From Tremella fuciformis (taxonomy: Eukaryota; Basidiomycota; Tremellomycetes; Tremellales; Tremellaceae), in NCBI GenBank assembly GCA_032768795.1, contig CP136491.1, positions 930,001 to 994,000 on the forward strand: DNA of 64,000 bases, written 5' to 3'. Positions 1-64,000 of the stretch are shown one piece after another. The notes under the pieces are model-generated. The model made no database searches and had not been told where the DNA came from. It saw only the letters and a program-made list of their open reading frames with translations. Numbering within the stretch: position 1 is the stretch's first letter; each line of letters starts with the position of its first letter. The position numbers and the translations under genes were made by a program.

Positions 1-443
1 TTGAGCTGCTCCTGCTCCTTCCTCTTGATATACTGGCCCTCCTCGGCCTGCTCTCGCTTACTGTTTGCGTCAGCTCCTGCCACTATGACGCACGACCGTT
101 GAAATACGATACGAGGTGGGGGTCTCGTTGGGACAATGTGAAACGCGATATTGGAGGAATGGATGGACTCACGAGAATCCCTCAGACGTGGCGGTGGCGC
201 CTTCCTGTCGGACGTCGGGCGAGTAGAATCGCGAAGTCATGGACTGAATGTCAGTGAGGAGCCCACAAACCGCCCGAAGACTAAGCCGAGCTCCAAGCAT
301 GAAACGCTGTGGCGAGCTGTACAATGGACCGACAGATCGTGATCCGACCGAAAGGCAGGTCAGATAGGAGGAACACTCCGACTCACGACCGGCGCACGCA
401 TGGCCACCACACGGGCGGGGTTGACAGTGCGGAGAGCGTTCAT
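1..443 (-). CDS. INH1: Mitochondrial F1F0-ATPase inhibitor (IF1), 3' end cut by window edge
   Basis: This encodes the small matrix protein that blocks ATP hydrolysis by the F1 sector when the proton gradient collapses. Three exons read on the minus strand: 443-387, 243-173 and 60 to beyond base 1. The introns have gtgagt donors and cag acceptors, and both phases join in frame. Exon 1 gives a basic mitochondrial presequence (MNALRTVNPARVVAMRAPVV). Exon 2 continues with SMTSRFYSPDVRQEG. Exon 3 begins with KREQAEEGQYIKRKEQEQL, the start of the inhibitory alpha-helix typical of IF1 (compare the KRE-x-A-x-E-D-x-Y/F-x-R-Q core of the family). Known fungal members are about 80-110 aa, so roughly the last third is missing. 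A CT-rich tract (minus strand) lies just upstream of the ATG near 480-505. Confidence 0.86.
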
Positions 444-962
444 TCTTATGTCGATGCTCGCGCTGATTGTGCAGTGTGAGAGGGAGAGAGAGAGAGTCAG
501 AGAGAAGGCGGAAGTGCGGGCGGGTCTTTCGTGGACAGACGGTGGAAGAAGCCGGACTTTTACGTAAATTGGAGGAAACCCTCGAATCTGAACCTTTATC
601 AGCGTAGCTCTTACGGTGCTGAATTCTGCGGGTGTCCCTGGAACGAAAACGGTAAGTGGGGGGGCCAAATAAAAATTTTCCGGCAGGCTGGGTATAAGGG
701 TGGAGGGGACTTTGAATTTTCATCCTCATCCCCCTCTCTACTCAAATCTGGCGAAGCCCTGGCAGTTTGACTGTTTATGTGGGGGGATCAAATAAAGAAA
801 TTCCGGAGCACTTAGAGATTTCAGGCTGCCTGGCTTGCCTTGCACACCTAATCTTCTCACTTCCTATTGCATGCCTAACTTTGGACCCACTGTAAGTCGC
901 CCATTCTTCTGTCATGCATGCATGGGCTGATGAGTACAGCTGAACTTCTTGCAAGTTGATGC
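444..962. other. Intergenic: IF1 promoter and probable left edge of Helitron
   Basis: No convincing gene. The stretch holds the IF1 promoter side, a purine-rich GA tract near 480-505, and two related short blocks. One, near 655-682, reads G-run, CCAAATAAAAATTTTCCGG. The other, near 779-800, reads G-run, ATCAAATAAAGAAATTCCGG. A third related block (CCAAAATTTTCCGGAG) sits at about 7084-7097, on the far side of the transposon. These may mark the element's borders or the ancestral insertion site, but I could not define the exact ends. Confidence 0.4.
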
Positions 963-3900
963 ATGATCAAGTGTTGGCTTGTCCATAACATCAATGTGAG
1001 CTTTGCCTTCAAGCGATGCATGCACATACTGATGCAGAAAGTCCCAGATATTGCAGCAATGCACTGCTCTCGAGGCCAACGCTGTTTGGGTCAGCACACA
1101 ACTCTCAATGGTGATCACTTTCGGAAGGCTTCTTCAGGGCGGGGCAGCAGCGACTTCTTCAAAACATGCTCCTTCTGTCGCAAACAACCGCCAGTCCCAC
1201 TTGCAACACCCCGGTCACGGCATGGTCATGCTGAGTGCATCAAATGTGGCTTCACCTTTGCCACTCCTCGATTTCGAGACAATCGAGGTCGCCCACGCAA
1301 CACATGCCAATCTTGCTTGGAGCAGCATCACTCCCAATCAGCGCCAGGCACACCCACTCGCACAACCCGGCCATTGCCACCAGTCACCCCAGGCTCTCAG
1401 CCTACGCCTGGTACACAGAGAGGTCTTCCACGCCCGCGCCATGAGGTCACCTCACCAACACCACGTCGCAACCAGGATCTACATCCTGTAGAGCTTGGCC
1501 GCCCCACACGAACCAGACGTGCACCTCAACTGCCCTACGCCACTCCGCCCAGCCCGCCTCAAGGTGCTGCACACCGAGTCACAGAACAGCCACCAGCCCC
1601 ACCACCACGCCTGGATCGCCATGCTGGACAGTCACGCTGCTTCAAGTGCAAGACCTGGAAAGAACATTCCGAGTTTCTCCAAGCAGGGACAGCCTCTCGC
1701 CGCTTCAAGACTTGCAGCACCTGTCGCGAATCCTCCAGAGCAGCCTATCATCGTCGACAACAGTCAACTCAGTCATCCCTCTCAGTCGACATGCTGGGCA
1801 ATGCCTTCCTGCCCATTCCTGCAACACCCAACGATCTTGACGACATCTGCCTCTCTGAAGCTGCCATTGGGTGTATTGGGGACTTCCACTCAGCAATGGC
1901 AGCTGAGACGATGGAGACTTGCGAGAACTGCAATGAGAAATGGTTTGGACTCAAGGTCCAACAGGGTAAATGTTCACGTTGTCAAATTGATGGGGAGAAA
2001 TGGACATCTGCCAACTGTATGGATCCAGGTCAGTGTCCAGGATTGTATGTGCTTCTCATGACTGACTTCACAGGTCCTTCTCTGCAGGAACTGTGCCGTG
2101 CAGCTGGCAGAGCAGTCCCTGACTTGCCCTCACAGGTGGAAGAGATGCTCCTCTCTCCCTACCATGTGCTGCTTCAAACATGGCGCGTTGGTGGTGGACA
2201 AACCAAATACGGAGGCCACACCTGTCTCTATGCCCATGACAGTGGCAGATTCCTCTCTCGACTTCCCCTCACCGTCACCGACCTTGATGTTCTCATCATC
2301 AAGCCGACAAATGCCCAAGCCCCCGCCAACGCTGCCAATCCCTCAGAGGATTTTGCACGCCGACCAGAGTTCCAAGTCCAGCGGTCACGCATTCTCGCAA
2401 ACCTGCAAGCACTACAACACTTCCATCCAGCCTTTCAGAATGTCGAGATCAACTGGGAAGCAATCAATTCCCTTCCTGAAAACGGTTCTGTCTTCCATCA
2501 GCTGCGGTCTGTCAACTTGGAGGAGGTGCAGTACAGCGCACCTGAGCCTGACACTGGGCCAGTTGAGCAGGAGTCAGCAGAGGAGACAAGCTTGCCAGAG
2601 CTGGCTATACCAAACCTTGGAGAAGGCAACAATATTGTGGAGGAGATCCGGGAAGCACTGGAACAGGTGGTGGATGGAGGACCACCAGCACCCCTGCTCC
2701 TCACTGGACCTGTGCTGCATTCCACTCCAATCAATGAGCACGACATCAGCAACCCATTCCTCACCAAGGCCTTCCCCTTCCTCTTCCCCACCGGCCAGGG
2801 GGATCTGCATCAACAACGGCCTACCACAATACGTGATTCAGACTACTTCCGTCACCTGCTCTACTATCAGGATGGAAGGTTTGCAAAACACCCTCGATTC
2901 CGGTGAGTGCATCTCTCAGCATTAAGCCAAGCTGACAGTCAGCTATTATGCCTTCAACTGCATCATGAGGTGGCGAGCAAAACGGCTCTCCTGCTTCTAT
3001 GTCAGCCGGAATGAAGAGGACCGAGCCCTCTCTGCTGCAGACATTGCTGCCATGGTGTCCGACCCAGCCAAGCAGCTGGCATCTCGAGTGCGACGATCAG
3101 CAGCCACCTTAACCGGAACACCACCCTACTGGGCACAGCAGAGTCGCAATCTTGCTGCAATGATCCGTCAACTGGGCACTCCACATGCTTTCATCACATT
3201 CTCAGCTGCGGATCTTCAGTGGCCAGATCTCCACGTCCACATGCCGGACCAAGCGCTACCAACTATGAGCGAACCTGATCGACAACGCATCAATGCCAAG
3301 AACGTCAATGAGAACCCAGCAATTGCAGCTTGCTGGTTCTATCGAAGATTTGAGCTGTTCTTGGCCAAGGTCCTCAAACCCCTGCTTGGAATAGAGGACT
3401 GGTGGTATCGCTTTGAATGGCAAAATCGAGGCTCCAGCCATGTCCATGGACTGGTTTGGCTCAAGGGGGCGCCATCCCCAGACACCCTTGATATCAACAA
3501 TCCGGACAGTGTCCAGGAATTCCTTGACTTCTGGTCCACCAGAGTGTCAACCATCAATCCTGGAGAGGACATTCCGCCTCATCCAAAGCACCCCTCTGCC
3601 CACAGTAGCGACGAAATCATCTTTCGCTTCAAAGATCTGGCACAGATGCTCAACCGTGTCCAGAGGCACACGAGGTGCACTGCCTATTGTCTTCGCCGCC
3701 CAAAAGGATCTCCTCCCAACAGTCCGCTTGTCTGTCGCTTCAAGTTCCCCAAGGAGCTGGAGACAGAACTCCGACTGGTTGTCAATCCCAACAGAAACAA
3801 GCAACTCATCACACCACGCAACGACACCCACCTCAACAGTTACAATGCAGTCACTGCACTGGGATGGCGAGCCAACTCCGACATCAGTCCATGCACAGAT

Positions 3901-6384
3901 CCCCGTGCAGTTGCCTCCTACATCTCCAAGTATGCTTCAAAATGCGAAAAACCATCCAACAACTTTGGCGAGATAATGCAGGCTATCTCAACCCGCCTGG
4001 AGCAAGAAACATCTTCACGAATTGTCTTCCAGAAGATGCTCAGCCGCATTGTCACCGAGAGGGATTACAGTGCTCAGGAAGTCTGTCATCAGCTCTTTGG
4101 TCGACATATGATGTCTGCATCACGAGAGTTTGGCACACTCTGCATACTGGAAAAGAGACAGAGACGCCTGAGGCAGAGGCAGGAAGATGAGGGACTGGAC
4201 CAAGGTGTGGAGGAGCAAGACTGGCACGATGCCTACTTGGCACGCCAGCCAGAGCATGAGGGCATCAGCCTGTACGAATGGTTTCAATTCTACCGGAAAC
4301 AAGGTCGCAACGCCACTCGAAGGAAGCACCCAAAGATCATCATTCTCTGGCCGCTGTATTATCCATCAGACCCTCAGTCTGAGGATCACCAAAACTGGTG
4401 CCGGGCAAAGTTACTACTCCACCATCCTCATCGACACCCTTCAGAGCTCAAGCTTGATGACGAATCCTGGACAGAAGCTTTTTCTCGCTGTACTGAGGAC
4501 CACCCAGAGGGGCACCAAGACACATTGCCCAAGCGACCCATCCGTCAACAACAGGGTGACAATGAAAACGACAGTGACTCAGAGTTTTCTGAGGGTGAAG
4601 AAGTCAATGACCACGAGCTTGATGACTGGCAAGTTCTGGCTGGAATGGGCCCTCAGTTTGATGAAGATGGGTGGAATGGGCCACTGCTTGGAGCACGTGA
4701 TATTGATACTTCCCACGATTGGGAAGCAGTGGGGAGGGAGTGGGGATCAGATGGTATAGGAGAGAGGGCAAGCTACTTAGAAACCGAACGCAAGAAGGTG
4801 AGCAGTGGCCTACAATCCACTGCATACTGTGAGCTGACCAAGCAGTCTCAGCCTTCTGTAGCTCGCAACACTGTCGATCCCCAACTACTCAACACCACAC
4901 AGCGCCTCATCTTTGACAAGGTCTTGCGCCATGCCAACCGTCTGCTCTCTGGAGAGTCAGTCCCTCAAATACTCCTCAACATCGATGGGACAGCAGGAAC
5001 AGGCAAATCCTTCCTCATTGACGCCATATCCCAAGCTCTTCAAGGGCTCCAATCTGGGCAGCACAACAATCTCGACTTCAGCACAAATCCCATTGTCCGC
5101 CGGCTTGCCCCCACGGGTGTGGCGGCATTCAACATTGCTGGTTCAACATACCATGCTGCCCTTGGTCTTGGAGGCTCAATAGAGGAAAGTCATGACAAGC
5201 TTGGAGAGGGAAAGCTTGCCAGCCTCCAGGAAGAGTGGCATGGGACACGATACCTCATCATTGATGAGAAAAGCATGGTTGGAAGGGCGGCCTTGGGGAG
5301 AATCAACCTTGCTCTTGGTCAAATCTTTCCGTCGACAGCGTACTTGCCCTTTGCCGGTCTGTCTGTCCTGCTCATTGGCGACTTTGGTCAACTGCCCCCT
5401 GTGGGAGACACTCCACTGTACAACACTGCACGCTCGACAAAAACCTCCTATCTAGGCAGGCTCAGCAACATTGGCCGAGATATCTACCTTGCTTTCACTG
5501 AGAGCGTTCAGCTTGATGCTGTTATGAGGCAGGAAGGCTCCGACCCTACCACCACTGCCTTCAAAGCAACCCTTGCTCGCCTGCACACCGGGACACCTCA
5601 ACAGGAGGACTACACCCTTCTGTCCTCTCGCTTCTGGGGGAACCTTTCCCCGGCATCTCAGCAGGCCTTTCAAGATGCTGTATGTCTTTGTGCAACAAAG
5701 CAGAGTGTCTCCGAGATCAACCTACACACTTTGGCTCGCTCTGGACAGCCTGTACTGCGCTCTCTGGCTCAGCACACAGGGGTAGGAGCAGCCCAGGCTT
5801 CAGAGGAACAGGCACAGGGGCTTGCTCCTGCTGTCTTCCTCATGATTGGTGCTCAAGTCATGCTTTCTCGCAACCTCTGGATCGAGCAGGGATTGGTCAA
5901 TGGCACCAGGGGCACAGTATATCAGATTGGGCTCTCACCATCTGAGCCTCCTCATCAATCTGTTCCTTCTGTGGTCATGGTCGCCTTCCCATCCTACACT
6001 GGACCAACACCCTGGCACACCACAGACAACATACCACTGGTTCCCATTGTGCCCCATACAGCCAGATGGGAGACAACAAACGGGCAGCGGTGCTCTCGAC
6101 GCCAGCTGCCACTGCAGCTTGCATTTGCTATCACCATACACAAATCACAGGGTATGACGCTGGACAAGGCAGTGATTGATCTTGGTTCAGCCGACTTCTC
6201 AACGGGATTGACATTTGTGGCAATCTCAAGAGCAAGATCTCTGGAGGGCCTTGCTTTCAAGCCAGGCTTTGATTGGGCAAGATTGAACAGCTTGAACACA
6301 GAGAGTAGAAGGGGGGGAGTATCAGGACGTGTATTGGCAGCAAGGGATGCGTCTAGACGTCAGATGCTTCAGATGACAGAATAA
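963..6384 (+). CDS. Helitron Rep/helicase protein (HUH nuclease plus PIF1-type helicase)
   Basis: Two long ORFs join through a 40-base intron at 2903-2942 (gtgagt donor, gctgac branch, cag acceptor), giving about 1,793 aa. The N-terminal 250 residues hold several Cys pairs (CSFCRK, CIKCGF, CFKCKTW, CSTCRE) like zinc fingers. A Cys-rich block follows (CENCNEKW through [11 protein letters not shown], about residues 320-345) of the type found before Helitron Rep domains. The Rep domain shows [15 protein letters not shown], the HUH-type motif HVHGLVWL (about residue 813) and the two-tyrosine motif YISKYASK (about 973-980). The PIF1-like helicase shows Walker A GTAGTGKS (about 1329), Walker B LIIDEKS (about 1418), [13 protein letters not shown] and the C-terminal motifs HKSQGMTL and FVAISRARS. 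Every catalytic motif is present without stops. The start may lie further downstream than 963. Confidence 0.92.
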
Positions 6385-6515
6385 ATGTATAGAGAAAAAG
6401 ATGAATGACAATGCATAGGTAGACTGAATAAAAGTTGATCAAGCATGACTCTGAGTGTTTGATGCATCAGCTGAATCTCAAGTTCATGGGGTGTATGCAT
6501 GTCATTGTGCTCTCT

Positions 6516-7051
6516 CTAGCTACTAACACTACCTCTATCTGCCTCCATCTCCTGTCTGTAATCATCCCACACAGGATCATCAGCAGCAGGAGTTGGGGGA
6601 TCTGACCAGGTAGGAGGCTCAGGGGTGGGGGGAGGAGTGAAGAGAGGAGTTCCAGGTGGGCTTTCTCCTCCTCTGAGTGTTCTCATCTTCCTCAGCCAAT
6701 CCAGCATCCTACTTTTCCACAAGGGCAATCTGAAGGTCTGGGGATTGGTGACTGGACCATTGAAGCTACAAGTCAGCTTTGTGTCATGCCAAGAGAGAGC
6801 CTGACTCACAAGGACTTCACAACAGGTCTTTTGGGCACCCATGGCTTCTTCTCTCCATTGACTTTGCCTGACCCAGGAGGCAGGTAGGATTGTTGCTGGG
6901 GTGGGTGATAGGGAGAGTGTCTGACTGGCTGTGGGCGGCTTTGTTGAGAGCAGGAATGCTTGTGCTCATCATGAGGGTTGGGATGTCGCTTTTTTTGCTC
7001 TCTCTGGTGCTGCCTGAGTGCTTTTTTGAACAAAGCTGACTGGAAAGCCAT
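6516..7051 (-). CDS. Spliced accessory protein antisense at the Helitron 3' end, unknown function
   Basis: Two minus-strand ORFs fuse cleanly through a textbook intron at 6809-6766 (gtgagt donor, gctgac branch, tgtag acceptor, 44 bases). Exons 7051-6810 and 6765-6516 give 163 aa. The N-terminal half is basic and rich in His, Gln and Pro (KKALRQHQREQKKRHPNPHD). A short hydrophobic/basic core follows (TFRLPLWKSRMLDWLRKMR). The C-terminus is Pro-rich then acidic (PAADDPVWDDYRQEMEADRG). I recognise no domain. It is convergent with the helicase gene, with 131 bases between stop codons, and starts just inside the estimated right end of the element. It is therefore probably carried by the Helitron, though a host gene at the border is possible. 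The splice sites and maintained frame argue that it is a real gene. Confidence 0.6.
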
Positions 7052-7307
7052 TCTGATGTAGATGTACAGATGAGAGATGAAAAGTCCAAAATTTTCCGGA
7101 GTCAGAGCTACGCCCCATCGGCGACGCGCCACCGCCGATTTACCTAGTGAGTGTCTCTGCAAGACAATTTCAAGTTCTTCTTACACGGTCATTGTAGAAG
7201 ACTACGCTGACCCCTCGACTGCGCCTGCAGCTGAACTCGGCCTCCGGATTCCAAGCGTCAAACGACTCTCAAGTGTCAAGACGATAGACATTGATACTGC
7301 CAAACAG

Positions 7308-8356
7308 ATGAATCCAATGCCAAGCCATCTCGCATGTCGCAGCTGCGAATCACAGGGGCAAGCGCGTCGCTGGATCGAGGACAGACCGAGCAGCATGCCA
7401 GAGGCTGCGTGCAAGGCATGCTCGGATGCGTGCATAGATTGGATATCGGATACGGGCTCTGGGGACCCTGCGTGGATCTTCAGCGCGACATCTGCGACCC
7501 TGTCGGGCATGTGGCGGCGAAACAACGGAGCGAATCTGGCGACTCAGGCGCCGTCACGCCTAGAAGTGGGCAACGCATCCGATCGTATGGCGCTTGTGAC
7601 AACTGCAGCCGTCAGAAAACTGCCTGCCGCGATGACGCTAACGGCAAATACTACCCTCATGACGCTAATTCGTCTTGCAAGCGCTGCAAAAGTGCTAAAC
7701 GAGCTTGCAAGTACGCGGGCGCGATTGTCAAGGTGTCTGGCACTGACAGCTGGGCGAAGTGGGCTTGCCAGTCTTGCTATGACTCCGGCCGCACATGCAT
7801 GGCGTCACACGCAGCGTTGATGAAAAAGACTATGTACCCATGCGCTTCGTGCTATCATGCAAAGCAAAGCAAAGCCGAGACGTGTAGACCTCACAACCCA
7901 CGCATAGCGCCTCCAAGTCCGGACCTGCTCCTTTCGCGCGGGCAACAGGCGGTAACACGGTCTCAGTCATATCGTATGCACAAGCCCAACTACACAACGA
8001 GTAACGCTGCACTTAACTTCCCGTCGACGCACTTAGATACCAATCCGGCTGATGCCCCGGGTTTCAACGCGATACCTTCCGCTCTCCAGTCGAATTACAG
8101 GTATACAAGAGGACCAATTCCCGGCATGGTCGCAAGCGGGAGTCATTCGCATACAGAGGATTGGGCTGCATACGATCCCCTGCTGTATGTCAATGATACG
8201 AAAACCGGTACGTATGCCCAGGACGGGTTTGCTGACACCACGCAAGCCCCCTGGGTTTCCTCGCTGGCACCAGGGACCTTAGACTGTGTCTATGATGGCG
8301 AGGACCCAACTAATCATCAGCATGACACTGCCGATTCTACCTATCCGCTATTATAG
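7308..8356 (+). CDS. Zinc-cluster array protein 1: three tandem cysteine modules, first degenerate
   Basis: Two overlapping frames appear to be exons of one gene. The upstream frame (ATG at 7308, or 7077) gives ACRSCESQGQARRW...ACKACSDAC, a Zn2Cys6-like module in which the third Cys is Arg (cgt where tgt is expected). The downstream frame gives CDNCSRQKTAC-X16-CKRCKSAKRAC, with inserted KYYPHD. It then gives CQSCYDSGRTC-X14-CASCYHAKQSKAETC. Frame-compatible introns exist between the frames, for example 7502-7563; a frameshift is the alternative. The C-terminal 150 residues are Ser/Pro/Asn-rich with no MHR (fungal_trans) domain. Modules 2 and 3 align closely with those of the gene at 10809-12248. 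Likely a DNA-binding or zinc-binding nuclear protein, by inference only. Confidence 0.6.
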
Positions 8357-8864
8357 CCGCTCCTGTGGAGTAGGAATTGAGCTTCCTGCAGACCCCAGAC
8401 ATGGCTTCGCTGATAATCTTGATATTATATGTGTACTTCACAACCTTCCGCGCCATGGGTCGTAGCCAAAGTGATCAAGAGCAGACCATACACAGGCACG
8501 ACAGCACTTCTCATGTCAGTCAGATCCCGAGCAGTGTTTATCTCTTTGTACATATGCATGTAAGATACTGCATATCGCGAACAGCTTGGTAGGACGGCTG
8601 ATTACCGTTGTAGCTGGAGATGATCACGGTAATGTGAAGAGTCTCAATGGGATCGACCGGTCTGCGTGCATTTCGATCAATGCGGGAGAAGGCCGGTGGA
8701 GCTTTTGGGAAGGCATGAAGCTTGAAGCCATGCTGTCTGAGGGCTTGCTGTTCATCCTGAAGTCAACGTTGCCCACAGCAAAAATAGACTCACGAAAGGT
8801 AGTGTACATCGTTCCGCGCATCCCCGACACATTCTCTGACATTCCGCTCACAAGGTCGCGGTAG
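8357..8864. other. Intergenic between array genes 1 and 2
   Basis: Nothing convincing. Short open frames run across it but lack splice sites, codon pattern or recognisable motifs. It probably holds the terminator of gene 1 and the promoter of gene 2. Confidence 0.4.
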
Positions 8865-9794
8865 ATGAACTTGAGCCAGCGTCCAGACGGGAATATCCAT
8901 TCCGATGCCACTGCGTTGACGGGCTTCGCGGAAAGTTGGGACAGTGGGCACAAAAACCTCACGCGACTCGAGTCAGACGTCGGCCCCAGCCCGGTTCGAG
9001 GCTCAACGTCAGCACCGCAGGTGGACGCCTCTGGATGGCCACGCAAATCGCGGCCGGGTCATCATGGGATTTCAACATTGTCGCCCGCACCAGTGGTCCA
9101 AGCCACATCTGCAAGTCAATCACCGTCCCAGGGAAAGAAGAGCGCTTCAGCCTCAGAAGCAGTTACGACGGTGAGCCGCCGTGGGAAAAAGCCAGCTTGT
9201 GGCAGATGTCATCGGCTTCGCAAGGCCTGTGTCGATGTCAGCGTCGACGCAACCGAAGGCCCATGTAAGCGTTGTACCACCGCAGGGCTTTACTGCGACC
9301 GCACACGCTCGTCAACGTCTTTGTGGAGCAATCGACCGCGACAAGCGGCCGCTTGCGACTTTTGTCATAGACGGAAAGTTCGATGCCAGGTGTCCGTCTC
9401 CGAATTCGGTTTGGAATGCCAGAATTGCTGGTCCCGTCAACAGCGCTGTACATTCAGCCATTCCAAGGCCAGTCAGAGGGAGGAAGACATCTTGCGTTTG
9501 CGTGAGGCGAGACGTCAAACGAGCTTCAATACGATCAGTGGGTCTTCACAACATTTCACTCCAGCAGGGCCAGAGGCTACTCTCTCAGCCTGGCCGCAAT
9601 CAGGCCTCGGAGGTCAGCAATGGAACCTGACCTGTTCCACATCGGCCGGCGAGCCAACATCCAAAGAGTGGGAGGCTGGACGGAACGGCGAAGAGCAACA
9701 GCCTGGGGCTTCCGGCCTGAACCCCAAGCAGTACCATAGGATCATGAAGCGTAGACTGGCGCGGGCGAGACTTGAAGCGGAACTCGGCGGATGA
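8865..9794 (+). CDS. Tandem Zn2Cys6 protein with a C-terminal NF-YA (HAP2) A1-type helix
   Basis: A single ORF of 309 aa. Residues 1-110 are Ser/Pro-rich. Cluster 1 is C112-X2-C115-X6-C122-X11-C134-X2-C137-X6-C144 with CHRLRKAC. Cluster 2 is C164-X2-C167-X6-C174-X10-C185-X2-C188-X6-C195 with CHRRKVRC. Both fit Zn(II)2Cys6 DNA-binding domains. The last 24 residues contain NPKQYHRIMKRRLARARLEA, which matches the A1 helix of NF-YA/HAP2 (family pattern N-A-K-Q-Y-H-R-I-L-K-R-R-x-A-R-A-K-L-E) almost position for position. In NF-YA this helix docks on the NF-YB/NF-YC histone-fold dimer. The following NF-YA linker and the DNA-reading A2 segment are absent; a stop follows LGG. The inference is that zinc clusters supply DNA binding while the helix could recruit the CCAAT-complex histone-fold pair. 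No MHR domain is present. Confidence 0.85.
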   Translation: MNLSQRPDGNIHSDATALTGFAESWDSGHKNLTRLESDVGPSPVRGSTSAPQVDASGWPRKSRPGHHGISTLSPAPVVQATSASQSPSQGKKSASASEAVTTVSRRGKKPACGRCHRLRKACVDVSVDATEGPCKRCTTAGLYCDRTRSSTSLWSNRPRQAAACDFCHRRKVRCQVSVSEFGLECQNCWSRQQRCTFSHSKASQREEDILRLREARRQTSFNTISGSSQHFTPAGPEATLSAWPQSGLGGQQWNLTCSTSAGEPTSKEWEAGRNGEEQQPGASGLNPKQYHRIMKRRLARARLEAELGG

Positions 9795-10808
9795 CCCTGG
9801 AGAACCGGATTTTCGGTGCAATAAGACGTCAAAGAATGAATGCTCTGACACCGCCGCCTTTCTTCCTCTCATGCGTCAGCAAAAGTGGCGGGGCAGGAAG
9901 CCCTCGGGGTGGTCCGTGCGTATTCTGTATGGCTTTCCAAGTCGTCGGCGTTCGTTTATTGCCCAAGGAAGAAGACTCTGTTCATCACATGCATCATTGT
10001 TCCGTGCGATATGATGCTGTCTGTCGGCGCACCCACCGGGAGGACAACCTTTGGACGATGGAAAGACTATGCCGTCGTCCCTCGACCAAACGTCTCAACC
10101 GTCTCGGGCCGGCGCTGCTGGACTTGCATGCTGCAGTCGCTGTTTACTGTGTGAGCCTCTCAACGCCTCGACTGGGTCATGCGATTTGAGGGATAATCCC
10201 CGCACCTCTGTCGTGCGAAGCGAAGTACAAATCCTCACTGTTACCCCTCCTAAACTAGGATGCAGAAACGGGGGCCAGCTTATGAGACAAGGCGAAGTCA
10301 ATAGGCACGTTGTTCGGTTTTTGAAGAGCTTCGTGGGACCATGCCGCATCGTCTACCAACCGCCACTTTGTCTTTCAGGTCTGTGATTTTCCGCGCTCGC
10401 TGCAGAGAGTAGTCCGCTGGAATTAAAGGTCAAACATGCACCACTTTTGACGAGATTAGCGACCTAGCCAGCTAGACATCATCATAAACATCCACGACTG
10501 TGGTCAGCCTTCCCTACACGCAATTCTTGCGTTTTCTGGCTACCACCGACGACGGACTTGGAAATTTCCGAAGCTTCATTGCTTCTTTCAGCACGTCTCC
10601 TGCAGCGCGACGCGCGGATAATGCTTGCTTCGAATGTGTGTGTCGCCAGAGAAATGGTGGAACATTAAATTCAGGTGGGGCCTTCGATGGCCCGAGACGA
10701 CTTGTGGAGTCTTAGTCAGTGGCGTCTTGCTTTTGTGAATGTCCAGTCACAACACAGTGCTCTAAACCTCCTTGCCTATTTCCTCAGATCCGTACGATTT
10801 GGCTTACG
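9795..10808. other. Intergenic, about 1 kb
   Basis: No gene supported. I looked here for the missing NF-YA linker and A2 sequence (histidine/arginine-rich with RGPGGRF) in all frames and saw no convincing match. A pyrimidine-rich stretch ending TTTCCTCAG lies just before the ATG chosen for the next gene, so a 5'-leader intron is possible. Confidence 0.4.
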
Positions 10809-12248
10809 ATGACGGAGGCAAGATGTACAAGACAAGCCCGACAGCTAATCACGGCGGTCAGGATTGGAGAACCAATGCAAGAAGTCACGACTCGATACCC
10901 CATCGAAAAGATTGCCAAAGCAAAGGCAAGAAGAGTACTAGGCCGGCCAAGGACCACAACCATCACACCATGCCAGCGTTGTTCGACATACAGAGTGGCA
11001 TGCCGTTCCCTAACGAACAAGCCTATTCTTTGCGTCGAAACTGGCACTCAGTGTAAGAGATGTGTCGATGCTGGAGTGGTTTGCGTATTCCCTGATGAAC
11101 AATCGGGGGCAGCCCAAGTGATCGGCGAAACGACTCGGTCTCTGTCGCCTCCGGCAAGCCCCAGCACTGCCTCTTGGCACCTTCGTGATACAAACACCGG
11201 TAGTCGCGTAGACCTCTCTGTTGCGGAACAAACGCTGGAGCCGTGGCAGCTAAGTGCGTTCAATACCAGGTCCGCTCTCCACTCCGGAAGACCAGAGGGA
11301 GAGTATTCGTGCCAAGGACTCGGATCATCATACGCTCCAGGCTCTCAACAGAAACGTCATGAGGACATTGTGGACTCCCTGATTCATCCCAACAAGGATC
11401 AAGGGGACTTCACGCAGAGACGTCGCCTTTTCCGACCATCCCGCCCCCAGAGGGAATCATACGCGACCTCTCAACCCCGACGTAGCGTCGCATGCGATCG
11501 TTGCTCTCAGATGCGACTTGCTTGTCGGGACTCTTCTGGGAAGCCCTACTATCCACATGACCAAGAGTCGACCTGTGCACAATGCAAGGCCTCCCATTCG
11601 GCCTGTGCGTATGCAAATCCGAGGGTAAAGGTCCAAGGCACAGAGACATGGAAGATCTTGGCATGTGATGACTGCTACTTGCGGAACCGCACATGCATAT
11701 CGATGAGAAGTCGGATTGTCAGTCGCTCAATATATCCGTGTGCCGCGTGTTCTTATGATGAAGACCCGAAGAAAAGTCAAACGTGCGGGGTTGGTGAGTG
11801 GCGATCGCGATCGACCGACTTGATGCCACCAAGGCACAACCTCGTGTCAGAACAGGCCAAGACTGGGGCCGAGCCCGATCGGGAGGCGAACCAGCTCGAA
11901 ACCCCGCTACGGGATATACGGTCAGTGACAGGTCCCATCCTGCCCGTCCGAGCTGGAGCCGAAAGTACGGATGCACTGCTGCCGAGCTTCTCGCATGACA
12001 GAGAGCGACCAGGCATCGGCTTTCATTCGGCGGATCCTCGTGTCTGGCAACGAGATGAAAGCTTTTCCAGCGACGTATATGGTGCGCAATGGGGAGCTGG
12101 AAGGTTGTCTTTTCATGACCAATCACAGCTCAGCGACGCGCCAGGGGCGAGTGTGTCGGGATCATCGGTGCAATGGACAGACACCCAGAATTCCTGTCCT
12201 TCGCATTTGGTTCCGAGCTATGATCCGGTGCTCTGGTACTGGTTGTGA
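10809..12248 (+). CDS. Zinc-cluster array protein 3: three tandem cysteine modules
   Basis: The frame is open from 10719, but the first ATG is at 10809, giving about 479 aa. Module 1 is CQRCSTYRVAC-X16-CKRCVDAGVVC, with an extra Cys in the loop. Module 2 is CDRCSQMRLAC-X16-CAQCKASHSAC, with the YYPHD insertion. Module 3 is CDDCYLRNRTC-X14-CAACSYDEDPKKSQTC, an unusual CX2CX6CX14CX2CX11C arrangement. Modules 2 and 3 and their linker (VKVQGTETW) are clearly homologous to the gene at 7308-8356, so the two are duplicates. The first module sits about 135 residues before the second. The remainder is low-complexity with no MHR domain. Probably a nuclear zinc-cluster protein; its target is unknown. 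Confidence 0.75.
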   Translation: MTEARCTRQARQLITAVRIGEPMQEVTTRYPIEKIAKAKARRVLGRPRTTTITPCQRCSTYRVACRSLTNKPILCVETGTQCKRCVDAGVVCVFPDEQSGAAQVIGETTRSLSPPASPSTASWHLRDTNTGSRVDLSVAEQTLEPWQLSAFNTRSALHSGRPEGEYSCQGLGSSYAPGSQQKRHEDIVDSLIHPNKDQGDFTQRRRLFRPSRPQRESYATSQPRRSVACDRCSQMRLACRDSSGKPYYPHDQESTCAQCKASHSACAYANPRVKVQGTETWKILACDDCYLRNRTCISMRSRIVSRSIYPCAACSYDEDPKKSQTCGVGEWRSRSTDLMPPRHNLVSEQAKTGAEPDREANQLETPLRDIRSVTGPILPVRAGAESTDALLPSFSHDRERPGIGFHSADPRVWQRDESFSSDVYGAQWGAGRLSFHDQSQLSDAPGASVSGSSVQWTDTQNSCPSHLVPSYDPVLWYWL

Positions 12249-12818
12249 TGCAGACTCCGATAACATAGTTTGGCAGCTCCATGCCTAGCAAGGACTCATA
12301 TGAGGGCTCCGCGAGGAGTGTTCGGGAAGATTATCTTCCCTCCTAACGACATGGCGTGAGCCGTGCCAAGCACCGGATACGTACATCGGAATCTACCTCG
12401 CTTCGACTGTGCGCTCGTTGCATATGCTCAAATTCAGAGAAAGCTAACACGAGTACAGCCGTAATATGTATATCCAGGCTCTGGATTTGATGCTGAAGCT
12501 AGAAGGCTTTCACGGCGCCATTGTATTCCGAAGCCCCTTTTCACGACCCGCTCATCTGATGGCACAGCTGGAGGACGATGCTTTTCGTGCTTTGCACATC
12601 ATCATATGCACTGAATGTCGGTCAAGGCTTCTATCTGCCAGAAAGGCAAAGAGGGGATCGGCCGATGCCTGACTTGTCTCGGCGGATCGCGAAGGCTCAC
12701 CGAGACGTGTCTCAATTGAAAGAGAGGACCGAGTTAACAAGACATTAGAAGGGAAAGGGATGCACGCTGTCTTGTCGCATTTCAGCAGGGTGCTGGTCAT
12801 AGAGCTTATCTGTTGCCG
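12249..12818. other. Intergenic between array genes 3 and 4
   Basis: No supported gene. A short open frame around 12466-12672 contains CTECRSRLLSARKAKRGS, which faintly recalls the first half of a zinc cluster but lacks the second Cys pair. It could be a remnant. Confidence 0.35.
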
Positions 12819-13621
12819 ATGGATTCAACGCATCCCCTCCTGTCGACAGAGGACGGGCAGCCTCCATCCTTCGCCTGGGCTTATGGTGAACAGGTGCCCA
12901 AATGCGGCATCAATAGCCGCTGGTTTAGCACGGTTATGAACTCCGACTTCAGCACATCCCAGCCTTGGCGCACTGAATGCTCCTCCAACTGCGCTCGGCA
13001 GTCAAGTCATGATAGACAGCAGGATTTGAGATCTCTACCCGATGGCTTTCAACGATCGACTGCTCTTGCCGACATACTTTGCGGCGTGATCGGAAACCAG
13101 CCCAAGACACCCAGGTCTCGCTGCGCAACAGGTGCTTAGAGGAAACCAGGCTCCGCTGGTGTCAATGATAGTCGCTGTAGTCGATACATATCAATTGGTG
13201 ACCTATGCTCAAATGATAGCTCGTATCCCGAGTACATTTGCCATACTGCACTCGCGCCACCGGCTGACAAGGCGGCTCAATACAGTACACTAATCTCCCC
13301 CCAACGCGATCCTGGATCGCCTGTATATCATGCCGTCAAAGCAAGGTCAAATGTGACCAAGTCGTCCCCCTCTCGGAGTGTACAAGATGCGCAAGGCGAC
13401 AGACTGAATGCCTGTACGTTCAAGCCAGAGACGAGAAAAGGTTCTTTCAGGGGATAGGGTACGTGGACGCCCCTTTCGCGCGCCAGGATTTGCGATACGA
13501 GGAATGTCTCGGTGTATGGCCCTTGAGCGAGTCACATGGTCCTACCTTTCGAGACACCTTACCACCGCCCAAGGCGCACGGATCCGAAGTGGCGCGTGGG
13601 CGGGAAAAGGTCGGATTGTGA
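12819..13621 (+). CDS. Zinc-cluster array protein 4 (two exons, single Zn2Cys6)
   Basis: Exon 2 carries a canonical cluster starting at 13322: CISCRQSKVKCDQ, then CTRCARRQTEC (CX2CX6CX8CX2CX6C). It ends at a stop at 13619-13621 after a Pro/Gly-rich tail. Exon 1 is the frame starting at ATG 12819 (MDSTHPLLSTEDGQPPSF), rich in Ser and Gln like the N-termini of its neighbours. A frame-compatible intron is 13132-13271 (about 140 bases, longer than most here), so the junction is tentative. The cluster includes the basic CRQSKVKC stretch used for DNA contact. No regulatory domain follows. The layout, a long weakly conserved N-terminus then a cluster near the C-terminus, matches genes 5, 6, 7 and 8 of the array. 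Confidence 0.6.
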
Positions 13622-14321
13622 TGGCAGTACTCAGGAATGCATGTCATGGTAGCACTGATTCTCTTCAGTTACACATGCCTGAGGCCGGTCATGGCCGCAC
13701 TTGGGTCACGTATCACAGATAGTTCGCAACGAAGGCGGATCCTAGGCGCTTTTCGAGAAGGCTGGGTTTACGGACAGGAATGTTCCGAATGCAGAGGAGA
13801 TAACTCTCGCGCCTCTTTGGCTGATTGAGGTGCGCTTCGTAGCCAGAAGACTGACAAGAGGAAGCGGGAGGCTGCCTGAATTCCACATCCTTCGTGCACA
13901 CTTTCACACTTCATTCTCCCGAATGAACAGCCTTTTCGTCACCCGGAGAGGCTTTTTAGTCCGTTACCTGCCATGCTGTGAGCCTTGGTGGCTTGGTGTT
14001 GGCGATTCGAAATATGCCAAACCCCAATTTCCAATCCCCTTGCGCTGACAGGCTATTACTATCAAAGACGAAACGTGTACAGCGATACGACAATGTCGAC
14101 ACCCTTTGAGGAATCCACCGCTGCCTTCTTCGTTTGGGCGAAACACGAACTCCCAGCTGGCCAGGCTGGGGGAGGGAAGAAGAACCGAAATGGTCAAAAG
14201 GAGGCTGCACTAGAGTACATACAGGGACACCAGTCCAGGCTTTTTCGTCGCATTCTGCACCGTCCCCTCCCCCACCTGTCCTTCCCCTGGATTAATCTGG
14301 TTTCGCACTCTTCCGATCCCC
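13622..14321. other. Intergenic with a block repeated after the next gene
   Basis: No gene supported. Bases about 13715-13850 resemble about 15250-15380, for example CTTTTCGAGAAGGCTGGG versus CCTTTCAAGAAGGCTGGT, followed by matching GCTGA-T/C-T-G/A-AGGT segments. This indicates a local tandem duplication that produced genes 5 and 6. Confidence 0.45.
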
Positions 14322-15035
14322 ATGAACTTATCACAGTTGCTTCTACCGGCAGAGGGCACTGAGCCTGCAGGGGCGGCCACTTCGTCAGCCTTTGACGCAC
14401 ATGGGAATGACAGAGCGGGCTTTGACGGGTGGTTGTGCCCGCTCGCGAGACCCGGCCCCGTTTCGTATGTGCCCTCCCAGGATAAGCACAGCACTTGTTC
14501 TACTGCGCGGTCAAACGACGACAGACTGGCTTCATACAACTTCACCGCGATCCCTCAGCCTCCTTCTGTCTGTGTCGCAGACAGTGCGGCGAACGTTAAT
14601 GCTACCTGCCCTCAGACACATAACTATTCATGCTTCAACTCTATTGGTCGATCTTCCGGCGCCAATGTTTCCTATGACTACGGCCCACATCAGGACGAAA
14701 ACTTTGGCAACCACCTGGCGAAGGACTCCACAGACTGCTTTGGCATCACGGTAGCAGACAGATCCGAAGAAGCCGCCGGGACCACTTCCGTCCGCCGACG
14801 TCGAGTGCCTGTTGCTTGCATATCATGCCGAAGACTTAAGACCAGATGTGAGCAACGGGAAGTTGGTGCTCGATGCGAATCATGCACAAAACGAAATATC
14901 GAATGCAAAATTGCACCTGTCACCGATGCGGTGACATTCGATATCTCCCTGAGCGCTCTCAGTGATCTGCCATCTAGAGGCGCTCTCAAGGTCTTCGGCG
15001 AGGGGGAGTCACAAAACTCGACCCTCGGATCATGA
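14322..15035 (+). CDS. Zinc-cluster array protein 5 (single Zn2Cys6)
   Basis: An uninterrupted 237-aa ORF from ATG 14322. Residues 1-155 are polar and low in similarity to known domains. RRRR at 158-161 precedes the cluster C166-X2-C169-X6-C176-X8-C185-X2-C188-X6-C195 (CISCRRLKTRC and CESCTKRNIEC), with the basic residues expected for DNA contact. The tail of about 40 residues ends without an MHR domain, so the protein is only about a third of the length of a typical fungal zinc-cluster activator. Either it acts by competing for sites, or it needs a partner for activation; this is inference. It shares the first four residues, MNLSQ-like, with the array gene at 8865, which may be chance. Confidence 0.8.
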   Translation: MNLSQLLLPAEGTEPAGAATSSAFDAHGNDRAGFDGWLCPLARPGPVSYVPSQDKHSTCSTARSNDDRLASYNFTAIPQPPSVCVADSAANVNATCPQTHNYSCFNSIGRSSGANVSYDYGPHQDENFGNHLAKDSTDCFGITVADRSEEAAGTTSVRRRRVPVACISCRRLKTRCEQREVGARCESCTKRNIECKIAPVTDAVTFDISLSALSDLPSRGALKVFGEGESQNSTLGS

Positions 15036-15496
15036 GTGAGATCAAGCCCTTTCTGTCCCGACAGCATTCGGGAGCGCCACCGCGTGTCGTCAGCCATTTG
15101 GTCCCAGCAGCATCTGATGTTTAGAGCCCACTCGAGATGCAATACATAGACTCGTCTGATACTTAGGTATTATGCACTCGCTCATGCGACCTTCGTGCAC
15201 GACATGCTAGGGGAGAATTCCGCTATCAACCATCGCACTTTTCTGGCTTGCGTCTGCCGAAGGGGAAAACTAGAGGCCTTTCAAGAAGGCTGGTGGATAC
15301 ATCGGTTGGGAATGCTCGAGAACCCAGCTGAACGATTCTCGCATTCGCTTCGCTGACTAAGGTTGTTCGTGGTGAAAAGGACGCGAGTGCTTGCTCCTTC
15401 GACACTCCCTTACTGCTCAAACTCCAGCATTCCACCAGGATTGCTACGGGCGAATCATTCAAAGTACGCCGAGAAGCAGAGTCCGTTAAGTGGTAT
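15036..15496. other. Intergenic with second copy of the array spacer repeat
   Basis: No gene supported. It contains the second copy (about 15250-15380) of the spacer block seen at 13715-13850. Confidence 0.45.
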
Positions 15497-16183
15497 ATGT
15501 GCCGCAAAATGTCTAACGACGCACCAGAAAACCACAGCAGCGCATCCATGCTCGCATCGTGCCTCCCTACTGCCACTGACGGTAGCAACCTGGAAGCATG
15601 GGATTGGCGGCAATCTGGTCGTATGACGACCGCGTTTCATGAGGATGCCCCCTATAGCGCGCCTGCATCAACGTCTGGGGAAGAATTTACCGACTGCTTG
15701 CACATGCTCGAGATCCCCGATATACTCAGCCTTCCGGCCCCTGACACCGAGCACAACCTATCGCCTGACCACATGACGACTGAGACTAGTTTCGGGGCCC
15801 AACTTGATCATCGTCCCGAGCGGTCTTCGCATAGCAGTCACCTTACGGGCAAAGATGCATGTGCCAGATGCCGTGTCCTTAAAACACATTGCATAAGCGG
15901 TGAAGGTAGCAAGAGCTGCAATCCTTGTCGGAAGGCGAAGGCACGATGCGACCGTTCCGGCGCGGGCGGGCTTGCAAAGAGGAAGAAGGGGAAGTCGATC
16001 ACACGTAGCGTCCCCAACACTCTCATGCTCTCCCTGGTCAGTTCGACTGGACGAGTGAACTCGATCTATACCGATGGTACGCACGAATATGTGGTGAGAT
16101 GTATAGGAACTAGAGGTGACCTCACCGAGCCTGTCGCCGACTCACGTCAAACCGGCTCCGCTTGCAAGCCTGACGCTCCCTGA
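15497..16183 (+). CDS. Zinc-cluster array protein 6 (single Zn2Cys6)
   Basis: An uninterrupted ORF of 228 aa; ATG at 15497 or 15509. Residues 1-118 are Ser/Pro/His-rich. The cluster is C122-X2-C125-X6-C132-X8-C141-X2-C144-X6-C151 (CARCRVLKTHC and CNPCRKAKARC). It is followed by LAKRKKGKS, a likely nuclear localisation signal, and a 65-residue tail without recognisable domains. The spacing is the same as in array proteins 4 and 5, and the preceding spacer is duplicated, so 5 and 6 probably arose by tandem duplication. It is the last zinc-cluster gene before the MFS transporter. Confidence 0.8.
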   Translation: MCRKMSNDAPENHSSASMLASCLPTATDGSNLEAWDWRQSGRMTTAFHEDAPYSAPASTSGEEFTDCLHMLEIPDILSLPAPDTEHNLSPDHMTTETSFGAQLDHRPERSSHSSHLTGKDACARCRVLKTHCISGEGSKSCNPCRKAKARCDRSGAGGLAKRKKGKSITRSVPNTLMLSLVSSTGRVNSIYTDGTHEYVVRCIGTRGDLTEPVADSRQTGSACKPDAP

Positions 16184-16503
16184 AGTGACCAGCTGAAGCA
16201 TACGTGGACTACGAGTACCCCTCTCAACTGGGGGTAAAGACCGCTGGAGCCGGGTTAGGATCTGATTCTCTCGGCGAGGCGTAAAGCCAGCCCCCCGGAA
16301 ACGGCGACGGCGGTTAACTTTGTGCCTGATGACAACATGAAGAACAACTTTACTACTTCCCGCTAGCGAGACCATGTCTCGTGATGGTGTCATATGATCT
16401 CTTATCGCCAAATCAGCTTCTGGCCTATGCGAGCAATCAGACCTTTTATGCATCTTCTTGTCATCATCTCTCGGTCTTCTTGTCTCGCTGTGAACATCCG
16501 AAA
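16184..16503. other. Intergenic, MFS promoter
   Basis: No gene seen. The stretch separates array gene 6 from the transporter and should hold the transporter promoter. No individual site is clear. Confidence 0.4.
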
Positions 16504-18194
16504 ATGAGCGAGAAGAGTCCGCGTGACGGCGTCAAGTCGATAGGGGGCGACACCCACCTTGAGCTTGTGACGGGTGTGGACGAGGATGCCGCGATCGACG
16601 GGGTAGATCCTGTATACGCCGCCAAGGCGAGAGTCTTGAACCGTGCCGTGAGTCCCTCCCCTGTCCCCCTCGTCTGAGCTGTGGGTTGATGATCACAGAT
16701 CCAGGAGATAGGAATGGGCAAGTACCAATGGCAGTTGTTCATTGTCATTGGCTTCGGCTGGGCTCAAGACAACCTCTGGCCCATCGTGACATCCCTTCTC
16801 CTGTCTCCGATCGCCAACGAGTTCCACCCAAAGTACTCGGCCCTCCTCACGCTCGCACAGAATATCGGTCTCCTCGCTGGTGCCATCTTCTGGGGTTTCG
16901 GTTGCGACGTCTTCGGCAGAAGATGGGGATTCAACCTGACCATCGGTGTCACGTCGATCTTTGGCATGATCGCCGCTTCCGCGCCCAACTTTGCGGCCAT
17001 TGGTGTTTTCGACGCCTTGTGGTCTTTCGGCGTCGGCGGTAATCTCCCGGTCGACAGCGCAATTTTCCTCGAGTTCCTGCCTCGGAGCCATCAGTATCTC
17101 CTCACCATTCTATCGATATTCTGGGCATTCGCTCAGCTCATAGCGACCTTGATAGCCTGGCCCCTTCTCGGGAATCTCACCTGCCAGGAGAACACGGTCT
17201 GCACTCGAAGCGAGAATATGGGCTGGAGGTACTTTGTGATCACGATGGGCGGGCTTGCCCTCGTCATGTTCCTGTGCCGTTTTGTCTTCTTCTCGATCTA
17301 CGAGTCACCAAAGTACTACATGGGCAAGGGCAAGGACGACGAGGCCGTCCGCATTGTGCACGAGGTCGCCAGGCGGAACGGGAAGGACACAAATCTGACT
17401 GTCGACGACCTCAAGGCCTGCGAGCGCCCTGGTCAAGGCCCACCCACCCGAACGGACGCGACCGCCGCAATCAAGAGGCGGCTGGAGAAGCTGAGCCTGA
17501 AGCATGTCAAGGCGCTTTTCGCCACGAGGAAACTCGCATATAGCACCTCTCTGATCATGACCGTGTGGGCTTTCATCGGGCTTGCCTTTCCACTCTATGT
17601 GCGTCCACCGTAGCGGGCGGGAACACGGCTCACCAACGTAGAACGCGTTCATTCCCTACACACTTGCCATTCGAGGTGCCCAATTCGGCGACTCTTCCAC
17701 TTACATCACGTATCGCAACTCGTGCATCATCGCCGTGCTAGGGGTTCCAGGCGCCATGCTGGGAGGTCTCCTCGTCGAGATCAGGGGGTTCGGACGAAAG
17801 GGAACACTGTCGACTTCGACCATCCTCACCGGGGTTTTCATCTACGGTAGCACCACGGCTAAAACGAGCAAACAGCTTCTGGCATGGGACTGCGTCTACT
17901 CTTTCTTCTCCAACGTAATGTATGCGGTCCTTTACGCTTACACGCCCGAGATCTTCCCCACCAAAGACCGAGGGACCGGCAACGCCCTGACCGCCACCGC
18001 AAACAGAGTGTTCGGTATCATGGGTGGGTGCGACGGCAGTCCGGTGTACTCGCTGATGTAAAGCACCCATCATTGCTATGTTCGCAAATCTGGAAACTTC
18101 AGCACCGGTCTACACAAGCGGAGCACTGTTCATCGCGGCAGGCCTCATCGTCCTCATCCTGCCATACGAATCTCGGGGGAAGGCGTCCTTGTAA
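16504..18194 (+). CDS. MFS transporter, SV2/organic-anion or sugar type
   Basis: Four exons, 16504-16647, 16699-17598, 17642-18023 and 18064-18194, join in frame to give 518 aa. Splice sites are gtgagt/cacag, gtgcgt/cgtag and gtgggt/aaag. After a hydrophilic N-terminus come membrane segments including WQLFIVIGFGWAQDNLWP and NIGLLAGAIFWGFGCDVFGR. The loop 2-3 MFS signature is GFGCDVFGRR. A central loop follows (YESPKYYMGKGKDDEAV), then NAFIPYTLAIRGAQFGDSST and final helices with LPYESRGKASL at the C-terminus. The pattern PKYYxxKGKDDEAV is typical of fungal SVOP-like transporters. The substrate cannot be read from sequence. It is the only transporter inside the zinc-cluster array and on the same strand, so a regulator-transporter relationship is possible but unproven. 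Confidence 0.9.
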
Positions 18195-18382
18195 AAAGTC
18201 CACGTCAGGACACACCTTTGTAACGAGTTGCCTGTCTTTGCAATGGGGCGGTGCTCAGACAAGCTGACGGGGAGCGCGTCTTCACTGACTGGGTCACCTG
18301 TCCTTTCTCAGTCACTCCATTCACCTATGACGCATTTAAGCGAGCCCCACTTGGAAAGGCCTTCCGCTGCCTTCGCTCTCAC

Positions 18383-18994
18383 ATGCTGAACAAGACCTCT
18401 GAAATACTTCTGACTGACTCACGGGCAAATCACCGCAGATCCGTGATGCTCAACGATGCCAATGCTCCAGTACTCGACACACACTCAACAGAATTGACGA
18501 TGGGCAAATCCGTGGTTCTACCGATGAAGACAGTCGTCAATGGGTTTACCGAACGAGGGGGCATCTCTCCAAGTCAAGGCGAAAGCTGGCAGCGCAACGT
18601 ATACGCACCGAGATGGGAAGTCTGTCTGGGCTCGTTCAAGGAATCTGACACAGTCAGGATGCCAGCATGGTGGAGTGACACCACAGGGACTTTGATGTCC
18701 AAGTCTCTTGATCACGCTGTAGACTTCGACTGTTCGGCCGCATTCATCGAAGATGCCAAGCGTTCACCTGCCATACTCGACCAGGTGACACAATCGCCAC
18801 AGACGTTAATTCGAACGGCTCCCAACCACGAGGAAGAACGCCTACAGGCAGGAGTCGGTAAGCCTGCCGCAGGGGAGGTCTGCCTTTTGCCCGAAATGCA
18901 ATGGGAAGGCCCTGGGCTGGTCGTAGGCGTTAGTCAGCCGCTTCAACACACACAGGTCTGTGGGCCATACTGGTCCACTGGCATCTGTTTGTAA
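18383..18994 (+). CDS. Hypothetical ORF within the zinc-cluster array
   Basis: The frame is open from 18251 with the first ATG at 18383, giving 203 aa. The composition (Ser/Thr/Asp-rich, no domain) resembles the N-terminal halves of neighbouring array proteins. However, the C-terminal part (EVCLLPEMQWEG...VCGPYWSTGIC) does not form a Zn2Cys6 motif in any frame. It could be a decayed array member, a first exon of an unrecognised gene, or a chance ORF. Confidence 0.3.
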   Translation: MLNKTSEILLTDSRANHRRSVMLNDANAPVLDTHSTELTMGKSVVLPMKTVVNGFTERGGISPSQGESWQRNVYAPRWEVCLGSFKESDTVRMPAWWSDTTGTLMSKSLDHAVDFDCSAAFIEDAKRSPAILDQVTQSPQTLIRTAPNHEEERLQAGVGKPAAGEVCLLPEMQWEGPGLVVGVSQPLQHTQVCGPYWSTGICL

Positions 18995-19609
18995 CGAATA
19001 ATTCCCCTTCTTCGTTCGAATGTTTTTCTGAACACTGAGCGATCACGACCTTAAGTTCAATGTCTTCTCGGCGCTTTGCTCCATCGCTAGATGTAGGAGT
19101 CGGGCTTAGTAGCTAAGCCGGACCACTGAGAATGAATCTCCATATGAGCAGCGAAGCATTCCAGCAGAGCCGGACGCACACCAGACATGGTGAGTCGGGC
19201 GACGGTCCATTTCTGGCGCTCTGTTTTGACCTGCGCTCTGTCAAGCGCTCTGCTTGATCTCAAAACCCACATCGACACATATGTTTCTTGATTCCTCGAC
19301 TGTCGCGCGTTCCATCCAGCAGGATGCTCGCCTTCGGGCTGCTGCGTGGGATCGACGAATTCGAAATAATCCATGAAGGGAGGCACTTTGCTCCTTTCTC
19401 ACCTGCCTCTCGCTCTCGAACCCTCTTTCCCGCTTGCAGCGGGTTTGCCAGGTGAGCACCCACATACAATTCAAGTCGCATTGCGAGTTGCATGGCCATC
19501 AGACTTCCAGATTTTTGAAGCTAAAGTAGGCAACGACGGGCACTACAAAGTTCCCTCGGAGTGATCAAACTGAGCAGCGTCTGAAGATCAAATTGGGCAC
19601 GTAGTCAAC
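18995..19609. other. Intergenic
   Basis: Several short overlapping ORFs occur on both strands, but none has splice sites or motifs that support a gene. Confidence 0.4.
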
Positions 19610-20533
19610 ATGGACAATCGGGTCAATGAACAGTGCATCTACGGAACAAGTGGGACCTACAGTCGTGAGCAAGGGCAAGATATTGCAATTACCACTCCGA
19701 CTGAGTATCCGGAAATGAGTAGCGGAACAGCTTACGCAGGATCGTTGGTGCCGATAGACATGGCCCAGTACGGTGCTTTTGACCAACAAAATGTTCTTGA
19801 TACCTCTCTAGGTGCCGCGGGCCCCATCACCTTTTCCGTCGACGCAGCAGCCATTGACGTTGAGCAATTTGGTGAAATCTTACGGGCGACATGGGACCAA
19901 TTCGCGCCGACCGCAACTGACCAGCGTCAAGCGCACGGAATCGGGTAGGGGAGTCCTCGCTTTGGAAACGCAGATGATGGGACCTGGCTCTCTGGCCCGA
20001 TGCAAATCGCACCTGATCTCGCCCTGATGCCCCAACCGAACGTTTGCAATCACGTTGCCCAAGCTTTTGAAGGAATGCCAGGGCAGTTTTTGTCGGACGC
20101 AGGGGCCGAAACAAGTCTGCTGCCCTTGTCCGCAGACCAAACATGCGTGCCAGAGACTTACCCGAATGCCACAGCCTTCGGCGGGTCGACCTGGCAACAA
20201 GACACAAGCGTCCCCGGCAGTCAGGCGATATCGAACTTGGAGAGCAGCACTGATGCCTCTCAGCTGAAGCCGGTTAAAAGGCTTCGACGAGCTTGTAGCA
20301 GTTGCAATACACGAAAGGTCAAATGTGACCAACAGCGGCCGATGTGTGCTAGTTGCATGACGCATGGGCACGAATGTTTCTATCAGACGCCTCCTGAAGC
20401 TACCGTCAGTAAGCGATCACAGAAGAAACGGGATCGCCAACAAAACAAGCGCTTGGGCTCGGCTGGATCGGAACCTTCGATGGCAATCGAAGTCCAATCG
20501 CGATCATCAAGCCGAACCTCATTCACGTCGTGA
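19610..20533 (+). CDS. Zinc-cluster array protein 7 (canonical Zn2Cys6)
   Basis: Exon 1, 19610-19925, and exon 2, 19974-20533, are joined by a frame-compatible 48-base intron (gtcaag donor, acgcag acceptor), giving 291 aa. The N-terminal 200 residues are polar and contain acidic/hydrophobic patches (DVEQFGEILRATWDQF). The cluster reads CSSCNTRKVKC, DQQRP, MCASCMTHGHEC. Its spacing, CX2CX6CX6CX2CX6C, is the textbook form, including the Pro in loop 2. A strongly basic segment, KRSQKKRDRQQNKR, follows and could be a nuclear localisation signal. The protein ends about 45 residues later without an MHR domain. The donor choice is the weakest part of the model. Confidence 0.75.
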
Positions 20534-21307
20534 GACCTGTTTTCATGCGCCTTGCCATCTTTGACTTGCTGATGTTATTCCCCGTCCTCGTCGTAAGAGA
20601 TGGTCCAAGAGCATATACCCCAAATTGGTGAGGCGCTCTGCTATACAAAGGTCGAGATTATGAATTCTGTACATATTTATCGTGTCTGCAAAGGCCTATG
20701 CGCCGCCATAGCCTCATATCATTCTTGCCCCTCCCATCATCATGCCCAAAGAGGCAAGTCTCGCCGTCTCTATGAGGCGACTGTGGTCCAACACACATTC
20801 ACGACCAGAGTAACGTGTCTCGGTCGCAACTTCCCACGAGGTACAATACTCACAGGTCGGCTGGCTGATCTCGAGTCCCATTGTTATGTAGTCGTCTCTG
20901 TAACACACCACCATATCCTGATGACTCTCATCGTGGCTCTGAGGAGATATGCACTCCTCGTTGTGTTACCCCTCCCCGCTGTACTTCGCACGGACCAATT
21001 TATGCGATCTCATCTTTACACCCATCAGCTGAAGCGCCAAATTCAGGGTATGTGAATGACTGCATTGCAAGCTATCCATCGCTTCCAGCGGACCAGCGCC
21101 CTCTAAACGCGCAGAGCGAGTTTTTCTGTCCGGTGCAGCTAAGCGAGACTAGATGCAGCAGTTCGAGGCAGCGACTTTTCCTTTCACTTTGCAGCCTTTG
21201 TTAGTCCATTGTGCCGTTGTGTAAGTCCGAATCGTCTGGATGCCTGTTACTGTTCTTGCCTAAACAATACGCAGTCGCAGCATCAGCGTGACACGGAGAG
21301 CACAACG
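20534..21307. other. Intergenic
   Basis: No supported gene. The long frame at 20600-21055 has no recognisable motif and starts at an ATG with no supporting context. A leader intron for the next gene is possible. Confidence 0.4.
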
Positions 21308-21865
21308 ATGAGCGCTCAGTTTGTGGAGGAACTAGGCCCCACACAAGTCAAGAAATCTGCCAATTCTTGGCACAACTCCAAGTATACACTCACAGAAGCC
21401 TCCGACAGCCAAGGGCACTCCCTCACTGATGGGCTCTGGGCTACGACAGCATCCGAATCAGCCGATCCCAAATCAAGCTCTGAGTTGGTTGAGAAGATCG
21501 AGGACGATGAAGTCGTCCGGGCCGCTGCTTGTCTCTTGAGTATCTGTGCTGGAGACTCGTCGACTGTGCAGATCCCAAAAGATGCGTCTGGGGCAGAAAT
21601 ATTGATAAGCACTCAATGTTCCTCTTCCCAACGAGCGCGTTTTCGCCCCTTGCTGCCCAAGCCCACGCGTCACCGTTCGCCCGAGCCTTCTTTGCCGTCG
21701 GTGATAAGCGAGCTCCCCAGATTGCCCGGACGGCGAGAATGGTCCGCCCGGTCTCGAGATATATGCAAGTCGTGTCGCAAAAAGCACTCGAGGTGTGACA
21801 AAGCGAGGCCGTGTGAGGAGGCATGCACTCGCAGTGGTCTGCAATGTGACGTACCCAGCACGTAG
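21308..21865 (+). CDS. Zinc-cluster array protein 8 (Zn2Cys6 at the extreme C-terminus)
   Basis: The frame is open from 21209 with ATG at 21308, giving 185 aa. The first 150 residues are Ser/Glu/Lys-rich with an acidic stretch (ELVEKIEDDEVV). The cluster is CKSCRKKHSRCDKARPCEEACTRSGLQC split as C-X2-C-X6-C-X5-C-X3-C-X6-C. The fourth-fifth cysteine spacing of three instead of two is atypical and may change zinc geometry. Only five residues follow the last cysteine, so there is no linker, coiled coil or MHR domain. It closes the array; the next gene is convergent on the minus strand. Confidence 0.7.
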   Translation: MSAQFVEELGPTQVKKSANSWHNSKYTLTEASDSQGHSLTDGLWATTASESADPKSSSELVEKIEDDEVVRAAACLLSICAGDSSTVQIPKDASGAEILISTQCSSSQRARFRPLLPKPTRHRSPEPSLPSVISELPRLPGRREWSARSRDICKSCRKKHSRCDKARPCEEACTRSGLQCDVPST

Positions 21866-22037
21866 ACTTCTGAAACCGGGGTCGCTGCGAATGACATTGA
21901 AGCGCATATAATCTGACCTCTGCAATGACAACCGCAATCGCAACACTCTCAGCCAGGTCCGTTGATACCCTTGATATGTCTATAGAGATATGTAATGTCA
22001 ACAACATGATAAAAAGTGGAATGGTGTCGGGCCGAAT

Positions 22038-25000
22038 CTATAGGCAGTCCCAGGAATTCCCCAAAGATATCTTGGAATCAGGGTCGAGCGTGAGCGTCGA
22101 TGCCCTGCCCTGCATCCAGCTGAGCTGCAGAAAGAAAGGTCCTAGACCCAAATAGGGTCCTAGCCACTGCAACGAGCTACTCGTCAGCGCTCTCCCGCGA
22201 GTGCCAAACTTTACTTACCTCATCGATGATATCACAGACCTCCCCCAGGGCCTCGTTCTCAGCCATTCCATATAACACACTCATCTCCTGGCGCGCGGCC
22301 TTTGCTCCTTGACTCGAGTGCAAGGCATCGCGGGATTGCGCGCGTATCGTTCGAGCGTGCTCATCCGTGACCTCCATGAGGCTGTCGAGAGACCCACGTG
22401 GACTCGGTAAAAATTGAGGAAGGGCCGAGCGGGACCGGAAGGCTTGAGCGATTGCCCACAGGTTGACCAGAATGGCAGACACCTAATCGTGAGATCGTCC
22501 AGATAGGGCTCTCCGAAAGAGACGCACCAGCTCCCGGCGGAGGGGCAAGACGTCGAGCACGGTTGCTTCCCTTGGAACGCTGAACCTAAGCACTCGGATT
22601 TCTGAAAATGCTTCCAAAAGACGCTCAACCCTATCAATCGCTTCGGAGTAGAGCTTGATGGGTCTTGGAAGCAGAGAGATCTCGCGTCGTTGAACCTCGA
22701 CAAGATTTCGGCAAATCTGCACGTCTCGCTGAGAGCGTCAGAAATCCGCCAAAGATGAACTCTTGTCTCACCCGAACAGAAGACTCGAGCAGATCATAAT
22801 CCTTGCCTTTAGCCTGGTATAAGAGCGACGATCGAAGATTCTCCCTGCCCCGTTCAGAACGCCAAGCAAGGAGTCAAGGGAGGACTCTTACCTGCTCATG
22901 ATTAGGTCTGCCGTCAGCTCGAGTCATGAAGATGAGCAGGTGAACTTACAGTATTCAACCACCCTATTCATGGTCCCAAAGAAGGCCACAAAGTATCTGA
23001 CTCTGGCGTGATCGGGCCAAACCATAGTTCCTACCAATACCGCAGCGCCTATTCCTATAGCGATGTCGACGAATCGTAGCCATGCCAGCGTGAACTCGCC
23101 CTGCCCGTTGTTCAAGTCGAGGTAGTCCAAAAATAGCAGAGGCGGGAGTGTTATACCGATCACCGTGAACATCTGCGGCAAATGACCAGTGACAATGCCC
23201 CACGATATTGGGAGCGAGCAACCTGTCGCGAGAGCCACCAAGCCGTATGGATTCCGGTGTGCGATCTCGATGCAAACGTAGCCTGCGACTGCGCCGATGA
23301 ATGTACCGATCAGTCGGAAGAAGCCCGTCCTCAGGATCGCACCCGTGTGCACATCCAGGACATACATGTAAGAGACGACAGCCCACGCTCCGCGAGACTC
23401 TGAGTACCACCATCTTGCTCTGGAACCCGGTGCGAGGAATGCGGGAAGTGCAAGAAGAGACACACCGAATGCCATCTTGACAGCGAATAGGATGTGAGGC
23501 GAATGTCGAAGGAAGTGGATAAGGCGTGAGAGAGCTACTCTCACTGCGCCGTGAGCAAAACATCCCAAGCCAAGACGAGTATCTCACTTCGTAGAATTGA
23601 AACATCGTCCCACATGGTTCGCCATGCGCGTTGCAGTCTCCCCCCGAGCATTCGACCATCAACATTGGACGTCTTGCCTTCTTGCAGAGAAGCATGGACA
23701 AAATCGAGATCTTGCGGCGTTGGCCGATCGTCGTTTCCCGGATCCAATGAGCTCGTAGAATCGTCAGTGGCTGCAGGCATCAGGGCTATACGTCTCGCGG
23801 GATCTCGTACACACCGTCATCGGCATCTTCGGATCGTTCGGTCGCAGGTTGAGTCGCGAACAAATCCGATACCTTCCAAGTCGATGGGCTCAGGGCCAGG
23901 GGTAGGCGCCAGACTTGATGCGCGGACGAAGCAGCAACCCTCGCAACGATGGCAGCGAGCTGCTGGATATCCTTGATCAGGTCGACGAGAGCGACCAGAT
24001 AGAAGGCAAGTCTGAAGCGATCTCGGTTGCGGTCCTCCAGGGCAGCGTGGACGGACCCTCGAGTTACTTCTTCCCCCCGCGATCGCTCTAGAGAGCTCCA
24101 GTGATCCTTGCCAAGAGACGTATGAGAACTCTCCAGCAAGGTAGACAGGGTCGACTGTAGACCACCCAGAGCTTTGGCGAGCTCCTCGTGCGTGGAGGCT
24201 CTGTCTGTTGTGACCGAGGACAGACCATTGGGAGTCTTCCACCCGCACACCTCGGCCAGCTGGAGGCGTATCGTTCCAAGAACTTGAACCACAGAGTCTG
24301 CAGCGCCTCGACAAGCGGACTGAATACCATTATCCTTTTGCACGCTAAGTGTGATTTCTGAGGCACCGGACGATCCGCCTCCACCGTCAAGGCCCGACAG
24401 AGCAGCGTGGAGGCGACTAGCAGAGAGCGGTGACCTAGGCGCAGACGTGCGATGCCCTTGCCATCCCCCAGAGCCGCCGGTGAGCTGCTGGAGTCGAAGA
24501 GATAACCGAGGCGTTTCAGGTCCGCTCTGAGATCGGGAACCCCCGAAAGCGTTATGACGACGCAACGCGCTCTGGATCCTTTCGCCGGGGATGTGGCTCG
24601 TGGAGCTGAGAAGAGGATTCCGCGAAATCTTTCCTAGTTGGTCAACGAGATCACCCAGCGCTGACGGTGACACCCTGCTCCTGAAGACGATCAGCCGGAC
24701 TCTGGCGTGAATCGTGGACATTTGCTTGATTGCCTGCCGCAATTGCCGAGTCGATTTTTCATGCGATACTGAAGCCGGCGAGGCAGTGCCATGAGCAGAC
24801 ATATCCACGTTCCCCAGGAGCATGACCAGTGAATTTGGGAAAGAATCCGCGATGAGTCCAAGGGCGGTCTCGAACAGATCGCCAAGCTCCGCAAAGGGCG
24901 AACGATGGGCCTGCACAAGGAAGATAGACGCCACGAGGGCAAAGGCAGAAGCAAAACATGCGACCAAGAATTGGTCAAGGAAAAAGCGACTGTTCACCTT

Positions 25001-25623
25001 CATCATATCAGCTGAGTCCCATGCCGCGTCGCGCACTCACAGATGTGGCCTTGATGGCGTCCGTGCTCGTCAGAAGGAAGATCGGAAAGAAGAGAGCGAT
25101 CCGGGACGCGGCAGTCAACATGGTGGCAGAACTCCTCACAAGACCCGCTTCTCAAGTCAGTGCATCTATCTGGCGTGACATGCAGGCTCACATATGAAGG
25201 CGAGGCAAGCCAGGCCGATTGCCAGCACGGCTCGAGTTGGCGCGCTTTCAGTTCCATAGGTTCTAGCACAAGCCGCTGAGACGGCAATCGTCATACAGGA
25301 CCATGCGAGGCCGAATGAGGCGCCAAGAAGCCCGTAGACTAGTAATCAGTGTCAAGGCCACTTCGATCCATTCAGCCCTTACCGGTAGCCTCGATCTGCG
25401 GCAGAAGTCTGCCGGCAGGGAAGAAAAATAAAACTTGCGCAGTGTAGACCAAAAAGGCATATCTAGAGATGAGGGAGAACGCCAACAGTAGTACAGATAC
25501 TCACTGTCCTCCAAGTGTATCAGTCTCTCGGATCACAGTCCAAAGAAAGCACAAAAATGCCGAGACTGTCGGGACCAGCAAGTGAATCGCTGTGTTGAGC
25601 CAAGACGACCAAGGTGGCTTCAT
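22038..25623 (-). CDS. Aromatic-acid-exporter-like membrane protein (ArAE_2 / DUF2421 family)
   Basis: A multi-exon minus-strand gene from ATG 25623 (MKPPWSSWLNTAIHLLVP) to a stop at 22040-22038, over about ten exons. The N-terminal half has paired hydrophobic helices (AFLVYTAQVLFFFPAGRLLP, LLGASFGLAWSCMTIAVSAA, SRFFLDQFLVACFASAFALV), then a long cytosolic loop. A second membrane block follows (HILFAVKMAFGVSLLALPAF, GFFRLIGTFIGAVAGYVCIE, RFVDIAIGIGAAVLVGTMVW). The C-terminal helical region fits DUF2421. This two-block FUSC/ArAE architecture is typical of fungal plasma-membrane or ER proteins related to brefeldin A sensitivity protein 4 and bacterial aromatic acid exporters. Substrate unknown. 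The last exon, after a gtaagt intron near 22220, is inferred. Confidence 0.78.
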
Positions 25624-25946
25624 CACGCAGCGGTGTCGGTCAACGCACGCTAGCCCAAAGATGAACAGAGTGGTCACAACATTATTCGGAGACGGGTGTC
25701 AAAGCTTCCAATCCAGCAGAGCTGCCTTCCCGGTGCTGATAAGGTAAGTGACTTATGGCTGCCAGAAATCGAAAACATCAGCAGTGACGAACGACGCCGA
25801 GGTGCCTGAACCCGCGTGATAGCGGCGAGCGCCGATCATTTAGGTCTCAAAGGACCATTTCGTTTCCGACTGGGATAATTGGGTTCACTCTCTCGCGCCT
25901 CTCGCCATCATCGGACGACCCATTTGCTCAGGTCGACTTTACGAGG
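25624..25946. other. Divergent promoter between membrane protein and MTHFR
   Basis: About 320 bases separate the two start codons. It must serve both promoters. No clear TATA box is seen on either side. Confidence 0.45.
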
Positions 25947-28056
25947 ATGACCCACCTCACAGCCTTGCTGAACGGCCGCCAAGATCCATTTCACACCTTC
26001 GAGTTCTTCCCTCCTCGCACAGATGCAGGTCTCGTCAATCTCCTCGACAGAATACGACGGCTGGCGTCGGATCCTTTACCGGCGCCATTGGCGGTGTCCG
26101 TGACTTGGGGCGCTGGTGGAGGAACCGCCGACCGGTCGCTTGAGCTGGCTCAAGAGATCGTCAAGATGGGTTTGGAGGTAATCTTGCATCTAACATGTAC
26201 CAATATGGCCAAGGAAAAGGTCGACCGCGCATTGGCCGTCAGTGTTCCCTTCAAATGACAGGCTTGACTTGACTCCCGTGCAGAAGGCAAGAGGTCTCGG
26301 CATCAGTAATGTTCTGGCTCTACGAGGAGATCCTCCGAGGACAGAGGAGTATGCGACAGCCCCACCTACCGAGCCCGACTTTTTCCAACATGCCGATGAT
26401 CTCGTACGATATATTCGTCAGGAGCACGGTGATTATTTCTGCATTGGCGTGGCAGGGTATCCGACGCCCCATCAGGACTCGGAGAACCTCGAGGACGATC
26501 TGCGCTGGCTCAAAGTCAAGTGTGATGCGGGAGCCGACTTCATCATCACACAGCTATTCTACGACCTCGATGGCTTCGAGAAGTGGGTACGGGACGTACG
26601 AAGCACTGGTAAGTCGTCAAGCTCGGGAACGCTGTACGCTCACATTATAGGCATTCAACTACCCATCATTCCGGGCGTCATGCCTATCCAGAACTATGCC
26701 TCCTTCCGCCGGCTTGTCAATCTTACTCGAGCACCCGTACCAGAGGCTATCATGGCTCAGCTGGAGCCTATACGGGTTCGTAGTGTCCCATTCTGAATGA
26801 GCCACGTGCTGACTCCAGACCGACGATGCTGCCGTCAAGCGATACGGTGCCCAGTTGGCGACAGATATGGTCAAGCGCCTGATTGCCTCTCAACTTGTAC
26901 CGGGCGTGCACTTCTGCACTCTCAACCTCGAGAAATCAGTCCGAACCATCCTCGAAACTCTCGGCTGGGCTTCCGATTCGACCGGACTCAAATCGTCTCC
27001 CCTGCCTCGCCATAATCGCTTGATTGAGGACGATGCTGATGTGCCCGCAAAACACACTCAGGGTCTGTCCATATCGCCCAGCGAAGCTAGCAGCCTGGCC
27101 AAGTGGGGTCTCGCCAACCACGCCCTTCCACCGGCACCGAAGAAAGGTTTGGGCAACTCTGGTGCAGCGGGACCGAGCGGTCCAAGTGGTGAGGACAGCT
27201 GGGACGAGTATCCCAACGGCCGTTTCACCGACGTCCGGTCTCCGGCATACGGCGAGATCGACGGCTGGGGAACCGGTCTCAAAATAACCCCTTCGCAGGC
27301 GCTCAAAGATTGGGGTACGCCTATCAACGCCGAGAATCTGTCTGATCTGTTCTCGCGGTACCTACGCTCCGACCCATCAGCGCCAACGACACCTTTCTGT
27401 GATCTCCCCCTCTCGCCAGAGTCCCAGACCATCCTGCCGCATCTCCTGGCGCTGAATTCGCCCCAGCACTGCTATTGGACCGTCGGATCTCAGCCGGCCG
27501 TAGACGCAGCCAAGAGTGATGACCCGATACACGGTTGGGGACCTCGGGGAGGTTATGTCTTCCAGAAAGCCTTTGTGGAATTCTTTGTCACAAAATCTGA
27601 GGTGAATCGACTGCAAGAGAGGTTAGCTAGCCGGACGGATGAACTCATCAGTATGTATGCTGCCAACAAGAAGGTCAGTCAGTAGAACATGCTTCTCTAG
27701 GTTTGCTTAGCCAACAGGGCGATTTCGCCACCAACACGCTGAAAGACGCGGTCAATGCTGTTACGTGGGGTGTCTTCCCTGGGCAGGAGATCGTGCAGTC
27801 GACCATCATCGAGGAAACATCGTTCCTGGCTTGGAAGGTGCGTTGCAGATTGGAAGAAGGGCGGGACTGATCTATTCAGGAAGAAGCCTTCGACATCTGG
27901 ACCGAGTGGAGTCGGCTGTATCCTCGCCTGTCACCTGCCCGCAGATTGCTCGAGAATATTGCAGAAGAATGGTGGCTCGTATCCCTCATTCATCACGACT
28001 ACAAAGACACCTCTGCGCTCTGGCGCTTCCTCCTGGAGCCGGAGTCCGCGCAATGA
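25947..28056 (+). CDS. MTHFR: Methylenetetrahydrofolate reductase
   Basis: Reduces 5,10-methylenetetrahydrofolate to 5-methyltetrahydrofolate for methionine synthesis (FAD and NAD(P)H dependent). Six exons, 25947-26237, 26284-26608, 26651-26775, 26819-27673, 27718-27837 and 27880-28056, join in phase to give 630 aa. The catalytic barrel shows FEFFPPRTD with the N-terminal catalytic Glu region, SVTWGAGG, HLTCTN, LALRGDPP, GVAGYPTPH, DAGADFIITQLFYD and PGVMPIQNY. The C-terminal half (SLAKWGL, DEYPNGRFTDVRSPAYGE, TVGSQPAVDAAKSDDPIHGWG, PRGGYVFQKAFVEFF) is the AdoMet-responsive regulatory domain of eukaryotic MTHFR. All introns are 42-46 bases with conventional borders. Length and domain order match fungal enzymes. 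Confidence 0.95.
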
Positions 28057-28162
28057 CGTCCTATACACTCAATGTTGTTCAACCACACCCATCTTGCGAA
28101 CCAGTCTTAGAGTATAGCATTACATGCATCGTACATCACAAGTCTTCAGAACTGCAACTGAC

Positions 28163-28825
28163 TTATTCCCCGTCACTATCCTCACCCGCCGATCCGTTTA
28201 TGGCCTCGTCGCGTTCGTGTTCAGCCGCGTTGATCGAGGCTACTAGATCCACTCCCGCGTCCCCCGAGTCCTTCTTCATATTTTGTAACCTTTGACCTTG
28301 ATCTCAGCCGCGCCTGTGTGCCACTGAAAGTGTGCTCACGGAAGATGGCAGCTATGGCCTCATTCGTTTTTCGCTCCAGCTTGGCCATACGATTCGTCAT
28401 GTCTCGCTTCAAATCCCAGTTCACCCTTCTAGGTTGGATATTGAAGAGATCCTGCTGTATTAGCTGAGCGCCTTTTGTACAGACAAGAGCTCACCAGTTC
28501 CTCTTTCCGCTTCTCCTCGTCCTCCTTGATGATGGCCTCCGCTAAACCTTCCACAGCCTTTTCAACCGTATCTTCACCCTCCTCCCCTCTCTCCCGTTTG
28601 CGAATCTGACGTGTTTCGGGATCGAAGTTACGTTGTTTGAATGCAAAGTGAGAGCTGAGATCAGCACCGACTCTCGCGTGTCCGCCTCATCCCTTCGACA
28701 CGAAGTTCGACTTACGGTCCTCCGTTTGCCTCGCCATTGCCGTGCTCATGTGCCTCCTTCCGTTTCCGCAAGGCTATCAGCCGCTCTTTTCGCGCCGCGC
28801 TAGTCGCTGCTAGGTTGGTTTCCAT
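28163..28825 (-). CDS. cwf18: Cwf18/CCDC12-family pre-mRNA splicing factor
   Basis: Four exons on the minus strand from ATG 28825 to a stop at 28165-28163. Exon 1 gives METNLAATSAARKERLIALR, a charged N-terminal helix. Exon 2 gives FAFKQRNFDPETRQIRKRER, the family's RNY/RNF-P-E/D motif, then a Glu/Lys helix. Exon 3 gives NIQPRRVNWDLKRDMTNRM and KLERKTNEAIAAIF, the core of cwf18 proteins (WDLKRD, KLE-R-T-AI). Exon 4 gives RQRLQNMKKDSGD and an acidic tail. Known members are components of the spliceosome NineTeen/Cdc5-associated complexes. It is convergent with MTHFR (107 bases between stops) and divergent from DPH1, with start codons 157 bases apart. Confidence 0.85.
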
Positions 28826-28982
28826 TCTGCCTGTCTCTGAGAATGCGAAGGTGACTGGTTCTTGTGCACATGAACATTGAGTTCTGGTCGGGAATCATGA
28901 AAGCACCGTGGGAAACTTTGCCACCCATCCGGCCCAAAAGTTGCTTTCTCGCATTAAAGACTGATGGTATCTTCAAACAAGC

Positions 28983-30774
28983 ATGACGGAGATCATAGGA
29001 GGCATCGAGGTTCCAATACAGCCCGCAACCTCCTCGCAACCCGCTGCCGGGCCTTCCAAGCCGAGAAAACGCTTCGTTGGGTCGTCCAAGCCGTCCTCAA
29101 ACAAACCTCGGAGAGTCGCGAATCTTGTCCCGGACGAGGTACTTCACGACCCCGCCTTGAACGCCGCGATACAAGGCATGTATGCTAAGTATGTATCCGT
29201 ACCATGAGCTGACCCCAAGGCCTGCCCAAGAACTACAACTTCGAGATTCACAAGACCATACACTTTATACGGCGAGATGGCGTCAAGACTGTGGCCCTGC
29301 AAATGCCCGAGGGCTTGATGATGTACGGATGCGCTATCGCGGACATCATTGAACGGCAAGTCAATTCCCGCTCAAAGCAAGCGGCTGATTTTCAGATTCA
29401 CGGGCGCAACTCCGCTCTTACTGGCTGACGTGACATACGGAGCATGCTGTAAGTTACATTCTCACGACTGAGCGCTCGGCTCAAGTCAAGGCATCGATGA
29501 CTTCACCGCCAAGGAGATGGGCGCGGAGATGATCGTTCACTACGGACACTCTTGCCTCAGTCATTCCGCTCAAATGTTGCCAGTCTTGTAGCTCACTCAA
29601 CAGTCCCGGTGTCACAGACGGCCCTCAAGACACTTTACGTGTTCGTGGAGATCGCAATCGACAGCCAACATCTCGCCCTTTCGGTTCGAAGAAATTTCCC
29701 GTCCGCAAGGCAGGCTTTCAGGCAACACGTACTGGGCGCGGAAGAAGCATCACCAGGTGGCAAAGTCTCGATAGGCCTAGAGCCCTCCGCAGAGCAACCT
29801 CGGCAGGCGGAGGAAGAGGATACAATGCCAACGCGTCTTGCTTTGGTATCGACCATTCAGTTCGTTGCCGCTGTCCAGTCCCTCAAAACCGACCTGGACA
29901 ATGCTTTACCTCCTCTGGGAACGTTATCGCTGAACGAGCCTGACCCAGATGCCGCACTGGCAAAGGTCGCTAAAGCGGAGTTGGGCGTCTGGAGAGGGAA
30001 ATACGAAGTGACCGTCCCGCAGGTCAAGCCACTCTCGCCAGGAGAAGTGTTGGGATGTACCGCGCCCAAATTATCGGATGTCGATGCTTTGATGTGAGTT
30101 CTCCGCAATCGCGCTTGGTACCATATTCACAACAGATATGTCGGCGACGGACGTTTCCACTTGGAGAGCATTATGATTGCCAATCCTACTGTGCCGGCAT
30201 TCCGGTATGATCCGTACTCCAAAAAGTTCACACGAGAGACCTATGAGCATACCGAGATGCGGGCAGTGAGGGGGGACGCGGTTCGGAAAGCTCGAGAGGG
30301 GTTGCAGAGAGGCGGCAGCGGATCATGGGCGGTCGTCCTTGGTACTCTAGGTCGCCAGGGGAGTTTGAGCGTTCTGAAGGTATGTCGACATGGCGTGGCA
30401 CGCTGCTTGCAAATCTGAAAGCGCAACTGACTTCTCAGGCGGTACATGAGGCTCTGCCCGCCGGGAGTGACCCACCTTATATGCTTCTGCTTTCGGAGCT
30501 CTCACCTCAAAAGCTCGCACTGCTATCAGAAGAACAGATCACAACGTTTGTGCAGACATCGTGCCCTCGACTGTCGATCGATTGGGGCTACGCCTTTACT
30601 AGGCCCCTGTTGAGTCCGTACGAGGCGAACGTGGCACTCGGCAGGATACAAGGCTGGTCAGGTATGGGCTCCAACGAGTCTGCTTGCAGTGATGCAACGT
30701 GCAAAGATGAGGGCGACTATCCAATGGACTTTTACGCCGTACGTCCTATGGCTTCGAGAGATGCGAGGAGCTGA
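28983..30774 (+). CDS. DPH1: 2-(3-amino-3-carboxypropyl)histidine synthase subunit 1
   Basis: First step of diphthamide formation on translation elongation factor 2, acting with Dph2 as a noncanonical radical-SAM [4Fe-4S] enzyme. The protein shows [78 protein letters not shown] and [13 protein letters not shown], all characteristic of Dph1. Cluster cysteines are expected in YGAC, GHSC and SCPR. Several short introns split it. The one at 29356-29395 starts with gcaagt and ends with ttttcag, and only this GC-AG choice restores [14 protein letters not shown]. The first intron is ambiguous; 29193-29230 keeps frame. Confidence 0.92.
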
Positions 30775-30940
30775 CAAAGAGGACGGATCGTTGGGACCTT
30801 GGACGCCGCGGCACCGCCCAGCTGCGCCTCTTGTAAGAGCCGCGTGAGGAGCATTGAGATAGCATCCGCATATACACCAATTGTAAGCATTTAGCAAAAC
30901 ACAGTAGCCCCAAAATCGTGCAGGTACGATAGGTGTTGTT

Positions 30941-32634
30941 TTAGTCATCATCCTCATCCGCGCCGTGACTGTCGTCATCATTTCCATCGTCGCCGGTAGC
31001 ACCGTTCGGTATGGTGATGAAATCGTTCAACCTACTCATGAGTAGGGATCTTTGCTTCAGAGGATGACTTACGTGCGTACAAACGGCGTCATGACTTTTG
31101 CCACCTGTTTCACCTGTTCAGCAAAACCCTCGTCTAGGACCTCCTCATCTGAGAACCTGCAACATTAGCGTGGCCCAGCATGACTCAGCAGCCAGACCCA
31201 CTTGTGCACTACCGCCACGCTACGAAGCTTGAGGAGGTCGATATCCTTGTGGTCCTTATCGAAATCCTTCGGCTTGACCTTGAGCATGTCGTCATGTCCA
31301 AACACATTCTGCCTCCCGCCGTTCTGGTTTGGCACCGGCTTGCCGAAGAGCTTCACAAATTCCGGTTCGCCAATGACCGCTCGGAATTCTTCCGAGCGTC
31401 GGACGACGTTTTGTCGAAAGGTGGCGACCTCATTCTTGTTCGGACACCAGATGCCCGACGCAAGCAGCGAGTTGTTATTGGGCGAGATGGACAAGTGATA
31501 CGCTGCCCAGACGCCCTTACGGCCGCCACGAGAGGTGGACATGCTGAAATTTCGCTTGTATGGTGTCTTGTCGGACGAAAAGCGCACATCCCGGTATATC
31601 CGATGCTGTCATGTCAGCAACGTGAAGGAGACAGCGACTTCGCTTACGATCACATCTTTGGGAGGAAGGATCGGGACTTCGGAATCGGCCTCGTGCAACC
31701 TCACTTGCAGTTTACCTACGAATGCTTGCCATTCCTCTTTGTCAGCTCAGCGACAGTGGGCGACGCCGTGTCACCTTTTCTGCTTGTCTGAATGCTGGCT
31801 CGTGTGCTCTGAACCAGTCCCGATCGTTTCTCTCCGGTATTTGAAGGTTCTTCAAGAAGTTCAACGTGTTCTTTGAAATTCGACCGGGGGGAACTATGCT
31901 CAGCTCAACGAGCGTCAAGTCGTGGCACTTGAGAATGATTTACCCTGGCCAGTAGTCGGTGCTGCAAAGATCCTGCCGGCTATCTCTTGCCCGTCTTCCA
32001 GCTCGATGTCCAGCTCTTCTTCCTCTTCATCCTCGTACCCCTCGATCCCCCCGGGAGGCAGCTTCGTGGCAGACCCTTTCTTTCCGCTTCCGCCCCCTCC
32101 TGTTGATTTCCGCTTTGTGCCGGCCCGCCGTTTCGGCGTCTCCTCGTCCAAGAAATCGCTGTCGACGGTCCCTTCGCTGTCTGATGCTATTGGCTCGTCC
32201 TCCTCTTCCTCCGCAGATGAGGGATCGAAAGCGTCCTCGGACGCTTCTTCGACGGACGAATCGGACTCGGTCTCCGTCAGACCGGTAGCAGAGTCCAGGT
32301 CAGTTTCTTGCTTTGGCTCCTTCTTTTCTGGCTGGCTCCGTAAAGATGTACGTGGCCTCGCTCTCGACGTGACAGCTTTCGGGGGGGTTGCTTTGGCTGT
32401 GAGGGTGGACTTGGCCGATCTGGTCGACTTGACAGACCGAGGCGAAGATCGGGGGGGATCTTTCGACTCAGACTTGACGGCGCTCGTCCTCGGGGTCCTG
32501 CGGGCGCCTACCATGCTGCTCGGCGTTGCTTTCAATGTCCTCACTCTGTCTCCATCTCGTCGCGTAGCGCTGGGACATGACGCAGATGACTGTACTCTCT
32601 CACGGTCCATCTCAAATGATTCACGTGATCTCAT
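30941..32634 (-). CDS. DUF2461-domain protein with long disordered N-terminus
   Basis: The minus-strand frame is open from 32718 but that codon is GTG; the first ATG is 32634, with others at 32610 and 32514. The N-terminal 200 residues are Ser/Lys/Arg-rich, then strongly acidic (SSAEEEEDEPIASDSEG, EGYEDEEEEELDIELEDG), with a basic PKRRAGTKRKS patch that may be a nuclear signal. Downstream exons give FLKNLQIPERNDRDWF, VRFSSDKTPYKRNFSMSTSR and SLLASGIWCPNKNEVATFRQ, the conserved blocks of DUF2461 (TIGR02453). The C-terminus is acidic (DDGNDDSHGADEDDD) with a stop at 30943-30941. The biochemical function of the family is unknown. Confidence 0.8.
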
Positions 32635-32745
32635 CCCGGAGCGAGAAGCGATGGTGAGAAGCGATGGTGAGGACGGAGAGCGATTGTCCGACAGACGAGC
32701 GCTCCACAGATTGTCCACGGCTGAGCTAGAGGAGAGCGCCCCAGC
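32635..32745. promoter_or_regulatory. Compact divergent promoter, DUF2461 gene / GTR1
   Basis: Only 111 bases separate the first ATG of the DUF2461 gene from the ATG of GTR1, so transcription start sites probably overlap or the DUF2461 start lies further downstream. No TATA box is evident. Confidence 0.45.
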
Positions 32746-34172
32746 ATGTCCCTCGCAGCGAGGAGAAAGGTCAGCGCAATCTCATTCAGAAGCGAGGATG
32801 CCATCTGACAGATTACAGGTGCTGTTGATGGGCAAGTCGGGTGGGTTGGCGATACTGTCGGAGGGAACATGGAAGAACTGACGGCGATAGGGAGCGGGAA
32901 GACGTCCATGCGCTCAGTCATCTTCAGCAACTATAGTGCCAAAGATACAAAACGTCTCGGCGCAACCATCGACGTCGAGCAGTCAGCTGTGCGCTTTCTG
33001 GGCTCGCTTGTCCTGGTAGGTGCCCGGTTCGCCCAGTCGCAATAAGTTAATGCGAAGAACCTATGGGATTGTGGTGGACAGAATGCGTTTGTCGATAACT
33101 ACCTCACGGCGCAGAAAGACACTATCTTTGCCAACGTCGCGGTGCTCATCTACGTCTTCGACATCACGTCGACCGAATGGGAATCGGACATCAAGTACTT
33201 CGAGGACATCATCACGGCCTTGCGGGACAACTCGGGAGATGCCGGCGTATGGGTCCTCGTAAACAAGATGGATCTGACCGATAAAGAGGATCCGACTCGG
33301 AAAAAGTATGAAGAGAGGCGTGCAGAGATTGTCGCAATGGACGACCGCATAAAGGGCGACAAGCGGGGATCCTTACACTGTTTCCCCACTAGTATATGGG
33401 ACGAATCGTTATACAAAGTGAGCCAGCTGCAGAGGATCTTTTGAAGTGCTGAATGATAGGCATGGTCTTCGGTCATCCACACGCTGATTCCCAATGTGGG
33501 GCTCATCACATCTCATCTGACATTCATGAGAGATCTGTGCGAGGCTGTCGAAGCTGTCATCTTCGAGACCGCGACATTCCTGGTCATTGCCAAATCAGGT
33601 TCGCCGGTAGATTGCGACCCATCTGAGATGGACGCGCACGAGGTCGCACGCGGAGCAAAGAGATTGGATTCACAGCGTTTCGAAAAGATTTCCGAGATCA
33701 TCAAGGGTTTCCGGAAGACATGCCAGTGAGTACAAATACCAATTGACTGGCAATCAGTCGCTGAGCGACAGACGGATCGGAGAGGAATTCGCCAGCTTCG
33801 AGACCAGATTTGATGGGTGCACCGTTGTGGTGGAGCCTCTGACACGAAATACCTATATGCTCATCGTTTCCGCAGATCCGGCAGTTGGTCAGTGATAACC
33901 ATGGCAAGGATTGGGTCTGGGCTGAAGCGACAGAATCAGCGATGCTGTCGTACAACATCCGCCATGCCCAATTACACTTTTCGGAATTTCACAATCGCGT
34001 GGAAGTCAGGCGCAAGTGCTCGTGCGTGGAAAGCTGTGATGCGAGTCTAGAGCTGACAAACAGGTTGTGCCGCAACAACTCCGAGGTCGAGTACAACGTT
34101 GCACAAGACGACGATCCGACGATCCGCGCTTGGGATGACATTGATCGGGGTGTCACGGTCAACGGGAGCTGA
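32746..34172 (+). CDS. GTR1: Rag GTPase Gtr1/RagA
   Basis: A Ras-like GTPase of the vacuolar EGO/Ragulator system that activates TORC1 in response to amino acids. Early exons are 32746-32769, 32819-32840, 32891-33015 and from 33058. Spliced, they read [27 protein letters not shown] (G1), [20 protein letters not shown] (switch I) and [19 protein letters not shown] (G3). Next come [15 protein letters not shown] (G4) and the roadblock-like C-terminal half ([42 protein letters not shown]). The reading frame without splicing hides the P-loop: exon 2 is only 22 bases and splits GKSG|SGKTS. The last 40 residues ([17 protein letters not shown] onward) do not match the family and may reflect a missed intron. 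Confidence 0.93.
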
Positions 34173-34277
34173 CCAGATTTGGCATCGCATGGAATCTCAC
34201 ATACATGTCTGTCTGTGTACAATGTTGTATACAAGTACGAGCTTATATGATGCTTCCGGATGCTTCCGTTTTTTGTG

Positions 34278-35877
34278 CTAGTTGTCGAATGCGCCCTCGA
34301 GCAACGACTTGAACTCATCTCCATCGACATTGGGCATATCACCACCAAAGTCAAAGTCATCCATGTTGATGCCGCTCAGCGCATTGAAATCGTCCATGTC
34401 CCCTCCGCCAGCTCCGAAATCCCCGGCCACTGAGCCGTGTGCGGATATGTCGAGTGGTTGCGAAACGCCCAAGCCGTTGTTCCCTTCTTCAGTGGTGCCC
34501 GTTGCATCGCCAGAATTCGCGAATAAGCCCATAAGTGCCGAGATATCGACATCTCCCGTGCCCCCACCACCATTTTGACCCATGCTATCCTCTCCGCCCT
34601 GAGTAGCCAGGTTGAAGTTGAAAACCCCAGCAGCGTTGTCGTCCGCGCCACCGCCTGCAGTGAGGGACGCAAGTATTGCGTCCGCTTCGGCAGTCATATC
34701 CCCTTCTTGACCGGTTGGCCCAAGACTTTGCCCTGTGAAATCGCCAAGGGAAGCCAGCAGCTGGTCGGTTTCTGCCTGGGCTTGCGAGTCAATCTGCTGA
34801 ACTTGATGCTCTTGGACGGGCGGGACGCTCGATTCGGTATTGCTGGTGGTGCCCATTCCCAGCATCTGAGCCATCTCTGCCGATATGTCGCCCAGGCCGC
34901 CTTCGCCTGCTTGAGGGAAATTCTCTCCGTTCATCAACGCGGTCAGCTCGTCCATATTCATCCCGCTCAGACTTGAAAAGTCGATGGTTTGGTCGTCGCT
35001 GCTCGGTATCTGAAAGTCGGAAGCTGGGATTGCCGAGGTCGAATCCGGATATACTGATGTCGTTGGGGGCTGTTCACCGAGAGTGGTCAGGTTTGCCAAA
35101 CTAGCTAGGTCGACAGCGGGCGGAAGAGGCGCGGATGTACTGGTTGTAGTGGACTGCGTAGGGTCGAACGCTAGATAGGCGGCCTGGGAAAGGGGGACGG
35201 GGGAAGCGACGTTCTCTGGCGGTTTGAGAGGTGCAGTAAGCATCGTGATCGGCTCTGCGAGAGGTATAGGCGGGAGTTTTGATGATGAGGGGCGAGTGTT
35301 GCCCGACTGTATGTCAGCACAGCATGCCAGCAGAAATCTAGAACCCACCATGAACCATTCCACATGCCGGCGGGTCGACTCGTATCGCGACCAAGACCGC
35401 TTTAGTCTTTTCTCCAAATGTATGGGCACTTTAAGATCTTTCGAACCCCTGATATATTAGAGCCTATAGGTGCACAGCTAGGATGTGGGCTCACATCCGG
35501 ATGCAAGCTGCCTTGAAGCGGAGAATGAGTGTTGCCGTCAATATGGCGTCCTGCTCCGTCAACTACCACTCCTACCTTGCAGCCTCACTCACAGTATATG
35601 CCTTCTCCATGTCCTCGACACGAGCCACAATCCATCTCGTTCCCTGCCCCGCATCTTTAGCTCCGCCTGCAATTGCGATACTGGGTTGAGAAGGCGGAGT
35701 GGATGTTTGCCCAGTTGTGGGTGTACCGTTTGTCTTGAGCTTCTTAATCGCCCTTTGGTCTGGCGAGATGAGGTCGATGGGGCTCGACTTGACATTCGAG
35801 CTGACTGGGCCGCTGATGAATGAGTCTGGGCGAGGACGCTTGACGTTGATTGCGACTGTACCGCCAGGGGTGGACAT
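34278..35877 (-). CDS. Unknown acidic/low-complexity nuclear-type protein
   Basis: Minus strand. A first exon starting at ATG 35877 gives MSTPGGTVAINVKRPRPDSF, a DQRAIKKLKTNG stretch, then GTRWIVARVEDMEKAYTVSE. A middle exon gives KDLKVPIHLEKRLKRSWSRY and ESTRRHVEWFM, followed by a gtgggt-acag intron. The last exon is about 270 residues, rich in Asp, Gly, Met, Ser and Thr, with repeated motifs SGMNMDELTALM, SGINMDDFDFGGDM and DISALMGLF. I do not recognise the family. The basic middle with acidic, hydrophobic-dotted repeats resembles transcription co-regulators, but that is a guess. The joining of the first exon to the rest is inferred, not proven. Confidence 0.5.
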
Positions 35878-36077
35878 TTTGAGGAAACGCGGGTAGAGAA
35901 GCAGAAGAGGATTGCGGCAATCGGTCATGAATCAGGAAGTCCGCCTCAATAGGGCACTGATCCCACTGACCAGGCCATTGACGGTTTCTCATGACATGCA
36001 TCTAGACTTTGTGATCACCAGTGTTGGAATACTGCAGACAGGCGATCCGTGTCGGGCACTGAGAGGCTCGGAAGCCA

Positions 36078-36865
36078 TCACACGCGTACATCTGCCAATA
36101 GATCGTTCATTTCAGCAACATCTGAGAACCACTGGATCTCAGAGGCGAGCGTCCCGGTCAGAAGCATGTCAATGCCTTCACTGGCATTGGTAATTTCGTG
36201 CGGGTCAGTGGGACTGTTCTCGCTGAGAGGCCACCATTTTACCGCAAGGCCATGATCCAACTCGCTCAACGATCTCGAGTTATGAGACTGTCCATCTGTG
36301 ATCGTCAAGGCGGTTGCATTGAGCGTTGCTGCGCGCCCCAGGCCTGTCCTCAGGGTCGCAATGCTCTCGCTCACCATCACCAGGCCATTATCACACCCTG
36401 GGAAGTCCGCCAGCACTGCGCGTTGTCCGTTGGGATGATGCAGCTCAATCGTAAGGGTGTGGCAATGGGAAAACGAATCATTCAGAGGTTCCCAAGGGGT
36501 TGGACCGACTACTGCCATGTATTGACCGGTGTGATCGTCGGCAGACAGAAGCAGGTAGTTGGTGTTCAAGACACGCAATGGTTCTAGCTGGTTCAGGTCG
36601 GCCGCCTCGAGTGAATTCCATAAATGGCCGCGAGGCAGGAAGAGAGTGCCCTCCGCCCAATCTTTGTCAAGGCTGAGAGTTGGTCGGGTTATGGGTCGCG
36701 CTGATGCGTCAGACAGACTTACTCGAGGATATGCCTACACCTACAGGTACTCGTGTTTGCTTGAGTCCGTTGGCGAGCGCGACGAATACTTGACATACTC
36801 GTTTGAGATGGATATCGGGCCTGGTTGCAGATCTCGGCAAAGTCAGGAAGGGGGCCAGCAGGCAT
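36078..36865 (-). CDS. Unknown protein, two exons
   Basis: Exon 1, 36865-36723, and exon 2, 36672-36078, join in frame through a 50-base intron (gtaagt donor, ctctcag acceptor), giving 245 aa. The second exon reads LDKDWAEGTLFLPRGHLWNS, VLNTNYLLLSADDHTGQYMA and so on, with a compact globular look (mixed hydrophobic and acidic, two short beta-like runs TLTIELHHPN and AVLADFPGCDNGLVMVSES). No domain recognised and no signal peptide. Exon 1 (MPAGPLSDFAEICNQAR) is less certain. Confidence 0.5.
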
Positions 36866-37077
36866 GACGATCCATGCTCTTCAAAGGGCACTGTGCCGTC
36901 CGCAGGCACTCCTGCCCGCTCTTGTAATTACTGTTTCCTTTCAGAATGCTCATATCGTGCTCATTGCTCCATACCGCATGCCCCGACGTCATCCATCACC
37001 TCCACCTGGGTCGTCCACTCCGACGAAACGATCTTCGTCGAAGAGATCAGTTCCACCTTTTTCATCAAAGGTCTCTG

Positions 37078-38318
37078 ATGCAACAGCACGATGCCTTGGT
37101 CATCGGCGCCGGACCGGGAGGTCTCGCAGTGGTCGCTGGACTGCTCGATGCCGATCTCTCTGACATTATTTGGATCGACAGGAGTTTCAAGGGGGGTCGA
37201 CTGAACGAGCTCTATCGGGAGATCTCCTCGTGCGGTTTCCTCTGCTTCTCAGCCATTGTCTAATGCTATAGCAATACCAAAGTAGGCATCTACCTCGATG
37301 CTATCAACTCGTCGGCCACATGTAGACAGATCATCCACGACACTCCCCAACCGAATGCAGTTTCCCGATTAGAGAGCATCGACCGGGAAAAGACTGTCGA
37401 GTTGAGCTTTGCCGGAGACTTGATAGAGATGCTCATCGAGGGCATCCTGAAAACGGGCCGAGTGCAGAAGGTAGTGGAGCAGGTCGACGAAGCGAGGTTC
37501 GAAGTTCGTCCGATCCCTGTCCTCGGCAAGCGCAACGAGAGCTGAAGCCGCAGGGAGGGCAGTGGCACGTCCGTCTTTCCGCCCGGGCTGTATCTGCGTC
37601 CCGCCTTTTCCTCTGCACCGGGTCGCACCCCTCTCCCGACAGATTCCACCACCAATATAACGATCGTCTACAAGTCATCGACCTCGACGAATGCATGCGC
37701 CGCTCGCGGTTACCCGACCTCTTGCCTGCACAATCTACTGTGGCCATAATCGGCAACTCGCATTCCGGCATATTGGTCTGCCGGAACATGTACGAGCTCG
37801 CACAGGCTGGTGAACGACACATCAAGGTGTACAATTTCCGTCGAAGGCCAATCAGATACGCCATATACCGCAAAGACGGGATCGTTAACGACAACACAGG
37901 TCTCAAAGGCGATACCGCAGATTGGGCGAAACGGATCATGGAGCACGATCCCGACCCAGATCGTCTGCAAGAAATCGACCTTCTCGATGAACAGGCAGAT
38001 ACACAGTATCGACATTACCTTCCGAGGTGCAGCCATATCGTTTACGCTACAGGGTATGAACCGAATACCCTCCCGAAGCTATACCTCAACGACGAGAGAA
38101 TCGACAGGGTTATTTCGTTCGACATGCAGTCTTCCGGCTTCAAGCTGCCTTCTGGAGAGATGACTGTGCCCGGTCTGTACGGCGCAGGTATAGCCTTCCC
38201 CGAGAGAGTGGCGGATCCAAAGGGTCATGTCGAAGCTGCTGTCGGTGTGGCGAAGTTTTTCAAATTCGCGGAAAGAATAAAGGACAGTTGGGTGCAAGGC
38301 CATGCAAAAGTAGCCTGA
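37078..38318 (+). CDS. FAD/NAD(P)-binding oxidoreductase (flavin monooxygenase-like)
   Basis: Exon 1 (37078-37229) holds the FAD dinucleotide motif ALVIGAGPGGLAVVAGLLDA and a FKGGRLNELYREISS segment. Exon 2 (37272-37518) reads NTKVGIYLDAINSSATCRQI. Exon 3 begins near 37554 with GGQWHVRLSARAV and carries RLFLCTGSHPSP, the NAD(P)H motif VAIIGNSHSGILVCRNMYEL, HIVYATGYEP and VPGLYGAGIAFPERV. This order (GxGxxG, GxSxSG, ATGYxP) fits the pyridine nucleotide-disulphide oxidoreductase/flavin monooxygenase group used in secondary metabolism and N-hydroxylation. The substrate is unknown. Length is about 385 aa. The second intron acceptor could be at either of two in-frame cag/aag sites six bases apart. 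Confidence 0.8.
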
Positions 38319-38329
38319 CAGAAGTCGTT

Positions 38330-38560
38330 CTCAGGATAAGGGCTTCTTTCGCTAAGCTCGAATCGAAGATGTTTGTGGAGTCGAGAAGCTCGCCTTTACC
38401 TCCTTTCAGAGGCAGAATGTTTCGCTGCGCGCCTTTCTTACGTGCAAGCCAGGCAAGGGATTCTGCCAAGAATTGGTTCTTTCAAGTCTCGATTTTCGAA
38501 TCCTCCTGAGAAGCTCCTTTCATGGAGACCGATGGCCGTCGTGTCCTGCCTGAACTGAGG
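38330..38560 (+). repeat. Duplicated 5' flank, copy 1
   Basis: This block upstream of the gene at 38640 resembles 40225-40450 upstream of the gene at 40531. Shared words include GGGCTTC, CGAATCGAAGATG/CGCATCGAGGGGAC, TCAGAATGTTTCGCT/TCAGAATGTTCGCT and GGAGACCGATGGC. The duplication therefore included promoter as well as coding sequence. Confidence 0.7.
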
Positions 38561-38639
38561 CGACTCAACATGTGGAGCTACATCATTGTTCGATCACACC
38601 TCGAACCATCATTGTGACAGTCTTCGTCGATTGCTGAAC

Positions 38640-39689
38640 ATGTCTGCACCAACCAACGCCTCTTCCACTGACATGTCCAATACCGTGTCCTCGCAACCGA
38701 GTGCGCTGAACGCTAATGTCGTCCTACAATTCTTGTCGGAAAACCTGAACCGGCTCGGTCTTGAAGAAAACACCCGGCATGAGATTCTCCCTCTCGACAC
38801 ATACACCTTTTGTGGCGGCCAGCGAGATCTTTTCCGCAAAGTATTCGCTCCTTCGACAATATACAAGAGCACTGAGGGTTCCATGCAGGATGATGCTACC
38901 GTTGATGGCATCTTCGACAAGGCTAGGGAAAGAATGCAGTCGACGCCGGTGCCGAACCCCAAGGATTCACTGTACGAAGCCCTTTCCGTCGCGGCCAATG
39001 GCAAGGGGAAAGCGCCGAGCGCCGAAAGCCTCCGCCTGAATATGCTCGGGATCGAGAGCATGACGCGCAACCTGGTCCTCGACATTGGCCCAGATTCAAC
39101 TGAAACTTTTTTTCCCTTCCCGCTACCCAATGACTTGGGGACGGAAGTTGGGATAGCTTATTTGTTCTCACTCAGGCATGATCCCGGCACTCAAGTTCTT
39201 AGGAAGCATACCTTCATCGAGAGACTGGCCGAGAGGGTTCTCCAGTGCGTGACACAGTATACGGGCGGGCTCGAGCTGGATCAAGATACGAAGGCTGACA
39301 TCGCTCTTTTTGACGCTTTCACGGCTTGCGATTGGGACCAGAGGATGTGCCAAAGCCGTCTTGGTTACCTAGACCGAGCGGGGCTTTCGGCTGCGTTCGA
39401 CGAAGCCCGGGAAGCAATCGGATCCCTGCCGTCACTCGATGACTGCTTCAACCACACAATGGAAGAGACAGAAGACTCGCTTCTGCAACGTCTGGCCATA
39501 GGTCTTTTCCGCAAACCACCCACTGCGAGTTTCGGGGTGGAAATGGAGCCCTGGGGCGAACGCATGGTGCCTACTCGACACGTTGTCATTTTTGGCGTCG
39601 AAGGCTTGTCAGGCCATCGATTCCCTTTCCCGCTGCCGGATGAGGAAGCCGACTCAGTGGCACGAGCATCAGCGCAGCGGGCTGACTAA
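38640..39689 (+). CDS. Lineage-specific protein with two internal repeats, tandem paralogue A
   Basis: ATG at 38640, 349 aa, no introns. The protein is made of two related halves. Half 1 runs from about residue 28 to 170: TYTFCGGQRDLFRKVFAPST, IFDKARERMQSTPVPNPKDS, RNLVLDIGPDSTETFFPFPL. Half 2 runs from about 195 to 345: AFTACDWDQRMCQSRLGYLD, AFDEAREAIGSLPSLDDCFN, RHVVIFGVEGLSGHRFPFPL. Each half ends in RFPFPLPDE or FFPFPLPND. No known domain, signal peptide or membrane segment. Its neighbour at 40531 corresponds to half 1 only. Probably an orphan gene family expanding by local duplication. Confidence 0.72.
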   Translation: MSAPTNASSTDMSNTVSSQPSALNANVVLQFLSENLNRLGLEENTRHEILPLDTYTFCGGQRDLFRKVFAPSTIYKSTEGSMQDDATVDGIFDKARERMQSTPVPNPKDSLYEALSVAANGKGKAPSAESLRLNMLGIESMTRNLVLDIGPDSTETFFPFPLPNDLGTEVGIAYLFSLRHDPGTQVLRKHTFIERLAERVLQCVTQYTGGLELDQDTKADIALFDAFTACDWDQRMCQSRLGYLDRAGLSAAFDEAREAIGSLPSLDDCFNHTMEETEDSLLQRLAIGLFRKPPTASFGVEMEPWGERMVPTRHVVIFGVEGLSGHRFPFPLPDEEADSVARASAQRAD

Positions 39690-40224
39690 AACATTCCGCA
39701 CCCTGCCCTTTGCTGGTATAGCTGGTGAAATGGGCCTTCAAACACGCTACACTTTTTATTATAGTCATGCACTCTCAATTATGGCTCGACTCGGCATACA
39801 TGTTCATACCATGTTGTGGTCTAACGGTTCTTGCACAACGGCATATCCCTGGAACCTGTCGCTAACCCTTAGTGTAGGCAGAGGGATTCCACGATCAGTG
39901 TCCGAGCTGTCGCATCCAGTCTGCGCGCTGAGGGCGGCAATGTCTCTCCGCAGGCTCTTGCTCGTTTCCTCAGCTTGCCCTCATGCTCAGCACTGGCTTA
40001 TGTCATCAAGAGTGCCAACCACTTTGGCCCCCTGCTTCCCATTCCGCTCTACCGCTGCTGCGCGCCCCCAGCTCGCAAGCTGTTCTCCGTCTGCCAGTCC
40101 CGGTGAAGCAGTCTGAGATTGAAAGAGCGTGCTGGACATGCTGGAGAGACCAACGAGCCCGATTTGCGCCCGTACATTGACAGCTTGCCCTAAATAAAGA
40201 CTAGACCCAGGCAAAAGTAGCTAG
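39690..40224. other. Spacer between the duplicated pair
   Basis: No firm gene. A frame near 39890-40110 gives ALARFLSLPSCSALAYVIKS-like sequence but has no clear start. It could be a decayed exon of an earlier gene copy. The segment ends with GTACATTGACAGCTTGCC at 40172-40189, an 18-base word found again at 41425-41442. Confidence 0.35.
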
Positions 40225-40450
40225 ACAGAGATCGTCATACGAATGAGGGCTTCCCTCGCTGGAATCGCATCGAGGGGACATGTGGAGCCGAGGGGCTCGC
40301 CTTCACCTCCCATTCAATTCAGAATGTTCGCTACGCGACTTTGTTGCGGACAAGCCGAGGAAAGGCTACTGTGAATTCCAAATCTCGCATTCGAATACTC
40401 CTGATTTGCTCCTTCCAAGGAGACCGATGGCGATCGTGTCCTGCGTTTGT
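40225..40450 (+). repeat. Duplicated 5' flank, copy 2
   Basis: Second copy of the block described at 38330-38560, immediately upstream of paralogue B. Confidence 0.7.
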
Positions 40451-40530
40451 GGGGTAGGACATCGGGAGCTGCATGACCATCAGATCCCAATTCGAACGAT
40501 CATAGTGACAGTCTTCATCGACTGCTGAAT

Positions 40531-41070
40531 ATGTCCGCACTCACCGACACACCTCCCTCTCACATGACCGACCTCGGGTCATCACAACCAGTTGTGTTGA
40601 ACGCTACTGCCAAGGTCGTCTTCGAAGTTCTCTCGGTTCACCTTAGCCAGCGTGGTGTTGATCACAGCAGCCAGAAGGAAATCATTGCCCTTGATAGATA
40701 CACCTTTTGTGGTGGTCAGAGGGAGGCTTTCCGCAAGATATTCGCTCCTTCGACGATATACGACAAGCATGCTGAAGAATCGATCCCAGAGAACGCTGCA
40801 GTGGACGAACTCTTCAACAAGGCCGAGGAGAGAATGCGGTCGACGCCGATACCAGATTACAAGCAGTCGCTGTTCGCGGCACTTTTCGTTGGGGCGCATG
40901 CTGCTCCGCCGAGTGCCGAGAGTTTTCGCGTAAAAGTACAGGAGGATGTCGAAGGCGACTGGACGCGCCGCGTTGTTCTCACGGCCGGTCAGGAGTCAGA
41001 ACAAAGCGAGTTTCCATTCTGGCTACCCGAAGATTTAGAGCCCAAAATCTATAGGGCTTACAATTCATAG
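40531..41070 (+). CDS. Lineage-specific protein, tandem paralogue B (single repeat)
   Basis: ATG at 40531, 179 aa. It aligns with the first half of the gene at 38640: RYTFCGGQREAFRKIFAPST, LFNKAEERMRSTPIPDYKQS, TRRVVLTAGQESEQSEFPFW, LPEDLEPK. The N-terminus MSALTDTPPSHMTDLGSSQP matches MSAPTNASSTDMSNTVSSQP. It stops where the second half would start, either by truncation of a copy or because the single-repeat form is ancestral. Function unknown. Confidence 0.72.
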   Translation: MSALTDTPPSHMTDLGSSQPVVLNATAKVVFEVLSVHLSQRGVDHSSQKEIIALDRYTFCGGQREAFRKIFAPSTIYDKHAEESIPENAAVDELFNKAEERMRSTPIPDYKQSLFAALFVGAHAAPPSAESFRVKVQEDVEGDWTRRVVLTAGQESEQSEFPFWLPEDLEPKIYRAYNS

Positions 41071-41247
41071 GCTTAATCCGGTCAACAACCGAGTGTCGCT
41101 GACGGGAAAACCGGCAGTGATATTCTTTCTGCTCTGACTCACCGTCTTACTCTATGTATGTGTAAAAAGGTCATCGATCTCCTTTCCAAAGAAAGCATTC
41201 AGGAGAATCGCTGCGGGTATCGTCAGCTTGCCTCGTTTCATGAGCAG

Positions 41248-42812
41248 CTATACTAACCCGGAGAGTGGCGGCATTGCACATCCAACCTCTGCGGACACCG
41301 AGTGAATGATAGATGCCGAATCCGCGATGCCTGGCGGTGATTGCCTCGGGCTCCACGGTTCGCTTTTACCCCTGAGGATAGCCTGAGCTGGATGAGACAG
41401 CCCTACCATCGGGATGGTGCTCTTGTACATTGACAGCTTGCCTTTCTCGCAGATGAAAGCCAGATCGCCCCTCTGCCGTACCGCGTCCACGATCTGTCGC
41501 AGAAGCCCTGCTACTCTCCGCAAAACCCAGTTGAAAGCCGCCACTCGGTGTAGAAGAGGGGGTTGGTCTAAGCGTTGCCGATCGAAAAAGCCTTCGGAAA
41601 AGTCACCCGCGCGGTGTCTCGCAATCAGAAATCGAGGGGTTTGCGAGAATACGAGCTGTCCCGTGAACTCGCTGTCGTCGGCAGGTCGGTCGCTGTCGAT
41701 GGCTCGAGTGGCGATATGCAGCAGGCTGTTGTGCGAGATGGGCGGAGCACTGCAACGTTTGACGAGCAGAGTAGGGGAAGAACCTGCTCTAGAGGCATAT
41801 GGAATCGGTTCCACCACGCTCGTGGCGGCTGTATCCTCAGGGAGGACGGCATCGATGTCGAACCGGACCAAGAGGTTGAGACCGCCAAAGCGATATCGAA
41901 CCAATCCTTGAGTCGCAGTGACCTCCTCGGCGACATCATTGTGCTGCGCCGGACAGGTCTTTGCGAAGTGATACGCCACCCCGAACCCACGTTTGTCTAG
42001 CGGGAACGGCGTCCTCTTCGAGCGCGTCTCCCATCGGTGTAGAACGACGGTGGAGCCCACGACTTCCGCGTCAAACCGCCAGACGGTCTTGTGTGGGTTC
42101 GGGTCTCGGTGATAGTCACCCAGGGCGAGTCGGAAGAGCTTGCGCAGGTTGCCCCTGTCAGTGATGATGTCGAGCTGTTGAAGATCGCGGGTGTCATCTA
42201 CGGCATGGAAGATGGGCTCCCAAGGTGAGATGTGAGGCAGACAGTGATATGCGTTCTCTAGATGTCAGCGTGACGGAAGGGACGGACGGCCGTGCGAACG
42301 ATCTGCAATGTCCATTAGGCCTAATTCCTGACCCCTCTTCACCTTGCAGACCTTGTGGTCTTCTCGCCAGACTCTTGGGCACCCTTCACGTCAGTGGCGT
42401 CCTCCTATTCGAGGAAGAACCAACCCGGGACTACGATTGTCGGTCGAGGCCCTTCGACCCAGCTATAGCTGCCTATCATCTTCACGTCAATGAAGTCGAT
42501 CTCGTCGACGGTCTCCTCCGCATCAAGGCTGCTGTGATGGCCTCCTGTACACTCCTTGACATCCGCCGGCAGCTGACACGATTCCGAAGGAGGTTCTCTT
42601 TTATAGCCATTCTGTTCGAGATAAGCGGGACATCGTCGAGACCTGCTGCTGATTGGAGAAGGGGCGACTTGGTGTCCCGCTCGTCTCAGGCGTAGGAATG
42701 GCGGGACGTATACATTTGAAACCGAGGTTTCTTTGCTGGATGTCGAGGTTGAGTCGAGAGGCCTCGATCCTTGATGAGTAACGTGGGGAGTAAAGAGTGT
42801 GTGGCCCGACAT
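41248..42812 (-). CDS. Conserved fungal protein of the family often mislabelled geranylgeranyl pyrophosphate synthetase
   Basis: Minus strand, first ATG at 42812 (MSGHTLFTPHVTHQG). An early exon has DFIDVKMIGSYSWVEGPRPT followed by IIVPG-like TIVVPG. After introns come PHISPWEPIFHAVDD, LDIITDRGNLRKLFRLALGD and FGVAYHFAKTCPAQHNDVAE, then the ORF runs to the stop at 41248. The sequence of SYxW, PTIIVPG, P-EP-F-A, DIITDRNNLRKL and a C-terminal half of about 250 residues is typical of a fungal family of unknown biochemistry. It has no polyprenyl synthase DDxxD motifs, so it is not an actual prenyl synthase. Splice sites in the middle are approximate. The far C-terminus is Ser/Pro-rich. Confidence 0.65.
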
Positions 42813-43154
42813 GCTGGGCAATCCACTTGGAGGGCGGCGGCACGAGAGAGGTGTCGCTTCAAGATATGCCAAGATATTCGCGAGACCGACAGCGACGGGG
42901 TTATCAGCGAGGTCCAGGAAGTCCAAGTAAGTCGACGAGAAGCGCTGTCAGAACCGAGATAAGCAGAAGTGAGAGATATGGCATGCAGTGAGCGAGCGAG
43001 CGAGAGCGAGAAACCGGGCGCCGTGCGCTAAGGGCCCGTGCGGGGGGCGTTAGGATAGCTTCGTTGTGCCGCTGTTGAAGATGCATTTGAACAATGAGAT
43101 ATGTCAGTACACTGCTTTCGCTGTCCTCCTCCGCCAAGACGCCCGAAACGCACA

Positions 43155-45237
43155 CTAGTGGTGGAACTGCTCGTGAGCCCCTCTCGCATATGGACTACAG
43201 CCTGACTAACCAAACGCAGGTCAGTGTGGCTGTACACTAATCCGGCCTCGTCGGCAGCTTCGATGCAGGCCGCGTCCATCACACTTCCGCTCGGCGCTGC
43301 GATGTATCCAACTCCGCTGCGCTTGGCACGGTGGACGTTGTCGGGGAAGGGGAAGAACGCGTCGCTTGAGCAGGCGACTTTGCTGAGTTGGGCCATGTGC
43401 TCCTTCTTTTCCGTGGCTGTCAATGGCTCGGGAACCGAGTCGAACAGAGATTCCCACTGGACCCGCTCGGATCCCTCGCCGACTTGGTCAGTGACGAAGA
43501 GGTCGATAGCGTTGGCCTTGTCCGCCCGCTTGGTGCCCTTCTTAAATGGAAGCGCAAGCACTCGAGGGTGATGCCTCAACCACCAGTTGTCGGCCTTGTC
43601 CCCGGCCAAGCGGGTGCAGTGAATCCGCGATTGTTGGCCAGCGCCGAGACCTATAACGGTACCGTTGAGCGCGTAGCATACCGAGTTGGACTGGGTGTAC
43701 TTGAGGGCGAGTGTCGCGACGATGAGGTCGATGATGGCACTTTGGGGCAACTGGGAGCATTAGGAGAGCCGTATGAGCATGAAACAGAGGAAGAAAGCTC
43801 ACGTCCTTGTTCTTGGTGACGACATTCTTGAACAAACTTGCGTCAATCTTGCAGTCATTGCGGCGTTGCTGCAGAGACACGCCATAGACCTGTCGCGTCT
43901 CGACCGCCGGAGGCTCGTAGCTGGCATCCATCTGCAGTACGCAGTACTTTCCACCCTTCTTCTTCTTGAGGATCTCCAAAGCGGCCTCCTCGAATCCGGG
44001 AGCGATGACACCGTCTGAGACCTCCCTTGAGATGATCTTGGCGGTGTCCACATCGACTTTGTGGCTGAGTGCGATGAAGTCTCCGAAGCTGGACATGCGA
44101 TCAGCACCGCGGGCCCGAGCGTATGCGCAAGCGAGAGGGGAAAGATTAGGCATGTCATCGACGCCGAACACTTTCGCCGACGTCGCGTCCAAAGGCAGAC
44201 CGACCGCAGCACCGGCAGGCGAGACGTGCTTGAAAGACGCTGCCGCAGGGAGGTCGAGAGCAGAAGCCAGCTCTTTGACTAGAGCCCACGAGTTGAGGGC
44301 ATCAAGGAGGTTGATGTATCCGGGGGAGCCGGAGAGAGCTGCAGTCAGTGCGAGTCCTGTATTACGCGCAAACCGCATGGATCCGCGTATCCGCGAATGG
44401 CGAAAAAGGTAGCATGGCAGAGGACCCGACGTAAAGGTTGTAGGAAATAGTGGCGACTCACTGGTGATGGGCATCTCGCCCTGTTCAACGAAGGCCTGTG
44501 CAGGCTTCTGGTGAGGGTTCGCGCCGTACCTGAGACCCATCCTCTGGTATGCCACACCCGCACCAGCCTTCATGTCCTCGGCGCTGTCGGTGCTGGCATA
44601 CATCTTGCGGAAGTAATCGCTTATGGCCTCGTCATACGCTTTGGTGCTCTCGAACGCCTTGAGGGCAAGACCGCGGCGGGTTTCGGGCGAGACCTCCTTC
44701 TTCTCCTTCCACTCGGCCAGCACAACATCGTAGTCGCTGGGTGAAGAGATGATGGACACGCGGGCGTGGTTTTTGGCAGCAGCACGCAGAAGTGTCACGC
44801 CGCCAATGTCAATCTCCTCGATTGCGCCGGCAAGCGTGCAGTCCGGCTTGCTAGTCTGAAGTACGAAGGGGTAGAGATTGCACACCACAAGCGTGATGGG
44901 CGCAATGGAGTTGTCGAGCAAGTCTTTGAGGTCGGAGGGGATGTCGCGGGAGAGGATTCCGCCGTGTACGGCCGGGTGGAGCGTCTTGACGCGTCCACCA
45001 AGCATCTCGGGCGCCTTTGTGATGGAAGACACGTCCCTGACCATGAGCCTTCTGGTGCAGTGACTTTACCATCATCAAGGTCGATACCCACTCGATGTCC
45101 ATCCCTGCTTCGCGGATCATCTTTGCGGTACCGCCGCTACCGAGCAGGCGGAAGCCGAGCTCCTTCAAGCCCTTGGCGAAAGGCAAGAGCCCGGTCTTGT
45201 CGTACACCGACAGCAAGGCGATTGGTGCGTTGGACAT
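43155..45237 (-). CDS. ADE17: Bifunctional AICAR transformylase / IMP cyclohydrolase
   Basis: Catalyses the last two steps of purine synthesis. Start ATG 45237 ([20 protein letters not shown]). Exon 1 ends at 45092, intron 45091-45037, and exon 2 resumes with [20 protein letters not shown] and [12 protein letters not shown], the IMP cyclohydrolase domain. The transformylase domain shows [30 protein letters not shown], the catalytic [33 protein letters not shown] and [22 protein letters not shown] final 12-base exon (FHH stop) is reached through a gttagt intron, giving the conserved DLRLFHH C-terminus. Three or four introns in all. Domain order and length (about 600 aa) are normal. Confidence 0.94.
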
Positions 45238-45701
45238 CGCGTCGTGATATCTCTCTGTCGCGGATGAGTTTGTAGAGAGACACAGCGAACGGTTGAAATT
45301 TGGACTTTCAGGCCGAGGTTCGGAGTCAGCCACGTGGCTGTCCGATTCACCTCACCCAGGCTCATCAGCCCCTTGCCTGAGCGACCACTTATTCTCATCT
45401 GCAACAACGACCGCGAATCCATGACAACGGGAGCCGCCAGTGCTCAGTCGGAGCTAACAGAGACTGATGGAGCTTGATCGGGGATGCGGTCTCCCGTGCG
45501 GGGAAGACGGGTTGACGGTCACAGCCCCGTCTCTATTTGGCTCTAAGCTGTCCTTTGACGATGGTTCGATGCTGTACACCCCCTAAGTGGTCCTTCGCCG
45601 CGTCTGACACAACAAAGCATATGAAATCGCAATCTGAGGCTTCCACCTGGTCTCAAGGCCTCTTGACGGAATCGATAATACTGTGGCAATTCTACGACGA
45701 T
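45238..45701. other. Divergent intergenic, purH side and secreted-protein gene 1
   Basis: No gene supported. It contains the promoters of the purine gene (minus) and of the first secreted-protein paralogue (plus). Confidence 0.4.
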
Positions 45702-46514
45702 ATGTTCAAGCTCGCCGCTCTTGCAACTCTCGTCTTGCCTATTCTGGCTACGCCAGAGAAGCGCAGCTCGGCCATGTCCTGCGTCCAATTCCAGTACGAG
45801 AGTGAGAGCAGAGTCTCCGATTGCTTTGCAGCACAGTTGACCTCAGACCCCTTCGACACGCAAAACGCTAATGGCTGGGTGGATCTTTGGACCAATCAGA
45901 CCGACGGAACGACTTATGAGGCTGCCCAAATGGCGATAAATGTCAATGGGGATCTGGCAGCGTGCATCGAATGTGGCACGCCAGGAAGATTTGCCTTCCA
46001 GGTGTGCGAAGGGCCGGGTATTAAGGGCTTCGAATCGGAGTGAGTGTAGCCTGATGGCTTTCAGAGATGAGTGGCTCAACGTTCAGAGAGAACTCTGTGC
46101 GATTCTCATACGGACACATCTTACACCGAGATGATTCCGGCACCATTCAGTGTCTACAAGCCGCGAGCACGACTCTGGAAAACTCGACCCTGGGGCTGGG
46201 CGACTGCTCATTCGATTTTGATGGGGCGGGCACTTCAAGGCAGTATTTCCAGTAAGCCATCCCTCCCTGCAAGGACGTCGCTCAGTGTAGCTTGGCCATG
46301 GCGAGTGGACCGGATGCGCCCCTCGCACCGCCCCAAGCGAGAATGGAGCAGACCGGTGGCGTGTGAGTATCGCTCGTGGAGGCGAAGTGGGGTGATGCTG
46401 ATTCAAAGGACAATCGGACCCTTGCTTGGTGGGGATGGTCTCGTCAGGCTCACTGGTTCTACACCTGGGTTCACCTACTTTGCCTTCAAGCCGGCTGCGC
46501 CTCAGACGCAGTAG
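45702..46514 (+). CDS. Small secreted protein, tandem paralogue 1
   Basis: ATG 45702. The signal peptide MFKLAALATLVLPILATPEK is followed by a KR site (EKRSSAMSCVQF), a probable Kex2 cut. The mature core has CVQFQYES, a DLAACIECG motif and FAFQVCEGPG. After an intron it has YGHILHRDD, IQCLQAASTT, LGDCSFDFDGAGTSRQYFQ. A last exon gives TIGPLLGGDGLVRLTGSTPG and FTYFAFKPAAPQTQ. Introns fall at the same places as in the two neighbours. It is the most diverged copy. About 200 aa, no membrane anchor or known domain. Secretion is inferred from the signal peptide. Confidence 0.72.
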
Positions 46515-46931
46515 TCCGAATAATGACCGTGCCCGTACTAGGACATTGCGGCTTAGATGTCGCCCTCATACGTCACCCTATGATGGTATACACTCGTCAG
46601 ATGTTGGACGGAGTCTGCGCCAAATCCTGCGAAGCGAACGGCCACGGTTATACTGACGTTCTCATACCCGTGACCTACATACAACCGCATGGGTCATGTG
46701 TGGCATGGAAGAATAGTTGACCTCGGTACAGAGCGGGGTCACTTGGAAGAGTCGTGGCCGCCTTTGCGCCCTCCAGTCGCTGAAGGCAGTCGCTGACCGT
46801 CGCACACAGGGATGCCAAGAGCTTTCAGGCTGCTACGAAGGTATATAGGCCTAAGCTGACGTTGTTTGCATGTCAGTTCGCCTGTTAGCTCATTTCGACT
46901 GTCAAGCACAACGACACAACATACATTCGGT
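46515..46931. other. Intergenic, secreted-protein gene 2 promoter
   Basis: No gene supported apart from the TATA element listed separately at 46842. Confidence 0.4.
46842..46847 (+). promoter_or_regulatory. TATA box of secreted-protein gene 2
   Basis: TATATA lies 90 bases before the ATG at 46932, the same position as the TATAAA before the third paralogue. Confidence 0.5.
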
Positions 46932-47743
46932 ATGCTCTACCAACCGCTCCTCACGCTGGGACTCCTAGCGGCCTTCGCCCTTGCTCTCCCTGCCCATCTG
47001 ACCAAGCGCAAGTCGCGCCTCGACTGCGTGCAGTTCATGTACGGCGGTGCGTCATGCCCAGCTCCCGCAGCTTTTGCTCATATTGCAGGTCCTTTCACCT
47101 CGTTCGGTACGAACGGGTGGATCCAGATTTACTCGAACTTCACCCAATACGATGAAGACTCGGATTCCATTACATTCAATGAGACTCGTCTTGGTATCAA
47201 CACGAACGGCGAGCTTTCCGACTGTGGCGCCTGTCAGTCGACCCAGCAATTCGCGTTCGAGGTGTGTCAAGGGCCCGACCGAAATGGCTACGATGGCCTG
47301 TGAGGACCGTTCTCTGTCCGGTTCACCTTTCCTGTTCACTTCCTTTCCAGGTCTGCTCATGGCGCTGAGACTCAGAGAGAATTCGCCGACTGAGTTCTAT
47401 GGTCACATTCTGTTCAGCTACGACCAGACAGATTTCCAGTGCCTCGAGGCTGAACGTAATCCGGTCAATGGCTCTGCCATCAGGGTGGCCACCTGCTTGT
47501 ACGACTATCACAATGCCGGATCCTCCAATCAATACTTTCAGTCCGTCCACAGCCACAGGCAGACACGGGCGCTGATGTGTCAGAATGTCAGTCTCCGATG
47601 ACGGTGTATATGAAGCCCGTCTTCAGCCGGACGATGATGACACGTATGGTGTCAGCGTGGCGGACGACGGGACAGTGCTGGTGTATGGCGAGCCAGATGA
47701 TGGTCCCTGGACCTTCCTCGGTTTCAAGGCGCCTGCCTACTGA
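46932..47743 (+). CDS. Small secreted protein, tandem paralogue 2
   Basis: ATG 46932; signal peptide MLYQPLLTLGLLAAFALALP, then HLTKRKSRLDCVQF with a KR site. Intron 1 (47047-47088, 42 bases) has no stop and keeps frame if retained, adding 14 residues between YGG and PFTSFG; removal matches paralogue 3. The body has NGWIQIYSNFTQY, TRLGINTNGELSDCGACQST and QQFAFEVCQGPDRNGYDGL. After an intron ending gctgag it has ENSPTEFYGHILFSYDQTDF, QCLEAERNPVNGSAIRVATC and YDYHNAGSSNQYFQ. The last exon is MSVSDDGVYEARLQPDDDDT to GPWTFLGFKAPAY. Six conserved cysteines suggest disulphides. Function unknown. Confidence 0.78.
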
Positions 47744-48276
47744 GAGCAGACGAGACAGGCAATGTAGTACGATCATTGCAATTGAGAGCTTGAGGACATT
47801 ACTTTCTTGTCACTACATACTCTGTACATGAGCTCGTGGCAGGGCAGATGTGACATGGTGACGCTCGCCACGATCAGAGCATCCGGGCTTGGCATTCCTT
47901 TTGTTACGTCACTTTGACTCCTTCGCCGACACCGCCTCTACTAGCGTCCAACCCTCCATCGATTGCCTCTCGGTCATCGACACTGGAGCACCTGCACTAG
48001 CATCGTGAAGCATGCCGAGGCGCACCTTTCGAGCGGAGCGGTGTCGCTGCTCGGGCCGGTGGGACCATGTGGGCAGCCTGCCTCCATCTGCTTCGACCTT
48101 TGCCTTTGCGGTCGGGAGCCACGTCTGCTGCTGATGCCCGCTGATCCGCACCTCCGCCGCACATCGAGTTCCGCCCACGCCGTTCAGAAAGATATAAAGC
48201 TGGCTTCCCCCGTCGACTGACAGACTCACAGACAACACTTTGCATTGTGACCCAGGCCCCTGTTCCTCATCTTGTC
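47744..48276. other. Intergenic, secreted-protein gene 3 promoter
   Basis: No gene supported apart from the TATA element at 48193. Confidence 0.4.
48193..48198 (+). promoter_or_regulatory. TATA box of secreted-protein gene 3
   Basis: TATAAA 84 bases before the ATG at 48277, matching the layout of paralogue 2. Confidence 0.5.
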
Positions 48277-49058
48277 ATGCTCGCCAACCTTCTGATCACC
48301 CTAGGCTCCTCGGCTCTGGCTCTTGCAGCTCCTACAGCATCATCCCAGATGGCCAAGCGAGACTCGCAGCTAAGCTGCGTGCAGTTCATGTACGGCGGTG
48401 AGTCTTCCCCACCTTTGACGGTCAGGACTAAGAACAGGCCCATTCACTTCGTTCGGCGCCAACGGCTACGTCCACATCTACGCCAACGTTACGCAGTTTC
48501 ACTCGGATAGCCAGACGACCACCTTCGACGAGACCCGTCTCGGCATCAACGCCAACGGAGAGCTGGCAGATTGCGGAGATTGCAGATCGACACAGCAGTT
48601 CGGGTTTGAGGTGTGCCAAGGACCAGACAGGAAGGGGTACAATGGGCTGTGGGTGGACTGTAGGGAACCGAGGCGGAGCTGAGAAAAAGCGAGAACTCGC
48701 CAGAATTCTTCTACGGTCATATTCTTTTCACCAACGATCAAGCGAGCATCCAGTGTCTCCAGGCGGAACGCACCCCCGTCAATGGGTCCTTGATCAAGAC
48801 TGCGACGTGCGAGTACGATTACGACTCTGCCGGAGCGTCCGACCAATACTTCCAGTGAGCTTCACTCGCTTTGAGATGATAATGAGCGAGTGCTTACCTG
48901 CTAGGATGAGCGTTTCCGATGATGGAGTCTACTACGCGAGGTTGCAGCCGGACAGCGTCGGCACGTATGGAGTCTTGGTCGGGGACGACGGCGAAGTGAC
49001 TCTTTACGACGGGCCAGCTACTGGCCCTTTCTCCTACCTTGGCTTCAAGATTGACTGA
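48277..49058 (+). CDS. Small secreted protein, tandem paralogue 3
   Basis: ATG 48277; signal peptide MLANLLITLGSSALALAAPT, then QMAKRDSQLSCVQFMYGG with a KR site. An intron follows YGG, then PFTSFGANGYVHIYANVTQF, TRLGINANGELADCGDCRST and QQFGFEVCQGPDRKGYNGL. A short intron (gtgggt to gctgag) is followed by ENSPEFFYGHILFTNDQASI, QCLQAERTPVNGSLIKTATC and YDYDSAGASDQYFQ. The last exon gives MSVSDDGVYYARLQPDSVGT and GPFSYLGFKID. Very close to paralogue 2. Intron positions are conserved in all three genes, so the family grew by local duplication of genomic DNA. Confidence 0.78.
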
Positions 49059-49272
49059 GGAGATGTGGTAAAATGACGCAGCTGCGGCTCTGCTTTAATC
49101 ATCAGCATAGTCAAGCCTGACGGAGGATCCGCTATATGAACATCGATATTGCATGCGAATGATTCTGAGATGTCCCTTATGAGTAATCGATGAGATTCGG
49201 ACAATGCGATGTAAATGATCTGGCCATGCAAGTTCCGGTCCCAATGAGGGAACGACCGGGAAAGCTCTGCGC

Positions 49273-51572
49273 CTAATGCGGTGGACCCCAATTAGGCGGC
49301 TGTTGTTGAGGAGGCATTGGGATAAGATGTTGTGACGGGGCTTGCTGGAACACCTGAACGGGGCTGACTGTCGCATGCTGAGGTGCGTGGTATACGGGGC
49401 CGCCTTGCTCCGTTGACATGCCCGGAGGGAATGCTTGAAGTTGAGGGTGGGGAGATTGCGTAAGACCCATACTCGCCTCTGGCATGGTCCCATTTGCCCT
49501 CATGTGTGCAGCCCATTGCTGCGCCACCCTGAGAGGGACGGGTCTGCCAGAGACCATGACCATCGGCTCGCTGGACAGTTGATCGATGTGAACTGGAGCT
49601 CGAGGATCGGGGAAGACCTGATGTTGCGCTGGCTGAGTCCGCTCTGGAGCCGCGATGGAGGCGGCCCGACCTCCGTTCATGTCTCCTTGTACGTTGGGCA
49701 TGTTCGATGTTGGAGGCGGAACGGTCTGGGCGCGCAAAGTTGGTGAGAGGATTGCAGCAAACTGAACGTTTTGCCCTAAACTGGGGCTGGACATCTGTCC
49801 TGCTCCAGCCGGAAGTGCGTTCTGCAGCTGAGGAGACGGTCCTGCGGAAATCGCCAGGGAGGGTGAGCCGTTCTGCTGGCCTTGCTTTGCAGTAGCCTGT
49901 TGCGCTCGGAAGCCGGCCGTCAAACGGTTGATCTCCTAGAACATCAGCGCTCGCACAGCGCAGGACAAGAAAGTGCCAACCTGGCGGATCGTCGAGAGCA
50001 CGTGAGCCTCCATCTCTGCGCGATAGGTCGCCATTTGTTCCTTCACGCTCTCCTTTGCTGCCTCCGCGACCGACTCTTTCCCAGCAGCTTGCTCTACTTT
50101 GACCTTGGCAAGCTCGGCCTCAAGCGCCCTGACTCTATCTCGGAGTTTCTCGACAACGTCGTTGTTCTCGGCCGAAGCAGAGGCTTTGTTGTGCCCATCG
50201 CCTCTTAAAGCTTCTTCCTCTGCTGGGCGATTGACGGCTTCGGCCTTTGGGCCAGGATCCGTCTGCTCTGTACTGGCCTGTTGCTCCACCTCTCTCTGCG
50301 CGCGCAGATCCGGATCGCGCTTCTCGTATAGCTCTTCCCAGCTCACAATTCCGGGTTCCCGCTGGTTGCCCTCGAAGGCGTACAGCTGGGAATAAATATC
50401 CTCGGTGCGCATCTCCACAGCGGACAGGCGCTCGACGACACTCTCGAGCAGCTCTCTCGCTCTCCTTCGCTTTCCTTGTCGCACAGTTTCTTCCGTCTCC
50501 AGTACCGCTCCCTCCATGTCGACGTCCTGATCTGGCTTGGCCCCGGCCATCTGAGGTTTGTCTGGCACGGTGTCATCGAGCGTTGCTGGGTGTGGGAGAG
50601 CTGGCGGGGGTGCAGGAGCGTCGTCTAGAGGAGGAGGCGGAGCGGTCGATTCCGGGGCGACCTGTACACCTACATTCTCCAGTCTGGCGAGCCGGTCTTT
50701 GACCCACTCCAAATCCAGATGGGCAACATCGCCATCTGCTACCCCAGGTTTGGCCAGACTCCTTCTCAGTAGCTCGCTGAATGCTTGCTGCACGTCGACC
50801 ATGCGTTTACGCAAGGTATCTTCTGCCTCGGTCACCCTCTTCTTCGCGTTGATGACCGGGTCAGAGTCTTCCGTAGCCTGGGGGAACGAGACGAGTCGAG
50901 CAAGATGCTGGGCGGCGTTTTCGTGTAGAGTGGAGGAGGCCAGGGCATAACGCATCGCTCTGCAGAGTGAGCTGAACATCCAGAGACTTCCTTCTGAAAG
51001 CAAAGCAGAAGAAGATGAACATACAGGGTGAACGCTTCGAGCGCTTTGGACGCGGACGTGATGCGAGGAGGGGAAGAGGAGACAGTACGCCCGGATCCAC
51101 GTCGGCCAGGCGACCGGCGGTTCGCTCTGACGGTGTGCTCAAGAGATGGGGACCGCGCAAGACGACCGCGCGGGGTGATCTGACCAGGCTCGGGAGAGTC
51201 GAGACCTCTTCGTCTACAACGATTCAGCATCGGCAAGATTGCACATCTCGCAACTCACCGTTCCATCCTTGGATCACCGCTTGGTCGATACGTGTCCGAC
51301 GGCTCTCGAGGATCTCTAAGCCTGACTGGGACGGGAGGGGGTGGGCTATAGGGTTCCGGCGGCTGTTGAATTGTGCCCCGCCTGGAAGGAGGGCTACGGC
51401 TGCGCCTTCCGTATGTTGGTGAAGGAGGCCTTCGGCGAACCCTCCCATCGTGTTCATCCCTCCAGTCGGGTTTCTCAGGCAGACGGTGACTCCATGGCTC
51501 GCGTCGAGGGCGTCTGTCACTTCCTTCTGCCGACTGCTCATGCCATGGCTCCCACGAATGACCGCTGTCCAT
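49273..51572 (-). CDS. Unknown coiled-coil protein with RS/Pro-rich ends
   Basis: Minus strand from ATG 51572. The first exon is Arg/Pro/Ser-rich (RRRPPSPTYGRRSRSPPSRR, YSPPPPVPVRLRDPREPSDT). A second exon near 51200-51000 is also RS-rich (ANRRSPGRRGSGRTVSSSPP) and leads into a helical domain (LCRAMRYALASSTLHENAAQ, HLARLVSFPQATEDSDPVIN). A long charged coiled coil follows (VVEKLRDRVRALEAELAKVK). The last exon is Gln/Pro-rich (MPPQQQPPNWGPPH). An acidic stretch with a KRRRARELLES patch suggests nuclear location. I recognise no family. Exon borders other than the one at about 49930 are approximate. Confidence 0.55.
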
Positions 51573-51786
51573 GGCGGTTGACGGCTAGTGAGATGAGAGA
51601 GATACAAATGAAGCTTGAGACGCGGTCTTCATTTTCGGGGTGGAGGAGTTCAAACAAGATTCACAGTGAGGGGTTTCCACTTGACACAGGGTAGCAAATA
51701 ACCTACCTCCTTGCAACCGCCGTCCTCAGACGACTCAACCATGCATGTAACATCACCATCGGACACAAAGGAAAAAGTTGCACAAA

Positions 51787-51873
51787 ACCCGCACGGGGGG
51801 TCGAACCCCGGACCTTCCCATACGTTGACTAAAAACCGTTCCGTAGAGTTATGCGAATGGTCCTCTGCGGCCT
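51787..51873 (-). pseudogene. Degenerate tRNA-Arg-like sequence at the LINE 3' side
   Basis: On the minus strand the 3' half is well kept: anticodon-stem arm TGGGA, a T arm CGGGG-TTCGACC-CCCCG and acceptor arm TGCGGGT. The 5' half (GGCCGCAGAGGACC, CGCATAACTCTACGG) resembles the intact tRNA-Arg at 59124 but has lost the TCCCA arm and the proper acceptor strand. Not expected to be functional. It may be the tail of the LINE, or the 3' half of a tRNA gene split by the LINE. Confidence 0.6.
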
Positions 51874-51879
51874 TGGGCC

Positions 51880-54800
51880 CTTCAGATAGGCACGCGATGT
51901 GGATCCCACCCCACACCGATGCGCCTATCCTGCGAGGAGACTACGTAACCTAGCCGTGGCTAGATCCGCTATGGGGCTGAGAGGCAGCCCCCCCTATGAT
52001 TGTGGGCAATGACCGGCAGAGGGTCTGCCCCGATCGGGCCTGTGATGACCTACAGATACTGTTACTGTCTTATTGACCAGGAGTTCACGATGATTCCCTG
52101 TCGGACGCCGATTCGTCGCTTGTCGGATCCTCTTGTGCGTTTTCGTTTGCCAATTGGCTGTCAGGCGTGCTGCGCTGTTGACGCAAATTCAACAGTCTTT
52201 CTTGTCGTTTTGTCTTACTCATATGTTCGAGACTCTTCAAGGTTTCTTGCTGCTCCCGACGAAATGCGGACCAGATCCGAGCTGCCGTCTTGCAGCAGAT
52301 GCCTGCCATGGAGCAGTACGCCCACTTGCCATCGTCAAGGTACGTGAAGTTCAGCGGGAGCAGTCCCTGCCAGTACATTGTGATATTATCTGCCCATAGT
52401 GCTCCATCCTGGAACAGTCCCTCGACGAATCGGGTGTGAGCTGGGATGTCTTCGTTTCCGAACTTGTCTTTGACAATGTTTCGTAGTTCCGTGAGCATTT
52501 CCTCCTTTATCTTGGATATGCTTTCGCCTCTGCACTCGACAAAGAGGTGTCTCTCGTCCACTTCTTCAATTCGACATGTACAGAAATGGCACTTTTCCAT
52601 CTCGTCTTCTGCTCGACTTTGCAGTGGGCGCCCAAAATTCCTTTTTGGGGTGGGCAGCTGATGGGAGCGCAGCTGAAGCTGGATCAGCGCGGTATATGCG
52701 TGGATACTCTTTGTGAAGAGTCCAGCATCATGGTACCGCGAGATGTTCCTGTCTGGCGTTCGGACCTTTGGGTCTATGGGGTTGGTAGGAAGTCGGAAGA
52801 TGAGCGGGCGGTGAGTCTGGTCCCACAGCCATTCCAATGTTGGTTTCACAGCCGCATGCGTGCATCCTTCCTGCTTGGTCAATAGGGCATACTGGTCGCA
52901 GTAAGTCCAGAATATTGAGAAAGGGGCGCCTGATGTCGCGGCCGCCTTTGCCAGCTCGTCCGCCTTTCGGTTAAGTTGCGCTTGTATAGTTGTGTCTTCG
53001 GTGTGAGCCTTCACGTGTTTCACCTCCAGTCTCCCTGGGAAGAGTCCTGTGTGATATTCTACCATTTCTTTGAGGAAACGGAGTGCGTGTCTCGCGGCGG
53101 TGCCACTGTACACGTTCTGTGGCTTCCCCCGCAGTATGTCATTCACAAAGTTGACGGTGTTGAGGTGATCTGAGTACACAGTTGTCCTTGCCTCTTCTAG
53201 GGCAAAGTAGTTGCGGAAGTCATTGTCGTGGAACAGGGCCATAGCTATCGCTATCACCTCCGCATCCTGGATGGATGCAAACCGGTCGCGCAATCTCGCC
53301 GAACCGTTGATTGGCCCCACGAACGCAAATCCAACGTTGCGCTGTTCCCCTCTTTCGGCTTGCTGCATGCTCCCGTCGGTGGCCCAGGTGAGATGCGGGT
53401 CCTGTGCTGTTTCTGGCTCCGCAGAGGCTGGTGAGATCTGCAGCTCCGTACCATCGTCGCCGGTGTAGAACTCCGATTTTACTGCATCAACGACCGACCG
53501 CACCGTTTCCATGTGGCGGTGCCCTTCTTTGGTGCTCTCAACTTCCTCCGTCACTGGGACGATAGCTGCTTTCATCAGGTCCAGGTATTCACGAGCAATC
53601 TCCCAGGTCTTGAAGATCCTGCGAGATCTCCACAGCGTGGCCTGTGCAGGTGGCGGCGGTGCGGTTGGCGGGGGTGGTCGTGGGCCTCCCAGAGGAAGCC
53701 AGCATTCCATTCCGTTCCTGTTCGTGCACTGAAGCTCAGCGTGAATGATCTGCATGAGGCTAGGGTATTCGCCTTCGTTGAGCAGTCGGTGTAGCGGGGC
53801 TACTGATGCGGTCGCATTGAGCTTCTCTGGATTCACAAAGCCTAGGCCTCCTGCCATGACGTCGCCAAACAGCACGTCCGTGCTTATCGGGTATGCGATC
53901 TGTTGGTAACGCTGTACGACTCCCGCAATCTTTTTCTTGAGGTCCGTTGCGTCTTTGGGCCTTATAGGGTGCAGGTCAAGGCGCGCCTTGATCTTGCTCA
54001 TTAAGGAAACCTGTATCAGAGTGTTGACCGCAGTTATGGGAAGCGTGCGACCGGGATTGGGGAGGACGAAATTGGAGACGACGTCTTTTATGATGCTGTA
54101 TTGAGTCTCCGGCGAGTTGATGGGGGTGTTTAGGAAGCGTCGTTCGGTATCCGCCACAGCGCGGAGTGTGACGGGGTCTTGTCCTTGTAGGGGAAAGGTG
54201 ATCGTGAATTTTTCCCGATGCTCCGCGCTTTCGGCCTCTGTCGCCCGCTTTTTCAGCTTGGGGGTCATCCCGAAGGTCATCAGGGTGGTCTTATTTGCTT
54301 TGTGCCACTCGGTCTGCATATTGTAAGCCGTCTGGAAGTCCTCCAGTTTAGACACAAGGGTAATGAGGTCCTCCTTGCTTTCCGCGAATGCAATGGTGTC
54401 ATCTGTTGCCGCCAAGAGCCGCAGTCTACGCTCCGATTTGTCCAGCCCTGTGTGGCGGAGATGCGGCCGTCGCCGAGTGGTGATTAGCGCGCCGACATTC
54501 GGGAGCGTCTCATCAATCCACCACTGCATCATTGAAAGTGTGAGCGCGTACTTGAGTACGCTGAAGGGATCGCCCTGCTTCGTAAGGCCAGTAGTTCTTA
54601 TTGGCTCGGAGTCAGTACCTCTACATCTGAGTATAAAGGACACATTTGCAGCCCTTGCTTTTTCAAAGGGTACGAGTGATTTTGGTAGTCCGAAAAACTC
54701 AGCCGCATCCTCGAATCCGTTCATATGCAGTGCGTCGAATGCCGTCTTCTGGTCTCTTTTGAGCCCCAAGCACCACTTGCGTGATGTCCTGCCAATCCGG

Positions 54801-57800
54801 AAGTACCCGTCTATTGCGTGCAGGATGTGCATGGCGTCACTGGGTTGTTTCCCCCTGTGTCCAGCCGTCTGCGTGTCGGGAATGAGCCCCATCTTATCAC
54901 AGTAGTCCTGAAGGGTCTCCGTCAACCAGGACCCCGCAATTTTCTGCAGCATGCCCGCAAGAACGATACCCCTATAGTTTGCAGGGTCCGTAAAATCTCC
55001 CCGTTTGTGGATAGGGATAAGGTAGTTACCACTCAGTGTATCCGGAAAGTAGTTGTTGTTAATCATGTAGTTCACGAGATTGCTTACAGCGCCGTGCCAC
55101 TTCGGTCCTGCGTTCTTTAGTGCCCATTTCTCCCACCCGTCTGGACCGGGTGCTGGGTCTGGCTTTCCCTTGCTCAGCAGATCGTGCAGGTCGCCTTCGA
55201 GCATGAGCCGTGGCCACTGGAACGGGTCTTCGGCCGTCTTGCTTCTAAATGAGTGGGACTTGTCGCATTCAAGCCACGGCTTGGAATGACTCGGCGGCTC
55301 CGGTCTAATATATGCTGTTTCGAAGTGGCTTCTCCACCTTTCAACCATCTCCTTAGGTTCAGCAGTGAAGGAGCCGTCCGACAGGCGGACTATCGGCGGT
55401 ATGCTGGTTCTCTGGTTCGGAAGGATCTTCTTTGTTGAGCCTGTATTCAATGCTATTTGAGTAGTGTCTTCCCATTCTTTCAATAGCTGGTCGGACATAT
55501 AAGCTGTTCTTACTGTCATGTATTCCTCGGCTTTCTTCGCCCTCAGTAGTTCTATTCGCTCGCCGGACTGACTGAACGTCTCATTGTTAGGTATCCCGAG
55601 GGTAAACTTATCCCTGCGATTGAGGGTCTTGGTCCAAGTATCGAACTTTGTCCTGCTTGTCTTGGTCATCCTTAATGCGTTCTTAGCAAGCTCCAGCTCT
55701 CCTTTTGCTTTGCGCAGCTCTGGCGGTACATAGGGGGCAGGGCTGGTGCGGGGTTTCTTTACTTCGGGTCGTTCGAAGGCTTCGGCGCATGCAAGGTCAA
55801 ACTCTTGAGAGATTCTTGATAGTTTGGCGTTGAAGTCATCATTCGACAACAATGGTGCCAGTAGGTCTTCATTCGCTTCCACGAAGGCACTCAGTCGCTT
55901 TTGGAATGGCTCGAAGGCATCCGATTGCTCTTTCGGCTGGATCAGTCGTCGTTGCCGGTTCGTGTTTTTCCATCCGTCCGCACCTTCTGTGGAGACGCTA
56001 AATTGGGATAGGATCGGTCTGTGGTCGGTGGAGCCTTCGACCAGGGTGTCTAGGGTGGTGATATTTCCACCGGGGATGTGTGGTCCGATCGCGGTCCTGT
56101 CTATTATGGAGAGGGATACTCCGTCATTTTGGTCCCACTTGCCTTTGTATGTGAAATCCTCGAGAAGGTCGACGTCGTCCTTGATTTGCCATAGATCGGT
56201 AGCGGCTTGTGATTGGAGGAAACCGCGGTAGTGGTTGTTGTCCGCATGGTGTACAAAGTCCAGTAGGTTATGATGTGGCGTGACCTCGTGTATGGCTAGC
56301 GCCATATTCATATCGCCCGTTGCCACCCATCTTTTGTTTGTCGGCAAGAGTCGAGCCACCTCCTCCCAATAGGAGTCCGTCATGAGTCTACCTTTCTCCG
56401 CCTCTTCTTTTGCTTGGCGTTGACCTTCTTCCTCTTGTGGTTTGCCCTTCTTGCTGTTGGCTTTACGTTTATCGTACTTCTTTGACTGGGGAGCGTATAC
56501 GGCGAGCAGCGTGAGCTCGCTCAGGTCGCCAGATCCTGCCACCTCTGGCAGAATCAGAGTCACTGGCAATATCGATCGGGAGAATCTCTGCTGAGGTTGT
56601 TGTGCTGCCTGTGAGCTTGTTATTTTCTGCATAACGCCTACGATGATCCCTGTATTTCTGGGGTCAGGTGGGGTGTGGTACATGTTGTATATCCCGCCGA
56701 GATTTGTTCTAAGGAGACGCGGTATTCCATCAAGAACTGCAAACTCGGTCAGTACGAATACTGCAGGGAGTTGCGTGATAATCATGTCGGTCAGGCTGAA
56801 GATCTTATGCGGTACGGTGGCACTCATTCGATTGCAGTTCAACGACAGTACGGAGAGGAAGGGGGATTGGTCAGCAGCCGCTACAGGTAATCCTGCCAGA
56901 ATTATCGCCGCAACTGTGGCACTCGGAGTCAGGCCAACGATGAAGCATGTGATTGACAGCACGACTACATCAAGGCGTAGCAGAGTTGCATGAGACATAA
57001 GCAGTACGTATACACTGGGATCATGAGGCTGAGTCGCTACAGAGTCATAATCATCGGTCGAGGTGGGCGGGTGTAGGAGTATCTCTCCACACTCGTGCAT
57101 GCCATTTACTAGCCGCGTTAGCATGTCCTGCAGAGATGGCCCGCTCAGCCTCACTTGTGTGTCCCGCACTTTCTGTTTCTTCGCAGGGGACATGGTGATA
57201 TCACCCGACGCATCTTGCTCGTTCTCCGACAAATCGTGGTCGTCCGAATTGTGGCCGTCCGCAGAGGCAGATTTTGATGATTCCCTATCGTACGGGAGCT
57301 CACGGAATTCCCGGACATCTGAGGAGCCGCCTGCGCTGGATTGACCCGCTGACGGTCCACCATCACGGGGGACGGGCTGCTGTTGAGGATTCTTAGCACC
57401 TTCACCGGAGTTCGGATGCAGTTGGGGACTCTTAGCCATTGGCGTCGTTAAACCAGACGCCGACAGCTGCAATTCATCGAGCTCGTGCCTTAATTTCTCA
57501 AGCTGCTTCTCTATCGCCCCAGCTTTGCTCGGATGTCCTTTGACCTGCTTGAGCTGCCTTTCCGCAGCCGCGATCTTTGCCTTGGTGAGCTGTTCGTTGG
57601 AGGCTGTCTTGCGCTCGAATCGTGCAGCGTCGGTGGCTTGGAGAGGACGCTTCGGGGTAGCCTTTCGTGCTTTCTTCGTATACGGCTTGAGCTCGTGTGC
57701 TGTCGGCGGTGGGAATAAGGTGTTGTCGTCGACTTCTTTTCCCTCTTCTCGCAACCTTTGCTTGTACATGCTCAGGCGTCTGCGATATTCGGCTTGCTTG

Positions 57801-58900
57801 TCTTCGTTATATTGCGCAATCCCCCGGGGGAGAAAGTTTTCGGGATCGCCGTTGAGGGTGTAGACAGGCCGTGCAAAGTGGTCTGCATGAAATGGATAGG
57901 CGCAGAAGACATTCGCCATAAGGATGCTGCGGAAGTCGACGAGCCAGAAACCTGAGTCCTCTGACAGTCGATGGTTTTGTGCCACTTCAGTTGTACCATA
58001 TTTCGTGTTGTATGACGAGATGAAGGCGTCGACCTTCTTTTGGAACGCTTTGAGATCGAAGGCACGATCCGCCGTGATAGGATGCGCGACGGTGGTGAAC
58101 GTGCTGGGGGTGATGTGGAAGCGGATGGGAGTGAATCTGACCGTGTATGAGGTTCCGGAGACCCGCTCTGGGACGGTGATAGGGCCTGCACCTATAAGGA
58201 GGACGACGTCTGCTGGCGAATTGAATTGGATGTTGCCGGTCGCGCCATTGGGTGTCACTTTGACGTCCCAATCCTTGTTTGCTGGAGCGACCCCATAGGC
58301 GTTGGCCGCGGCGTTGAGAACACGGAGACGCGTCGGAACATCGAACTTGGCTGCGAACGCGGTCGCGATGGTGTACGCGGTCGACGGCGACCTGTCCTTG
58401 GCGTACGCGGCCGCATATGTGACCTGGAATCCTTTTTCCGTGAGGACTTCGATGATGCGATAGAGATGAGCGATGCTGCATTCGCCCTTCGTACCGTCTT
58501 CCTTCGATGTTTCGTACTCCAAGGTGTTGAGGAATATCTTGACAGCACGGTCGTTCATTCCGATGTTCGGGTATATCTGCAGTTCTGGCAACGGGACAGT
58601 AAGATCCTCGATATGTCCGTCGGGCGCCAGGTATTGTATGATCGTGTCGATCTTGTTATCGGTATTCTCGAAATACAAATGGGCGTCTTCGACGGCTGAG
58701 ACACCCCCAAGCAAGGGAACGTCCCACCAGCATATTGTGCCGCTGTCGTAGATGGATGTCGACATCGTTTCGGCGACGGTAGGAGGAGTGATTGACTGGC
58801 AGAAGACTTGCGTTGCTGGTGGCGAGGTGAAGCAGATGAGTGTGTGGGAGACAGAGGCGCGATGGGCACTCGGGCTCGAAGGGTATTCAACATGTCGGGA
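51880..58900 (-). mobile_element. LINE (non-LTR retrotransposon), ends approximate
   Basis: Defined by the uninterrupted 2,226-aa ORF on the minus strand. The 3' end lies between the stop codon (52085) and the tRNA-like sequence at 51787-51873. The 5' end lies between the ATG (58765) and the intact tRNA-Arg at 59124. No poly(A) tail is visible; the 3' region instead runs into the tRNA-like sequence. Lack of any stop in 6.7 kb indicates a young copy. Confidence 0.75.
52085..58765 (-). CDS. LINE polyprotein: APE endonuclease, reverse transcriptase, RNase H
   Basis: ATG 58765, 2,226 aa; the open frame continues upstream to 59695 but passes through a tRNA gene, so that part is excluded. Residues 1-540 form an ORF1-like domain ending in a Lys/Glu coiled coil (AAERQLKQVKGHPSKAGAIE). 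The APE-type endonuclease covers about 640-920: SLNCNRM, LTEFAVL, GDMNMAL and DHRPILSQF hold the catalytic N, E, D/N and D/H. The reverse transcriptase covers about 1200-1500, with PGPDGWEKWALKNAG, NYRGIVLAGML and LKRDQKTAFDALHMNG. Its active site is AATDDTIAFAES, so YxDD is ATDD. RNase H is at about 1790-1940 (WATDGS, DAEVIAI, YSDHLNTV, NRKADELAKAA). A CCHC-like motif CHFC...HLFVEC is near 2065. ORF1 and ORF2 functions are fused into one frame. Confidence 0.9.
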   Translation of the reverse strand: MSTSIYDSGTICWWDVPLLGGVSAVEDAHLYFENTDNKIDTIIQYLAPDGHIEDLTVPLPELQIYPNIGMNDRAVKIFLNTLEYETSKEDGTKGECSIAHLYRIIEVLTEKGFQVTYAAAYAKDRSPSTAYTIATAFAAKFDVPTRLRVLNAAANAYGVAPANKDWDVKVTPNGATGNIQFNSPADVVLLIGAGPITVPERVSGTSYTVRFTPIRFHITPSTFTTVAHPITADRAFDLKAFQKKVDAFISSYNTKYGTTEVAQNHRLSEDSGFWLVDFRSILMANVFCAYPFHADHFARPVYTLNGDPENFLPRGIAQYNEDKQAEYRRRLSMYKQRLREEGKEVDDNTLFPPPTAHELKPYTKKARKATPKRPLQATDAARFERKTASNEQLTKAKIAAAERQLKQVKGHPSKAGAIEKQLEKLRHELDELQLSASGLTTPMAKSPQLHPNSGEGAKNPQQQPVPRDGGPSAGQSSAGGSSDVREFRELPYDRESSKSASADGHNSDDHDLSENEQDASGDITMSPAKKQKVRDTQVRLSGPSLQDMLTRLVNGMHECGEILLHPPTSTDDYDSVATQPHDPSVYVLLMSHATLLRLDVVVLSITCFIVGLTPSATVAAIILAGLPVAAADQSPFLSVLSLNCNRMSATVPHKIFSLTDMIITQLPAVFVLTEFAVLDGIPRLLRTNLGGIYNMYHTPPDPRNTGIIVGVMQKITSSQAAQQPQQRFSRSILPVTLILPEVAGSGDLSELTLLAVYAPQSKKYDKRKANSKKGKPQEEEGQRQAKEEAEKGRLMTDSYWEEVARLLPTNKRWVATGDMNMALAIHEVTPHHNLLDFVHHADNNHYRGFLQSQAATDLWQIKDDVDLLEDFTYKGKWDQNDGVSLSIIDRTAIGPHIPGGNITTLDTLVEGSTDHRPILSQFSVSTEGADGWKNTNRQRRLIQPKEQSDAFEPFQKRLSAFVEANEDLLAPLLSNDDFNAKLSRISQEFDLACAEAFERPEVKKPRTSPAPYVPPELRKAKGELELAKNALRMTKTSRTKFDTWTKTLNRRDKFTLGIPNNETFSQSGERIELLRAKKAEEYMTVRTAYMSDQLLKEWEDTTQIALNTGSTKKILPNQRTSIPPIVRLSDGSFTAEPKEMVERWRSHFETAYIRPEPPSHSKPWLECDKSHSFRSKTAEDPFQWPRLMLEGDLHDLLSKGKPDPAPGPDGWEKWALKNAGPKWHGAVSNLVNYMINNNYFPDTLSGNYLIPIHKRGDFTDPANYRGIVLAGMLQKIAGSWLTETLQDYCDKMGLIPDTQTAGHRGKQPSDAMHILHAIDGYFRIGRTSRKWCLGLKRDQKTAFDALHMNGFEDAAEFFGLPKSLVPFEKARAANVSFILRCRGTDSEPIRTTGLTKQGDPFSVLKYALTLSMMQWWIDETLPNVGALITTRRRPHLRHTGLDKSERRLRLLAATDDTIAFAESKEDLITLVSKLEDFQTAYNMQTEWHKANKTTLMTFGMTPKLKKRATEAESAEHREKFTITFPLQGQDPVTLRAVADTERRFLNTPINSPETQYSIIKDVVSNFVLPNPGRTLPITAVNTLIQVSLMSKIKARLDLHPIRPKDATDLKKKIAGVVQRYQQIAYPISTDVLFGDVMAGGLGFVNPEKLNATASVAPLHRLLNEGEYPSLMQIIHAELQCTNRNGMECWLPLGGPRPPPPTAPPPPAQATLWRSRRIFKTWEIAREYLDLMKAAIVPVTEEVESTKEGHRHMETVRSVVDAVKSEFYTGDDGTELQISPASAEPETAQDPHLTWATDGSMQQAERGEQRNVGFAFVGPINGSARLRDRFASIQDAEVIAIAMALFHDNDFRNYFALEEARTTVYSDHLNTVNFVNDILRGKPQNVYSGTAARHALRFLKEMVEYHTGLFPGRLEVKHVKAHTEDTTIQAQLNRKADELAKAAATSGAPFSIFWTYCDQYALLTKQEGCTHAAVKPTLEWLWDQTHRPLIFRLPTNPIDPKVRTPDRNISRYHDAGLFTKSIHAYTALIQLQLRSHQLPTPKRNFGRPLQSRAEDEMEKCHFCTCRIEEVDERHLFVECRGESISKIKEEMLTELRNIVKDKFGNEDIPAHTRFVEGLFQDGALWADNITMYWQGLLPLNFTYLDDGKWAYCSMAGICCKTAARIWSAFRREQQETLKSLEHMSKTKRQERLLNLRQQRSTPDSQLANENAQEDPTSDESASDRESS

Positions 58901-59122
58901 TTGCTCCGCCAGAGGGAGCGAATCCTCGAGAACTGCAGAATTGCGTGCTGATGGGTGTGGAGCATCAATCACAAGCCTCCACGGTTGTGTGGCAAACGCA
59001 TACAAAAGGCATTCCGTGTTTGATGGAGAGGCGTTTCCCGGACAGGATGTTGGCCAGTGCGAGAGCGTAAAAGAGAGCACACACACACGCGCCGTGATGT
59101 GCCTAATCAGCTCAGCGGGCAA

Positions 59123-59217
59123 AACCCCAGCGGGGGGTCGAACCCCGGATCTTCCCATTAACCTCCGATCAAACCTTCGGTAGAAGTGGGATGCGTTGGC
59201 CTCTACGCCACTAGGGC
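59123..59217 (-). tRNA. tRNA-Arg (anticodon UCU) with intron
   Basis: Minus strand. Acceptor arms GCCCTAG and CTGGGGT pair over 7 bp with two wobbles. The D arm is GCGT-AGAGGCCA-ACGC. The anticodon stem is TCCCA/TGGGA with loop CT-TCT-A (anticodon at 59184-59182), interrupted after position 37 by an intron of about 22 bases. The variable loop is AGATC, and the T arm is CGGGG-TTCGACC-CCCCG. A box (TGGCGTAGAGG) and B box (GGTTCGACCCC) are both good. It lies directly 5' of the LINE, on the same strand. Confidence 0.82.
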
Positions 59218-59864
59218 GATCATCAGTGCCTGATGAGCAGAGCTTATATCCGATCACCCCGTGGACTCCGCCGAGGCCTGATTTGATGCACCCTTGTGAT
59301 CCGACGTGGTCGGGGCTGTGCTCACAAGCGGAGTTCGTCCCCGTGTGCTGCGACATCGCAGAGGCAGGAGTAGCGGTGGGCGACACATTGGGATGGGTAG
59401 CGCAGACGGTATTGACGACAGCACAGGCCAGTGCCGCGGAGGGAGGTTCACTGTCAATTGAAGGGCGCCCAGGTGTCAGCGAATCGATAAGAAGGTCAGA
59501 TGTGGTCCTTGCGATCCTCTTTGTTGGGGCGCCTGTCATAAACTCCTGCCCGTGAAGGGCCCAGCGAGTGGATGGGTGGGGGTGCGCATCGCCCCTTGCG
59601 GCGGCGGGCAGGGATGGGCTGTCCGGGGACGCCTCTATGGTATATGGCAGTACGGCGACTGCGACCTTCCAGAGGAGGGCGAGTGTGAGTAGCATAGCTG
59701 AACGGGTGGGGCTATCGCGGCGGCGCGTCGTTCAGAAGGGTATGATGTAACGTCAACCGATTCGGGTGTGTGCTGTAGGTTGAAGTCTCTTCAGGGGTCA
59801 GTAGTCCCCGTCTCGTCGGCAGTATGGCAGAGCCTTGCTCAATCGTCAATCGCAGGATGTGTGC
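59218..59864. other. Region between tRNA-Arg and the microsatellite
   Basis: No gene supported. On the minus strand an open frame continues from the LINE ORF up to 59695, but it crosses the tRNA and has no recognisable domain. It may be remains of an older insertion into a tRNA gene. Confidence 0.4.
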
Positions 59865-59906
59865 GAAGATGAAGATGAAGATGAAGATGAAGATGAAGAT
59901 GAAGAT
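59865..59906 (+). repeat. (GAAGAT)n microsatellite
   Basis: Seven tandem GAAGAT units, immediately followed by AGTGGGATAGTGGGAT, a duplicated GTGGGATA word at the edge of the tRNA half. Simple repeats like this often mark ends of LINE-type insertions. Confidence 0.8.
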
Positions 59907-59916
59907 AGTGGGATAG

Positions 59917-60058
59917 TGGGATGCGCTAACCACTGCGCCATGAGGGCTATATCCCTTGTTTCAAGGCCGTTCTTGTGTTGTATATAAGCTATATTGCCAA
60001 CCAAACCGGCCATCCAATCATGGGATAGCCCTCATGGCGCAGTGGTTAGCGCATCCCA
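59917..60058. repeat. Inverted pair of tRNA-Arg 5' halves
   Basis: Arms 59917-59950 (minus) and 60025-60058 (plus) are perfect 34-base inverted repeats. Each reads outward as a tRNA 5' half: GCCCTCA acceptor strand, TG, D arm GCGC-AGTGGTTA-GCGC, A, then anticodon 5' strand TCCCA, and stops there. The 74-base spacer contains TATATAAGCTATAT. Neither half is followed nearby by a T arm. Both carry a good A box but no B box, so transcription as tRNA is unlikely. Confidence 0.75.
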
Positions 60059-60200
60059 TCTCGGCGTACCGGGCAGCTGGTTATTCTGATGCATGATCGT
60101 CATCCGTGCATCAATGAAGCGGTGTTCCAGATGGGTTGCGACTCTTTGAAACTGTCATTCGACTGATCAACAGCGGGAGCCGTCTTTCAAGCGACTGATC

Positions 60201-62263
60201 ATGGCTCTTGGCGTACTGATTCAGCCGAGCCTTTGGTCGGTGATTCGAGGTAGTCTGTGGGTAGTGTTCGGCTTGGTGGGGTACTGCGTCTTGGTGGTCT
60301 TTGCGCGCGAAACTCGACTGCGATGGTACGCCCGGCGCTTCAAGTCTCTTCCCGGTACGTAAGCACCGAGTCTGTGGCAGTGGCGAAGGAGACAGGCGCT
60401 GATGGAAGGCCCGCCCGCCGACAGCCTGCTCTTCGGCAGCCTACGCACCGTGCTCAGCACCCCGTCGCGTACGCTACAAGACACCTGGACCAAAGCGTAC
60501 GGCCCGACCTTCCAATGGCGCTCCATATGGTCCCGCCCTGAGGTCTTCACGTCCGACCTGAGGGCTTTGACGTACATGTACGCCCACTCGGAGATCTTCG
60601 ACCGCCCCGAATCGTCCGTCAAGCAGTTTCGCGCGTTGACGGGGTCCTCGATCATGACGGCCGAAGGAGCGGACCACCTGCGCCTGAGGAAGATCATGGT
60701 CCCTGCCTTCGGGCCGGCCGGCGTGCGCGACATGATGCCGGTCTTTCTGGACAAGGGGCGGGCCTTGACAGAGAAGCTGCTTCGTCTCGCCAGCATCGAG
60801 CACGGGGCCGAGGTGGACGTCGTGCCGGTCATCACGCAGGCGACTGTGGATGTCATTGGCCAAGCGGGCTTCGGGCTCGACTTGCAGGCGCTGGACACTG
60901 GGGAAGGGCATGAGCTGCTGCAGGCATGGGGCAAAATGAATGCGGGATTGGGGGAGCGGGGGTTGTTGTCGCTCTTGCAGCTGTGCGGGGTGCCTTTCAC
61001 GCGCAGCATCCCGGTGAGCCTCGGCTTCGGGCGACCGGAAATGGTCTGTGGCTGAGCCATAGTGGACCAAGCGGCTCAGGGGCAGTCGGGAAGCGGGCAG
61101 AGCTATGAGGCAGGTCTCACAGGTGCGTCTTGCGAACTCTGCTTATATCTATTGACGGCAGGCTCTTATCGCTGAACGCAAGGCCATTATTGCAGCCGAG
61201 TCGGAGGGAGTCGTCAAGCGCTCCGACTTGGAAGGTAGAGATCTCATGACAACTCTATGTGAGCTGCACTTGCCGTAGGCGCTCGAACCTTGCTGATTGC
61301 AAGTGAGGGCAAACATGGCGTCAGACCTCCTGCCCTCGCAGCGTATGTCTGACGAAGAGCTCGCTTCACAGATCCCGCTTTTCGTGCGTCGCATCACGGG
61401 CTTTACTCTTCGCAGCTGAAACACAGCTGCTGGCCGGTAATATCACCTCCTCCACCTCGCTGAGCTGGGCATTTCTCATGCTTGCCAAGCATCCCGACAT
61501 GCAGCGCAAGCTCCGCGCTGAAATCAACGCCATGCCTATCGAACCGACGAGGCGAGTCATGTGGCCACATCACCCTTCGTCAACAGGACAGAATACGGAA
61601 TGCTGACAAGCAGTGACGAAGTCAATCATGCGCCTTACCTCGATGCCTTTGTGCACGAGGTCCTGCGCGTATGGTCGCCGCTCGGTCTGCAAGTGCGGCA
61701 GCTATGGGCGGACTCATCTCTCCCTCTCGGCACCCCGGTCACAGGCACAGACGGCAAGCTGGTCGACGTGTTGCATCTGAAGAAGGGCACTACTGTTTGC
61801 ATTCGTCAGTCGTACATTTCCACTTGACGCCATCAGTCCTCTGACAGAAAGCCGTCGCTCTAATCAATACCAGTACAGAGATCTGGGGTCCCGATGCCGC
61901 GGAATTCAGGCCGGACAGGCATCTGCAGAGCGAGGACTCAGAGACCGAGGTCCGACCTCGGACACCAGGAGTATGGGGCAACCTCATGACATTTGGTGGA
62001 GGTGGACGGGGATGCCTGCAAGTCATCGTAAGCGGTGTAGTCTGTTCACTAATTACCAGGGGCTTCCGCCTGGCTTTGTCGGAAATCAAGACCATCTTAT
62101 TCGTAGTTTTGAGGGCATGCGAAATCTCTCAGAGCTCCGCGAAACCGGTATACGAGCGTGGACCAGGGTACGTCCACGGTACACCTGTTCGGTGTCTGAC
62201 AGTCCAGGCTCAATGTCAATCGACCCGTTCCTCTCGACAAATCTGTCCAAGGCATCCCGCTAG
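60201..62263 (+). CDS. Cytochrome P450, tandem copy 1
   Basis: ATG 60201 gives an N-terminal membrane anchor (SLWVVFGLVGYCVLVVFARE) and, across intron 60355-60408, the hinge LPGPP. Exon 2 (60409-61013) has YMYAHSEIFDRP and TLTGSSIM-like ALTGSSIMTAEGADHLRLRK. Small exons follow: WTKRLRGSREAG, LIAERKAIIAAES, NMASDLLPSQRMSDEELASQ. The I helix is LLAGNITSSTSLSWAF, the K helix ExxR is HEVLRVWSP, the PERF-like motif is FRPDRH and the heme loop is FGGGGRGCLGFRLALSE. The canonical CLG is restored only if intron 62018-62059 is spliced as a GC-AG intron (gcaagt donor). About 540 aa. An N-terminal anchor implies ER location. Substrate unknown. The final exon border (stop at 62261 or 62316) is uncertain. 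Confidence 0.88.
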
Positions 62264-62590
62264 TAATACGCCGATTGTGATTAAGACCAAGACCGAGCAA
62301 GTGTACACAGTTGTGTGAATATGTATATCACTCTTGTCAGTCATCGGCGGATGACGGCAGAGCAAGCTGTGATTGGCGGCAAGTGTCGTTCAGCGCAGTT
62401 CGGCGTCGGCGTTCCTCTGCTGAATGTTCCTTTAATCCCCGAGCGCCGAGCATGTTCGTCATTGTTTCAGAACGCTCGTGCCGAGTCCAATACGCGTCTT
62501 TAATGTGCTGCCACCTTAAAAGGTGAAGCATGCATGGCCGCTTGAAAGGCTCGATCCTCTTTGATTGGCGACCTGCTTGGCAGTAGCGAT
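62264..62590. other. Intergenic between P450 copies
   Basis: No gene seen; promoter of the second P450. Confidence 0.4.
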
Positions 62591-64000
62591 ATGGCGTACT
62601 CTCTTCTCCTCCTAGCATTATGGGTAGTGGTCAAGTCCACTGCAGTAGGACTGGTCGGTGCCATTGCGGTCCTGCTCACGTATATCAGCGTCCAATCTAC
62701 CTACGCCTACTGGGCCTCCCGTGATCTTCGCCAACTATATGGTGAGTCACATTTGTGGCTCTGGTTCACAAAGCCGACAGATAGGTCCCCCATCAGACTC
62801 GCTGCTCAAAGGCAATCTCGGCACAGTGCTCGGTGCGCCTGCCGATCGGTTCCAAAAGAACTGGACCGAGCTGTACGGCCCAACTTTCCGGTACACCGGC
62901 TTCTTTTGTCGCCCACAGCTGTTCACCTCGGACCTGAAGGCCATCGCGCACATCTATGCACACGCAGATATCTTCGACCGGGCCGCTCAGTCGCGCCGAC
63001 TCTTCCGGACCCTCACGGGCACATCGCTGCTTGCAGTGGACGGCGAAGATCACCGGCGCATGAAGCGAGTGATGAGTCCTGCATTCGGTGCCCAAGCGAT
63101 CAAGGAGATGCTGCCTGTCTTTTACGCCAAAGCGGGTGCCCTTGTGGCGAAGCTCGAGCGGTTGGCGACTGTTGGTGAGGCTTCATCGGTCGAATTGAAC
63201 ATCTCGCCACTCGTGAGCCAGACGACAATGGATATCATTGGCAAGGCGGGCTTTGGACTTGATCTGAATGCCATGGAGGAGGGCAAGGAGCATGAGTTGC
63301 TGCGCGCGTGGAATCGCTTGACGGAAGGGAAACGCGTGCGGAATCTGGTCAATATACTGTCTTTCCTTGGCGTCCCGCACACCGAGTATCTCGTGGTGTG
63401 TCTTTCAATCAGCATGCCAGCATGAACTGATCCCAGTGGTCTGAGCAAGCCAGGCAGACACTCGACGCTTCCAACTCACTCTTCCGCATCGTTGGTGTGA
63501 GCTGTGCCTTCACCAGGGAAATGGCTGCAGGCTGACGTCCAGGATCTTGTCCGACGACGCAAAGCGGAAATTGCGGCAGAGTCAGTGGGCGAAATCCGGA
63601 AGTCTGACTTGGTCGGGCATGACCTCATGACCACTATGCGTGAGTGAGACATGGCCTGTGGGACTAGTGTAGATCACTCACTGCAGTTCGAGCCAACATG
63701 GCGAACGATCTTCGAAACGAACAACGCATGTCTGACGAGGAGGTCGTATCCCAGGTCCCGCTCTTCGTGAGGCGTCGTTGGACGTTGTGGGTAGCGCTGA
63801 TTTCCGGCTGCTCGCCGGTAATATTACCATGTCGTCTATCATCACTTGGTCACTCATCATGCTCGCCCAGTATTCAGGAGTACAGGCTCGCCTTCGGGAG
63901 GAGGTCGACGCCGTTGTAACCGAGCCTGACTTGCAAGTCGTTTCGCCACGTTTGCAACACGGAACCGAGCTGACGGACAGGGACACCCTGAACAGTCTCC
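62591..64000 (+). CDS. Cytochrome P450, tandem copy 2, cut by right edge
   Basis: ATG 62591 with anchor helix MAYSLLLLALWVVVKSTAVG. An intron starting gtgagt leads to GPPSDSLLKGNLGTVLGAPA. The exon structure mirrors copy 1: FTSDLKAIAHIYAHADIFDR, LTGTSLLAVDGEDHRRMKRV, then WSEQARQTLDASNSLFRIVG, LVRRRKAEIAAESVG, RANMANDLRNEQRMSDEEVV and I-helix LLAGNITMSSIITWSL. The acceptor expected just before LLAGN reads ttccgg instead of an AG (about 63802-63807), whereas copy 1 has aacacag. Either a different acceptor is used or this copy is damaged. The heme loop lies beyond the window, so completeness cannot be judged. Confidence 0.8.

Follow-up and report, generated by a model that had tools for sequence, protein, structure and literature searches.

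A single open reading frame (ORF) of Tremella fuciformis joins two Zn2Cys6 zinc clusters to the A1 docking helix of NF-YA, and this helix most likely descends from the lineage's own NF-YA. The ORF lies in the window, by which we mean the whole 64,000-nt stretch of DNA that was analysed (930001-994000 on contig C2), and the features of its candidate product are collected in Table 1. We propose tentatively, at a little under an even chance, that the product joins the NF-YB/NF-YC dimer as an alternative third subunit, in which an A1 copy of the own NF-YA has been joined to a double-Zn2Cys6 gene.

Table 1. Features of the candidate Zn2Cys6 + A1 gene, in window positions
Feature	Position	Strand	Basis or remark
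ORF, candidate Zn2Cys6 + A1 protein	8865..9794	+	309 aa, stop included, one open frame
Zn2Cys6 cluster 1, residues 112-144	9198..9296	+	cysteine pattern C2C6C11C2C6C
Zn2Cys6 cluster 2, residues 164-195	9354..9449	+	cysteine pattern C2C6C10C2C6C; Zn_clus best stretch 163-201
Predicted helix 3' of cluster 2, residues 202-221	9468..9527	+	AlphaFold2 single-sequence model
NF-YA A1 segment, residues 285-306	9717..9782	+	Pfam CBFB_NFYA; PDB 6qmp/4awl/4g91
16-residue core K288-L303	9726..9773	+	by residue counting, human NF-YA K270-L285, the published 16-mer
24-nt stretch without mismatch to the own NF-YA's A1 exon (G000:C7)	9747..9770	+	DNA comparison

The original prediction, made from the letters of the DNA, had placed a match to the NF-YA A1 helix at residues 286-305 (NPKQYHRIMKRRLARARLEA, encoded at 9720-9779) and had proposed a profile search of the translation as a check. 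Pfam CBFB_NFYA (PF02045) scored 32.8 bits on the 309-aa protein, above its cut-off of 27 (E 1.1e-7), confirming the match and extending it by one residue on either side, with residues 285-306 aligned to profile positions 5-26 of 56. When the genome was searched with the same profile, this A1 scored at E 1.4e-6 and was one of three places at E <= 0.001 in 28.1 Mb on 11 contigs (five candidates scored); the other two places, on contig C7, are both exons of the canonical NF-YA gene. A PDB sequence search at E <= 1 returned five distinct sequences, every one an NF-YA or HapB chain, with the NF-YA docking peptide 6qmp_A (E 4e-4) ranking ahead of 4awl and of 4g91, a fungal HapB. The 22 residues align ungapped with the own NF-YA and with the human 6qmp peptide, and 17 are identical in each comparison. 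Moreover, in an AlphaFold2 single-sequence model of the protein, with a mean pLDDT of 46 overall, helix 287-308 was the most confident part (pLDDT 69, 92 and 84 for blocks 281-290, 291-300 and 301-309). The A1 region alone found nothing in the protein database at E <= 10 among 16 candidates, a search that is uninformative because 22 residues are hardly significant in 5.8 billion sequences.

The predicted 309-aa ORF, with two zinc clusters upstream of A1, was likewise present as described: both clusters are complete and share with A1 a single uninterrupted frame of 309 codons, ending in TGA at 9792-9794. Zn_clus (PF00172) matched the protein with 33.6 bits against a Pfam cut-off of 21, and either cluster retains all six cysteines and a basic C2-C3 loop, which points towards DNA binding. 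The helix predicted behind cluster 2 (pLDDT 57 in block 201-210 and 68 in block 211-220) is a possible dimerisation helix. Pfam reported no third family at E <= 1, and at this threshold neither the Fungal_trans middle domain (which we take to be PF04082) nor a CCT domain was found in the protein. The first ATG stands directly behind a TAG, so an additional upstream first exon is possible; the only other methionine is residue 294. Over the whole ORF, frame +1 had the highest codon score of the six (0.069 bits per codon, runner-up -0.089), with codon usage taken from long ORFs in the fetched loci (30 ORFs for the frame score). This score has little discriminating power: among 127 overlapping ORFs that had not been selected, 60 reached or exceeded the value of the ORF, 56 of 136 selected ORFs lay at or below it, and one alternative frame scored slightly above +1 in the N-terminal part and two did so in the zinc region. 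We infer that the frame is translated as one protein. A genome-wide Zn_clus search, in which 150 of 199 candidates were scored, gave at least 143 places at E <= 0.01, among which the relatives of the zinc part were domain-level matches only, and a parent zinc gene lacking A1 was not found in the genome (best E 0.003). Three further loci among those fetched (L038, L039 and L065) also carry two Zn2Cys6 clusters in one frame.

The absence of the A2 part, also claimed from the letters, was borne out by the frame, the genome profile search, a local tblastn search and an enumeration of splices. Neither an A2 helix nor a GGRF motif stands in frame behind A1, and the genome-wide CBFB_NFYA search placed no A2 next to it. 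GT occurs in A1 at 9731 and 9751 and nowhere between 9751 and the stop, and no GT splice donor was found downstream of the A1 core as far as the stop. Splices were enumerated from GT donors at 9741-9795, of which 9751 is the sole one; a downstream A2 exon reached through 9751 was rejected, since its best A2 score of 32 did not exceed the mean maximum of shuffled sequences, 32.6. Over 7000-13000, tblastn gave weak A2-like matches only, the top two on the minus strand (12894-12781 at 21.9 bits and 9959-9861 at 20.8 bits); of 100 shuffled sequences, 5 scored as high as the first and 9 as high as the second. The second lies just downstream of the ORF and contains one stop; it is probably due to chance, because 9 of 100 shuffles reach its 20.8 bits.

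To our knowledge almost all eukaryotes possess NF-Y, and fungi usually have one NF-YA. In this genome the canonical NF-YA gene is on contig C7 and the Zn2Cys6 + A1 ORF on contig C2, and the spliced NF-YA model of 297 aa is identical to a database protein (P0001); a second database protein, P0002, from a close relative, shows 83% identity in the NF-YA region. NF-YB was found on contig C5 (human NF-YB being its top PDB hit at E 3.4e-28) and NF-YC on contig C4 (exons at E 2.4e-13 and 0.17), thus the genome encodes the partners required by an A1 helix; a further NF-Y-like candidate (L011) proved to be histone H2A and was rejected. The best named database relatives of the own NF-YA belong to Kwoniella and Apiotrichum, which are Tremellomycetes (looked up for one species each), and to Vanrija, Cutaneotrichosporon, Cryptococcus and Tremella, presumably Tremellomycetes as well.

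The DNA of A1 matched the own NF-YA exon with 85% identity over 53 nt (E 2.3e-9), and this match, together with the 24-nt identical run, makes the lineage's own NF-YA the most likely source of the helix. Besides that exon the A1 DNA had no genomic match at E <= 10, and further A1 copies were not found in the genome at E <= 10 (two candidates passed a first look). If a GCG codon is read as inserted, E and L also align by eye, and 19 of the 22 residues agree instead of 17. The two genes use the same codon for 11 of the 17 shared residues (P 0.0025 with the NF-YA codons given, 0.010 when both sides are drawn), including a run of eight (P 7e-4 and 0.0024, respectively), with a codon table rebuilt from long ORFs to which one extra locus was added; these values favour descent over convergence, the numbers being moderate. 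Six of 21 aligned codons, four of them in the core, differ synonymously from the own NF-YA, hence the copying was not very recent. The likeness of the DNA to the NF-YA exon drops to background a few codons past A1, and homology to NF-YA upstream of A1 was not convincing: a local score of 19 was equalled by 150 of 1000 codon shuffles, and anchored scores over five lengths by 25 to 95 of 500. This ORF and the zinc ORF at 14322 both open with MNLSQ; a homologous origin of the two starts was rejected, the DNA match being no better than background.

Helitrons can capture exons, and an autonomous Helitron with ORFs at 963-6384 (a DUF6570 ORF, and a Helitron_like_N + PIF1 helicase ORF) lies upstream in the window, its 3' end being the CTAG at 7147. 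In 17 of 20 fetched copies the exact identity with the window copy stops at 7148, in two it stops at 7149 and in one at 7151. Capture of the gene by this element was rejected, since the identity ends 1.7 kb before the ORF and the gene is therefore outside that copy. All 40 scored copies were 100% identical over 3436 nt (54 candidates, window copy included), and the Helitron burst is very recent; on contig C7, copies alternate in orientation at 1.09-1.14 Mb, with flanks common to some of them. Zinc-cluster-like ORFs, recognised from pattern matches and Pfam places, are grouped at 7334-20400 (7334, 8865, 10719, ~13319, 14322, 15497 and ~20288), and those at 7334 and 10719 have a related cysteine-rich region of 123 residues (40% identity) that belongs to no Pfam family at E <= 1. 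Farther downstream, a LINE-like ORF of 2536 aa on the minus strand (52085-59695) matched RNase H with 34.3 bits and reverse transcriptase with 28.0 bits, just under the Pfam cut-off of 29.6.

In the mechanism that we propose, a double Zn2Cys6 gene would have gained, in frame at its 3' end, an A1 copy of the own NF-YA, and the A1 of the resulting protein would fill the groove that NF-YA uses on the histone-fold dimer of NF-YB and NF-YC. NF-YA would be shut out of a dimer occupied by the zinc-cluster protein. Because A2 is missing, a complex with this protein could not read CCAAT, and any address on DNA would have to come from the zinc clusters. The dimer would thus be redirected, with competition against NF-YA as a consequence, since the same groove would be filled in the same geometry. 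The original prediction had raised redirection and competition as alternatives. Docking, NF-YA exclusion, DNA binding by the clusters and the targets of this protein are all what we infer from its sequence. A more specific version, in which a two-zinc-cluster factor with a captured A1 for the CCAAT-reading half brings the dimer to zinc-cluster sites and is an independently evolved fungal counterpart of the plant NF-CO switch, is on the doubtful side. The zinc domains of plant CONSTANS are B-box fingers.

The statement of the original prediction that A1 binds the NF-YB/NF-YC dimer agrees with published human data, in which isolated A1 binds and a stapled form competes with NF-YA (PMC6900064). 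Human NF-YB/NF-YC has no relevant CCAAT affinity before the third subunit joins, and the NF-YA 29-mer V267-R295 binds NF-YB/C with a Kd of 0.7 uM (PMC6900064). Without its seven C-terminal residues the Kd was 1.3 uM, a form that ends, by counting, at the position of E306 here; removal of ten residues gave 2.0 uM and of three more 9.5 uM (PMC6900064). The 2.0-uM form without its first three residues is the 16-mer (2.9 uM), which was found crucial for NF-YB/C binding, and trimming of the N-terminus beyond it gave a Kd of about 45 uM (PMC6900064). In the protein here this core is identical to the own NF-YA in 15 of 16 residues, M294 being the difference, and to the human peptide in 13 of 16, and the differences from the own NF-YA fall mostly outside the binding core. 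Inside the cell, micromolar affinities such as those of these peptides might not suffice.

The rival that survives best is a fusion in which A1 has no function, an NF-YA exon fragment having supplied the C-terminus and stop of a fast-evolving zinc gene, or a gene with scant expression; we regard it as unlikely and still a serious contender. The 309-aa protein found no relative in IMG/VR, and none of 4231 candidates in the protein database was related to it at E <= 1e-3, which leaves room for a functionless fusion. The same database contains the own NF-YA, spliced, and many Tremellomycete proteins, and not the 309-aa protein. P0001 may be a transcript or a splice-aware prediction, therefore this absence says little on expression. 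Moreover, at the sites of L285 and P287 each of 120 NF-YA relatives has V and A, respectively, and M294 occurs in none of these (112 L, 8 V), the comparison being with the best 120 of 3286 relatives at E <= 10; removal of the residues equivalent to L285 and P287 from the human peptide cost little affinity (PMC6900064). The weak codon signal and the very recent Helitron burst, with one copy 1.7 kb upstream, also fit a fusion without A1 function. Against it, 15 of 16 core residues were kept despite four synonymously changed core codons, and the frame and both zinc clusters are intact. In a codon model the omega of the copy was about 0.2 (2dlnL 4.6 versus neutral, and about 9 when the whole change is assigned to the copy); the test is biased toward constraint, because its 21 codons were picked by similarity and the NF-YA omega was fixed at 0.05, with equal times. 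Hence the omega is no more than suggestive of constraint on the A1 copy.

The protein might instead be a pure antagonist that titrates NF-YB/NF-YC away from NF-YA, its clusters serving nuclear location or dimerisation, and the absence of A2 would fit this role. In the human system a stapled A1-derived peptide disrupts the NF-Y trimer and lowers its DNA binding, the bound DNA fraction falling from 88% to 32% at 10 uM; however, that inhibitor is stapled, and a weaker stapled variant was without effect (PMC6900064). The six cysteines and basic loops kept in both clusters also point to DNA binding, and we consider pure antagonism improbable. Basic stretches frequently serve as nuclear localisation signals, and the strongly basic KRRLARAR could have been kept solely as such a signal or as a nonspecific DNA-binding tail, but KQYHRI before it and L303-E304 after it were also kept, which a localisation signal does not need, and this explanation is quite remote. 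An error in the gene model, with an unseen intron that takes A1 out of the transcript or brings in an A2 exon, is barely credible: the ATG directly behind a stop would allow an upstream exon, whereas the 309-codon frame already spans both zinc clusters and A1, no GT donor follows the A1 core before the stop, and neither the profile nor the 9751 splices gave A2-like sequence.

If an alternative third subunit is indeed encoded here, the histone-fold dimer would be a docking platform that was re-aimed in evolution by moving about 22 residues, and the protein would offer a natural inhibitor or re-targeting tool for NF-Y. The original prediction knew of no described protein with this arrangement. 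For Zn2Cys6 combined with A1 this stands, as no such protein appeared in titles or abstract openings of the open-licence literature surveyed; for A1 without A2 it does not, since Plasmodium ORP3 is of this kind (PMC13323700). In the available text of PMC5310086 and PMC3778014 both Pfam names are present as separate families or genes. Shelest (2017) described 12 fungal dual-specificity types from 191 TFomes, each in at least five genomes, and in the available text zinc cluster plus NF-YA is not among the 12, rarer combinations being merged there (PMC5415576). Alternative subunits that dock through A1 are thus already known, and the zinc-cluster version would be new, a single case with a putative function.

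The A1 docking segment is common to this protein and to NF-YA/HAP2/HapB, which have the A2 helix and GGRF where the protein here has two zinc clusters instead. HapX joins the CCAAT-binding complex that contains HapB/NF-YA, whereas the docking motif here would replace NF-YA. HapX/Hap4-like fungal factors are separate regulators that sit on the CCAAT-binding complex via a short docking motif (PMC6652802), and fungal dual-specificity factors resemble the present protein in coupling a zinc cluster with a second regulatory module (PMC5415576). In plants, CONSTANS is a third subunit that re-addresses the NF-YB/NF-YC dimer, and CONSTANS and the CCT/GATA factors combine zinc domains with a segment like that of NF-YA and form actual or proposed alternative NF-YB/NF-YC trimers (PMC6843132). 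For NF-CCT complexes it has been suggested that the specificity may come from domains other than CCT; the plant proteins differ in that CCT has a DNA-binding part besides the docking part, and in being from plants, not fungi (PMC6843132). Plasmodium ORP3, like the protein here, has A1 without A2, and in both the likeness to NF-YA is limited to A1, the remainder of our protein being unrelated to NF-YA (PMC13323700). A 97-residue ORP3 construct with A1 bound the NF-YB/YC-like histone-fold dimer ORP1/ORP2 in a yeast three-hybrid assay, and deletion of A1 blocked the function of ORP3 in sporozoite egress (PMC13323700). ORP3 differs in that no other domain is reported in the available text, in its place at the oocyst periphery, and in its partners ORP1/ORP2, which are not the transcriptional NF-YB/YC (PMC13323700).
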